A DNA stretch of 64,000 nt. Origin: Stereum hirsutum FP-91666 SS1. Taxonomy: Eukaryota; Basidiomycota; Agaricomycetes; Russulales; Stereaceae. Below are positions 1-64,000 of the stretch, piece by piece. The position numbers and the translations under genes are program-made. A model generated the notes under the pieces. That model did no database searches, had not been told where the DNA came from, and was given only the letters and a program-made list of their open reading frames with translations. The first letter of the stretch is position 1; each line of letters begins with the position of its first letter. The stretch is taken from assembly GCF_000264905.1 (NCBI RefSeq), contig NW_006763134.1:2332580-2396579 (forward strand), given 5' to 3'.

Positions 1-188
1 AAAGAAAGAAAGAAAAGAAAAGAAAAGAAAAGAAAAGAAAAGAAAAGAAAAGAAAAGAAAAGAAAAGAAAAGAAAAGAAAAGAAAAGAAAAGAAAAGAAA
101 AGAAAAGAAAAGAAAAGAAAAGAAAAGAAAAGAAAAGAAAAGAAAAGAAAAGAAAAGAAAAGAAAAGAAAAGAAAAGAAAAGAAAAGA
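1..188. repeat. AAAAG pentanucleotide microsatellite
   Basis: A run of aaaag units, slightly irregular in the first dozen bases, continues to about position 188 and then breaks into ordinary sequence. It begins at the window edge, so its full length is unknown. It does not resemble the fungal telomere repeat TTAGGG. Confidence 0.97.
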
Positions 189-1177
189 AGAATAATAATG
201 TCCCGGTGGCCAATATCCTGCCTCCAGCATTGAGTCACCTGAAACTCTCGTCTTTATTAGTTGATGCACCTCCACGGCTGCAACAGGCTCTCCTGTTGGG
301 TATAGACACCTTCGCCACCTGAAGTACACCTGAAGTGCCGCACCTCTGGAGTTCGAAAAGTCCGCCTATAGGCCTATAGCGGGCAATTCTTTCCCCGACT
401 GGCGAGGGTATGTCTGCAGGGTCCTAAAGTCTTGCACACTCTCTTTGCATCAATTGGCACGTATAACTGATATTCAGTGGAGTGCCTTACGCTTTAAAGG
501 CATACACGGGCAATACATGCGCCACAGTGGCTACAGGACAAGATGTGGCCCCGGCAACCGGCACCTTTGATGCCCAATATGGGACACTGGTGGCCCCATC
601 GGGCACTAGTCTCCCACAGACGGACCTTGGTGTTGAAGACAGGACGTTCAACGTGTCAAGTCGGGCACTCTCCATCCCTGTATGGCCTTTCAAGCGGGGA
701 GTTTTAGTAGTATAAATGAGTTTTGAAAACGAGAATGAGTTCTGACAATGAAAACCAGTTTTGGCATCAAGAACGAGTTGAATATGGAAATGATGGTTCG
801 GTTTCTGTCAAAAGTGCGAGAACGTCCCGATTTGATTAAAAACCGGTCCGGAAACCACTGTTCTCATGCGAATAATTTTGTCCGGTGAGGACCTTCATAG
901 ATTTCCTCAACCTCGAGTCCTCTTCCTCCGCAATCTTTCACATCCCACCCATCTCCAGGCTTTCATGTTCGCACTCACTCAGCATACGACAGTCTTACCT
1001 TCTGCTCGAGGTATCAATTCTGCACACGAGAACGCTCGAATGGCGTCTCAAACACTACCGTGGACTTCCTATTGTTGTGGCGGCCTATGAGGTTTTTCGG
1101 TGGCGCAGACTTCCAGCTGCATATATATGCCCTGCTCTAATCTCACGGCGCCCCCTTCATCCTGACTCTCTCCTGTC
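189..1177. other. Intergenic region upstream of the ISG12-like gene
   Basis: No gene family was recognised on either strand. Short open frames are present but lack a plausible splice structure or family motif. The last part probably holds the promoter and 5' leader of the gene starting at 1178. Confidence 0.5.
1121..1128 (+). promoter_or_regulatory. Possible TATA box of the ISG12-like gene
   Basis: The stretch atatatat lies 57 bp upstream of the chosen ATG at 1178. Position and composition fit a core promoter, but AT-rich octamers also occur by chance. Confidence 0.3.
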
Positions 1178-2122
1178 ATGTCTCATCCCTTGGTTGTCTT
1201 CAATGACCGCGCTTTCAAAGTCCTTGAGCGAGGTGATATTATAGAATGGTTGGAGACGGTTTCAGACTGGTGTGACACGGAGAAACGAAGCGACAGAGTC
1301 GAGATCGCTCTCAGCTACCTTGGACGCCCAATCTCCGTATTCATACACAGGTTTGAGGATATGTTGCCATCTCACTGGCGCTGGTCCTGGGCTGTCCTAT
1401 TCAACGTGCTCAAAGCACTTCAAGGTGAGTACTCTGCTGACTGTCGGTCTTGCACCAGTCGACGTAAGCTTTGATCAACAGAACAACTCGCCATGATGAC
1501 CCAAGCATCTCGCCCTACCCATGGCTCTGGACAGAGTGATAGTGGACTGTCAACAGGTAAGCATGGTTATTATTTCAGTCGTTCTGACTCGCTTTTACAT
1601 CCTTATATAATACCGAATCCCTATCCATTCTCCCAGCCGTGAAGGTCGTTGGCGGTGCCGCGCTTGTTGCAGGCGTGGCTGCGTTAGCCGGTGTTGGACT
1701 GACGCGATCCTTAGGATTCGGAGCAGGAGGTATTGCAAGAGGTGCGTGATAAGCATCTGACTTCACAATCACCAGAGTGGCTCACCTTCGTTCATAACAC
1801 CCTTGTATTACTACATCTAGGCTCCGCCGCAGCTCGTTGGCAGTCCTCAATCGGAAGTGCTGCCAAGGGCAGCTTATTCTCCAAAGCTCAGAGCTTGGGC
1901 GCCACTCGTGCTGTTACTACAGCTGTAGCAGCGGCTGGAATGGCGGGAGGTCAAGCAATGCAAAGACTACGACCCGCGCTACAAATTATGCAGAGCACAG
2001 GAGTGGCTCGAATTCTTGGTCCGTCGCATCAGATAGAGTTGGACTGGAACCATGCAGCTACAGTCGATATACCGGTTGAGTTCGTGCGCGAGGTTAGACT
2101 CATGGGTATCCGAGCAGATTGA
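1178..2122 (+). CDS. Ifi-6-16/ISG12 (IFI27)-like hydrophobic protein, four exons
   Basis: Exons 1178-1424, 1482-1556, 1637-1741 and 1821-2122 join in frame to 242 residues. The N-terminal ~80 residues (MSHPLVVFNDRAFKVLERGD...) are soluble and unrecognised. Residues ~108-175 are Gly/Ala-rich and hydrophobic: VKVVGGAALVAGVAALAG, then LGFGAGGIARGSAAARWQSS, then LFSKAQSLGATRAVTT. The order (hydrophobic helix, GFGAGGIA.GS.AA, QSLGA) matches the Ifi-6-16 domain, where G-F-T-G-x-G-I-A-x-x-S-I-A-A and L-Q-S-x-G-A are hallmarks. In animals this family contains interferon-induced proteins of mitochondria or the nuclear envelope; fungal function is unknown. A further ~65-residue soluble C-terminus follows. 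The first ATG of the coherent frame was chosen. Alternative: another Gly-zipper membrane protein. The match is by eye, so the family call is moderately sure. Confidence 0.72.
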
Positions 2123-2931
2123 TCATTTATCTCTCTACATACGTTGTTGTCCGACGAACAATCTTCTCGGTGCGGCTCTGGAAGCAGGCTCAGATGGTTT
2201 GACCACCACTCCGAATCTGGACGCTCCTTTCCTCTGCATGTTTATATGAGTGGATACCCCGTTTATGTACTAAACACGGCGCTCGAGGAAGATGCTGTGA
2301 GGCCCGAGGCAGCCTAGTTTGGGTGTATCTATTCGGCACATCCTTGTGGGTGGGTTGAGGTTGGAAAGATGATTGGTGGCGCAAGTGAGGCTTAGGGCCC
2401 GTGTGAAAAGTGCCACGCAACACCGTGATATTTTCGAAAAAGCGTTTTAATTTCTCCTCCCCTCCATCACCAGCGACAACGACGCAAGTCGGCTGCGATC
2501 CAACTTGTCGCGCTTTTCATCGCTCGTTGACACTCGGATTGCAATAATCAGAATTCTAGTCTATATTATGCTACGCGTCGCTTCAGTCTCGTTTCTTGTT
2601 GTATCTAGAATAGGGATGCAATGCCTTTCGGCGACCAGGGCTGGGACCCTTGTGCGCATCATCTCATGCGAAATATTACTCTTGTTTCATGCTCTAGAAC
2701 GTATCGCTTTCTCTTGACCCACAATGGTCAATGGACATCACATAGTAGGTCATACGCATGACGTCAAACGGGTAGCTGTGGGTCTCACCCACCTCAAAAC
2801 CCCACACTCGTGTAGACAATCTGGAACTGTTCTCGTCTCTCTATCATCGACATTGGTAGCTACTCCGTCTCACGTCTACGATAGTATAAAACCTACCTTG
2901 CCTGGCTGCTGATTCTGACTTCAAAAGACTT
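2123..2931. other. Intergenic region
   Basis: No gene recognised. It contains the 3' flank of the ISG12-like gene and the promoter of the NmrA-like gene. Confidence 0.5.
2885..2890 (+). promoter_or_regulatory. Possible TATA box of the NmrA-like gene
   Basis: tataaa lies 47 bp upstream of the ATG at 2932, with no other ATG in between. A short leader of this kind is common in fungi. Confidence 0.4.
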
Positions 2932-4013
2932 ATGAACATGACCATCCTCATCGCCCCGGCCACCTCTCGCACGAACTCCTATGTCATCGATGCTCTCCTC
3001 AGCCAAGATCCGAAAGTCTCTCTTCGCCTCCTCTGTCATTCTTCAAAGTCGGACTCGGCCGTCAAGGAAAAATACAAGGCGTACTCATCCGTCAGCACCG
3101 TCGTCGCCGATTTCTTGGACCCTCCGATCCTCGAGTCCGCCATGACCGACGTGAACGCCTTATTCTTGAACTTGCCCCTATCGAAGAACTCAGTGCAGGC
3201 GGGGAAGAATGCGATTGATGCAGCGAAGAAGAAAGGAGTGGAGAGGGTTGTGTTTTGCAGCGTTTTACATCCGTTTATACAAGGGATGAGACATCATAGG
3301 CAGAAACTGGAGTGCGTGCTCTTGTTTTACCTTTTTTGCACATCGCTAATTAAGATCGTGCGTCACAGTGTCGAGGAGTACTTGTTTGAGTCTGGGTTGA
3401 ACTATACTATTCTCGAGGTACGTCTATTCCACCTCCATCGATTGCTCCCAGTGCAACACGTCTTGAACGATCCGTTATTCCCAGCCAACCCACCTCATGC
3501 AAAACATACCCCTCTCCCAAGCCATCCAGACCGGATCACTTCCCCTCCCTTACGCAACCACAGTCCTGCAGGGCTTCCTCGACATACCCGACCTCGCACA
3601 AATATCCGCCACCATCCTCCTCTCACCCACTCCTTCGGACCACTACTTCGCACGATACGAGCTCACGGGTTCCAACGCCACATATGAAGACGTAGCGAAG
3701 GTGATCTCGGAGGCGGCCGGGAAGGAGGTTAAGTGTGCGAGAGTAGGTAAGGACGAGTTGGCGAAGAGGATAGGTGCCGGGGATGAATGGACCAACGAGA
3801 CGCTGAGGATCATGCTGGAGTATTACGAAACGAGGTGCGTCATTTCTTGTCTTTTGATGTGAAGGATGGTACATTGACTGGGATGCTGATGGGCGGGGAA
3901 CTCTTAGGGGTATTCCGGGTAACACCAATACTACGAGGTGGCTACTTGGACGCGAGCCCGCGAAATGGAAAGATGTCGTCGAGCGGGAGATGAAAGCTAT
4001 TCAAGGCCAGTGA
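2932..4013 (+). CDS. NmrA-like NAD(P)-binding Rossmann protein
   Basis: Exons 2932-3311, 3369-3417, 3485-3834 and 3908-4013 give 294 residues in frame. The protein opens with MNMTILIAPATSRTNSYVIDALL, a Rossmann strand with a degenerate Gly-rich loop, then VSTVVADFLDPPILESAM and VNALFLNLPL, the usual NmrA beta4 region. RVVFCSVLHPF.QGMRHHRQK and VEEYLFESGLNYTILEPTHLMQN match the 'H..K...E..L..SGL.YTIL.P..FM.N' signature of the NmrA/HSCARG group. A substrate-side region (LTGSNATYEDVAKVISEAAG) and a C-terminal WLLGREPAKWKDVV helix follow. These proteins are atypical short-chain dehydrogenases; some are redox sensors and some are reductases or isomerases of secondary metabolism. The weak Gly motif means catalytic activity cannot be assumed. 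No pathway partner is adjacent. Confidence 0.9.
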
Positions 4014-5811
4014 AGCCTACACGCAGGAATGTGTATCATGTAAAATTGCTCTATATCGTCTGCCTCTCCTTTTTCTCGACGTGATGTTTGAATCACGCAT
4101 CATGGAAAGAGCTCAGTTCTCTTGGGTTCGTCTGCTACCATCAGTATCGAACTCATCCGTGAAGACGCATACAGAAGTCAACGTGTATGGTTCCCGTACT
4201 TGAGTCAATTTGCGATCCTCTGAGACCTCATCTACCTTCGTCAATTGTTGTGTCCGTACGAAATGAAGATGTGGCGCGGTGACTTGGGGAGCCAAAAATA
4301 AATTAGCAGGATGCGGTGGCTGCAGTCGTTGGGACTTTGGCCAAGTGTTTGGCCAAGGATAGTTTTGTGGGTGAGGGTCGGGGCAGTTGCGGTTCCCGGT
4401 AAGAAAAGGAGAGCTTTGTGTTTGTATTGGTGGCGTTGCAGTGTGTTTCTGTTGAACTGGGCATGATCAGGGTGTACTACAGATCCCTTGTTGTGAAAGC
4501 ATACCCGAACTCGATATTTCTGTGGCAGCGCCTTTGGGCTGCGTTCTATGGGATCATCGATACTGTACTTCCAGGCGTATGAAACGTGTAACCGTCGATA
4601 AAGAGCGGTTTTTAACAAGGTTGAAATCAACGCGGAAGCGCAAGTGCCAAGAAAGCCTTGTAGAAAATAGGCGGTGCCACAGCGGGATCAGAACAAGTGC
4701 CACTTGTCACAGACTTCGGAGCATTCCGGATGCACCATGATAGGCTTGACGAATAATATTGCCTCGTCGTCGCAACCGCCATCGCCTCCGATGAATTATC
4801 CTTGAGGTCGAAGCCTGTCCAAGCTCAATCGGAAAACCTCACCCGTCTGCTTTGATATCTATTTGTTCCGAACCATATCCTCCTTCCCTCAAACGTCCTA
4901 GCTGCACTGCTCCGCACCGACATGTTCTTTGACAGCTGGGGCATCATTTTTTCCGGATCTCTCATTCCAACCAACGCCAATTGCAATGGTCCACCCGAGT
5001 ATCCAAGAAACATCTGATAGCCTCCTATGAGACAGTCAACGCATAGGAATAAGCGGCCTTGTACGACCGACCTTCCAACCCTACGCAGGCTCAAAACCAG
5101 CGTTCTCGGAGGACATCGGGATGGGTTCATCAAGAGATCTTGTGGTTCGTCTCGGTCGCGCCGATATGCATTGACTCGTTTCTTAGAGCAGAAATCATGA
5201 TACAACGAGTGACTGGACAAGACTCGCGGAACGCCACACGTCAAGTATATACTTACACCGCCTCGCGAAACCCGATTATGATTTACCACGAACGTTCAAC
5301 TCGAGGACAACTCTCCTCGGCAGGGTCTTGCAGTTGTATTTCAACCATATATGTCGCTTCTACTTTTACTCCGTATTCTGTGTACTGCTGGAAGAGTGCC
5401 CTTCGGTTGTCCTTGGGGGCGCGGAATGTGGCGTCTTGAAGTCCATATCTAGCAGAAATAGCTGTGCATTTTAACGCTTAGACAGCACTTTTGTCCCACA
5501 AGGGCGTGGTCGTGGGCTGTGTTCTATAATTGTCAACCATATCACGAGTCACTCTTGCAGTGCCTGTCCTTGTTCCTCGTTTCTAACCCTCATCTGAGGA
5601 CGTCTTAGCCCCAGTCCAGCCACAACCGCTCATACGGGGTACTTAAAGGTCCGCCCTCGCACTTTCACCGTTTTTCTTTCACAATCTTACACAATACGTT
5701 CATCTTCTCTATTAGCTTCTTAAGCAATACACGGAAGCCTCGACTTACTGCACGCACCTTGCTGCCCCCTGGAATACACGCCTCCGATCATACCCATCCT
5801 CCTGACTGACC
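4014..5811. other. Intergenic region, 1.8 kb
   Basis: No supportable gene. A minus-strand frame at 4825-5289 (154 codons) and one at 4241-4630 (129 codons) have no recognisable motif, and no splice extension was found. The last ~150 bp is pyrimidine-rich and is probably the leader of the band-7 gene. Confidence 0.5.
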
Positions 5812-8304
5812 ATGGCAAGCAACTTTGGCGACAACACCACTATCGTCGAGGACGACCGCGACACCTCCTACAACCCGAGCAAGGACCGTCTCTCGAACGG
5901 CAACGGCAAATCAACTCGCAATGCAGATTACAAGCGTAGGCCTGCGGTGCCGGGTTCATTGGCCGCGACGGCAGTGGACTACCTCCAGGAGGAGCGTCCG
6001 TTCTTCGTCATGATTGGGAAGGATGGACCAGCAGGAGCTATTGAGAAGCTGGATCAGCAGCTCAGAGCGGTGAGTTGCTCGCTCAGTCTAGTGATGAGTA
6101 CGGTCATCATCGGGATGTCAGCAGCTTACGCTCTTGTGCACATTTGACAGTCCGGCAGGCCACATATCCTTTCCAAGAAGGTACGCTGCCATTGATCATG
6201 ATAAATGGAGATATGATTCCCAAGCTTTCGATTTTTGACACCCTTTATTTGTGGATAGAAACCCACGGACTGGATTGGGAAGGAGATTACGCCTGGACGT
6301 CTTGGCCTCATTAACCATGGTGGCCTTCCCAGTCTTTTGGTGAAGCCGGGGCGTTACCCCGGTTTCCCGCTGCGCAATTGGTGGGCGAGGGATTTCAAGG
6401 GAACACAGGGCCGTAAGTGTCTTAATCGTGGCGCTTGTGAAATTCCACGTAGACAAAGTCTCTGACTATAGATCTGTTCTACAGTTTCGGATACGGTCAT
6501 CGAGTTTCAAGGGTTGACGGTTGTTCAAGTTTCACAGAATCAAGTGGGTCGCATTTTGATTCTGACTAGAGACGTTGAAGCTTACATCGCACTCAGGCTG
6601 CTGTCGTTTCGGACCCAAGGGTACGTTGTTTCGAGATGAAGTCTGTGCATTGCGTTTAGGATCTGACTCTCTTGTTATTAGAATCAAATATTCGTGATCA
6701 AGAATACTGGTTTCGTGGCCTACGGCATCGAGGGAACCTACAACGTTCTCGCCGTCGTCGATCAGACACATTTACCGGTCAAGCCGGTCGTCGACCCCCT
6801 CACGAACGTCGTCCTCGGCTCAGTATATGAGGTAAAGATGGCCGGCCAAACCGGTCACAAGGACGGGAAGACACAAGAATACGTTGTAGCTATGTTGTAA
6901 GTCGAAATCTCTTATTCTCACACAACGCTCTCTGATGAACATCGATGGTTGTTGCACAAAGTTTGAACATCCCTGCAAACAACTGTGCCATCCTTCAGAA
7001 GAACGATGATTTGGAGCTTCTCCCTGCTGGTCAGCATTACATCACGAACCCAAATGTTACGGTCCGCGGCCTGTATACTCTGGGCGAGAACCAGCTAGAG
7101 CTACCTACGAAAGACATGTACGTTTCCGGCATGTTTCGTGTGGTTGTTTGATATTGATGGTACGATCTATTAGTTTCACTCGGGACCAAGTGCCAGTGAG
7201 CTTGAAGCTCTACCTCAAGTGGCAGCTCAACGAGCCGTTGAAGGTATGTCGCTGTCTCACTCCAGTCAGACGATCCAACGGTCCCACCTAATGTATCATA
7301 ATAGCTCGCCCAACATGGCTACCATACACCATTTGACGCGCTCCGGGATAAGACTCAGTCCATCTTGACTCAGATTGTCGCCCATCGTGCGTAGTTAATC
7401 CATTTATCGTAGTATTGTCTATGTTGGCTCATTGGTCGTCATATACGTGATTTTAGTCGACTATAGTTCGATGGTAAAGCAGCGGTCTCTCGGGGGCGAT
7501 CATCTCGACGATGGCACGGATCCTTCTTCGGCTTTCCTTGATGCCCTCAGGACGCGCGCTATGGATGATCTTCACGAGGCTGCCTTGGAGTACGGTATTG
7601 TCCTGAAGGATCTGGCTGTCATTGACCGTCAATTTAAAGGTGCGTTTATCCAGACTGAGACGCCACAACGAGATGTGATCTGACGCTCGCGGCCTTTCGA
7701 CTAGGTGACATCGCCGCTACTATGGACAAGTTGACGACCCGTGCTTTGCAGGCACAAGTCGAGGCTGCTGTAAGTGATCTTCTTCTTCGTTATGTTTACT
7801 TCGAGTATTTTCTCATACCCCATTCTTTTGTCCTTCTAGAACGTTGACAGGGAGAATAGCAACAAGGTTAAGCAGGAAGAAGGCGCTCTGTCGGTAGCCC
7901 GCATCAAGGCTCAAGCCCGCAACGTGAGTCTCCGTCCCCGCGCAACATCCTAGTCATCATATCTAACCATAAGGATCATCCAGACCAACGCAGACTCCGA
8001 AGCCTACTCCGTCGTCGCAGCCGCCAAAGCAGAAGCGGAACGCATGCGTATCGACGCCGAAGCTAGAGCTGGTGCCACTCGCCTCGCAGCAGAAGCAGAA
8101 GCCGAGGCCACCCGGACCAAAGCCAGAGCAGATACCGAGGTCACAGACATCTTCGCTCGTGAGATGGAGATGCGTAGGATGGAGGTGGCGAGGGTGAAGG
8201 CGTTTGGGAATAAGGCTATCTTCGTTCCCACCGATGCTTCTGGGATGACTGGACCCATGGTCGCGGGTATGGCGGCTGGGATTGGTGCAGATGTGCGCAA
8301 GTGA
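5812..8304 (+). CDS. SPFH/band-7 domain protein, 13 exons
   Basis: Exons 5812-6069, 6151-6180, 6259-6412, 6485-6543, 6597-6620, 6682-6896, 6962-7117, 7174-7243, 7305-7386, 7457-7639, 7705-7769, 7840-7923 and 7984-8304 join to 566 residues. The N-terminus is polar. GRLGLINHGG and LLVKPGRYPGFPLRNWWAR introduce the SPFH core. The middle contains IKNTGFVAYG and LELLPAGQHYITNPNVTVRG, and VPVSLKLYLKWQLNEPLKLA is the typical band-7 'V.v.l.v.w.v.dp' strand. A long Ala/Glu/Arg-rich helix (AEAEAEATRTKARADTEV) precedes a Gly/Met-rich end, as in flotillin- or stomatin-type scaffolds. Such proteins assemble on membranes without enzymatic activity; no clear N-terminal membrane helix is visible here. Two very small exons (30 and 24 nt) are notable. 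Target membrane and partners are unknown. Confidence 0.88.
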
Positions 8305-9151
8305 TGAAACTTGCACACTCTCATATCTAGGGTGGCGTACGACGTGAGTTTGGGAGCGGTGGCGGAAGGAAGGGGACGCACGGCCTAAGTGAGATGGTTG
8401 TGAAGTTTAACGGACAGGTGTTCGGTATCATGATACCTGCGGTCGTTCATTTCGAAGTTGATTTCCTTGGATCTCGTTCGATTACATTCATTCCAGATTA
8501 TACTGTTGCCCTTTTACTGTAGCAAGTTCTATACCATAATGTCGCATCTTCTTGATCGTCAACACATGAACTTCGAGAGTAAGCCTCTGGCCGTGTGCGC
8601 ATGTCTTCTTGTCTCGCTGACTTTCACAAACGCTGGGATGGGTGCTGTAAACCGTGAGGGTGGACCGTGTGAGTATGTGTATTGTGGCGCTAACATTGAT
8701 CTTTCGATATCGAACGATGTTGTCTTTCGAATCGAACCATCGAAGGCATACTCACCGTGACCTGTCTAGAGTTTTACTCATGGTCAGGCAAGTGATACAT
8801 GTACAGATCGAGCACCGTTCGGATCGCACCCGAGAGCGAGGAGTTTCGTACATATTGGCCTTGAGGCGAAACATGCTTCAATCGTTTTGTTATCGAGTTA
8901 CACGCGGCCACACTATCTCGAATTTTTTGTACACGACATTGTATGGCAGGTACAGGCACGTCGAGATTCATCGCATTCGTTAAATGAGAAAGGAAAATGA
9001 GAGACATGAGAAGAGGAGAGAAAGTGAAAAAGAAACGAAGCACAGGAAGAGATCCATACGGACTTATTGCAAGGAAGGACAGAGGACAATGTGGATGCGA
9101 AGCCAGTGAACCGAAGCCTTGCACTTCCTTGCAAATACCTTACCTTTAAGC
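8305..9151. other. Convergent intergenic region
   Basis: Lies between the 3' ends of the band-7 and agmatinase genes. No gene, RNA or repeat recognised. Confidence 0.5.
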
Positions 9152-10846
9152 CTAAGCAGACTTCCCCAGAGGGGTCTTCGCCATGACGCTCATGACTTCG
9201 AAAAGAACCTGCGGATAGTGTCATGTTTAGTACCAGTCCACTCGGGCGACACACAGAAAACAAGAACGTACGTCGGCAGCAGCCATGGTGGTCAGCTCAG
9301 CGTTAGTGTCGTAAGCAGGTGCAACTTCGACGATGTCCGCCGAGACGATGAACAATCCGTCGAGGCCTCGGATGATAGTCCTCAGCTCGCGAGTAGACCA
9401 ACCTGAACCGTGGATTGTCAGCTCCGACATAGACTGCTCAGTACGAAAGTGAGCTTACCTCCGGTCTCAGGCGTGCCCGTCGCAGGGGCAAATGCAGGAT
9501 CAATGGAATCGATCTTCATCACAGGAAAAGTGAGCAAACGACGCATGCTGTAAGAGGGCTCGATTCTTACGTCGATGGAAAGATACACGGGAAGGTCTCC
9601 GACGGTCTCACGAATCTTTTTGATGATCCCCTCGACGCCTGCAGGCATTAGGTGAGCGCATGCTTAAAACGAAGGTATGGCAATGAGACGTACCTAAGGT
9701 GTCAATCTCACGAGCCTCAATGCGCTGGAAGCCAACTTCGTCGTCGTTAACGTAGTCAGCTGGTCCAGAGAGCGTCGTCCTGATGGCACCGTGCTACATA
9801 GACAGATGAAACTAGGATCACCAAGTCCTACTGTAGCGGACGAAGAGGAGTGGAAAGGAATCGGATACTTGCAATTGAACTTCCGTTACGAATGAGACCT
9901 TCCTGGCTAGCCTATATCGAGATTCAAGTTGAGTAAGTTGACACGATAAAGCCACAATAATGCCTCGAGGACTACATACCCAGTAGAAGTAGGTCCCATG
10001 ATTGATAGCCGCCTGCTCCGAGGGACTGCCGCCGAAGACAGCAGGCTTCCACGTATCAAGATGAGAATCGAAGTGGATAACAGAGATGGGGCCGTAGACT
10101 GAGTGGATCGACCTAAAAGAAGACATATGATGAGAAGAGATAAAAACGTGTTGATTAGCATGGACAATACCTTAAAAGGGGGAGCGTAATAGTGTGGTCA
10201 CCACCCAAGGTAATGATACGAGGGTGAGTCTTGCCGTCGAGGGCGAGCGGCTTCAAGAGGTTGCCGCTTGTATCATTCCCAAGAGGGGTAGCCGCAGTGC
10301 GCTGAAGAAGCTCCTTGTGACCACGGGAGATCTGTTCGATAGCATGGCGGTTGTCGTAGGGAGTCACAGGGATGTCGCCACAGTCCACGACCTTGAGACC
10401 GGCCTTGAAAGGGTTGACCTCGAGGGGCACGTTATACCCACCATACAACGTAAGGCGTCGAGAACCTGCGCGAATACCAGCTGGTCCAAAGCGAGCACCA
10501 GGCCTGTAAGATGTACCGGTATCCTGAGGAAGCGATAAGGACCGTATAATCGACCACGAGGGTAGCTGGGACTTACGAAAGGTGCACCCAAGAACGCGAT
10601 GTCGAACGTCGTGTCCTTGTCTTTCGTCAAACACTCGACCCAGGGTAGTTTCGCAAACGTCGCGATACCAGAGAAAGTCGAGTAGGCAGTGACTTCATCA
10701 GAAAAGAAATCGTCTGAGTATGCGGCCTGATAGGGGTAGCGGTTGAAACCCAGAGGAAGTTGGTCTTCATCATGATGATCGTGCTGAAGACTGGCTGAAG
10801 CCAGGGAGGTGACGATAAAAGCGAGGAGTGGGGTACGGGGGAACAT
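9152..10846 (-). CDS. Secreted agmatinase-type ureohydrolase
   Basis: The protein starts with a classic signal peptide ([19 protein letters not shown]) followed by a His/Asp-rich mature start. Exons then give [76 protein letters not shown] and [15 protein letters not shown]. These are the ordered Mn-binding motifs of the arginase/agmatinase fold: GGDH, D.H.D, and SIDID.IDPA with TPE(T)GG. The final exon ends in AKTPLGKSA. The ureohydrolase reaction releases urea from a guanidino substrate such as agmatine or guanidinobutyrate; the exact substrate cannot be read. A 57-bp in-frame intron splits SID|IDSID, so an unspliced reading would insert 19 residues into the active site. The signal peptide suggests secretion or the vacuole, unlike the cytosolic bacterial enzymes. 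Confidence 0.92.
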
Positions 10847-10902
10847 GGTGCTGAGGCGAAAAGCTGGAAGTATCTTACCGTCTCAGGCGGAGGAGGGCGT
10901 CG

Positions 10903-10910
10903 TATTTATA
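10903..10910 (-). promoter_or_regulatory. Possible TATA box of the agmatinase gene
   Basis: On the minus strand the sequence reads tataaata, 57 bp upstream of the ATG, with a pyrimidine/purine-biased leader in between. Confidence 0.4.
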
Positions 10911-11202
10911 TTACGGCCTGACGCCGGGGGGGAAGAACGATGACGACCTCGAACCCTCCTGACCCGCATCGTCAAATGCAGGCCTCGGCAACGTAATCCG
11001 AGTCCCGCCTCGCTTGGAACGTATTTCCAGAACAAATTGGACCAGCGACTATGTTTCGCAAGGTGGCAGCGGCAATCGTAGTGCGGCCGGCCTTGAGGCG
11101 GTGGAGGATCGTCTTATCGAACGTCTGGGGTAGATAAGAAATACGATGCCAGAAGATGTGAACTTGCGAGCCCAAAGTCCACCGCCCGGGGAGTGTCACG
11201 AG

Positions 11203-11760
11203 TGAACATAGGGCAGCTTGACAAAGGCATATGTCCTGACCTTGTCGTAAGTCTTCTCACAATGCACATGCAGACTCTCAAACATGATGTACGAAAGTCC
11301 CCATACATCACACAATACGAATTCAAGCCCAGCCTGCCGTCACCCGAGCCGCCGACGTTCATGGCCATGATAAATTGGCCGCGCGCGTGGATAAAGATGA
11401 CAGCGACTCACGACGGAAGCATAATCGTCGCTGTTAAAAGGCTCGGCTGGGAGCGGTACGCCTCGGCAAAGCGCATGAAGAGTTCGAATGGTCGACAAAG
11501 GACCCTCAAATTGTCTGGCCAATTTCATCCATTTTATCGAAGAGCGCTGGCCGTCCGTGGAGTCAACGATTGCGTCAGGTACTGCTGGCAAAGACGCTGC
11601 ACTTCGAGCACGGGGCGGAGTCCCGGGAAACACGCTGAAGAATCTTTATCGAAGGTATGATCGACTACAATATCGAGTTTGTCCACCAGCTGTGCAAAAA
11701 AAAAGTCGCCCGGGGCCCACAACTGTATCATGAGATGCCGCATGTAGACAGCTAATCCAC
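11203..11760 (-). CDS. Possible unrecognised gene between agmatinase and MATE genes
   Basis: On the minus strand, frames with protein-like composition can be linked. QLWAPGDFFFAQLVDKLDIVV occurs near 11.68 kb, then a frame with DSTDGQRSSIKWMKLARQFE near 11.53 kb. Across a possible intron (gtgagt near 11.41 kb to cag near 11.34 kb) follows FVLCDVWGLSYIMFESLHVH, ending in a stop near 11.20 kb. No family was recognised, no start is clear, and the link between the first two frames is unresolved. The bounds are approximate. It may be a small hypothetical gene, a relic, or chance; the region lies between two divergent genes and must also hold their promoters. Confidence 0.2.
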
Positions 11761-11875
11761 GTACGGCCTCTGAGTGGAACGTGAAACCTTAGGCCCCTCA
11801 AAGAGGGCCGAGATCGGCGACCAGATAGGAAAAATGCTTTCAGCGCACGTATAAGATCTCCACCTGGGCCAGAGG

Positions 11876-14191
11876 ATGGAAACGTACCTCGCCATGTCCT
11901 CATTCTCTGAGACCGATGAAAGGACGCCTTTGCTGTCCGCGCGCGCGGCTGGCGTCGTTGAAGAAAGTTCAGATTTTCCCCATCCAGCAACCAGCGACCG
12001 ACCGCTCGGCCATTTCCGTGTGGAAATTTTCAGTTTGTTGAAGCACTCCGTACCAGGTTCGCCTCGTTTCCGTATCGACTCTGAACACGACAGCTCATGC
12101 TTAGTCCTCACGATTGAAATGTTCTTTTTGTGCTAGTGATTCTGGCGTACACACTCCAAAACAGTATCCAAACAATATCCATACTCATTGTCGGCCGATT
12201 GGGGCCGCATGAACTTTCTGTGGCGGCGTTCTCGTTGATGCTGGCCTTCGTAACTGGCTAGTACTGCTTTCTCTTTCAAATTTGATACAAAGTGATCCCA
12301 CAATGTTTGGATTATCTAGGGTGGTGCATAGGTAGGATAAGTTACGCCTCGTCCATACGAGAAATGCTCACCGTCTTCTAGCCCTTGGAGGAACGACCGC
12401 ACTTGATACCCTCGGATCTCAGAGCTTCACAGGCGGGAAGCGGAAGACAGACCTGTCAATTCACTTTCAACGATGCCTAGTTCTCTTGTGGATCTTGTTC
12501 ATCCCCGTCGGCGTTCTGTGGGCGAAAATCGAACCAGTTCTCTTAGCTCTAGGACAGGATCCTGCCATCTCGCGGGACACTCAGACTTATCTTCGCGTTA
12601 TGCTTTTGGGTGCTCCTGCATATATCGCTTTCGAGAGCTTGAAAAAGTATTTGCAGTGTCAAGGTTAGTGCGACTGTCACATCCGCATTTTGAATCACGA
12701 GCTCATCTCACTCATCTGACGATTGCCCGTAGGAATCATGCAGGCGCCCACCATAGTTCTCGCCATCGTTTCGCCCATAAACGTGGGTCTGAACATCCTG
12801 TGTATCTATAGCGCTCGCATAGGTCTTCTCGGGTCTGCAGTCGCTTTATCGTGCACCTACTGGATCGCCTTTGCGATGCTCGCGATATTCACATTGTTCA
12901 GTCCTGCCCATGCTCACAACAAAACCTGGGGCGGCATCCATCTCCATCTTGTCTTCGAATGGAGGAGCTGTCTTACATTCCTGAAGCTCGCTATACCAGG
13001 TATCCTTATGGTCGGAACGGAATGGTGAGTCACACCCGTTGGGCTGGAAGCTTGTTCAGCGTGGGTTGACTTCTGAAATGCGAATAGGGCTGCTTTCGAG
13101 ATCGTAGCCCTTGCGGCTGGCCGGTTGGGGCCTCTCGCGCTCGCTGCGCAATCGGTGATTATGACTACCGACCAGAGTGCGTATTCATCTATCTTAATCA
13201 AGTACCTACTCTCACACCCATGCATAGTCCTGAACACCATACCGTTTGGCATTGGTGAGTTTGAGCTCCGACATCCAAAAATTGTTTTGTCACGGGGTTT
13301 GAAGTTACTCAATTCTTCTGTGGACGCATTATGTAGGAGTTGCTGCCTCAATCCGGGTAGGAAACTTGATTGGAGCGAGGTCTGCCGCTGGAGCGAAGTT
13401 TGCTGGACATATGTCCGCACTTCTGAGTGTCGTAACAGGCCTCATTGTCATGGTCGTCCTCATGTGTGCCAAAGACGTATGTTTCGAGCCCACAACCGTG
13501 TCATTTTCGCCCCTTCCCAAGCTGATTATGAACGACTAGGTTTACGGATACATCTTTAGCGATGATGAAGATGTCATTCGACTGGTCAGCAAGGTTATGC
13601 CTCTTGTGGCGTCCTTCCAAGTGCGTCCAGAGACTTCATTTCACGAACCCCCCTTTCTGTCTTCTTCTATCTCTTCTGCACCCCCGAAGACTCACGACTG
13701 TGGAATCGCCGACTCCTTCTGCTCATTCAACATCAGATTGCGGACGGTCTCGCTGGCTCGTGCGGAGGTGTCTTACGTGGCCAAGGTAGAGAACTGTCGC
13801 TACATCGTCCTTTATCCCTATTGCTGACTCTCAACCCAAGGTCGCCAGCACCTCGGCGCTTTCTTCAACCTCGTTGCGTACTATGTCCTCGCGCTTCCCA
13901 TGGGTATTTCCCTCGCCTTCCGTTATGATCTCGGCCTTCAGGGCCTTTGGATCGGTTCGTCTTGACCATCTAACCCCGACTCCCATTCGCTTCCTCGCAC
14001 ACCGGGTTGCGCCATACTCATGTCTTCTTCTTCACCCCTTTATGTCTATGATGATTGGAATAGGTCAAGTGGTCGCGCTATTCCTCGTCGGACTGGGAGA
14101 ATACGGTGTCGTGTGGTTTGGGACAAACTGGGAGAAAGAAGTCGAGAAAGGAATAGAAAGGAACAACGCGGAAGATGCGGTAATGGACTGA
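11876..14191 (+). CDS. MATE family multidrug/toxic compound exporter, 12 exons
   Basis: Exons 11876-12056, 12137-12256, 12320-12331, 12382-12663, 12733-13024, 13088-13176, 13228-13254, 13337-13476, 13540-13620, 13737-13785, 13841-13954 and 14064-14191 join to 504 residues. The acidic N-terminus ([10 protein letters not shown]) has a dileucine-type sorting motif typical of vacuolar proteins. MATE landmarks follow in order: [46 protein letters not shown]-type [10 protein letters not shown], and [20 protein letters not shown] with [18 protein letters not shown] at the C-terminus. This matches the ~12-TM fungal MATE class (Erc1/YHR032W type), presumed H+- or Na+-coupled antiporters; the substrate is unknown. 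Oddities are a 12-nt exon encoding only part of GWCIA and a GC-AG intron at 12257-12319. The gene converges with the sugar transporter downstream. Confidence 0.92.
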
Positions 14192-14766
14192 TAGCCAGGA
14201 ACGTGGTTCGAAGTTCCGCGCCACATCGCCGCCACCATCAGCGCCACCGATTATGATCAAGTTGGAAGTAATTCAATGAGAGGATATGTATGGGAATTTG
14301 TACCCAAGACGAACGATTCTGCACAAATGGCTGGCTCGCTTCCTTGTAACTTTCATCGTATGCTGCCGTAGTTATCGCTCCAATCTGCATCCGACTCTCG
14401 TGTCACGGCATCGAAGTCTCATGGTGTGTGTGAAGTCGCCTCGACGTGTCTTCGTGACAGAAAGTGAAACGCTAAAGGTCGGCTGGTTAACTTCCGTCAC
14501 GGCCCCACACAAGGTTTGTCCCGCAATAAACAGCCGGTGGTCGTCAGAGCATCTTGGCGCTTCAGACTTCTATGCCATATTGGATAGTTCAACGTTCCCA
14601 TAAGGCGCATGAGTACTCCTAAAATTTCCCTAATTTTCGATCCAATTAATTCTTATATTAACCTAACACTAACAGATAGAGGGCTTGACATCGAAAAGGA
14701 TAGATATGATGCATAGAAAGGAAAAGCACATGAAAAATGTCAGATGGTAGGTCTGCTTGACCCTCA
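14192..14766. other. Convergent intergenic region
   Basis: Separates the 3' ends of the MATE and sugar-transporter genes. Nothing else recognised; an AT-rich stretch near 14.62-14.68 kb may serve 3' end formation. Confidence 0.5.
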
Positions 14767-17526
14767 CTAGACAGCCTTCTCGTACACCGCCCCCTGATCC
14801 TTCTCGTTCTCGAGCACTTCCAAGTCCCTCCTGGTCCTGTTCCTCTCGACTGTTACACCTCCGCGTTTCCTCGCTTCCCAAACACCACCTGTAATACCAC
14901 CCTTTTCGAATATATGGTCGATATCCTCCAACTCTAGTCCTTTGGTCTCGGGGAAGAATACGTAGACGAGCGGCACCCACAGGGCGTTCAGAATGGCGAA
15001 GATGATGAACACACGCCAAGAGATGTTATCGATTGCCGGAGGGGTCATTTCAACCACAGCGAAAACACACATCCAGTTGAAGAAGGAACTGTCGTGCAAA
15101 AAGATACGATAAGTCGATTGTGTGCTGTCGAAGACAAACTCGATTAGCATTACCTTATGGCAGAGCCTCGGGCACGGATACGAGTGTGTGTGATCTGGGG
15201 TGATAATGGCCATGAAGAACGGTCAGAATATCAGTCGGAAGCAAAGACCGCACGGTTTCCGTAATCTCGCGTGAGGGAGGAGATAAAACGGTCCAGTACA
15301 AGGAAGGAAAACAAGGAAGGAACGTGCAAACATCACTTTTACTCAGACTCACCTCCGCGGGATACAACCAGGGCTAAACAAGCACACGCAACGGCGGTGT
15401 TCACACCAATCCAGAAACCAGCACAAAAAATCATGAGTCAGCATTCAGCCCTCCCTACATTGGGTAGTACTGCATAGACGTACGATAGGTAGATATCCGA
15501 TCCCCAAGAAGATCTGGAATATGAATACCATGGCGGTTGCTCCGAATGCGGCAGACTGACTTCCGGTAGACAGAAGGATAGCAGCGATGGCAAAGCAGAG
15601 GGCCTGGCCGGAGGCAGAGATCATGAGGAGAGGACGCCGCCCGAAGCGGTCAACCGTCTGTGGCACAAAGCAGAAGTTGGGGACGTTGTGGCATGTTGTG
15701 GCACGATGAGATTTCCCATCATGAACGGAAGGTGAGAAGAAACGTTGAGATCAGTACGTACGAGAGCGGAAAATCATTAGAAGGGACGCACCCATAGCGG
15801 GATGAACGAAGCAACCATATATGTGCAGGCAGTTGCGCCGCCGAGGATCAAGGACAAATTTCGGGTGAGGCCCATCGTGGTCTCGTAGACGATTGGGGCA
15901 AGGTAGCTAGTTACGATGATTAGGCGCCCCAGGACATAGGCCATGTAAAAAGTGATATCCCATACTTGATCATGTTGGCTCTGATAAAAAGATCAGACCC
16001 GTGCAGACATCAGAGAACATCAGAGAACAAGAGAGCCCACCCAGTAAACTGTTGCATCACATTCACGCCAACGCACAAGCATATTCGCCTGAAGTTACCC
16101 AGAGGTCCGCCTTGCAGCAGCTCCCTGTAACGGAAAGGGCCTTCAAACAACGTCATCTTCAAGCTCTGGCTTTGTGATCAAAACAGTTACGCACCTCCAG
16201 CGCTTTCCTGGGCCAGTGAAAACTCAATCTCTTTCTTCTTCTCAATAACTTGGGGGTCATCCATGGCTTTGTCTTCAAGAAGTGAAAGTACATGCAGGCC
16301 TTCGGTCTCGCGCCCGTGAGCGATGAGCCACCTGTCAACGGTGTGAACGTCAGTACGTTGACATATTCGCATTATATTTTGACAAGGCAAAGCACCATCC
16401 CACCTGGGAGAATCAGGCAGTACCATGCCCTGCAGCAACAAACATAGAGCGAAGAAAGCCTGGAAGCCTTCATCGAAGTCAGATGCAGATAATGAACGTA
16501 GTGTCAACAAGAAAGACCCACCAATAGGCAAACGCCACTGAGCCGGTCCTTCGACGAACGACATCCCATAGTCGAGCCAGTACGCCTGCGTATAATATTA
16601 GTACGGCACGACAACCAACAGAAATAGTAGGCAGGTATACGTACTATGACCAGGCCGATGATTGTAACGGTAGAGTTCAGGCAAACGAGCGCGCCGCGAA
16701 TAGCTCCCCCACACGTTTCGGATTGGTAGACAGGGATAGAGGACGAGTTGAAGCCATTCCCCTGTGTGAATCATCCGTCGATGCGATGCATTAGCATTCT
16801 GCGTCAAATGAAACAATAAACGGACACACAATTCCAGTAACGACTCTTCCGACCAGTAGTTGGGCTCTCGTCGTTGAACTCGTCAGAATAGCCTACAATG
16901 ACGGAGTGTCAATCGTGATCCAGCATGTTGGGCAAGTGACTCGCAGATTACTCGCAGAAGAGTGAGAATGAAAGGACGTACCGTCCCGATGAGCATCGTT
17001 GTAGCTCCGGACATGATCATCCGTTTTCGACCTATGCGCTCTCCAAAGATAAAGACGATCAAACTTCCCACTGCACAACCAATGTCCTAACTCCGCGGAA
17101 CCTCGTTGAGGATCCTTTTCTGAGGTTGGAAAGAAGGATGTCCACGCACATATATAGCAACCTGTGGAGTACACGGGTCGTCATACACGGTTGAAGGACG
17201 ACAAAAGGAGCGAAAGGAAAGACAGCGTACAATAGTTCCCTGGAGTGTCGCATCTGGGTGGCCAAAATCCTGTCCAAACTGGTTGTCTGCTCCGATCTAG
17301 AGCCCTCGGTTTTCAAACGGTCCTCACGCTCTAGAAGAATGTAATCAAGCGTACGATTCCAGACATTACGCCCTGGTCATAGCCAAGTAGTAGAAACCCC
17401 TGGCAACAGCATGCTGTGTGGTTCGAGCGTGATAAACCTAAGGCTAGCTTGCTAGTACACAGTTCTGTGGTACGCACCTGTGATGGCGAAAACGAGCCAC
17501 TTCCCTCGGATGGATGAAAGATACAT
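14767..17526 (-). CDS. MFS sugar transporter (SP family)
   Basis: Translation starts at ATG 17524-17526 with MYLSSIRGKWLVFAIT, continuing across an intron as GACCQGFLLLGYDQGVMSGIV, the TM1 signature of fungal sugar porters. Loop 2-3 is FIFGERIGRKRMIMSGA (GRR/K motif). Then come WRLPIGFQAFFAL, VLPDSPRWLIAHGRE (the PESPRWL equivalent), VMQQFTGANMINYLAPIVYE, WTVDRFGRRPLLMISASGQ, and FPETKGLELEDIDHIF just before a charged cytosolic tail. All sugar-porter signatures appear in order, so this is a 12-TM H+/hexose-, pentose- or disaccharide-type porter; the substrate cannot be read. A 15-nt exon (15966-15980) encodes ANMI plus flanking bases in the substrate-binding QQxxGxNxxxYY region. An extra upstream exon is possible but not needed. 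Oriented in tandem with the next MFS gene. Confidence 0.9.
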
Positions 17527-18476
17527 CGCGCCAAATTGACCACCAAAAACTCAACACAGGTCTTTGGACAATGAGAAGAAAAAGGACAATGTTATCCAGA
17601 GGTCGTGATGAGTCGTAAACAAGCTCGTACGTCGTCAAACGTGCAGCCTATTTCTGAGCCTGGTAGGCTTCATCACATACTTATATCGAAGAGCAGGTAT
17701 CGTGACGCTGTCGGAGGCAGAAAGAACAGATGACGACTGACTTCTCTGCGGACACGCTTTACTTTGGCTAACCATGGGACTATGAGAGGGGTCATGAGAC
17801 GAAGTAGTACGTTATGGTCAGATTCGCTCTCGGCTGCCGACTCAGAGCGCAAAGGGTACCAGTTGGTGAGTCTGCTTTCCTTGAAGTCGAGAAAATTTTG
17901 CAAGAGATGGGAACAAATGATTTCTTGGAGAAAGACTGACAGAAAAATATCTGGTCAACCATCGCGAATATGCAGAAGAATATGGTCTTCTTACCAGCGT
18001 TCGCATTTTCTTTAGGTCGCTCAGCACAACAGACGTGGGTACTGGGCGGAAAGAATGGATCCGGCTATGGTCACGTTTCATTCTGATAGCGGTAGAGCCA
18101 CTATGAGTGATGAAAGGGGTAGGAGAAAGGGGTGGCGAGGCGGTTATCGACGCATCGTCTGACATCGACACGCGGCCCGGACTTACCCGCTAATATAAAA
18201 AATGCGGCGGAAAACTTCATAAAGACACAATAAAGACATGCCTCTATTGAGCCAGTCTCTGAAACGGATCTGTTGTGTTACTTATGAATATACAGCCACC
18301 ACCAAATTGTCCTCGTCTTTTCAACGTAAGCACATCATTCGACGACCACCTTGACCTGGGATTGCACTAAAATTTTGTTCACAAAAGATGGCAAGGCATG
18401 TCTTCGTCCGATCCAGCAGCAATCTCATAAATTGAGACCATAACTCAAACCTAAACTCTAGTCGAGCATCCGTCTC
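17527..18476. other. Intergenic region between two tandem minus-strand transporter genes
   Basis: Contains the promoter side of the sugar transporter and the 3' flank of the allantoate-type permease. No gene recognised on either strand. Confidence 0.5.
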
Positions 18477-21117
18477 CTAAGTGATATACACGAAATGTGG
18501 GTTCTTCAAATCCGTCAAATCCGCCAACGCATCGTCCATCAACTCTGGCACCTGTTCTCCATCCTTCTCCGACGCTGAACCACCCAGCGAAGATGCCTGT
18601 GACGCGAGGTGAGCGGCTTTGCGGCGGTTGAGGTATCTGCAATAGAAACCGTAGGCGAGGAAGAGGAGAGCGTCGATGGCGTAGCAGCAGAGCATGGTCT
18701 TGATTGCGGTCTGCATGGATCGTAGAAAGCAGGGGAGGAAGTTGAGCGGACCAAGGAAGACGAGGTCACAGGAAAGGGGGAGTGAGAAGTTTCCACGTAC
18801 GCTATAAGCTGGGGCTTCGTTCGTGAGGAATGTTTGTGGCCCAACAAGATTGCCTACTGAATACCCAATGCTGTGTTTCCGATGGAACAACGGTCAGCAT
18901 CATAAAGATTGCAGGATTTCGGAGTCCATGGAAGTACACGCAAGGAAATCACGCACTAGTTGATGGCGTAAACGACAGTCTTCTTCGTCAGACCGGCGGT
19001 GTTATTCAGCACTGTAGAGCACAAACAGTAAGTTTAATATCTACCTAGGGTTCAGTGGACGGAGAAAGGCTTACTGATAGCTTGTCCGAGAATATATGGA
19101 GACCAGTAGGTATACAGCACCTATACAACTACGATCAGCGCACGTTTATTGTAGCCCCCTTTCCCTCTATTCTCGTTCGAGCAATAGATACTCACGTAGA
19201 TACCTGCCAATCTCCCATTATGGTTCTCTAGCGGTAACACATGCAGCACGATAACACCAATCATTGGCGGGATGACACTGATAGCGGCAATGACTGTGCG
19301 GTACCGAGTCGTATGGCCTGCGAGCCACGAGAAGAAGAAAGAGGCGATGAACGAGATCACGCCGGTAGGAATAGTGAGGAGGGAGGTGATGCGGGAGGTG
19401 TAGCCGAGGGATTCTACGCAAGCGACGGAAGAATAATAGTACGTCAGTCAGAAAACAGGTGCAGTGTGATAATACAAGGAGGAGCGGAGGCGTACTAATG
19501 ACAATGGAGTTGAAACCGATGAGGCCACCGTTGGGAATCTGTAACGAAAGGTGTAAGCGTCAGCTCTATGATACCCGAAAAGACAAGGACGAAAACAAAG
19601 ACATACGTTGTTCAATAGCGAAATCGCGAAGACGAAGTATGTCTTCGGATCCGTGAACGCCTCTCTCACTTGCTCCCACTATAATCAAAACCGCACTAGT
19701 CAGTCAGCGTACGTCAAGCCCAAGTTCGCAGGAACGTAACACGTTTCCACAAAACTGACCTTGACAATATGATTCTCCGTCCCTAGTTGTTCGTCTTTTA
19801 CCCTGTCCAGGGCCTGCGCCCTTTTCAGCGGGCTCTTCATCCACACGGCATCCATGACCGTGGACGGCAGGAAGAAGAAATTGAGGATTCCAACTATGGC
19901 GGTTACGCCACCACAAGCGATAAAGAGAATTTTCCAGGGAGCCAGGCGGGCATCTGAGGGAGAAAAGGAAGAGCCATCTGGTAGCACGAGAAAGAAGGTG
20001 GGTAGTGAGTACGATAATTGGCATCATCAGAGACGGAAAAAAGGAGGGACAAGTAAATGTTGGAATGCATGACGTGAAAGTCGACAGAGGAGATCACTAA
20101 GACTTACATCCTATGAAACCGTTGAAGACGGAAGAGAAAGTGGAGAAGCAAACGGCTGTGCGAGCGGGTTGCTCGGCTCGCTATGGATATAGTAGTATCA
20201 GCAAGCGTCTATCTTTCGAGTATGCGAGGGTTCAGCAACGAAAGCGAACCTTGTAGAATCCGGAGAGGATCAGTAGAGAAGAAGACATAACGATACTTTC
20301 GAACAATCCCAAGATGATACGAAGGGCTATGAGCGACTTAAAGTTCTTGCAGGCAGACATGCACTGGAAGCAAAATTAGGTCACCTATCAAACTAATGCG
20401 GCACACGACAGTGTAGTTTGACGTGTATTTACCATGGTGAGGACGCCCCACATAAAGACGTTCACCGCGATGTACTTACTCGTGGTGAAGCGCTTCATCA
20501 ACCACATCTGGGGAAGAGCGCCGATGATGGTACCGATGTAGATGCCCGAACTGATCCCTGTCGCATGAAGCGAGGTAACGGCTCAGCAGACAGCAATCGT
20601 GGATAAGACAAGAGGAAGAATACTTACAAGAGTACTGTTGACCGACAAGGTTCGCGTCTGTCGCCATTCCATAGATGTCAGCCTGCCCAACCGCAACTTT
20701 GTCCAGTGCCCCCAAGGTAGACGTGATAGTCTGATGCCCAGAATAAAAGCCAGTTATAAATTCGCTTCAAAGTGAAGATATGAAGGTGAAATTGTGGGCT
20801 CCACTTACAAGCAGCGGTACCAGAAGAAGATCAAACCGACGAATCATGGCCTTTTCCTCCTTCGGAGTCAAGGGAGGAACTTCCCCATGCTCAGCACGGT
20901 AGTTGGCAAGGAACTCTGCTGCTCTGTCGAGCTGATATGATAGAAGACGAAAACAAACAATCAGCGCAGGATGCATAAGTCAAAATATAAGTCAAGAGCG
21001 CACCTTCTGGAGATCCCGCTTCTCATCCACGGAGACTACGTCGCTGTAGACCTTGGGGTCCTTCTCCAGATGCGAGGAGGCAGGGCTCTTGCGTTCGACA
21101 GTAGCTGTAGTTTCCAT
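18477..21117 (-). CDS. MFS anion:cation symporter, allantoate-permease (Dal5) type
   Basis: The start at 21115-21117 gives METTATVERKSPASSHLEKD, a soluble N-tail. AEFLANYRAEHGEVPPLTPKEEK and MIRRFDLLLVPLL follow, the Dal5-family entry into TM1. Then come GALDKVAVGQADIYGMATDA, NLVGQQYS, IALRIILGLFES (TM4), PWKILFIACGGVTAIVGIL (the 'aW+ilf...G..T...Gi' signature), ALDRVKDEQLGTENH, LLTIPTGVISFIASFFFSWL, and C-terminal TM11-12 with a long acidic tail. This family carries organic anions such as allantoate, ureidosuccinate, nicotinate, pantothenate or small peptides with H+. The substrate is unknown here. The gene is divergent from 5-oxoprolinase with ~0.9 kb between start codons, so shared regulation and an oxoproline- or peptide-like substrate are worth considering but unproven. 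Confidence 0.9.
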
Positions 21118-22033
21118 CCTACTCGAAAGATAACTTCACTGGAGAAAGGGGATACGGTCGGTCCACTCTCAAGAGTGATTCACCTTGTCGTCGCTATCTA
21201 TACTAGTGTTGGCCTGCAAGGTACGATCTCATGTAGCGACTCATCTGAGTGACGAAATAGACAATCTCTAGAGAGAAGTGGGCACGATAACAGCTGGTCT
21301 GGTCTAAAGATATCGCATTAGCCGGATGGAGTTGAGTGGAGATCTTGAGAACCAATCCCCGCCTCTTCCCGTGCTCGAGAACTTGTCCTGTTGATATCAG
21401 ACATGCAAAGTAAGCCGCGGCTCGGAGCTGAGGTACTTGTTCCGCGTGAAATTTAGGTTACGTGGGGGGAGCTCAAGGAATGCTTTTATATGAAGCTGGG
21501 ATACCTACGCTGAATCCTGGCCCCGGCTAACGAGGCAAGGTGTGGAAGGAAGAAAGGATACAATACATTGTGGCGCCAAAGGCACTGTCAGGCAGGAATT
21601 CGAGGTCCGACCGGAAAACTCCATCCCCATCCCCAACGAATTCACACATCCTTTGTTCCGGCACCAATCCAGGACGAGGATACTGCATATCTTATATAGA
21701 GTCATCGATACCCTCTGATAGGATAGGCCCTGGCGCTCTGGATGATCGGCTTCCGTTGCCAGAGATCTCGTCCAAACAGATTTCACTCATAGTTGCCGCT
21801 GCAATTGCGGGATGAGAGGAACGGATCCGGCTTCCGCGTTTGCTGATAGCTTCTATCCGCGGGTCTCACTACTTTATGTAGCTCGACGTCACCAAAGCTG
21901 ATATCCTCTTGGATTCACGCTTGAGCTCGACTCAACTTCTTCCGACTGATCTTGTCTTTCGTGTTACTTATCCGCTCCTTGATATACTCATTACTCCGTT
22001 GACCCAGCGGTCACGCCTCAAACAGCCCTGGAC
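21118..22033. promoter_or_regulatory. Divergent promoter region: Dal5-type permease and 5-oxoprolinase
   Basis: The start codons of two oppositely oriented genes are 0.92 kb apart, and no other gene was recognised between them. Both promoters must lie here. HGATAR motifs occur but not more often than expected by chance. Confidence 0.6.
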
Positions 22034-25000
22034 ATGCCTTCAACACCCTCAGACAGGACCGGGAAGATAACCATCGCTATTGTGAGTAGTGTGGCTCCTT
22101 AATTCGGCCATATGGTGCTCATAATTGCTGTGAACAGGATCGTGGTGGTACATTCACAGATGTTCTGGGTATTGTGCCGGGATGGGAAGAGGATATCGTC
22201 ATCAAACTTTTGTCTGTTGACCCAGACAACTATCGTATGTTTCTAGATTATTCGCACGGTCGCACAAGTCCCTGACGAACCTTTTTCTTGCAGCCGATGC
22301 TCCTACTGAAGGTGCACTTCGAATTGAAGGATTGCGCATGGAACGGAGTTGATACTCACGTGATGTCAACAGGCATTCGACGCGTCCTCGAGATCGCTCT
22401 CGGAGTAAAGATTCTACGGGGACAACAACTAGACACCTCAGAGATCGAGGTAAGTCACCCCGTCTTCCGGAAGAGTTCATTTACGAGGCCACATACTGAC
22501 TCGGTTTGATTCAGGTAATTCGTCAGGGGACCACCGTCGCCACAAACGCCCTCCTCGAGCGCAAAGGTGTCAAATCTGCGCTTCTCGTCACCAAAGGTTT
22601 CAAAGATCTCCTCTTCATCGGAAACCAGTCTCGACCAGCTCTTTTCGATCTCGACATTAAGAGACCGGGTGTGCTTTTCGAGAAGGTTGTCGAGGTTGAG
22701 GAGAGGGTAACGATCGCGGATTGTATCGGCGATGTCCCGAGACCTCTAGATGCGATGCTAGAGGACGGGCTTGTGAGAGGAGTAAGCGGAGATGTTGTGC
22801 GAGTCGTTCAGAAGCTAGGTCGGTCTTCTTACGCCGTGCCGTGATGTCGAATTCGTGAACGATTCGTTAACCTCATTTTCTCCCAACAATAGATGAGAAC
22901 CAAGTACGCAAAGAGCTCAAACTACTTCGCGAGCAAGGCTTTCAGTCCATTGCAGTCGCATTCGTTCACTCGTAAGACGCCGTCTCGCTCGATCATTTCA
23001 TGCGCCACCCTCATGCCATACTGCTCGTACTATCTATAGCTACACCTATCCCGAGCATGAACTTATTATTCGTGAAATTGCTCACGAAATCGGGTTTGCC
23101 CATATCTCACTTTCGTCCCAATTGCAAGCTATGGTCAAAATAGTCCCTCGCGGAATGAGTGCCACAGCGGACGCCTATCTTACGCCACATATCCGAACGT
23201 ACCTCGATAACATCGCCAAAGGTTCGTCTATTTTATTTGCTAGTGCCCCAAGGGGGTATATTGATCGTCCAATGGTATGTTTGTGTAGGTTTCAAGGGAG
23301 AGCTGAAAGATGACTTGACCAGGGTTGAGTTTATGCAGTCTGATGGTGGATTGGTGCATCATCGGAAGTTCTCGGGACTGAGGGCGATTTTGTCTGGTCC
23401 TGCTGGTGGTGTCGTTGGATATGCGCGAACCTCTTACTCCCCAGAGGATGGTATGTTTTATTCTGGACCTGTATTTGAATTCCATACCTAATTATTGATT
23501 GTCTCAGGGACGGGGGTAATTGGGTTCGACATGGGGTGGGTAAACGTATTTACTTTAGGACTTCACGTACTCATATCCAACTGCTACCGTTTAATAGAGG
23601 TACTTCGACGGATGTCTCTCGATACGCTGGCACGCTCGAGCACGTCTTCGAGACCGTCACCGCTGGGTTCGTTCCAGATACCGCCAACTGCCCAGTTCAT
23701 TGCTGACATTTTATGTTCTTCAGAGTGATGATTCAGACCGCTCAATGCGACATCAACACTGTTGCCTCCGGTGGTGGCTCCATCCTCTTCTGGAGGAATG
23801 GTCTCTTCGTCGTTGGTCCCGAATCCGCCAGTGCACACCCTGGCCCGGCCTGCTATCGTAAAGGCGGTCCTCTCACGTATGCCCATCCATGTTCTGCGCA
23901 TGTTTTCTATAAAACCAGCCAAAATGTTGACTCGGCGCGTCGTACGTAGCGTCACGGATGCCAATCTTTTTCTCGGTCGCATACAGCCCGACTTTTTCCC
24001 GAAGATTTTCGGTCCAACTGAAGACATGCCTCTTGACTTTGAAATCACGAAGACGAAATTTGAGGAGCTCACCAAGCAGATCAATGCGGACACGGGAGGG
24101 ACCAAGACTCCTGAAGAGGTCGCTTCTGGGTGAGTATCTTTTCTATTCATCGTTTGTCGAGAAGGTGTGAACTGTTGGGCCACATAACGCAGCGTTGGCG
24201 CTAACTTTGCGGATTGGTGATAGGTTCTTGGCTGTGGCGAATGAGAGTATGGCGAGGCCTATCAGGTCGTTGAGTGAAGGAAGGGGATACTCTTTGAAGA
24301 ACCACGTACGTCAGGTCACTCTGTATCGCATCGTCTGATCTTGCTGACTGTTTTGTTCGCGCTTTCCTCCGCGCAGAACCTCGCCTCCTTTGGCGGCGCC
24401 GGTGGCCAACACGCCTGTCCTCTCGCTCGTATCCTCGGTATCAACACCGTTATTATCCACAAATACTCCTCTATTCTCTCCGCGTATGGTATGGCCCTCG
24501 CAGATACCGTCTCTGAACAGAGTATGCCTGCGAGCGAGGTATGGGGTAAGGAGGGCGCTGACGAGAGGTTGAAGTCGAAGTTCGAGGAACTTGTAAAGAG
24601 GGCGAGGGACGATTTGGAGGGACAGGGGATAAAAGAGAGCCAGGTGGAAGGTGATGACGGTATGAAGTTGGTGTTTGAGAAGTATCTGTTCATGAGGTAC
24701 AATGGCAGCGATGCGCAGTTGGTGGTGAAGGAGCCTGAGGATGGTGGTGCGTAGTTTCTCTGACTGATATTCACTATTCGTTTAGAAGCCGTATGCTGAC
24801 GGCGAGAACTGGTGTTCCCTGCAGACTTTGGCAAGGAGTTCCTCAAAATACACAAGAAAGAATTCCAATTCCTTCTTCCTCGCGACATTCTCATCGACGA
24901 CGTTCGCGTCCGTGGCATTGGTCTCAGCAACGAGTCTCGCAAATCCGAAGGCTCGAAACTTCACGCTGAGCGCGTGTCTACCGTAACTCAAGCCGTCGAT

Positions 25001-28000
25001 TCTACTATCGCAGCTGCTGTGGTGAACGTATACTTCGAGGAGACCGGAAGGGTGAGTACGCCGGTTTACCTGTTGGGTAAACTGGCTCCTGGTACGCTAG
25101 TACATGGTCCGGCTATCGTCATCGACGATGTACGTCCATTTTCCGATCTTCTACCTAATGGCAGACTTGACGAGCGTTTTCTGTGTGGCTTGTTGTGGCC
25201 TGGCGATGACCGAACAGACTCAAACGCTACTTGTCACCCCTGGAGCGACTGCGACGATGCTGAGCTCGCACGTTGTTATTGATGTTGGTCTTGGTGAAAA
25301 GAAACAACTCAGTGCCGATGTTATTGATCCTATCATGGCGAGTCGCTTTGACTTACCTTTATCCTCCACTGTGACTTACATGGCTTCTCTCATACAGACA
25401 TCCGTTTTTGGTCACCGTTTCGTATGTTTTCACCCCGCTATTGTATGGTGAATGTACTGACGCTGTTGCGTGGCATAGATGGCTATTGCTGAGATGGTCA
25501 GTTGGCTGCTCGCTCAGGGCTATGCACATTGATTGCTCATGAGAGTTGGGTTTGTAGATGGGTCGAACCCTCCAGAAGACTGCCGTTTCGCTCCAGATAA
25601 AGGAACGTCTTGACTTCTCGTGCGCTATTTTCGATACCGAAGGTTTGTCCCTTTTATACCCTTGTTCTCTCGAAACCGCACACTCACGACGTTAATTAGG
25701 CTACCTGGTCGCAAATGGTGAGCAAGGTTTTACCATATCGGGAGTACAACAAGGCTAACGGACCTACAGCACCCGCCGTACCTGTTCATCTTGGTGCCAT
25801 GGCATACTGCGTGCAGTACCAGCTGAATTATTGGAAGGGCAACCTCAAGCGCGGCGATGTCCTGGTCTCGAATCACCCTCAAGCCGGCGGTAGCCATTTG
25901 CCTGCACGTATCACACTTATAGAGGAGCAGGACCATTGAAATCTAATGGCGATATACATAGGATATCACTGTTGTCACTCCTGTATTCAGGGAAGGAACC
26001 GACGATGAGATCATTTTCTGGGTGGCGTCGAGAGGTCATCATGGTACGACATACGCCACACGTCATACTTCTCACGATACTCATACGTCGACGTTCAGGT
26101 GACATCGGTGGTCTGGATGGAAACTCAATGCCTCCCAATAGCGCTGTAAGCTCCTCCGCCACATTCTGAGAAACGGTTTGTTCTGACTATAGGTACAGGA
26201 ACTATGGGAGGAAGGCGCCCAGATCATGACCCTCAAGTTGATCACAAACGGCGAGTTTAATGGTAAGCACACGGTCAGTCACTATTTACATTGTCACTCA
26301 TCCTGATTGCGTATGGGATAGAGAAAGAAATCATCTCGATTTTCAAAGCCGCAGGCGACTACCCTAACTGCGAAGCCTCTCGTCGTATCCAAGACAACAT
26401 CAGCGACATGCAGGCTCAGTCCGCTGCGAACGCCGTCGGAGGTGAGTTACCCTCATTCTTTCTGATTGAGGTCCTGACCTCCTCTCTCTCAGCTGTGCAG
26501 ATTGAGGCCCTATTCGAGGAGTTCCGAGGCGATGTCGTCATTGTGGGTAGCCTCCCTTTTTCTTACCTGCGACGATTAACTGAAAGGCAGCGCTAGGCCT
26601 ACATGAAAGCCATTCGTGACAACGCAGAAGTCGCTGTTAGGCAGTTATTCCGGGATACCGTCAAGCGTATGGGAAAGACACTGAGCGCCGTGGATTACAT
26701 GGATAACGGGGCCGGTACGGGTTGCAGTTTATACTTATACTGCGGGTGACGTAGACTGATGTTTATTTCTTTCAGCGATCGCCTTGTCGATTACTCTCAG
26801 TATGTGTATTAATTCATATACGGCATTATTACGGTCTAATGCGTTGCTTCAATCTTTCAGATGAAGAGGATGGTTCCGCCATTTTCGATTTTGAAGGCAC
26901 GAGCCCAGAAGTGTACGTCCTACTATGACCTTACTGAAGACGAGGATGCTGAATCTCATATGTAGAAACGCGAACACGAATGCACCAACAGGTGAGATCA
27001 AAAATTATCAGCGCTTTCCTGATTATTGACGTCCGATTATTAGCTGTCGTTCGCTCCGCGCTCACATATTGCATGCGTTGTCTCGTTGGAACTGACGTAC
27101 TTGTCTCCTCGGTCTTTAGGCTTGTGCAAAACACTAATTTTCTCCATATATCCTACAGATGCCTCTGAACTCCGGCGTCATGGTGCCCATCGAGCTCCGC
27201 GTCCCGGACAACAGTATCGTCAACCCCTCTGAATACGCCGCCGTCTCCTCCGGTAACACTGAAGTTTCACAGCGAGTAACCGACGTTGTCTTCAAGGCGT
27301 TCCATGCAGCGGCGGCATCTCAAGGTTGCATGAATGTGTTCCACTTCAATTATGGAGAGTACAACTATGGAGAGACGATTTGTGGCGGTAGTGGTGCTGT
27401 GAGTTCACGATTCGACTATGACATCTCACGACAGAGGATTGGATGGCTAATTGACGTGGTTCAGGGTCCTACATGGCATGGATCGTCTGGCGTGCATGTC
27501 CATATGTATGTTCTGTCCTCCATAGCCCTTAACTTGTATCTGGAGGCTCACGTTCATGCGCAGGACCAACACACGTATAACCGACGTCGAAACTATCGAG
27601 AAACGCTTCCCAGTCATCGTCAAGGAGTTCTCAATCCGGGAAGATTCTGGTGGGAAGGTAGGTCATCGTCACCGCTGCGCTACGTCTCAAACTGGTTGGG
27701 GTGGATTAACGCTGACTGGACGACAGGGACGGTTCAACGGGGGTAATGGTGTTCATCGCGAGTTCCACTTCACGAAAGACTGCAAGACTTTCCTCATCGG
27801 CGAGAGACGGGTCACGCAGCCATACGGGATGGAGGGTGGTGAGCCAGGGCAGAGTGGTGCTCATTATTGGATGAGGAAGAACAGGGACGGATCGCTCAGG
27901 AAGGTCAACCTCGGTCCTCGAGGTACGTCTTTCGGACTGCACAAATTTTCGTGTCTTGGTGTATACTCAAGCGTTGTTGTCATAAAGCTACGATCAACGT

Positions 28001-28241
28001 CTTGGCGGGCGAGAGCATCATCATTCACACACCTGTGCGTGCTGAGCCTTTCGCTTTGTCATGGTCGCTGGGCTAACCTTCCTCGAAAATAATACAGGGT
28101 GGCGGAGCTTGGGGAAGCCCGGGCAGCATTACCGATGCCGAATCGACCAAACAGGCCGCAGCTGGTGGTATCACGAAGCCCTTCTGGCGTGCTATGGGAT
28201 CCGTCGCGTCATACATGGCCGCTCAGAATGAGCAGGGTTAA
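22034..28241 (+). CDS. 5-oxoprolinase (hydantoinase A/B fusion), ATP-dependent
   Basis: Exon 1 (22034-22081) begins [16 protein letters not shown]. It splices to [14 protein letters not shown], the phosphate-binding start of hydantoinase_A_N, then a tiny 18-nt exon (22294-22311). [80 protein letters not shown] and [17 protein letters not shown] complete the ATPase-like A half. The B half contains [52 protein letters not shown]-type [10 protein letters not shown], and [19 protein letters not shown]; the protein ends in [11 protein letters not shown] and QNEQG. The enzyme hydrolyses 5-oxo-L-proline to L-glutamate with ATP in the glutathione (gamma-glutamyl) cycle in the cytosol. All landmark motifs of the ~1,280-residue eukaryotic enzyme are present in order, without visible disruption, across more than 20 exons. 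Confidence 0.95.
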
Positions 28242-28666
28242 TAGCTGTTTCTTTGCAGTGGCGAACCACACAGGCTGAACCTGGTGGGTAAGAGAATGTC
28301 GTGTGTTGTTGAACGTGTTGTATCGATAGACTTGTAATTATTGAGTAGATGATGCGGATTGGTCACAGCAGTACCAGACGAACAAGATCGATTTTCGTCA
28401 TACAGCCTGTCACGAGACTCAATGAACGGAGCAAACGTTTGATTATACACCGGGTAGAAATGATACAGTACGGCAAATACACAAGTGTGAAAGGACAGGT
28501 ACGCTACGAGAGCAAAAACAGAGTGGAAAACACTCCTACATCCGCACAGAAGGACAGTCGATGTCGCCATTTTATCTAGAGGAAACGAAAATAGGAAGCG
28601 AGAAAACACTCTGACACCGGAGGGAAAGCAATCACCCAGCACACTTAACTTAGTAAGGAATGAAGA
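28242..28666. other. Convergent intergenic region
   Basis: Lies between the 3' ends of 5-oxoprolinase and the multi-TM gene. No further gene recognised. Confidence 0.5.
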
Positions 28667-30367
28667 TCAGACCATCCCCTCCTTCGCCCTTATTCTATCA
28701 TCCTCATACGTATCCCTCCTACCGTCTTCTCGGGATCTACTCCTACCCCTCTCCATCCCCATTCCCGCTTCCAAATCCTCATGCACCGTACTGAACGTCT
28801 CCTCCGGCCCACGACTCGCTATATCAATAGTCACATTGAACATCCCGCTATCTCTGGTCTGTCGCGATACCAAGCCGATCGTTCCCCGCTGACCATGGTT
28901 CGTAGCAGCATGGTTGGCGTTGAAATGCATGCTACCAAGGGTCTCGGTTTTATTGAGGTTGGCACTTCGGTTGGCGTTGGCGTTCATGGTAGGGTCAGAG
29001 CGGGAGATGGATGTTAGAGCTTTTGAGGTGCGTTGGGTGTTTACGAGGATCATGACTAGTGCTGGATACATTCCCTACGTTGAACCAAAGGTCACAGGGC
29101 AGACCGTCCAGTGAGTGTGTGGATGGTGGGGGAAGCAAGAAAGGAACTGACAGCAATCTGGGCATGTATGCCCGTATAAATGTCACCCAGCGTTCCACCT
29201 GGTACATGGATGAAGGATCCGGCAAGTACAACAGCCTATAAAACACGGAGCGAGTTCATCGTCGATGACACGATGTTGTTGAGCGAGCGACGAATAGTTC
29301 TGATATGAAGGCAGCTCACGGATGAGACGCAATACACAAGCCCTGATTCGGCGAGTAAGACTAGGATACGTTCAACTTGTGTACTTCTAGACGATTGCAG
29401 GTTGACGCGAATTGATCGTCGATATTGCCTGTAATCGTGCGATCCGCGTAAAATGAGTGAGCTGAAGAGAATAGATGAATGTCATGTACCATGCCCAGAT
29501 GCCGATCATCGAAGTGGCGGTAACGTTTGTGATGAGCGAGAACCCTAAATTGACGATTTGGTTGACGTCGAGAATGGTGGCGAGAGGCCCATGGCGAGGG
29601 ACTGCGTTATTTGGAGCCGCCGCAATCGCGCTACGGAGTATGATGGTCGTCGAAACAGACACTATTGTTCCACAGAGGAACATCATATGTTGGTCATAGG
29701 GAGTTGAGCATATAATAGAAAGAATGGAGGCTGAGACGTACGTGTCGTGAAACCAAGCATGACGGATGGGATCATCAAGATCTTTTTCGAGAAACGGGTA
29801 GCGCACAGAACTCGCATCCGCCACACAACAACGCCATCTGCGAAGAGATCTGTTTCATTTTGTCATTCCGCATCAACCATCAGCGATCTGATCCGTATAC
29901 ATTCATGCTATATAATGAAGGGACTGCCTTACAGTTAGTGAGTACAACAGCATTAAAGATCTGTCGAATGACCGTGTTTCTATGTACGTGTTCCTGTGTT
30001 ATCTTCGAGACGAGAGAAGCGACGGAAACCGCCCAGTATGCAGTCGAGAAAGCGAATATGCCCAGCGTGATGGCAAGCATGATGATGTTGGACCGGACGT
30101 TCATGCCTTGTTTGCTTTCAAAATCGAAACAGTCCACTAGTTAGCATCTCCATAAATCCCATGAACATTCTAGAGCTAAGGCTCACACCAGAACATGGGT
30201 CGACATAGGGATGATTGCGATGAAAACGCCTGAAGAGAGGGAGATCAGCGTGAGTGTCGTTCGTTCCACATGGACAGCACAGTCGAGTGCTTACCATAGC
30301 CAATGGTCTGACACAGAATCTCGGTGAAAGTGAACAAAGTGTCTTCCTGGTCAGCAGATAACATCAT
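28667..30367 (-). CDS. Agaricomycete-type multi-TM protein of unknown function
   Basis: The chosen start (30365-30367) gives MMLSADQEDTLFTFTEILCQ followed by TIGYG, then spliced hydrophobic segments. These are GVFIAIIPMSTHVLV, NIIMLAITLGIFAFSTAYWA with VSVASLVSKI, a segment around DGVVVWRMRVLCA, the region STPYDQHMMFLCGTIVSV, and LGFSLITNVTATSMIGIWAWY, with a late TM ending VMILVNTQRTSKAL. The C-terminal ~110 residues are polar, Asn/Ser/Arg-rich and end in RIRAKEGMV. The 'DGVVVWR.RVLC' plus 'ATSMIGIWAWYL' pattern recurs in a large basidiomycete-specific family of roughly seven-TM proteins without assigned function. A receptor-like role is sometimes supposed, but nothing in the sequence shows ligand or G-protein coupling. 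Exon limits in the middle are approximate. Confidence 0.72.
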
Positions 30368-32029
30368 AACCCGCCAGGGGACTGCGATGGTCCACAAAAC
30401 CAAAGGAATGCGAAGAGGAAGATGAGAACAAGAAAAGAGCGGGAACAACAGGAGGAGAAGCAATTTGGGCTCGTCAGACAGCGAGCTTATATACTCATTG
30501 CGGCATATAGATAACGGGTATCGTCACATCGGAGGATCATTGTGCGCGCAAACGTGCATGATGTGCGTCTAGTAACACCAGATCATCGAATGGTCAGCAA
30601 GTGATGTTGGGGCGCCGCCGTCGTACATATAGCCTGTTGAGAGAAGTGGGTCTTCGAGGTTTTCCCTTCACTCCCCGAAACCTGCCTGTAGTAATGTTTC
30701 TCCTCGACTGCGTTTAGCATTACTTGGGAGTGTATTGAATCCTACCGCCGACCATGTCGACGACCATATCAGTAGCAGAGCAAGGATCAAAGACATACTC
30801 CGCGTCTTTGCTGATCAATGGGGTTCTAAGCCTCATGGAATACATCCCATCCTGGCGCACTGAACATCTCGTTGCGATGGCGTCCACCGGTGACCCGACC
30901 GTCCTGAAGGGTTCTGATTCCTGAATCACCATCATTACCATCTTTCTCCGCGGGTCGGAGATTGTTTGTAGGCGGTGAGAGAGTGAGACCCTGTAATTCA
31001 GATTATGACAGAGAGCAAAGAACAGTCCTGTTCATGAGTAGAGGTGAACGTCGAAGAGAGCTGAGGTGGCGGTGTGGCATTAAACAATTTGGACCGCCTG
31101 GTTGGCGCTGTATCGGCATTTCCCGAGAAACACGCGAGAGTTGTGGCGCCCCACATTACGTCTCAGTCCCATTCAAACTTGAGTTCTTACTATCACCTCG
31201 TCCTATGGCACAGGTTCTCCAGCTTATCAGAGACCCATTTTCCGTGCTCAATGATTGCCATTGAGGACGATGTACTTGTGCAGAGGAGATTGGGGATGAC
31301 TGGTATGTATACGGTGACAACCGCGCAGGTATCTAAACCACTTCAACGACGACGAAGAGAGAGCAATAGCTTGATACTAGCACACCGCTTGGACAGTGGT
31401 TATATCTTTTATGGCAGCCTCTCATCATCGTGTAGAGGTGCGCTTGTTGAAGTCTTGTCGAACTTTCAGTCACCATTCCTTTGCCTCCGTTGTCATCGTT
31501 CGCATTGGCGCCGAGGTTTTTCTGCGGCCCACACACATGGCCGTTCCAGCCTCTTCCAGCCATCCGCTTTGAAGGGCTTTGTCCGGGTCTCGTTTCTCGA
31601 CTCGAAAATCTTCAACAATATTACACCTTGAGGTGCGCGAGACGGTTCGAGTGTGGCCGAGGAACCTTGAGTCGCTTACCTCGCCCGTCGGCCGCGACGG
31701 CTGTTCGTTTGAGACGGGCATCGGCGAAGATGCATGCGTCGGTGCGGAAGCAAAAACCCCAAACATTGACAGAGGAGGCGCGATCAGCCGCAGTGGGAGC
31801 CGCCGGTGGCAGCGGGCAGAACATTCATACACTTTCCTCCACGAGCGTCGAGATTTTGCTGTGGCACCGATCGAGGTGCGCCCGTGTGTATATATTGTTT
31901 GGCTGCTGGGAGCATGCGTTCGCTTTTTTCGCGCTCGGCCCTCCCATTCTGCTTGTCTCCCATTCCTATTACCACTGCTATTGCATCTACGCGACCGCAA
32001 TTGTTTAAAACTTCAATTTCATCTCTATC
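30368..32029. other. Intergenic region, 1.7 kb
   Basis: Several open frames of 130-190 codons overlap on both strands at 31.1-32.2 kb, but none has a recognisable motif or convincing splice model. The region holds the promoters of two divergent genes. Confidence 0.45.
30486..30493 (-). promoter_or_regulatory. Possible TATA box of the multi-TM gene
   Basis: Minus-strand tatataag-like sequence ~120 bp upstream of the ATG at 30367. Confidence 0.3.
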
Positions 32030-34372
32030 ATGACCAGCAATGCTATGGAAAAGGGCCACACGCCAACATCCTCGAGTAACGAAGTCTCGCCCCAACGTGA
32101 TACGGAGAAAAAGGACGAAGGGATGCGGGTTGTAGCAGATGCTATGGATGTAGATCCTTTTGCACAGGCTGCCGAAGGAAAGCATGGCGGTGACTACATC
32201 GAGTACCGCAATATGGGGTGGATCAAGGCGGGGGCTCTAATCATGGCCGAGGTACGTCTCCTTCTGTTTATGTAGTTGTGGCGACAGCTCAGATTCTGCC
32301 TCAGACAATTGCGCTGGGTATTCTCAGCTTCCCGAAAGTTTTCTATCGATTGGGCATGTTCGGGGTACGCTCAACCAAAATCATTGTCCCGGCGGGCTTC
32401 TGCTTACTGGGACCCTACAGGGTATTTTCACGACCATCGCTCTAGCCGCCCTATCGTGGCAGACTGGATACGTGATCGTTCAATTCAAGGTTAATCGTGA
32501 GTATTTGTTAGCGTTGTCATTTTATATTGTTCTCATCCTCTACGCAAAGATCCTGGTGTCATGAACTTCGCGGATGCCGGTGGTGTCGTCGCTGGTAGGA
32601 AGGGTTTCTGGCTCTTGGGCGCCATGCTTGTTACCAAGGTCCGTATAACATTCCAGGTCGATACCATATTCAACAAACTCATACTCTCTTCGCAGTCCGT
32701 CTTCGTAGCAGGATCACATGCTCTTTCCGGAGCCATCGCTCTCAACAACATCTCCAGTGGCGCCATTTGCAATATTGCATGGGCAGCCATCATCGCTATC
32801 GTATCCTTCCTGTACGCCCCTTCCTCTTTCACGCCCATAAACTCTGTCGCCCTAACAGCCATGGTAGGTTGACCATTCCCCGTACATTTGAGAAGGTTTC
32901 CTACATCTCCTTCGTCAGCGTGACCGCCATCCTCACTGCCTGTTTCATCACCATCGTCGCCACTGGTATACAATCCGACTCTGACCTCCCAGACTTCCCC
33001 GATAATGGTGCGGTGAGGTGGAAGGCATTTGAGAACCACGGTTTCACCGAAACAATCAATGCGATCACCAACATTGGTCAGTACACATTCTATTCTCAAT
33101 GTGGCGTCCGTGGCCTACGGTGAGTATACTGATGGTCGACTTGAAATTTGTCGGTGCAGTGTTCGCCTACGGTGGACATGTCGCCATCTTCTCGTTCGTG
33201 GCCGAGATGAAGAACCCCGCCGACTTCAAGTACTCTCTCGGACTTGTACAGATCGTCGCCACAACGTTCTAGTAAGTCCTTTTCGGTCCTCGTCCAGTCC
33301 TAGCGTTCTGTAAAGCTGACCCACGTTCGTAAGTGTCGTCGTAGGAGCCACGATCTACTCGTTCGGTGGTCAGTACGTGACCTCCCCCGCCCTTACGATG
33401 ACGTCGAAGCCCGTTCGTATCACTGCATAGTGCGTAGCCAATATCTTTTCCTAATGGTCTGGCCGTCTCGTTGACCATCCGAAACCGAATCTCGTTAACC
33501 AACTCACAGCGCCATCGCCCTCGTCTCCATCAGTACGTCCCTACTCGCTTCTGTTCTATCGCCTTCTACGTGTGCTGACGAGTGGCTTTTGTAAACACAG
33601 TCATCGCAGGCGTCATCGCCTCCTATGTCGCCGCCAAATTCATCTTCCTCACCCTCTTCCGTAGTTCTCGTCACTTAACCTCGCGCTCGTGGAAGACGTG
33701 GGGAATGTGGGCTGCCATCTGTGCTGCGATATGGATTGCTGGGTTTGTCATCGCTGAAGTCATCCCGGTGCGTATGCTCGTTTCATATCTTCCACGTCCT
33801 TCTCTTCCCATTCCTCCAATTTTTCGTACTGCAGATATTTCCCCGTGCCCACCTTCCCGTTGTTATGATGGTTGTTGAGATATACTGACGATCACTCCCA
33901 CAAAAACCAGTTCTTCTCCGACCTCCTCTCCGTGATCTCCTCCATCCTTACCATCTGGTTCACATACGGCCTCTCCGGCGTCCTCTGGCTCTACGATAAC
34001 GGACCGAAAGGACCTGCCGGAGATCGGACTTCGTATGCGGGGTATTGGTCCAGTAGGAGTCGACTGGCGATGTTTTTGACTAGTGTTTTTGTGGTGCGTT
34101 TGATCTTTTCTTGTGCTCGCTATTGCTTGTCTTTGTTCGTTTGCGCCCCTCTCGTCTGACTGATATTTTGGCAATAGATCATCATGTCTGCAGTTATCAT
34201 GGTGTTGGGTCTGTATTCGTCTATCAAGAGTATCGCGGATAATGTACGTATTCTCTCAGTCGTCTGTTTCCCTTTCACTTGTTTGCGTCGGTCCTGTTGC
34301 TGATGTGTGCTCTTTTGATGCGTTTAGTATGCTAGCGGCGCATACAGCCACCCGTTCTCGTGTAGCTCTTAA
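32030..34372 (+). CDS. AAAP-family (vacuolar-type) amino-acid transporter, 14 exons
   Basis: Exons 32030-32251, 32305-32364, 32421-32496, 32550-32638, 32696-32811, 32868-33076, 33160-33271, 33334-33429, 33510-33532, 33601-33767, 33911-34093, 34178-34243 and 34328-34372, all in frame, give 487 residues. A ~60-residue polar N-tail precedes YRNMGWIKAGALIMAETIAL with GILSFPKVF, the TM1 unwound region of the transmembrane amino-acid transporter family. Next are HPGVMNFADAGGVVAGRKGF, FVAGSHALSGAIALNNISSG, LLTIPRTFEKVSYISFVS, VFAYGGHVAIFSFVAEMKNP (the 'F.Y.Gh..f..~~.EMk.P' signature), and a GAYSHPFSCSS C-terminus shared by many fungal members. Members move neutral or aromatic amino acids with H+ across vacuolar or plasma membrane. 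Specificity is unknown. Confidence 0.92.
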
Positions 34373-35542
34373 TCGAAATTTCCCTCGACATACACTATAC
34401 CCCAGACCTCACCGACCTGTCATTGTGCCGTTCGCATCATGCTACCCAATATGATCGTCTCCCATCTGTCCGAGTTGTAGCCCACGATCACAATATCGAA
34501 AAATCCTCACGAAGCTCTCCATGACCATTACACACCAGATGTATCCTCCTTCACGAATCGGATCCTCATCCTAACTCAACTTGCGCTGTCATCGTACTTG
34601 CCACATCATAGCATACTTAGAAGTATTATGCCATCCCACATGTCCCCAACTGTATCTACGTTATTCGCTTAATATACTTCTTGCACGGACATGGTACACG
34701 ATCCTGTAGACATCCGGTCCTGTTAGATGATCCAGATTTATTTGTGATGTATTTTCTTGATTTTTTTGGGTGGATTATGGCTGGTCATGTAGTGATGCGT
34801 CTATCTCCTGCTGCTCTCAAGGTGGGCAAAGGTTTCACAAACGATTCAGGGTGTGGCAATGAGACCGCCCCTAAGTGCCTTGTTGCGCGCGCAACGAACC
34901 GGAGCATATCGGGCCGGATGTGCGCTCTTGCGAGTCGCACTCTCGAGTCAGTGTGTCCTTTCTGGTGTCTTTTCCTCCAAAATCCGCCTCTCACGGCTCA
35001 CAAAACGACGCCCTATCAATGCACTCGCATGAACAGGTGCGCCCTCTGGGGCTGACCTTCCCTCAAAGCGAGTCAACGCTCGTTCTGCTCCAACATTACC
35101 GTCACCACGGGGTACCAGCGCAGTGTCATTAGGACTTGCCAGGACACTCCTATGAGAGTTGCCCGAAGGGCGACCTCGAGAACAGGTTGAATACGCAATT
35201 TCGACACAAGTTTTGGGAAGGGTTGGGCGCCTATTGGCGGGTTTTGTGTGGAGAAATATCTTGAAGGGGACTGGCAAGTTCGTGTGAAAGATGCATCTGG
35301 ATTTGGATCCAATGCAACGCCCAGTTACCAACGCGGAAGCCACGTCAACATCTTTCGATTCCTTCACCGACCTTACTCGTCTTGCTCCCAGCCAGCCAAC
35401 AACATATTGCCTGTACAGATTTTTCACATGCAGGAGGATTCCGACAGACCATATGGTGCGTAGGACTGATATGGCCACGATTTTCTTGAGTTGGTACATC
35501 TAAATAACTTCTCATGGTCGAGTCGCTTCTCTTGTAGGTGCC
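34373..35542. other. Intergenic region upstream of the TPR-CHAT gene
   Basis: No recognised gene before ~35.2 kb. From ~35.23 kb on, the sequence is homologous to 43.19-43.45 kb, so promoter and leader were duplicated with the CHAT gene. A frame at 35248-35456 (MEKYLEGDWQVRVKDASGFG...) can splice via gtgcgt to tag just before GCC-ATG 35543 and could be an additional 5' coding exon. Confidence 0.5.
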
Positions 35543-38500
35543 ATGGAAAATGAATCGAAGGGACCGTTCGAGGAAGTCATCGAGACCTCTCAAGCCCTAA
35601 GTGCTCCCGTCTCTGACTCCGACTCTGACTCTGACTCGTTAGATTCGATGCAAGGTTAGTGTGGATCCAGAATTTTTTTTTTCTTTCATAATAATCGTCG
35701 TTTGTCGCGCTCGTTCTTCAACGTAGATTCCGTCCGTTCAAGACAAAAACCGACTACTGTCGACGTGGTCCCTCTCATCGCGGACATTCCAGGGAGCAAG
35801 CTCCCTGATTCTTGTCGTTATTTATCTCACGAACTTCAGGGGTGTATAGAATATCTTCGGGAACAAGCAAATCCTACCACGATCCACGAGAATGGAGCAG
35901 GTCTGTCCACGGCCATTGAAGCTGCGAGATCTCAACAGCGACTTGCCGTAGACGAAGAGACCTCTTTGCAGTGCTCATTTGAGCTGGCCAATACCCTTAC
36001 GCGACGATTCGAGCGGGTCGGCCAATCGAGCGACCTCTACGAGGCCATTGCGCTCTATAAATCATGCTTGTCCAGTACATCCGACGCTCAGAGGAGCTCC
36101 CTATCGTCATTTGCTCACAACTACTCGTACGCCCTCCGTCTATGTTTCGAGCTCACGAGTGAGCTATCATGTCTAGAGGAGGCAGTCGCTTTGAGCCGTG
36201 GCACTTGGGGGACCACTGTACCTCTGGGCCTGAATGGTACAAACGCAGAAGCAGTGATCAATTTAGCAGAATGTCTACTCCTCCGGTATCGATACCTATG
36301 TTCTGTTCCTGACTTCGAGGAAAGTGTTTCTCTGATACGCAATATCCTCTCTCAATGCCCCGAGGGCCATGCACAACGCCCCATCGCCCTCCGATGCATA
36401 GCAGAACTTTATATTCTCGCCTACGTGTCAGGTACTGACATCGAGCCAATCATCGGTCATACACCCAGTCTCGCAGAGGCGATCCAATGTCTGGAAGATG
36501 CACGGCGATTGATAGCAGCCGACGACGACGAACTGTCACGAATTCTATTCTTGCTCGCCCACGTTTCGTATCTTTGTGTGGCATCAGGCTCGACGAGTCC
36601 ATCGCCCCCTGACGTCGTCACGCCTATACGCTATGCCCATCAAGCGCTCACGCTCGCCTCTTCCAACCCATCCTTTCGAACGCGAATACTGGCTCATATA
36701 TACCTCCCGCCGCTGATTACATTCGCTTTTCGTGGCTGCAAAACTAGTTCCCATCGTCATCGTCAGACGAGGATTGAAATAGCCAGGGTGGCAAACGAGA
36801 TATGTCCCGACAAACACGTGCTGAAACCTGTTGCACTGATGGAACTCGTGCTTGCGCTGGATCAGGATGCATGGAGAGAAGGGACCGTGGAGTCTATAGA
36901 AGAGTCCATTGCTATCTGCGAGAGCCTCTTGAAGTTCTGTCCTTCCCCGTTGGTGCCAGACTCAAACCTTGATAGTATCACACTCGCCTTTGAGGCTGGA
37001 CGAACACCAATTGCGCTGCCTATAATGCCGCGGTTCTGCGACTCGGTATTGAATATAGAAGCTGATTCAGAGGAATCCGTTCGGTCTATCTCCGCTGAAT
37101 GCATTCCGCTCGACATCGGAACACTTCGCTTCGTTGCTCTGTCTACGCTCTCTCTCCTTTATAGCCAGCGTCACCATCCTGACTATGGGACCTCTCAGTG
37201 GACCCATATCCTCACATCCCTTACCATAGGCATAGCTGCCTATCATTCCTTACCCTTGCCCTTGATGGATTCCGACATTACCAACTCATCAATTGTCATA
37301 TACATGTCTAAGCTCACCGACAACATACTTTCAAAGATGTATGTAAACTTTCAGGCCGGTCTAGTCTATTTTGCTACACAAGCGGACATGCGTAGAGCAG
37401 ACTTGCTGGGTCACTGGCGGAACCTGACGACGTGGAACTACACCAAAGAACAGCGCTGGATTGTCAGCGGCGCGATCGCCGAAGTCTCTCTGCACAAACT
37501 CAAACACGAGCGGAACATGGAAGGGCTCGAGCAGTACATCCAGTTGCTGGAGATCTGGGTCTCCCTCCTCGCACATACAAACGGAGAATCGGAAATCCTC
37601 ATCCAGGTCGCTCGGGCACGTGCGTTTCGGTACGAGCTCTTGTCCGAGGCCCCGGACAAGAAGGATCTGGAGAAGTGCGAGGATATTATTGAGGGCTTGG
37701 TGGCAAATACGGCGTATCCGGTGGTGAACAGAATCAGAGCGGCGACGTTTTGGGCGCCGATAGCGGCGAGCGTCGGGTGGGTCGAGTTGGCATCCAAGGC
37801 TTTCGACGATGCGTTGTCGCTACAAAGCAAGCTGACGTTCGTTATGGACCTGAAGGTCAGGATGGTCACGCTGAAACATTCGTATGGATTGCCCTGCGAC
37901 GCGGCTTGCTTCGAGCTCATGGCGAGAGGGGACCTTCATCGTGCTATCGAACGTCTGGAGCAGGGCCGGGGTGTTTTGTGGTCACAGGCGCATTCAATTC
38001 GCATGCCTTTCCACGCGCTCAAAGACCGAGAATTAGCAAAACGGTTCAAGGAAATAGCAGAGCAGTGGAGGACGGGCACGGACTTCGCTATCGATCGAGA
38101 GTCGACTCGAAGGAGGGAGAAACTGACTGAGGAGTGGGACGAAGTTTTGGAACGCATAAGGGAGAATGACCCAGAGATGGAGGCGTATTTGCCCGGTGGG
38201 AGGACTTGGCAGGAGCTGAAGGGAGTGGTACGGGAGGGGTGCGTGGTGGTCATGCTGGTGGGCGACGAGAAGACGAAACGGTGTTTTGCGATCATGATGC
38301 GACCTGCTGCCGAAGGGGGCGACACGTATATTGATCTTCCTACTAGCGTCAACCTGCCCAAGCTGAGAAGACTGACTCAGGTACTTGGTAAGGCCAATAG
38401 GACGGCGAGAGATGCGGATATGGGCGATGCATTGGAGGCTGCTCATGAGAGGTTTTCGAGGAGGCTCTACGAGCCGTCGACGCATGACGGCGTTCTCTCA

Positions 38501-39247
38501 GAGCTGTGGACATCAGTCGTTCGCCCTATATTCACTCATCTAGCATTAAAGGTGAGCATAGTCATAGCAAAATATTTTAAATCCTAATTCTGCCTACATT
38601 CCACAGAGAGATCCAGAAGGCGTCCGTCCTCGATTGTGGTGGTGTCCTACAGGGCCATTCGCATTCCTGCCCATTCATGCCGCTGGAATTTATACATCAA
38701 CCCGTACCGAATGCTGCATGGACTATGTAGTTTCATCCTACGTCCCTACCCTAACGACTCTCCTCATCGCGCGTCGCGAAATGAAAACAATCGATAATCC
38801 CAAAGCGTTGATCGTCGCAGCGCAAAACGCACCCAACCAGAAACCTCTGCCCATGGTCAAACTCGAAGCCGAACTCGTCCAATCTCTCCTGCCTCCCAAT
38901 TCTCTCGTAACCATCAACGACGCTTCCGAATCAAATCCCAACGTCGGCGGCGGAGAAAAAGAAGTCCATCTCCAGGCGGTCCTTTCAAATATCTCAGAAG
39001 CCTCCATCCTCCATCTTGCATGCCACGGCTCCCAACACGACGTTTTCCCTGACAACAGCAGCTTTCTGCTCAGAGACGGAGAACTGACGCTCTCGCAGCT
39101 GTTGCAGCTCGAGCTTCCGTTGGCGCAGTTCGCGTTCCTGAGTGCGTGCGATTCGGCGGCGGGAGACGAGTCGAGGCCGGATGAGAGCATTCATTTGGCG
39201 GCGGCGATGTTGGCGGTGGGCTTCAAGAGCATTATTGGGACTATGTG
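35230..39247 (+). repeat. Source copy of the CHAT segmental duplication
   Basis: The leader and CHAT-gene sequence here reappear, shortened and diverged, at 43185-44557 in the same orientation. Shared anchors include the leader around TTYCLYRFF / ITYCLYASS, the start region SQALS.PVS, VVPLIA.I.G..LPDSCRY, DFEESVSL, and the whole CHAT C-terminal part. Confidence 0.85.
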
Positions 39248-39506
39248 GTACGTGTTCATAACTTTATTCTCAAGGCTCCGTACGAATACCCATGGCTCGT
39301 GATCCAACTTTAATTTTTCTTTTGTAAGGACTATGGACGATAAGGACGGACCTGTAGTTGCTAAAGGCGTTTATTCGAGGATTTTCAAGAATGGTAGGCT
39401 CGACTTCGATGCCATCCCTTTTGCGCTTGACGCGACGATACGTGAGCTTCGGGGTTCAAAGGTGTGGGCCTCTCGTTGGGCCACATACGTACACATGGGT
39501 GTTTGA
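35543..39506 (+). CDS. TPR-CHAT protein (caspase-like protease domain), intact
   Basis: Exons 35543-35654, 35727-38551, 38607-39247 and 39329-39506 sum to 1,251 residues in frame. An acidic Asp/Ser stretch near residue 30 follows the start. Residues ~75-980 are helical, with repeated TPR-like pairs (SLQCSFELANTLTRRFERVG, SDLYEAIALYKSCL). The C-terminal ~270 residues are a CHAT domain: LWWCPTGPFAFLPIHAAGIY, VVSSYVPTLTTLL, EASILHLACHGSQ, FLLRDGELTLSQLL, FAFLSACDSAAG, AAAMLAVGFKSIIGTMW, and terminal WASRWATYVHMGV. His1119 (in ACHGS) and Cys1160 (in SACDS) form the expected catalytic dyad. CHAT proteins are caspase relatives, which in bacteria and fungi are tied to NLR-like sensors and cell death. 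Known CHAT enzymes cleave proteins; the substrate here is unknown. A further 5' exon may exist upstream. Confidence 0.88.
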
Positions 39507-41255
39507 CGCACTGCCAATGTTTGTGCTTACCGCTTATTCGTACTCCAGCTCTGTGTAAATTTGACTCAAGGCAAATGTACTTACATCCGGGAAGATTTTT
39601 GAATGAAAGGGAAATCTGGTTATGCCAATCTTTCTCGCATGGGTTCATTCAGATTCGGAGTCGAAATTTGACACTTGAACCTCCCCTTTGCTTCGCCGGA
39701 AGTCAGCGCTGCAGTCCCTCGGCCGATCCTCCCATTCAGGATTCGAGTGTTGCGCATCCTGCATCCAAGCGTTCGTGACCTACAGCATGCCCAAAGGAAG
39801 GCTCAGATGGTACGCAGAGCACGCTATTCGTCGAAGATTCGTCAATGACTCGACGCCAAATTTGAGGATACGGAGATTTCACCCCGTCTAATATGGATTC
39901 GAACGCTGATCAGACGATGATACAGACACTCTATTGCCAGAAAGAATACAGAGTCTGAGTCGGATGCGAAGGTTAGGAACGACGGTCCGACGAGATGGGA
40001 TGGGATGACGTTCGACGAAGATTCAGAGCAGGAAAGCAAGGACCTCGAGGACTCAGAGATGTGCATCCCGAGCACCATGACGAAGATGATTAGATGCAAC
40101 GGAACCGGATGCAGAGCTGAAAACCGAGAACGTTGCGACCAGCAAATGAAACGACGAGCGACACCGACTCACTGCTGAGTTCAGGAAAAGGGACATGACG
40201 ACCGTCGACCTTCAAAGCCTCATATGTGCTCCCTTCCTTCCTACGCATTCCCATCCAATCTTCGTCTCCGCCACGTCCGAAGCATGCATTTCGAAAGAAT
40301 CTCTAGTGGCAATCAGCACAAACGAAGGCCCAAATAGAGCGCACGAGATAGAGTTTCCCCGGAGCACATGGAGAGTCCAGAGATCGAAACATCAATATCG
40401 CGGACGAAGAAGGTTCGCCTCTTGATATTCTGATTTTCCGTGGTGGTGGGCGGTGCGAATTAGGTGGCAATTGGGGAGGACCGGATGGGGTGGGCATTGG
40501 GGACCTTAACGGGACTGTGTTCTCGAGGACGATGACGCGGCTCGGTGCGTCCTCTCATGGATATAAGCACGACCACTAGCAGAGCATCTGACATAGAGCA
40601 AAGACCATGAGTAGTAGCGATCGCAAGCAGAGATGGACGGACAGATGTGAGGATTGAGGGGAAGGCGGTCACGTGCCGAGGACATGGTCCGAAAGGGGAA
40701 ACGGGCGTGGGACAATGCACCTTCTCCCAGCGCCGCTCTCCTTTCGCTCTCCTTTCTTCCCCTCTCCTTTGCCTCCCGCCACATAACTCTGAGCGGTGCT
40801 ATCTGCAGTGCCCTTGGTAATTTGGGAGATACTTTTTGTTCATCAGTAAGAGGATAAGGCCGACATCGGATTGATTTAGGTTTGAACTCGAGTTCGTTCC
40901 CGTTTTTTGTGCATTGTCGACACTCTCCTTCACCGCCAACGGTGGTCGTGCGCAGACCTACGCCAGCTGCACTCTATAAACAAGATGCGTGCGCATTTTT
41001 TTGCTGGTATTGTGACCGCCCTCATTTTTACACGCCCTCTATGCCCTCTCTTTTTCTCATGTGTTTTATTTCTTTTTCTCTCCTCTCCTCTTGTTCCCCT
41101 CTCATTTTCCTGTCCCGTTGTTCCCCCTCTACGCGACTCTGACACGCAACCAACCCATTTTCCCCACACTCGAACCACAGCACATCTAACCTATCTTCAC
41201 CATCGCCCACATCCACGGAACGTCACAAGATTTCAGACGTCGGTCAGAGAGCGAT
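39507..41255. other. Duplicated HMG-gene upstream region (no intact gene)
   Basis: After the CHAT stop there is ~190 bp of unique sequence. Then a copy of the region upstream of the HMG-box gene runs from ~39.70 kb to the pseudogene ATG at 41256. No intact coding gene recognised. Confidence 0.6.
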
Positions 41256-41430
41256 ATGTCTCCGCTCGTGGAGAGCCCGAGGGGGCGTATGGATTATACG
41301 TTCGCCAACAATTCTCTACCGTCTCAAGCTCCTCTCCGAACGCTTCGCCGCCACAGCCCGCGACCTCGAGCTTGCACACGCAGCTCTACCACCCGACGAC
41401 GACAAAGACGGGCTCGGAGGATCTGAGGCC
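39700..41430 (+). repeat. Dispersed repeat copy R1 (HMG upstream region plus 5' gene fragment)
   Basis: R1 matches the reverse complement of ~57.78-55.6 kb (R3 plus the HMG-gene start) and, for its first half, 50.59-51.75 kb (R2). Anchors: agtccctcggccgat, the gaggat.cggagatttc block, aggttaggaacgacggtccga, and ttctcgaggacgatg, followed in R1 and R3 only by gcattgtcgac and ctcaccgccaac. Confidence 0.82.
41236..41426 (+). pseudogene. Truncated 5' fragment of an HMG-box gene
   Basis: At 41256 the frame MSPLVESPRGRMDYTF parallels residues ~54-69 of the HMG-box protein encoded at 52681-55843 (MPPLVERPRGQMEYTF), and the bases before it (agagagcgat) match too. Beyond this point similarity ends and the frame stops at 41424-41426. 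The HMG domain and the rest of the gene are missing. Together with the homologous upstream DNA this shows a duplicated but 3'-truncated gene. Confidence 0.75.
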
Positions 41431-41660
41431 GTCAAAGTCTAACAGAGATCAGGGAGCAGGTCGGATGCCTGGAAAGGACTGGGAAGGAGCTGGCCAATGC
41501 GTGTCTCAATCGACTGGGCCGGGGACTGGTCAGTGGCGCGAATGCAAATGTCACAGACAAGGTGATGAGGGGGAGAATGTGGGTGCCGGTGTGCTGCTTT
41601 GTGTGTTCGGGGCTGCGCAGTGGGCCCGACAAGTTTCGAGTGTTTGATATTGTTGTATGA
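41311..41660 (+). pseudogene. Frameshifted coding relic of unknown family
   Basis: From 41311 a frame reads ILYRLKLLSERFAATARDLE and LAHAALPPDDDKDGL up to a stop at 41440. Two bases on, the next frame continues EIREQVGCLERTGKELANAC, LNRLGRG and VWVPV-like text, ending VFDIVV and a stop at 41658. Both halves look like genuine amphipathic protein, and the break fits a 1-2 base indel. The family is not recognised. Chance cannot be excluded, because the stretch is only ~115 codons. Confidence 0.35.
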
Positions 41661-43184
41661 TCTTTTTCTTCTTTCGGTCCGATGCACTTAATATATTGAT
41701 GTTTTTTTGGCTCACGTTGTGGAGGAGCATACGAGCGTACTCGTGTACTCCCCCGTATGAGAAGGAAAAGGAGTTGAAGTAGCGACTTGCGAACGTACTT
41801 ACGCTCGTTCAGTCGGACTTTCAATTCCCGGTCAAACCCAGTTTGCAGCATCGCGATGTTTTATTCGTTTTTCTTCTCGTTTTTCCTTGGACTACTGAGC
41901 TGTCCCACTTGAGCACTTCTAGGGAATCCCAGGTATCGCCTCGAGCACTCGGAGCAATTGTTTTCAAGTAGTGGCGATCACGGCACGCTAAATCGACATC
42001 ACTAGTGGACGAAGGGCCGGAGCCATCCGCCCGGGACTAGGAACGGAACGCGCGGCCTCGGGTTCAGCCACACTTCGCCTCTCCTTCCACTTTGTTCGAT
42101 TTATTGCTAGCACTTCCCCTTCCCCGTTTGCCTCGAAACTTTGTACAGCACTTCACCCATATCTAACCTTCACTAGCAAATTATTTTCGAGTACGAGTCT
42201 CATCTGGTTCTCTCTAGGCGACCCTTCAACTCTGGGCCTCACCATTAGTGCGCTTTTTCACCCTTTTATTTGTTTTTCCTGCTTCTTTTAATTTCCACCA
42301 CCAATCCCTATCGCATCGACGGTTTATTGACCTGAAAGGAGTATCTTCCGGTTCGTAACCTTGCGCCGCAGCATGTGGACAGGTCTTGGCGATTGGATTG
42401 GGCACCCAAGTCTGCCACTCTGTGTGAGGGCCACAGAGGACCTCCACATCGCTCGCGTTCGTCAATAGCTGCAGGTTTCGATCTTGGAGTACTCTTGGAT
42501 GGTAAATAACACTGTTGACATCTTCAACTTCGAACATGGAACGCTCTCTTTTATTTTTCTTCGATTTTACGATACTCTATTCCACTTGGCCTCTCCTTCA
42601 TTTCCCGGACATTCTAATTATGTATCTAGATCTAGGATCGCATTTTCCACTGTTCACTAGCGTTCCGATGCACTTGTAGCTTGCCCGACGGCGCATGAGC
42701 ACGCGCGGCTGATCGGGGAGCAAGCTGCTCTTGTCACTTATACCGGTGTCCTGCCACCTCTCGAATGCAGGTCCCCCCTCACCCCGTGAACTCGAACGTC
42801 TCTGTCTGCGTGTCTGTCCGTCAACCGTCTGTCTCCCCCACTCGTCAACTCTATCGTCTGCCTCTCGCTCTCATCATCCTCCACTCTCTTTATTCTGACT
42901 CCACTCGCCTCGCCTCAATACCCCCATTTTCTCCAATTTCTGCTGCTTGCTTCCCTCGTCTCGTTTCTCCACCACGTTCCGGCTTATCCTCGGAGAACTC
43001 GAACTCTCTCAAAACCCTACAAGTTTCCGCATTTACTAATCCGGTGCGTACATTGCTACTCTAATTTTCCTCCCTTTTCCACTCGCTTGATCGGCCTCTC
43101 TTCTACCTCTGTAGACCGAGCGACCACGTCCCGATCCCCTCCTCCTCCAATCAGTTTCGTACCTCCACAACGTCTCGCTCCCGA
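41661..43184. other. Intergenic region between HMG relic and CHAT pseudogene
   Basis: A minus-strand frame at 42226-42537 (103 codons, MFEVEDVNSVIYHPRVLQDR...) has protein-like composition but no recognised motif or extension. The part from 42.76 to 43.18 kb is strongly pyrimidine-rich, like many basidiomycete promoters. Confidence 0.4.
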
Positions 43185-44557
43185 ACAGAGTTTTTGTGTA
43201 AGTCGACTGGCATTCGTGCAAAAGAGGCATCCGGATCTGGATCCAGCATCGGTCAAGCGTGCATCTTTCGATTTCTTTACGATTCTCATTCGTCTTGCTT
43301 CCAGCCAGCCCATAACATATTGCCTTTACGCATCTTCACATGGAGAAGAATTCGAATAGGCCGCATGGTACGTAGGACTCATATCGTTACGCTTTTCCTG
43401 CATACTTATTGGTACATCTAAATGACTTCTCATGGTCTCCCTTCTGTGGTAAGTGCCGCAAAAAGCGAATGAAGGCCCCGTTCGATGAAGCTATCAAATA
43501 TGACACCTCTCAAGCCCTAAGTACTCCGGTCTCTGAGTCGTTGGATTTGATACAAGGTCAGTGTGGATCCAGGCAGACTTTGCCTCTCTTCGTCATAACC
43601 ATCATCTGTCGCGCGAATCGTGCTTCAGCTAACGTAGACTCCGCCCGCTCTAGCTCAAAGCTGAGTACTGTCCATGTGGTCCCTCTCATAGCGGGCATTG
43701 CAGGGAACTCGCTCCCTGATTCCTGTCGATATTCACCTCACGAACTTCGGGGGCTTATACGATATCTCCTTGAACAAACTAGTTCTACCACGATGCATGA
43801 CAATGATGCAGGTCTGTCCACGACCATTGAGGCTGTGAGATCTGAACAGCGGCTTGTCGTAGACCAAGAGTTCTCCTTACAATGATCCTTCGAGCTCATG
43901 CGGCGATTCGAGCGAGTTGGCCAATTGAGGGACCTTAACTATTGGTACGCCTTCCGTCTATGTTTCGAGCTCACGAGTGAGCTGTCATGTCCAGAGGAGG
44001 CCATCAGTTCGATACGACCCACTTCGCAGATCACTATGCCTCCGGACGTGAAAAATATGAGCCCAGAATCAGCGATAGTTCAAACGAAGGTTTGTTCCTG
44101 CGGTATCGATACCTGTGTTATCGTCCTGACTTCGAGGAAAGTGTTTCTTTGACTTCTGCTCGTGGTCGAACTCGATGCTGAACTCGTCCAACTCTTATAC
44201 ATCAACGGCACTTTAAATTCTGAGTCAAGTCCCTACGTCGGCGGCAGCGGTCGTGGAGTAAAAGACGACCACGTCCAAGCCGTTCTCTCCAACATCTCAG
44301 GAGCCTCCATCCTCCATCTCGTATGCCACGGCTCCGCACAGGATATCTTCCCCGAGAGTAGCAGCTTTCTCCTCCGAGATGGTGAGCTGACGCTCTCGCA
44401 GTTATTGCAGCTCGAGCTTCCGTTGACGCAGTTCCCGTTCTTGAGTGCGTTCAATTCGGCGACGGGGGACGAGTCGAGGTTGGATGGAAGAATGTATATG
44501 GCGGCGGCGATGTTGACGGTGGGATTCAAGAGCGTCACTGGGACAATGTGGCGGTGA
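43185..44557 (+). pseudogene. CHAT-domain pseudogene, internally deleted, catalytic Cys lost
   Basis: This is a copy of the TPR-CHAT gene at 35.5-39.5 kb. Its start codon position is mutated. VVPLIAGIAGNSLPDSCRYSP and the following ~60 residues align, then a Cys codon of the parent has become TGA (near 43883). About 85 bp is missing between GQLRDL and YAFRLCFELTSELS. Soon after DFEESVSL (near 44.15 kb) ~2.5 kb of the parent, nearly all TPR units and the start of the CHAT domain, is deleted. The sequence resumes at VELDAELVQLL. The remaining CHAT core keeps the His (VCHGS, codon 44327-44329) and FLLRDGELTLSQLL, but SACDS reads SAFNS: TGC became TTC at 44450-44452. It ends at GTMWR, lacking the last exon. 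Product, if any, is catalytically dead. Confidence 0.9.
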
Positions 44558-44834
44558 TTCCGTTCTATTTTCGGCCTACGCCAGCCTGAGACTGCCGTCC
44601 AAATACTTATAAATGGCTTATCCGCACCAATCCTAGTGCTATGAGGGTGTATGTATGCGGTCCTCATGTATTCTATACTTACTCTGCTGCCGTGCATGGC
44701 CCTTGAGGCCGACACGTGTATATATGGCTACCGCCAAGTTGAGCGCCAACGCACACCTTCCTCCTCGACAGCCATCTCTTCTCATCGAACAGCTCGAATT
44801 TCATCCTCGCAAATTTCTCAACAGTTCTTACTCG
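44558..44834. other. Short spacer, CHAT pseudogene to NLR
   Basis: Only ~280 bp, presumably holding the NLR promoter and leader. An in-frame ATG at 44655 could extend the NLR by 60 residues, but that stretch is Ser/Arg-rich and does not resemble the family start. Confidence 0.5.
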
Positions 44835-47800
44835 ATGGCGAATACTCCAGATTTCTCCGATATCTGGAATGAGGCTGTGGACAAGCACAAGTCGGAGACG
44901 AAGTCCGACTCGCTGCCCCTTGACTCTTTGGGCACTACCAATAGCGTCGAGGCTATCCTGACAGCGATCGCAGGGAATCGGAAGGATTTTGAGGACAGTC
45001 GGGCGAAGGGAAAGAGTCTGCGAGATGTATTGAAGCCTGTCGTGAAGGTCGTGCAGCTGATGGCGGAGGTGGCAGGAGAAGGGGCGAACTTGGTGCGTGC
45101 GCGCTATTAATGACCGCTTACGAGCGTCAACCTCTTCCTTCCTGACTGCCTATGTTGGAATTAGGCTTTCTCACCGGGAAAGACGATATTCGTTGCCATT
45201 GGGGTACTGCTTAAGGTATCTTTTTCGTATACAACATTGCGCTCAATGCTGACTGAATATTCTCCAATCATTTATCTATTGTAGGCCTCCGACGGGGTCA
45301 GCAAATGCTACGACTCGGTGATCGACATCTTCGAGAGCCTCGAAAGCTTTCTCGGCCGCTTGACCACGTATCTCGAGCACGATATATCGTGTCTGATGAA
45401 GGAGGTAATCGTCAAGATTCTCGCACACCTTTTATCGATCTTGGGAGTGGCGACTAGGCTCATAAGAGAACGCCGTGCGGGTAAGTGAAACATGGTATCT
45501 GGTAAAAATGTACAACAATGACGGGCGACTTTCGGCAGTTACATACTTAAAAACTCTGATCGGGAAGAACAGCGAGGTTCAAGTCGCGATGGAGAAATTG
45601 GACAAGCTAACTGCGCAGGAAGGTCGAGCGGTTGCAACTGCTACGCTTTCGTCGGCGAGTGAGATTCGAGCGGTCGCAACTGCTACGCTTTCGGCGGCGA
45701 GTGAGATACTCTCGCAGCTGGAGACTAGGATGAAATGTTTGTTTTCTTGTTGTGCGATTGTCTTAGATCTGTGACTAACCACACCGGCCGGTACTTTCCA
45801 GCCGATCAACAGGACGCGAACGCTATCAAGACGATGCTGATGAAGATCGCTCAGGAAGCTGAAGCGATATCTGGTATGATTAAATTCACGCTCCCTTTTC
45901 TGTCATTGATTCTGGATCACATGTGTCATAGGTAGCTCTCAAGAGGGTCGAATCATGCTCGAAGAAATTCGGGAGCATATCATGAAAAATTCAAAGAAGG
46001 TCTTACCATATCTTGGTAAGTACACTCTATCTACTAAGAGCATCATTCCATGGTACCTATTCTCTTTGTAGCCAATCATCATCGGTTTGAGGTCCATAAA
46101 TGGCTGTCAGCTCCTTCCTCAGTGTCAAATTACGAGGACAACAAAAGCCTGCGAGAGGCCGGGACCGGATCGTGGTTCATCCAATCTGCGGACTACAACC
46201 AGTGGAAAAGCAAGAGTAACTCCCTATTATGGGTTTCAGGCGGCCGTAAGTAGTTCAATGGTTCAACGAAGAGCATATGCTGATCGTTATCATCGGTAGC
46301 TGGGTCCGGAAAGAGCGTGTTGTCGTGCGTATACCTAACCTAGGTGACTGACATGAATACTGACACCACTGCATCCTAGTTCCACCATCATAAGCGACAT
46401 CGAGTTTAACTCTGTAGTCGACTCGTCTCTTTCGCTTGCCTACTTCTACTTCGACTTCAGGGACTCGGAAAAACAGCACTGTCTAGGGCTTATCTCGTCG
46501 CTCATTGATCAGCTTGCTTCTCGTTGCTCGGACATGCCTACCGCTCTGGAGCAGCTCTATGCTGTTCATCGGAATGGGATGGAGCGACCGACGCTGCACA
46601 AACTAGTCACAGCTTTGAAGGAGATGATAATGAGCATCACCTGCAGGGTTTACATCGTCATTGACGCTCTTGATGAATGCTCACAGCGGAAGAATCTCAT
46701 GGCTCTCATTGAGCAAATGACAAAGTGGAATCTTGGCAATCTGCATATGCTGCTCACGAGCCGGAAGGAAGAGGATTTGAATCATTCTCTGCTGCCGCTG
46801 TCAGTAGAGGTCAATCTCGAAAGCTCCCTCGTTGATAGAGACATTGCATTTCATGTTCGCACTGTCTTGCAGAATGACCGAGCCTTCTCGAAGTGGCAGC
46901 CACCGCAGAAGCTCGAAATAGAAACCAGTTTGACAAAAGGAGCCCGTGGAATGTATGTGTTCATCTCTGATTCTATGCCTAATTGGATGCTTATAAATTC
47001 ATGCAGGTTCCGATGGGTATTTTGCCAGTTGGATAGCATTCGAGGATGTCCTAATGCAAGAACATTGACAAAATGCCTAGACACTCTGCCAAAGACACTG
47101 TATGAGACGTATGACAGGATTCTTAAGCACATCGACGACCAACATTTCGAGTATGTTCATGCCACACTGCAGTGGCTTGCATTCTCTATGCGCCCGGTCA
47201 AACTGGAGGAGGTTGTGGAAGTGCTGGCCATGGATTTCGACAATGTCCCTTTACAATTTGTACCGGGGTATCGCTTCCCTGAACCACGAGAGATTCTTAC
47301 TATTTGCTCCAGTTTGGTCACACTTTCCGGAACTGGTGTCTTAGAACTCTCACATTTCTCCGTTAAGGAGTATCTTGACACGAATATGACCGAATGTAGT
47401 ATCCAACGCTATTCATTCAATGCCCAGATTGCCCACGAATTCATAGCCCGCACCTGTATTGCATATCTGATGCAGTTCACACAATCTGTGGATGACATTG
47501 GGCCCTTCCCCCTGGCTCGTTATGCAGCAGAGCATTGGATGAACCATGTTGGATCTGCTCATACCGATGCCCTAGCCGAGCTTGCTTTCAATCTTCTCCA
47601 GGCTCACAGCGTGGCTTTTGTTAATTTGGTCAGAATTTGTGATGTGGATCACCCTTACAGTCCACCGAAACTATCACGGCCACATCATGATATTCCTACT
47701 CCACTCTACTACGCAGCAGGGGCAGGTTTTGTCAGAGTATCCCAGAAATTGCTAGAGCACGGTGCTGAGGTGAATGCGCAGGGCGGCTACTACGGGAATG

Positions 47801-49000
47801 CGCTCCAGGTGGCGTCGCTTGGCGGTCACATCGCTGTCGTGGAGCTGCTGCTCGAGAAGGGGGCCGACGTGAATGCGCAGGGCGGCATATACAAGAATGC
47901 GCTCCAGGCGGCGTCACGTGGCGGTCACATCGCTGTCATGGAGCTGCTGCTCAAGAAGGGGGCCAACGTGAATGCGCAGGGCGGCGGATACAGGAATGCG
48001 CTCCAGGCGGCGTCATTTGGCGGTCACAAAGCTGTCATGGAGCTGCTACTCGAGAAGGGGGCCGACGTGAATGCGCAGGGCGGCTTCTACGGAAATGCGC
48101 TCCAGGCGACATCGGCTGCAGGTCACAAAGCTGTCGTGGAGCTGCTGCTCGAGAAGGGGGCCGACGTGAATGCGCAGAGCGGCGTATACAGGAATGCGCT
48201 CCAGGCGGTGTCGTACAGCGGTCACATCGCTGTTGTGGAGCTGCTGCTCAAGAAGGGGGCCGATGTGAATGCGCAGGGCGGCGAATACGGGAATGCGCTC
48301 CAGGCGGCGTCGGAAGGCGGTCACATTGCTGTCGTGGAGCTGCTGCTCAAGAAGGGGGCCGACGTGAATGCCCAGGGTGGCCGGTACAGGAATGCGCTCC
48401 AGGCGGCGTCATTTTGCGGTCACATCGCTGTCGTGGAGCTTCTGCTCAAGAAGGGGGCCGACGTGAATGTGCAGGGTGGCCTATACGGAAATCTGCTTCA
48501 GGCGGCATCGCTTTTTGGTCACAAAGCTGTGGTGGAGCTGCTACTGGAGAAGGGGGCCGACGTGAATGCGCAGGGCGGTGGATACGGAAATGCGCTCCGG
48601 GTGGCGTCGGAATGCGGTCACATCACTGTCGTGGAGCTGCTGCTCGAGAAGGGGGCCGATGTGAATGCCCAGGGCGGCGAATACGGGAATGCGCTCCAGG
48701 CAGCATCACGTTACGGTCATAAAGCCGTCATGGAGCGGCTGCTGAAGCACATGGAAATCCAGGACAATCTCTCAAAGGTAAGCTTGGGATATATCTGTGG
48801 TTTATCCTCATCTTTCTTGTGTCATGTCCTGACGAAATTAAATTTGGTTTCAGAATGTATTGACCCAAGGTCCAACTCCACCTGCGAGTAAGATTGATGT
48901 AAACACGAGTTCAGACTGTGCATCCTCGGACAGTGCATCCGAGTCTAGCTTCTCCAGTGATGACAATGATGGCTACTTCTCTGCTCAAAGTAGTTTATAA
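44835..49000 (+). CDS. NLR protein: Goodbye domain - NACHT - ankyrin repeats (copy 1)
   Basis: Eleven exons (44835-45092, 45165-45215, 45285-45480, 45539-45736, 45802-45873, 45932-46015, 46072-46245, 46300-46324, 46380-46952, 47007-48777, 48854-49000) close in frame to 1,182 residues. Residues 1-168 fit the fungal STAND N-terminal Goodbye domain: FSDIWNEAVDKHKSET, SPGKTIFVAIGVLLKASDGV, and HDISCLMKEVIVKILAHLL with LSILGVATRLIRERRAG. A linker contains two tandem RAVATATLS(S/A)ASEI units. NACHT: Walker A GPGSGKS (~345-350), Walker B YIVIDALDECS (D448). After the winged-helix region (LSHFSVKEYL), one degenerate and ten near-identical 33-residue ankyrin units begin near residue 775. The acidic tail ends DDNDGYFSAQSSL. 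Fungal NLRs of this type are cytosolic sensors in non-self recognition and cell death; the ligand is unknown. Confidence 0.92.
45625..45708 (+). repeat. 42-bp tandem duplication in the NLR linker
   Basis: Two adjacent 42-bp units encode RAVATATLSSASEI and RAVATATLSAASEI. The same doublet is present in NLR copy 2, so it predates the gene duplication or was kept by conversion. Confidence 0.9.
47770..48756 (+). repeat. Ten 99-bp ankyrin units, NLR copy 1
   Basis: Each unit follows VNAQGG-x-Y-x-NALQAAS, then x-x-GH-x-AV-x-ELLL-x-KGAD. Bases are nearly identical between units (gtgaatgcgcagggcggc, ctcgagaagggggccgac). Differences cluster at unit positions 7, 9, 17, 18, 21 and 24. Confidence 0.95.
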
Positions 49001-50589
49001 TTTATTCATGCACATCCTTCCCCCTTCTCGACTTCTTGATTCCGATTCTGGGATTGCACGAATCAATTGTGACATGAGCTTAGGACACGAAGGTGTTCGC
49101 TTCTCGTTGGGCTGCATGCTTATGTCCGTATGAGTGCTTGCCAGTGACGCACAGATCTCAGGATTTACTACTTAGTCCCTAGTTGTAGTATCACTCGAGT
49201 CTCCGGTCGATAAAGTTGACTCGAGATAAATGTACCGGAGTACAGTGGCTGAGAGGGTGTTGATTGTCGTGTATATTGAATTCTATATTTCCTGCACTCA
49301 CAATCTAACTCACGATCATAGAGTGAGATTAAGATATTAGTTCATCTGACTGAGATCCCTAACCTTCCATCGAAAACCAAGCAACATACTTGCGCTCCGA
49401 AGTATCCCATTAAATCATCAACAGTAGTACTGTCAAAACAAGAAACATGTCGTTGAGGTTTCAGCAACGGAAAACGTGAGCTATGAGGGGCGGAAACCGA
49501 TGATAAGTAAGTATACGGTGCCGCTGATACTCCGAACTAGAGATTTATTTACAACTTACTTATACCAAATTGGCCATGCGGGTGCCGAAGGCGATACTTG
49601 ACGAACACATTCAAGCGGGCGTCGATTAGTACTTTCACAGAAACACATAAGAGGGGCTCGAGAGGGACGCACGTACTTATTATCGACGTGTAGAAGTAAG
49701 TAGCTTGATCGACGTGCTCTGCTCTGCTCTTCTCGCTCGCGCCGTGCTTCGTTCTTGGAGAATCCCCAACCCACCTTCCTCCAAGGACCAAGAATCGAAA
49801 ATCTTCTTCCCCGTTCCACCCTCTCTCGAAACTTGCAGATCAGGCAGTCCAGTTCGCGCAGGATACACTCCGAATGTTTTGATACATAGTCGTAAGTACT
49901 ATAGCCAGTCGAGTGTCCGTGGAAAGCGGTGATACTTGGGTAATTTAAATATGTCTGCGTCCTTGAGCTAGATGCACCAGAGAATTTCCACCAAGGAGCT
50001 TCAGAACTTCACTCGCAAGTCGATGTCCGGGTCGCCAAATGATCCAGATGAGAAAGCATTAAAACGACGAACATTTCCAGGGTGGGACAGAGCAAGGCGC
50101 AGAGCTGCACGAGTACTAGGATCAAGGACGACGACATGTGTTGAGTCCAGGTGCTGAAGACACTAAGTAGCATGCAAGTCGCGCACCAAGTCTATAGGAT
50201 GGAGATCGTGGTGTGGTTGTATATGCCAGCGGCACGGCGTAGTCCATGAATATCGCCAGAAACTTTCCTGTCAATGATGGCCACGCGAGTCTCGAAAGAC
50301 GAGATGCGTCCCCGGCGACCTACTACTTCAAGTTACGAAAGCAGCGGTTTTACTTGTGACGATGTGGCGTCGGATATGTCAGTCATAAGTCCAGTGAGCT
50401 GGGCGAAAGGCAGTCTGTAGAAGGTTGCAATCAATAATCGCTGGACCAGAACAGGGGGAAACATTGCTGTCGTGGTTTGGTCATACTCGTAAAGTCAACC
50501 AGAGTCGACGCCGCCATTCGAGAAAGATTCGGTGTTTAACAGGGCCTATCCATCCATAGTATGAGCCCGCCCTGATCACAGAGTCCTCA
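49001..50589. other. Downstream flank of NLR copy 1
   Basis: The first ~560 bp is duplicated beside NLR copy 2. The remaining kilobase has no recognised gene; short frames at 49556-49819 (-) and 49972-50157 (+) lack motifs. Confidence 0.5.
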
Positions 50590-51750
50590 GGTCTGTCTGA
50601 GGCCCGAGCTTTCAGTCCCAATTGGCGCTCAAATAAAGCACGGAGGGACAATGACGAAGAGACGAAAAGGCAGTCACAGCGATGAAGACTTCTTCTTCGT
50701 GCGAGACCAAGTCGGTGTTATAGTCCCTCGGCCGATACCACCCATCCAGTATTTCAGTACCAGTATACAGTATTCGAGATCCCAGGGAGAGTACGCAAAG
50801 CCCCCGTTGGAGCATTCGATGAAGTTGGAAAGATTGAGGATTCGGAGATTTCGACCGTGTAATAGGCAGAGCTGAGCGGCAAACGCTGATCAGACGACAA
50901 TATATACAGTCTACTGCCAGAAAAAATACGTACTCAGAACAGGACGCGAAGGTTAGGAACGACGGTCCGATAGGTCGAGGTAGGTGGGATGTGATGACGT
51001 ACGACGAAGAGCGCAGAGGAAAACAAGGAGTTCCAGGACTGAGGGATGCGCGAGCGAACGTGACTGGTAAAAGTTAGATAAATGCCACAGAGGTGGATGC
51101 AGAACTGAAAGCTGAGAACGCAGAGCAAATGAACACGACGAGGGATAGCGACTCATGAGCGCAGGAATAGGGCCTGACGACCGTCGACCTTCAGAGCCTC
51201 AAGGCCTCATATGCGCCCACCGAGTCTGATTCCTATTCCCATCCCATCTTCATCTCCGCCACGCCCGACGCACACAGATTTCTAAAGAGCAATCAGCACA
51301 AACGACCGCCCAGATAGAGATAGATAGAGGGGACGAGATAGAGTTGGTGGGGAGCAGATCGATACAAGATCGATATCGAGGTCGAGCGAAACCGAAGGAG
51401 GTGCGCCTGTTGCTATTCCTGATCTTCCGTGGTGGTCACTGGTGGGCGGTGCGGATTAGGTGGTAATTGAGGAAGACCGGATGTGTGGGCGTTGGGGACC
51501 TTATCGGCAATGTGTTCTCGAGGACGATGTCGGTGGGTGGCGGGAGAGGGAGATCGGATGACGTGGCCCGGTGCATCCTCTCATGCCCATGCTCATATGG
51601 CCACCGATACAGTATCCTACATAGAGCAATGGCTGGCAATAGTAGCCTTTGTAGGTGCACGTACCAGAGCAGACTTCCACCTGAGACGGCGATCGAGCAT
51701 ATGTTGAACAATGGGTCGGACCCGGATCGAGCACATAATTCATAGGCCGT
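50590..51750 (+). repeat. Dispersed repeat copy R2 (HMG upstream region only)
   Basis: R2 matches the reverse complement of 57.78-56.54 kb (R3) and the first half of R1. Anchors: gagaccaagtcggtgttatagtccctcgg (shortened forms in R1), aggttaggaacgacggtccga, the gaccgtcgacctt block, and tgtgttctcgaggacgatg. After ~51.75 kb similarity is lost, and no HMG gene fragment follows. Confidence 0.82.
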
Positions 51751-52680
51751 GAACTTTGAACTCAGTACATCTGTACATCTGTGCCTCTTCTTACGACACA
51801 GCGGTCCAAACAAACAAAGCCCAATCCAATTCAAAACATCGGATGAGTACGACACATGCAGGCATGACACATAACTTAGCTAGTAAAACAGCATACGACA
51901 TACAACATGATTCAGGACTCGGATAGCATATACACAGCGAATCGATTGGTTTCACATAACACTGGATAGTTCAGATTGTCCGAGATAGAGATGGAGAGGG
52001 ACTCATACGAGAAGACGCGACACGACGAAACACAACACCACTTAACACACAACACCCGTTAACGCACAACAAAGGATCCTAATCATACAAGTACACCCAC
52101 ATCCACATCCACATCCACATCCACATCCACATCCACATCCACCGGAGATAGAAATGAGCGGAGATCTGGATAGAAATAACAGAGATAGCAGAGAGAGGGA
52201 GAAAAAAGAAATACAACATGTATAGTTGCATATTGAGTATATTCCGCGTGTTCAGACAGATGAGATAGAGAGGATAGCAGTGCACTGTGCGTTTGTGTAT
52301 CCGGCGAGAGAGAGAAAAAAAAGATAGAATGAAAGGAAGGAAGAACGTTTCCGGACGTGTACGACGTGGGGAAAGAAATTTGAAAGCATGGGAGAGCAAA
52401 AAGAAAAAGCAAGAGGCATAAGACGCATCGTGTACGCGAAGGAAAATGAAAAGGAAGAGGAAAGGAAGACGCATACGATAGATAGACCGACAGAGAAGAA
52501 AAAAAGGACATCCCATCCCGCCACCTTCACCGAAGGGCGGGGGTGGGTGTATAGTTAGAAGTTAGAAGTACAACAAGCGGTCCTTGTTCCAGTTTAAATA
52601 TCCAGAACGAAAAAAAAGAAGAAAGAAAAGAGAAAAGAGAAAATCTCGCCACCATTCCCGCCTTTACCACCATTGGAAAC
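51751..52680. other. 3' flank of the HMG-box gene
   Basis: No gene recognised. It contains a hexanucleotide microsatellite and purine-rich DNA. Open minus-strand frames at 52083-52530 are Phe/Ser-rich readings of this low-complexity sequence and not supported. Confidence 0.5.
52096..52141. repeat. CATCCA hexanucleotide microsatellite
   Basis: About seven and a half units of acatcc(acatcc). The same hexamer, as gtggat on this strand, recurs inside exon 1 of the HMG-box gene at 55035-55069. Confidence 0.95.
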
Positions 52681-55600
52681 TCACACCCCCCACCCCGCAT
52701 CCAGTTGATACGCACCATGGCCATAAGGCCCATCCACCTCGCCCTCAGATCCCTGCATGCTTACATACCCATTCCCCCACACATCCGGCACGGCCTGCCC
52801 CTCTCCTTGCAGCCCATATCCGTACCCATACCCATACTGACCCTGACTCTGCGAACACGCCTCTGCACCCCACCCGCCCTGACTCGCATACCCGTTCGTA
52901 GCCGCACTCGAAGGTGCAGTGAAAGGCGGATACGGAAATGGCTCAGGCGACGACTCCTCCGGCGACGAAGCGGAATAATATAAATCGGGCGTCATCGACG
53001 GGCGGGCGTTTGCGTACTGGGCGGCGTCGGCTGTGGCGTTTGCGAGTGCGAAAGCTGCGTCGGTAGTATTGCCAAAGGCGGAAGAGCTAGAGGATGCGTC
53101 GGGGGAGAAGAAGGCCGCGTTCGCGGTCGCGTAGGTCGAAGTGCCGTATGTTCCTTGTCCTTGTCCTTGTCCTTGTTGCGTCGTGGCGGGAGCAGGGCTA
53201 GACGCTTGTCCAGCCCAACCCGTCAAAGTCGAATACGTCGACAACGGTGGCCTGGATGTGGTGATGTTATCCTGGACCTGGACGTAGGGTGTGGCGGTGA
53301 CGGTGGCGTATGGTTGATTCGTGGTGTAAGAGTTATGCTGTGGAATCTAGAGGATATACGGCAATGCGAATAGATCGTCAGCGTCCATCCAAACAAAAGA
53401 AAATATAGTCTGGAAGAGGAAGAGGAATTGGAGATAGTTCGCATACCTCGTTCCACGTATAACCCTGCGCATACATCTGGCTCTGACCGACCTGACCAGC
53501 CTGTATCTGCATCTGCATCTGCCCATTCTCATATACCGGCACCTGAGCCTGAATCGAATCGACAGATCCTCGTCGCATGTACATGGCCGTCAGTGGCACT
53601 TGAGGCTGCTCTTGTGGGACTTGTGCTTGGGACTGTTCGTCTTGTACTTGTGCTTCGGCTTCGGCTTTGGCTTGTGCGTTCGAGTTCGAATTCGCCGACG
53701 GCTGATGCCCTTCCTCGAAAGCGACAGAAGGCGATCGCTCCCTCTTCACCTCCCTGCTTTCCCTTTCTCCCCCGTTCACTCCATCTACTCCATCCACCTC
53801 AACGACTCCTCCATCCCTCTCAACCTCCCACTCCCAGATCGCCCTCTCCAACTCCCCACCTTTCAATCCTCGATGGATAAAAGAGGCGATCTGTTCGCAG
53901 CGTTCGTCGCGACGGGTGTGCGAGGCTGCGGTCGAGGCTGCAGTTGGGGGGTTGGAGTGTTGGTTTGATTTAGTGTGGGGATGGGGATGGGGATGGGTGG
54001 GGGGTTTCGTAGTTAATGCCGGGGGAAGACTTGTGGTAGAGTGGGCGTGGGCGTGGTCGTCGTTGGCGGCGGGGTTCTCAGGAGCGGGAGACGATGTTTC
54101 TATCTCAATCGAGGGCTCGACATTGGCGGTGGCGGTGGCGACATCGTCCTTCCGTGCTCTCGTCCTCGCCCGTGCACTCTCGTCTTCGTCCTCCCCATTC
54201 TCCGCATCTGCGTCATCCGCATGATGTGCGTCTGAATATGCTTCGATCTCTTCACCCCTCTTACGTTTCTTGCCCTTCCCTTTCGCGCCCTTCCCTTGCG
54301 CGCCCTTAGCCTTCCCACCTTTACCCTTCTTCTTCTTTGGCATCGCACTACTACTCCCGCCCTCATCCACACCAACGCCCCCCCAATCCCATTCCCCCTG
54401 CTGCCCATTCTCTCCCCCATTCCCTTCGGCGTGCATACTATTCAAAGACATCGACATGGACAAAGCAGAGGCCGCAGCGGCTTTATTATCACCAGGCGAA
54501 AACCTCCAATGCGGATATCGCGCCCGATGCGCCTCCAGCGCGTCTGCGGCTTTGGCGTCCCAGATCGCGCGTTCGTGAGGGGGGAGTTTCTTCCATACGT
54601 GGCCTGTTGGACGAAGGACGAGGAGAAAAAGATAGCGTGAGTTTCGATCTGGGACTCGGTCGAGGAAGAGGATAAACGAATCGCGAAACGACAGTTTGGG
54701 ATGTAAAGTGGAAGAAGCGCAAAGCCAGTGCCACCACCCCCCTCACGGTCCCCAAAACGCCAACAACGCCACAAAGACTACCATAAGAAACGCCACCAAG
54801 AAACACCACCACAAAACCACCCAAAAAAACGCCGCCTAAAAACATGAAAAAAAAAACTCACCGCATATCTTACTCAACGAACTATGTCTCCCCTCGATCC
54901 TCCCCGGAATCGCACGGGACTTGATGAACGAACTCCGGAAAATGATGAACGCGTTCGGCGGACGGGGGATGTAGCCGTCGTCGCGGGGGGGTTTTTTCGT
55001 GCGGGGGCGGGGGCGGGATTGGGGTTGGGGTTGCGTGGATGTGGATGTGGATGTGGATGTGGATGTGGTTTGAGTTTGAGTTTCGGTTGATTGGGATGGA
55101 GGAGGGTTTGGGTTGGAGGGTGAGGAAGAGGAAGAGGGTGGAGGGGGAGCAGGGGAAAGCCGGGCGACTACAGCCTGAGCAGAAGATAGAGCGGGAGAGT
55201 TGGACGTAGGTACCGCGGTATGTTGACCCTGCGGAACAGCGAACGCGAAAGAAGGCGATGCATGAGAATGATCGGGCGACACGGGCGACATCATCGGTGA
55301 AGGGCTCGCGTAAAACTCGGAGAATGAAGAGGTTGCGCCGGGTGTGGATGGCGAGAGCGTGAGCATCGATGAAGATGCGGGGAAAGAGTACGCGTGGTTG
55401 TGGTTGTGGCTGGATGGAGAGGGCGAATAGTTATTGTTGGATGTGATGACCTCGAATTGGCCATACGCGTATCCGTGTCCATATCCATAACCGTGACTCG
55501 ACGCGTCGCGAGAGGGTGTCGCGATAGTCAGAGGCGCGTTATGTTGTTGTTGTTGGTTGTAGTTTGTGTTATTATTATTGTTACTGATGTAACTGCCGTC

Positions 55601-55843
55601 GTTGACATGTTGTGTCTCGTTATCGATAGTGTTGATGAAGGTGTACTCCATCTGCCCCCTCGGTCTCTCCACGAGCGGAGGCATATCGCTCTCCGACCCG
55701 TCGACGTCTAATCCCTTGACCGATGTGGAGTTGAATCCGGATATGAATGCGGATGTGGATGGGGGAGGAGGTAGGTTGGAGAAGTTGAAGAAGATGGAGG
55801 GAGGACAGTGAGAGATGGGCGGCCGATCGACGAGCGGAGGCAT
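52681..55843 (-). CDS. HMG-box transcription factor
   Basis: Three exons on the minus strand (54862-55843, 53447-54603, 52681-53346) close in frame to 934 residues. Two similar starts, MPPLVDRP and MPPLVERP, lie 53 residues apart at the N-terminus. Residues ~70-285 are low-complexity: Asn/Gln runs, YGYGHGYAYG, and a Thr-Ser run. The HMG domain (~290-365) is split by an intron: YIPRPPNAFIIFRSSFIKSR, then SLSKICG|HVWKKLPPHERAIW and LEAHRARYPHWRFSP. This is the fungal MATA_HMG/sequence-specific class (RPPNAF start) seen in mating-type and pheromone-response regulators. A basic GKGKKRKR stretch after the box is a likely nuclear signal; the rest is disordered, with a Tyr/Gly/Gln-rich tail ending in GAYQLDAGWGV. 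Targets are unknown. The first intron (258 bp) is long for this window. Confidence 0.9.
55035..55069 (-). repeat. Hexanucleotide repeat coding for Thr-Ser dipeptides
   Basis: GTGGAT units on the plus strand translate on the minus strand as alternating Thr-Ser just before the HMG domain. Length polymorphism would alter the protein without frameshift, since the unit is 6 bp. Confidence 0.9.
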
Positions 55844-58323
55844 TTCTTCTGTGGTTCGAGCGTGGGAAAATGGGTTCGGTTGGTGTCAGCGTCCGTGTTG
55901 GGCACAATAGACCACGAACAATGGCATGAAGGAGAACAAGAAGACGAGAGAGGAACAAGGACGAAGATAAAAAGAAGAAAAGAGACGGGAGAAAAGGACT
56001 GGGCAAAGACGGCGTGATAAAAACGAGGGCGGATGTATAGCCACACCGGCAACAAAACACGCACCGTGGTCATAGCCTGCGTGGATCTGCGCACGCGCAT
56101 TGTTGGCGGTGAGGGAGAGTGCGAGCATGTCGACAATGCAAAAAACCTCGAACGCGATCTCTCGTTCGAACCCAAATCGATCTGATCTCGGCCTTATCTT
56201 TCTACTACTAAACAAAAAGTATTTACCAAATTACCAAGGACACCGCCTATAGCACCGCACAGAGCTACGGGGCGGGGGGACAAAGGAGAGGGGAAGGAAA
56301 GGAGGAGGGAAGGAAGGAGGGCGAAAGGAGAGCGGTTTAGAAGGGGCAGGCGCTGGGACGCCCTCACGGAGGTGCATTGTGCCAGGAATGGAAGGTCCCT
56401 CGCCTGTCTGTGAATCCCTTCCCCTTTCGGACGACCGGCGACTTCCCTCGGCACACCGCCTTCTCCTCATCCTCACATTCGTCCATCCTCTGCTATGCGT
56501 GCAATTTGCTGCTGCTGCCAGTCTCTGCTCTATGTCTGATACTGTAACGTCGGCCGTGCTGAGCATATGCATAAGAGGATGCAACGAGCCACGTCATCCG
56601 ATCTCTTTCTCCCGCCACCCACCGACATCGTCCTCGAGAACACACTCAGTCCAGATAAGGCCCCCTTCGCCCACCCATCCGGTTCTCCTCAATTGCCGTC
56701 TAATTTGCACTGCCCACCACCACGGAAGATCAGAAATAGCAACAGGCGCACCTTGTTCAGTTTCACTCGACGTCGGTATTGCGTGATGCTGCATGTGCTC
56801 CCTCAACTCTATCTCGTCCTCTCTAATCTATCTCTATCTGGGTCATCGTTTGTGATGATAGCCCTTTAAAGATTCTGGGTACATGCGTCGTCGGGCGTGG
56901 CGGAGATGAAGATGGGATGGGAATACGAATCAGACGAGCTGGGCGCATATGAGGCCTTGAGGCTTTGAAGGTCGATGGTCGTCAGGCCCTACATACTTAT
57001 TCCTGCGCTCATGAGTCGCTATCCCTCGTCGTGTTCATTTACTCTGTGTTCTCAGTTTTGAGTTCTGCAGCTAGGTCCGTTGCGTTCATCTATCCTTGTC
57101 ATGTTGCTCGCGATGCGCGTCTCCACGTCCTCGAATTCCTTGTTTCCTCCCTTGCGCTCCTCGTCCAACGTCATCTCACCCCACCTTACCTTGTCCTATC
57201 GGACCGTCGTTCCTAATCCCGCGTCCGATTCAGACTTGGACTCGTTTCTGGCAGTAGAGTGTTTATATCGTCCTCTGATCAGCCTTCGCCGCTCATCTCT
57301 GCCTATCAGACGGGCGAAATCTCCGTATCCTCAATCTTGGCGTCCTTGACGAGTGTTCCAACGGGGATTCTGCCTACTCTCTCTGGGATCTCGAATACTG
57401 GGTGCAGGATAGTGTATACTGTGTACTGAACACATAGACTATACAGTGTATCGTCTGAATCTTGATCAGCGTTCTACCTCTTGCCTCTGAATCTGCCTGT
57501 TACACGGACGAAATCTTCGAATCCTCAATATTTAATCTCGGCGTCTTGGACGAGCGCTCTAACGGTAGTCTGCTCACTCTTTTGAATGTACATGTTTGGA
57601 TGTGGAACGGTCGAATACTCAATACTGTAATACTGTGTGAGTGCACAAGCTGTCGGCCGAGGGACTATAACGCCGACCTGGTCTCGCACGAAGAAGTCGT
57701 CTTCACTACTGGCAACTGTCTTTTCCTCTCTTCGTCATCATCTTCGAGCGCCAACTGGGCCTGGGACCGAAATCCAACGTGGGCGGACGATGCAAGTCTA
57801 AGTGTGGAGGTGAGCTAGTGTCTAAAATCGAAGCTGGCTCGCACTACGGACAGTTTATATTTCCTAACTTCCGATCGTTCTTCGAGTATCCCTACTGCTA
57901 CCGGACGGCGTCGGCTCTGACTGACTTCAGGTTTGCGAGTATGGGCTCACCGTTTCTTCCTATCCATCGATCATACCTCGCCACCTCCTACAGAATATTT
58001 TTTCCCGCAGCTCACCAGACTTGTGGCCCAGGGTAAGCTACTCACTGTGGTTAGCACATTCGACGCGGCATCGTCACTTGATGAGTGATAGGTCTTCGGG
58101 GACGCACCTTTCAAAGCTCGCGTGAGCGGAGGGAACGTTTCTGGTGATATTCAAGTTCGTGGACTTTTCGCTACTGGCGTAACCGCACCACAATCTTCAT
58201 ATTATACAGACTCGGTGCCGGGGCGCACGAATTGCATACTGATGTCTCCAGCATCTGTCGTCCATGCCAATGATGCCTTTCATATCAGTACTCGTGCAGC
58301 GCTGCGCCTTGCTCTATCCCACA
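55844..58323. other. HMG-gene promoter region and repeat R3
   Basis: From 55.85 to 57.78 kb the DNA is homologous to R1 (entirely) and R2 (distal half). No intact gene recognised. Between 57.8 and 58.3 kb short protein-like patches occur (VFGDAPFKARVSGGNVSGDI near 58.1 kb), but no gene model was built. Confidence 0.5.
56540..57780 (-). repeat. Dispersed repeat copy R3 (upstream of intact HMG gene)
   Basis: Reverse-complement counterpart of R2 (50590-51750) and of the first half of R1 (from 39700). It is the copy still attached to a full-length HMG-box gene and so is the likely source. Confidence 0.82.
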
Positions 58324-58730
58324 ATGGCTGTCGTCAGTGTCTTCTCGTTTGGCTCATTTGGGGACATTGTCGCCGTCGTCCGACTTGCGGATTACGTTCG
58401 AAAGCTGTTTGGTGACTTGGTGAATGCTCTGGCGCGTCGGAAGAATGAGTATCAGCAGTTAATTTCGGAGCTAAGCACTTCACGATCATTCTCTCCGTAT
58501 TTTTCACTTCTCCATCATTGTCATTGACACAACGCCTCACAGTCTAAGAACGTATTCCATGAACATTTGCCTGGCTACTATAAAACTATGCATCGAAAGC
58601 TATGAGAGTATTATACGCGATCTGGACGGGTCACGGCGAGATCTGCGAGTTGCGAGGGAGGGCGGAACGGAGAGGACGATGTTTGGCTCTTGGAGGAAGG
58701 TCGATCGAGAGTTCTGTAAGAACGACTAAC
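58324..58730 (+). CDS. Short protein with fungal NLR-associated N-terminal-like helix region
   Basis: The ATG at 58324 opens MAVVSVFSFGSFGDIVAVVR followed by LADYVRKLFGDL. It splices (gtattt near 58.50 kb to cag near 58.54 kb) to NICLATIKLCIESYESIIRD and REGGTERTMFGSWRKVDREF, stopping at 58728-58730, ~120 residues. The pattern 'FSFG..GDI.A...LA..V...F' followed by a helix with 'W+K' resembles the N-terminal region of fungal proteins with a ubiquitin-like domain (family members usually begin MSFGF.VGDFIAV) and of some NACHT proteins. Those normally continue for hundreds of residues, so this is truncated, a fragment, or spliced differently. It lies between the HMG region and NLR copy 2. Family assignment is by eye and tentative. 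Confidence 0.4.
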
Positions 58731-59457
58731 TCATTGCAGCACAGCGCGAGCTCGCAGTGAATCAGGCTACGTCTAGACGTTGATAATACTGTACGTTGCA
58801 TCCCTCTTACTTATGTGTTGCTGGAAAACCATTGACGTCCGCACGATGTATTCGTCAAGTAAATATCACCGTCACGACTCACCGTACGATATAAGTAAGT
58901 CTCTAGCTCGGAGTATCAGCGGCACCGTATACCTAACCATCATTAGTTTCTGCCCCTCGTAGCTCACATTTTCTGTTGCTGAGAACTCAATGACAGGGTT
59001 CTTCTCCCGACTGTACCAGTATTGATAATTTAATGGGATACTTCGAAGCGTATGTTGCTTGGTTTTCGATCGAAGGGTGGGAATCTCAGTCAGATGGACT
59101 ACTTCAGTAAGCACACTACTTCCTTCTATGACAGTAATCTCACTCTGTGATCGTGAGGCAAGACTGTGAGTGAGTACTAGGAAATATCGAATCAAGGTTA
59201 CACGACAATCAACATCCTCTCAGCCTATGTAATTTGGTACATTTGCTTCAAGCCAACTTCTTTGACCAGACACTCGAGTGATACAACTAAGGACTGAATA
59301 GTATTCCCAGAGGTCGACGCGTCACACACACATCGACATCAGTATGCAGCCCAACGAGAGGCAAACACCTTCGTATCCTGAAGCGCACATCACGACACAT
59401 TCACTCGTAGGATCGGAATCAAGAAGTGAAGAAAGGGGAAGAAGGTGCGTGAGTAGA
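58731..59457. other. 3' flank of NLR copy 2
   Basis: From ~58.87 kb to 59.46 kb this is the inverted counterpart of 49.0-49.56 kb. A minus-strand frame at 58872-59195 (107 codons, ending ARDLLISYGES) is open here but interrupted in the left-arm copy, so it is not supported as a gene. Confidence 0.55.
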
Positions 59458-62400
59458 TTATAAACTACTTTGAGCAGAAAAGTAGCCATCATTGTCATCA
59501 CTAGAGGAGCTAGATGCATCGTCCGAGGAGGATGAATAGTAGTCTGAACTCGTGTACTCAGATGAAGCCGCATTCTCAGCCCCCTTCTCGAGCAGCAGCT
59601 TCTCGATAGCTTTATGATCAAAATGTGATGCCGCCTGAAGTGCAGTCCCGTATTGGCCGCCCCGAACATTCACGTCGGCCCTCTTCTCAAGCAGCAGCTC
59701 CACGACAGCGATGTGACCGGGAATCGAGGCCGCCTGGAGTGTATTCCCGTAGAAGCCGCCCTGCGCATTCACGTCGGCCCCCTTCTCGAGCAGCAGCTCC
59801 ACGACAGCTTTGTGACCCCAAACCGACGCCGCCTGGAGTGCATTCCCATATTTGCCACCCTGCACATTCACATCGGCCCCCTTCTCGAGCAGCAGCTCCA
59901 TGACAGTGATGTGACCGCCTGCCGACGCCGCCTGGAGCGCATTCCCGTAGTAGCCACCCTGCGCATTCACGTCAGCCCCCTTCTCGAGCAGCAGTATTAC
60001 AACAGCTTTGTAACCGCCTTGCGATGCCGCCTGGAGCGCAGTCCTATATTCGCCACCCTGCGCATTCACGTGAGCCCCCTTCTCGAGCAGCAGCCCCACG
60101 ACAGCGATTTGACCGCGATACGACGCCGCCTGGAGCGCATTCCCGTATGTGCCACCCTGCACATTCACGTCGGCCCCCTTCTCGAGCAGCAGCTCCACGA
60201 CATCAATGTTACCGCCAAACGACGCCATCTGGAGCGCATTTCCGGATCGGCCACCCTGCTCATTCACATCGGCCCCCTTCTCGAGCAGAAGCTCCACGAC
60301 AGCTTTGTGACCGCGAAGCGACGCCGCCCGGAGCGCATTCCCGTAGAAGCCGCCCTGCTCATTCACATCGGCCCCCTTCTCGAGCAGAAGCTCCACGACA
60401 GCTTTGTGGCCACGAACCGACGCCGCCTGGAGCGCATTCCTGTAGTGGCCGCCCTGCACATTCACATCGGCCCCCTTCTCCAGCAGTCGTTCCACGATAG
60501 TGTTGTGACCGCCACGAGACGCCGCCTGGAGCGCATTGTCGTGGACGCCGCCCTGCGCATTCACGTCGGCACCCTTCTCGAGCAGCAGCTCCACGACAGC
60601 GATGTTACCGCCAACTGACGCCGCCTGGAGCGCATTCCCGTAGTAGCCGCCCTGCGCATTCACGTCGGCCCCCTTCTCGAGCAGCAGCTCCACGACAGCT
60701 TTGTGACCGCCAGAAGACGCCGCCTGGAGCGCATTCCTGTATTCGCCGTCCTGCGCATTCACGTCGGCCCCCTTCTCGAGCAGCAGCTCCACAACAGCTT
60801 TGTGACCGTGGTAAGATGCCGCCTGGAGCGCATTCCCAAATCTGCCGCCCTGCGCATTCACGTCGGCCCCCTTCTCGAGCAGCAGCTCTACGACGGCAAT
60901 GTGACCGTAAACCGATGCCGCCTGGAGTGCATTCCCGTATCGGCCGCCCTGCGCATTCACGTCGGCGCCCTTCTCAAGCAGCAGCTCCACCACAGCAATG
61001 TGACCGTCAACCGATGCTGCTTGGAGTGCATTCCCAAAATCACCACACTGCACATTCATGTTGGCCCCATGCTCCAGCAATTTCTGTGATACTCTGACAA
61101 AACCAGCCCTTGCTGTGTAGTAGAGGGGAGTAGGAATATCATGAGGTGGTCGTGATAGTTCTGTGAAATCGTAATGGCGGTCCACATCGTAAATTCGGAC
61201 CCAATTGACAAAAACCATGCTCTGGGCCTGGAGAAGGTCGAAAGCAAGGTCTGCCAGGGCATCGGTATGAGCAGATTGAACATGTTTCATCCAATACTTT
61301 GCTGCATAAACAGCAAGGGGGAAGGGCTCAATATCATCCAGAGATTCTGTGAACTGCATCAAATATGCAATACAGGTGCGGGCTATGAATTCGTGGGCAA
61401 TCTGGGCATTGAATGAATAGTCTCGAACATCGGGTTCAGTAATCTTTCTGTTAAGATACTCCTTAACGGAGAAGTGCGAGAGTTCTAGAACACCAGTTCC
61501 GGAAAGTGTGACCAAACTGGGGCAGATAGTAAGAATATCTCGTGGTCTAGGGAAACGATCCTCCGGTACAAATCGTAAAGGGACACTGTCGAAATCCATG
61601 GCCAGCACTTCCACAACCTCCTCCAGTGTGACCGGGCGCATAGAGAATGCAAGCCACTGCAGGATGGCCTGAACATACTGAGAATCTTTGTCATCAACGT
61701 GCTTAAGAATCCTGTCATATGTCTCATACAGTGTCTTTGGCAGAGTGGCTAGGCACTTTGTCAACCATCTTGCGCTACGACATCCTTGAATGCTGTCCAG
61801 CTGGCAAGATACCCATCGGAACCTACATGAAAGTATGAGCATCAAATTAAGCATACCATCAGAGATAAACACATACATTCCATGTGCTCCTTCTGTCAAA
61901 CTGGTTTCTATTTTGAGCTTCTGCGGCGGCTGCCACTTCGAAAAGTCTGGGTCATTATGCAAGACAGTGCGAACATGGAATGCGATGTCTCTATCAACAG
62001 GAGAGCTCTCGAGATTGACCTCTACTGACAGCGGCAGCAGAGAATGATTCAGGTCCTCTTCCTTCCGACTTGTGAGCAACATATGCAGATTGGCAAGATT
62101 CCACTTTGTCATTTGCTCAATGAGAGCCATGAGATTCTTCCGCTGCGAGCATTCATCAAGAGCATCGATAATGATGTAAACACTGCAGGTGATGCTCATC
62201 ATGATCTCCTTCAGAGCTGCGACTAGATTGTGAAGCGTCGGTCGCTCCATCCCATTTCGATGAATAGCATAGAGCCGCTCCAGAGCGGCAGGCATGTCCG
62301 AGCAACGAGAAGCAAGCTGGTCAACAAGCGACGAGACAAGCCCTAGACAACGCTCTTTTTCCAAGTCCCTGAAGTCAAAGTAGAAGTAGGCAAGCGAAAC

Positions 62401-64000
62401 AGACGAGTCGACTTCAGAGTTAAACTCGATGTCCCTTATGATGGTGGAACTAAGAAACCATGGCGTCAGTAATCATGTCAGTCGTCTATGTCACACATAC
62501 GCACGACAATACACTCTTTCCGGATCCAGCTACCGGTGTTAACGATCAACATTCGCTCTTGATTGAACCATCAAATCACTTACGGCCACCTGAAACCCAT
62601 AATAGGGAATTACTCTTGGTCTTCCACTGGTTATATTCCGTAGATTGGATGAACCACGATCCGGTCCCGGCTTGTCGCACGCTACCATTGTGGTCGTTGT
62701 TTGACACCGGAGACGGGGCTGACAGCCATTCATGGACTTTGGAACGATACTGATTGGCTACAAGAAAGTAGAAGCCATGAGATTATGCCCTTAGTAGATA
62801 GAGCGTACTTACAAAGATATGGCAAGGCTTCCTCTGTATTTTTCATGATATGCGCCCGGATTTCTTCGAGTATGATTCGACTCTCTTGGGAATTACCTAC
62901 GACAGGTGCGATCCACAATCAATGATAGAACCAGGGAGCTGGAGTTGAATCGTACCGGATAGCGCCTCGGCTTCCTGAGCGATCTTCGTCAGCATCGTCT
63001 TGATAGCGTTCGCGTCCTCTTGATCAGCTGGAAAGTACGGGTCGGTGTAGTGAGGCATAGATCTAAGACAGTCGCACAATGAAAAAAAAAAAAAAAAACA
63101 TACAATTCATTCTAGTCTCCAGCTGCGAGAGTATCTCACTCGCCGCCGAAAGCGTAGCAGTTGCGACCGCTCGAATTTCACTCGCCGACGAAAGCGTAGC
63201 ACTTGCAACCGCTCGACCTTCCTGAGCAGTCAGCTTGTCCAATTTCTCCATAGCGGCTTGAACCTCGCTGTTCTTGCCGATCAAAGTTTTGAAGTATGTA
63301 ACTGCCGAATGCCACCTTTCATTTTTGTGCGTTTCTACCAGACACCGTATGCGACTTACCCGCACGGTGTTCTCTTATGAGCCTAGTCGCCACTCCCAAG
63401 ATTGATAGAAGGTGAGCGAGAATCTTGACGATCACCTCCTTCAGCAGACGCGAAACATCATGTTCGAAATACACGGTCAAGCGGTCGAGGAAGCTTTCGA
63501 GGCTCTCGAAGATATCAATCACCGAGTCGTAGCTTTTGCTGACCTCATCGGAGGCCTATGATAAACAATTAATTGTGGAAGGTTCAGTTAGCTCTCTGCA
63601 CAATGTTGCTTATGGTGAAAATACCTTGAGCAGTATCCCAATGGCAACAAATATCGTCTTTCCCTGCGGAAACCCCTGATTGACAACACAGAAAGTCAGT
63701 GTCAACGCAGGCAGTCAGGAAGGAAGAGGTTGACGCTCGTAAGCGATCATTAATAGCGCGCGCACGCACCAAGTTCGCCCCTTCTCCTGCTACCTCCGCC
63801 ATCCGCTGCACGATCTTCACGACAGGTTTCAATACATTTCGCAGACTCTTTCCCTTCGCCCGACTGTCCTCAAAATCCTTCAGATTCCCTGCGATCGCTG
63901 TCAGGATAGCCTCGACGCTGTCGGCAGTGCCCAAAGAGTCAAGGGGCAGCGAGTCGGACTTCGTCTCCGATTTATACTTGTTCACAGCCTCATTCCAGAT
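59458..64000 (-). CDS. NLR protein: Goodbye domain - NACHT - ankyrin repeats (copy 2), start beyond window
   Basis: Same architecture and mostly the same intron sites as the NLR at 44835-49000. The window edge falls inside exon 1 (IWNEAVNKYKSETKSDSL), so only about nine N-terminal residues are missing. GFPQGKTIFVAIGILLK, EVIVKILAHLLSILGVATRL, the doubled RAVA(S/T)ATLS(S/A)ASEI linker, Walker A GSGKS on a 25-nt exon (62505-62529), and Walker B YIIIDALDECS are intact. The ankyrin region has one degenerate plus 15 consensus 33-residue units. It is fused without an intron to an Asp/Ser-rich tail that ends DDNDGYFSAQSSL exactly as in copy 1. No stop or frameshift was seen. One intron carries a 17-base T run (coding strand). 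Likely a paralogous sensor with different specificity. Confidence 0.9.
59560..61070 (-). repeat. Fifteen 99-bp ankyrin units, NLR copy 2
   Basis: The units have the same consensus as in copy 1, with deviant units such as NEQGGRSGNALQMAS and VNAQGGVHDNALQAAS. The five additional units relative to copy 1 indicate unequal exchange or slippage between repeats. Confidence 0.95.

Follow-up and report, generated by a model that had tools for sequence, protein, structure and literature searches.

A tail-to-tail inverted duplication of a Goodbye-NACHT-ankyrin NLR gene in Stereum hirsutum

The window analyzed here, a 64,000-nucleotide stretch of the genome of the wood-decay fungus Stereum hirsutum FP-91666 SS1, holds two NLR genes, resembling immune receptors, arranged as mirror images. 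The question raised by this locus is whether the mirror is a working device for receptor diversification or a trace of how a receptor gene was copied. An earlier note had described two intact Goodbye-NACHT-ankyrin NLRs in a tail-to-tail inverted duplication, a description that is confirmed here with homology larger than first described, and had proposed that the palindrome is a mechanism for conversion and inversion. We consider the best reading, with a probability of roughly 0.78, to be that a single fungal NLR gene and its neighbors were duplicated here as one inverted segment, and that the ankyrin sensors diversify through turnover of similar repeats and selection on a few of their positions.

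Extent of the duplication and architecture of the two receptors

The gene models place NLR1 on the forward strand at positions 44835 to 49000, in agreement with the earlier note, and NLR2 on the reverse strand from a start codon at 64027, which lies 27 bp outside the window, to position 59458. The genes are oriented tail to tail, with their 3′ ends 10.5 kb apart. A self-comparison by BLASTN returns inverted matches that reach well beyond the ankyrin repeats: 40743 to 41717 with 66654 to 65606 (79% identity), 43170 to 43752 with 65609 to 65047 (83%), 43937 to 48743 with 64864 to 60086 (84%), 48903 to 49924 with 59555 to 58555 (71%), and 50768 to 51646 with 57400 to 56508 (80%). A similarity restricted to the ankyrin repeats is ruled out, as the inverted homology continues through the flanks.

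Arm-to-arm homology spans approximately 40.7 to 51.6 kb versus 66.8 to 56.5 kb and covers upstream gene fragments, the NLR, its 3′ flank, and the upstream region of an HMG-box gene. As delimited by BLASTN, the left arm (40687 to 51646, forward strand) consists of an HMG 5′ fragment, a truncated CHAT gene, NLR1, the 3′ flank, and an HMG upstream fragment. The right arm (56508 to about 66762, reverse strand, ending past the window) contains the HMG upstream region, the 3′ flank, NLR2, a truncated CHAT gene, and an HMG 5′ fragment. This collinear inverted homology across genes and flanks is what defines an inverted segmental duplication. The shared 3′ flank noted earlier is real, although it measures about 1 kb rather than 0.5 kb, and the HMG upstream region comes on top of this. 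In seven aligned blocks, from all of which the ankyrin array was excluded, the arms differ at 0.141, 0.143, 0.139, 0.123, 0.248, 0.300, and 0.179 of aligned sites, the value of 0.123 being that of the NLR portion preceding the array. The longest exact arm-to-arm matches are 68, 65, and 58 bp.

NLR1 has 11 exons encoding 1182 amino acids in a Goodbye-NACHT-winged helix-ankyrin architecture (gene model, Pfam, and splice alignment), and NLR2 has 10 exons encoding 1331 amino acids in a like architecture (gene model and Pfam). These models were derived by aligning the two copies, with predicted splicing. Exons 1 to 9 are of equal length in the two genes and nine introns coincide, which bears out the claim that most intron positions are shared. 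NLR1 has one extra intron (48778 to 48853) towards the end of the array, followed by the C-terminus DDNDGYFSAQSSL that is common to both proteins. A linker doublet detected by TRF is likewise present in both copies (2 x 42 bp at 45624 to 45707, forward strand, in NLR1; 63136 to 63216, reverse strand, in NLR2).

Pfam agrees with the domain order described for both copies and identifies Goodbye, NPHP3_N, NACHT, and ankyrin families in each, the NLR2 run covering residues up to the second ankyrin unit. Goodbye (PF17109) scores 83.2 bits in NLR1 and 81.3 bits in NLR2 against a cut-off of 24.8, as expected of Goodbye-type NLRs. NACHT (PF05729) scores 35.5 and 35.2 bits against a cut-off of 26.7, with Walker A intact. 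The winged helix falls under the cut-off in NLR1 (19.3 of 27 bits) and lies at the cut-off in NLR2. The C-terminal superstructure-forming repeats typical of NLRs are evident from both the Ank families in Pfam and TRF.

Ankyrin arrays and the question of exchange between them

The TRF analysis reveals arrays with a 99-bp period in both genes, with 9.8 copies in NLR1 (47770 to 48743, forward strand) and 15.2 copies in NLR2 (59579 to 61079, reverse strand). For repeat comparisons we used 23 units (nine from NLR1 and 14 from NLR2), omitting the last unit of each array, whose tail is degenerate, and the cap unit that precedes each array. The 33-residue units are well conserved apart from codons 3, 13, and 14, whose entropies among the 23 units are 3.38, 3.14, and 2.79 bits, compared with at most 1.30 bits for the other 30 codons; positions 5 and 17 vary moderately. 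The triplet formed by codons 3, 13, and 14 is distinct in each of the 23 units. The idea of sensor arrays that differ in length and carry three hypervariable codons is thus supported.

Among the 253 unit pairs, which are not independent, those with unlike codons are split 236/6, 231/3, and 204/2 between non-synonymous and synonymous differences at codons 3, 13, and 14, compared with 0/124 at codon 12. Site counting gives pN values of 0.65 to 0.68 versus pS values of 0.34 to 0.47 at the three codons, and pN of 0.07 to 0.09 versus pS of 0.19 to 0.27 in the framework codons. The three codons therefore carry an excess of amino acid change, yet silent change is elevated there as well.

Among solved structures, the closest in sequence are DARPins, designed repeat proteins, and ankyrins, together with 6ne1, which is named a Pfs, NACHT and Ankyrin domain protein. 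A fold search with an AlphaFold model of the NLR2 array, built from a single sequence with a mean pLDDT of 66.5, likewise yielded DARPins and ankyrins for the most part, and goes little further than the sequence match. Positions 3, 13, and 14 are all among what we take to be the seven positions randomized in DARPin libraries, and, if those seven are right, three of three falling among them has a chance probability of 0.006. The three hypervariable positions probably constitute the binding face.

Fungal NLRs with HIC repeats of the ANK, TPR, and WD types, defined by more than 85% repeat identity over at least 100 amino acids, were described in PMC4986451 (2014). By pairwise counts, as distinct from a codon model, the excess of amino acid change at the hypervariable positions in our arrays is that expected of HIC repeats. 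Mean unit identity, by a measure of our own, is 0.79 for NLR1 (36 pairs) and 0.77 for NLR2 (91 pairs); the best four-unit runs reach 0.80 and 0.84, and the best three-unit runs (99 amino acids) reach 0.83 and 0.87. Neither array exceeds 85% over at least 100 amino acids by this measure, which is not the program of PMC4986451. Because identity is somewhat under 85%, we describe the arrays as working like HIC arrays rather than classing them as such.

The same positions can be followed in paralogues found in the 46.0-Mb genome (38 contigs, the locus being on contig C4), where the units compared were those found by pattern (10 from C21, five from C7, and one from C15, with one C6 unit dropped) rather than whole arrays. 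In C21, positions 3, 13, and 14 are also the most variable of the array. In the five C7 units, position 13 does not rank with the six most variable, and silent change outweighs amino acid change at codons 3, 13, and 14 (pS of 0.731 versus pN of 0.543). Two C21 units recur five units further along, one pair being identical over the framework codons. This has the look of block duplication inside one array and supports within-gene turnover in this genome.

The strongest competing explanation is that of the earlier note, wherein the palindrome is an active diversification device whose arms swap ankyrin repeats by conversion and can invert the segment from 49.5 to 58.9 kb. Several observations on the repeats point in this direction. 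The two arrays resemble one pool, with framework dS of 0.224 within NLR1, 0.336 within NLR2, and 0.282 between them. The C21 repeats are at dS of 0.521 and 0.574 from those of the pair and fall on one side of a branch with support of 94/88, just below the mark of good support for the tool. There is no significant register between the arrays, as shuffled orders did as well in 346 of 5000 trials at silent sites and 3218 of 5000 at all sites. Clustering by gene of origin among the 23 units is weak, requiring five changes, a number as low as which arose in 53 of 1000 shuffles. Framework difference is 0.124 between genes and 0.106 and 0.137 within them, with 3700 of 5000 permutations giving as large a value.

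Nevertheless, we judge this explanation unlikely. Gene-converting palindromes are recognized by near-identical arms or conversion tracts, and here the arms differ by 12 to 30% depending on the block and share no exact match longer than 68 bp. Nor do synonymous differences depart significantly from an even spread over the NLR body (p = 0.58, 0.12, and 0.26 for windows of 30, 40, and 60 codons), and the same holds with the more diverged cap repeat included (p = 0.29, 0.07, and 0.11). Identical runs of 68 and 56 gap-free columns in two HMG-derived flank blocks are each matched in one of 1000 shuffles, but constraint could explain them, and the other five blocks fall short of the 0.05 level. The proposal of a working conversion or inversion device is thus not sustained by these data.

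The repeats themselves also count against it in part. When all 39 rows are considered, units cluster by their NLR1 and NLR2 labels (values as low arose in 0 and 3 of 500 shuffles), and keeping the NLR1 repeats in a single clade is not rejected by the AU test (p = 0.08) in a repeat tree of low power (90 columns, with good support for one inner branch of 35). The pool is also not exclusive to the pair: the one C15 unit lies equally near (dS of 0.209 and 0.296), and one C7 unit occupies the same region of the tree. Moreover, a diverse array that preceded the duplication would likewise make within-gene and between-gene values equal, and shuffling within each gene would add to the likeness.

A related possibility, to which we give still less weight, is that the mirror layout has been kept because it gives the two sensor arrays access to a common pool of ankyrin repeats. 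Inverted copies that exchange sequence can undergo conversion or inversion, whereas direct copies can also lose one of the NLRs or the HMG gene; the repeats, intermixed in part and out of register, would then be the trace of such exchange. Reordering of repeats is likely, because units from the two genes intermix to some extent and are not in register with one another. Exchange between the arms would fit the intermixed repeats, which do not demand it.

Gene integrity, neighboring genes, and the order of events

The adjoining CHAT and HMG pieces are fragments, and an intron has been gained or lost at one C-terminus, features that might suggest that one NLR copy is a decaying pseudogene. This is improbable given that both reading frames are open (1182 and 1331 codons) with plausible splice sites, as the claim that disabling mutations are absent had implied. 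The P-loop GGPGSGKS, also reported earlier as intact, is jointly encoded by exons 7 and 8 in both NLR1 (46072 to 46324, forward strand) and NLR2 (62505 to 62757, reverse strand), its codons being interrupted in each by an intron (46246 to 46299 in NLR1). Over 807 aligned codons of the NLR body and cap repeat, dN is 0.086 and dS is 0.251, and the resulting overall ratio of 0.34 argues against decay.

The spacer carries an HMG-box gene on the reverse strand (53378 to 55843), comprising two ORFs across one intron, with a start codon and an HMG_box match of 1.7e-10 on the joined box. The earlier note was correct in placing a regulator gene between the arms, except that its upstream region, to about 57738, belongs to the right arm. 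The right arm holds the HMG gene, whereas the left arm stops short of HMG coding sequence and is closed by an orphan copy of the upstream region (50651 to 51646, forward strand; BLASTN). An additional ORF at 52681 to 53346 may be the 3′ exon of the HMG-box gene.

An apparently complete TPR-CHAT gene (35660 to 39302, forward strand) is formed by two ORFs, the second with a CHAT match of 1.5e-28; the first is without a Pfam match, and its TPR was read from sequence. Comparison with this gene identifies an internally deleted CHAT remnant in the left arm (43170 to 44551, forward strand). The remnants of both arms lack the part equivalent to 36336 to 38842 of the full gene, with deletion junctions that agree between arms within about 20 bp, and their similarity to one another (0.838) exceeds that to the full gene (0.774 and 0.788). 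HMG fragments in equivalent positions of the arms also pair (H1-H4, 0.859; H2-H3, 0.816), compared with 0.748, 0.756, and 0.769 for the non-equivalent H1-H2, H1-H3, and H3-H4. Outside the right arm lies a fifth fragment, H5, whose similarity to H1 (0.869) and H4 (0.863) is as high as that between H1 and H4. All five genome matches to the HMG fragment are in this cluster.

The pairing of arm-equivalent HMG fragments, together with CHAT remnants that are mutually closest and share a deletion, argues for one inverted duplication, even if two independent CHAT deletions are a remote possibility, given junctions that differ by about 20 bp. In the simplest history, CHAT and HMG pieces would first have been duplicated, one CHAT copy would then have suffered a deletion, the NLR-bearing segment would have undergone a single inverted duplication, and the arms would subsequently have diverged; we infer the order and number of the older steps. 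A multi-step past of the HMG and CHAT fragments had no place in the earlier account.

Comparison with other genes favors NLR1 and NLR2 as sisters. Their mutual dS is 0.225, compared with 0.322 and 0.356 to C15, and site patterns with two outgroup paralogues give a modest preference (24 for the sister pairing versus 18 and 17). A homologue search that scored the 7992 candidates sharing most words found, among the best 120 of 209 homologues, the S. hirsutum protein STEHIDRAFT_160801 (P0001) as best match, 73% identical to NLR2; NLR1 and NLR2 themselves are absent among those 120. P0001 matches the C15 locus at 96 to 100% in seven of nine TBLASTN pieces, the other two giving 93% (30 residues) and 50% (an alignment that crosses introns), which makes S. 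hirsutum, or something very close to it, the most likely source. BLASTN of 9- to 10-kb stretches around the C7, C15, C6, and C21 paralogues returned no CHAT or HMG segment. A second palindromic NLR pair was not found at the C25 Goodbye loci, which face opposite ways with about 20 kb between them (a 38-kb self-BLASTN returned two rows, both direct), or on C26, whose two NLR stretches do not match each other.

That the mirror is an artefact of assembly or of haplotypes can be dismissed with little hesitation, given a window with no N bases and hence a spacer with no marked gap, arms that are 12 to 30% different by block, unequal array lengths with private indels in each arm, open frames in both genes, and a position inside a 2.76-Mb contig.

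Predicted function and relation to known systems

By analogy, each NLR is predicted to act as a cytosolic STAND receptor, with the ankyrin array as putative sensor, the NACHT domain as a nucleotide-driven switch, and the Goodbye domain providing an output that is possibly cell-death or membrane-acting. Goodbye-like domains have the four-helix core of HeLo and MLKL domains, according to PMC9815663, which cautions that their cell-death role is not established. A structure model of P0001 (mean pLDDT 56.0, with most of the Goodbye region scoring under 50) is too poor for use. Under the favored reading of an inverted segmental duplication, the event would have doubled the sensor repertoire, and both sensors would diversify as similar repeats are gained, lost, and reordered, with diversifying selection at positions 3, 13, and 14 adding to this diversity. 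The mirror orientation is then probably a by-product of how the duplication arose.

The pair offers a compact natural test case, with receptors of the same origin and the same switch and output domains whose arrays differ in length and have no clear shared order. It is well suited to asking whether fungal NLR ankyrin sensors exchange units between genes or within one. A literature search for this locus or for fungal inverted NLR duplications found nothing on this locus in titles and abstracts.

The HIC NLRs of PMC4986451 resemble the present pair in combining NACHT with similar repeats, varying repeat number, and hypervariable ankyrin positions on the binding face. In that source, the pattern is reported for ANK and TPR repeats in ascomycetes and basidiomycetes, and the positively selected sites of Podospora NLR ankyrin repeats map, with one exception, to the concave face, in its inner helices and hairpins. 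The three-codon variation seen here resembles this known repeat-shuffling mode of fungal sensors. In contrast to the HIC genes described there, we observe two inverted paralogues 10.5 kb apart with unit identity below 85%, and the difference in repeat number that we see (9.8 versus 15.2) is one between paralogues of a single genome.

The Podospora HNWD genes (het-d and het-e) share with our arrays high-identity repeats with a few hypervariable codons, a pattern that PMC12222747 ascribes to concerted evolution. The repeats there are WD40 rather than ankyrin, and in that account they group essentially by gene of origin, paralogues exchanging repeats on occasion, whereas gene-of-origin clustering is weak here. 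NLR1 and NLR2 may thus represent a departure from the Podospora arrangement.

The DARPins share the 33-residue frame ending in GADVNA, and differ from the natural receptors examined here, in which positions 5 and 17 are moderately variable. With one gene identified between them, the two NLRs lie within the distance of less than 40 kb used for Sordariales NLR clusters, of which only 16 of 272 are made up of paralogous copies according to PMC12258605. The same source describes plant NLR pairs as head to head, highly diverged, and composed of a sensor and a helper. Our genes are similarly adjoining and opposite in orientation, but they are paralogues of the same architecture placed tail to tail. 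Both the type of receptor and its mode of variation have been described in fungi before, so that the pair adds a clean example to a known kind of system.

Gene remnants around the NLR pair

The tail-to-tail pair NLR1 and NLR2 is adjoined by a complete-looking TPR-CHAT (caspase-like) gene (35660-39302). Truncated CHAT remnants lie upstream of NLR1 on the left (43170-44551) and upstream of NLR2 on the right (64291-65609, in L009, the DNA that continues beyond the right end of the window). The full gene reads LSACDSA at a motif that reads LSAFNSA in the left remnant; the right remnant carries LSACESA at this site, yet its sequence is broken across frames.

HMG-derived fragments are present at 41313-41682 and, within L009, at the equivalents of window positions 65606-66075 and 67049-67480. 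These fragments, two of which have an HMG-like start (MSPLVERPRGRMDYTFAN), lead into another coding-like stretch (RFAATARDLELAHAALPPDDDK...), which in one copy is terminated by a hydrophobic segment. Neither of the two ORFs tested from these fragments has a match in Pfam.

Short repeats in the window

Two short hexamer tracts, one near the 3′ end of the HMG gene (52093-52142) and one within it (55035-55068), are mutually inverted and match one another over 34 bp. Separately, an AAAGA microsatellite occupies positions 1-189 (38 copies, 99% matches).

Paralogues elsewhere in the genome

Two Goodbye loci on contig C25 of the same genome (G000), at 92587-96536 (-) and 116943-117572 (+), are on opposite strands with ~20 kb between them, and this pair forms no palindrome at the DNA level. 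In the ankyrin array of the C21 paralogue (L035, C21:334001-343000), unit 8 repeats unit 3 exactly, both as protein and over the 30 framework codons, and units 4 and 9 are near-identical in the same respects. Each pair is spaced by five units, and this part of the array looks, from its sequence, like the product of a recent block duplication.

The closest paralogue outside the NLR1/NLR2 locus is P0001 (STEHIDRAFT_160801), matching a locus on contig C15 (L032, C15:178001-188000). It has approximately two ankyrin repeats of the NLR1/NLR2 type, followed by a C-terminus that is unlike theirs and includes hydrophobic stretches. P0001 carries one copy of the linker motif, whereas NLR1 and NLR2 carry the doublet.
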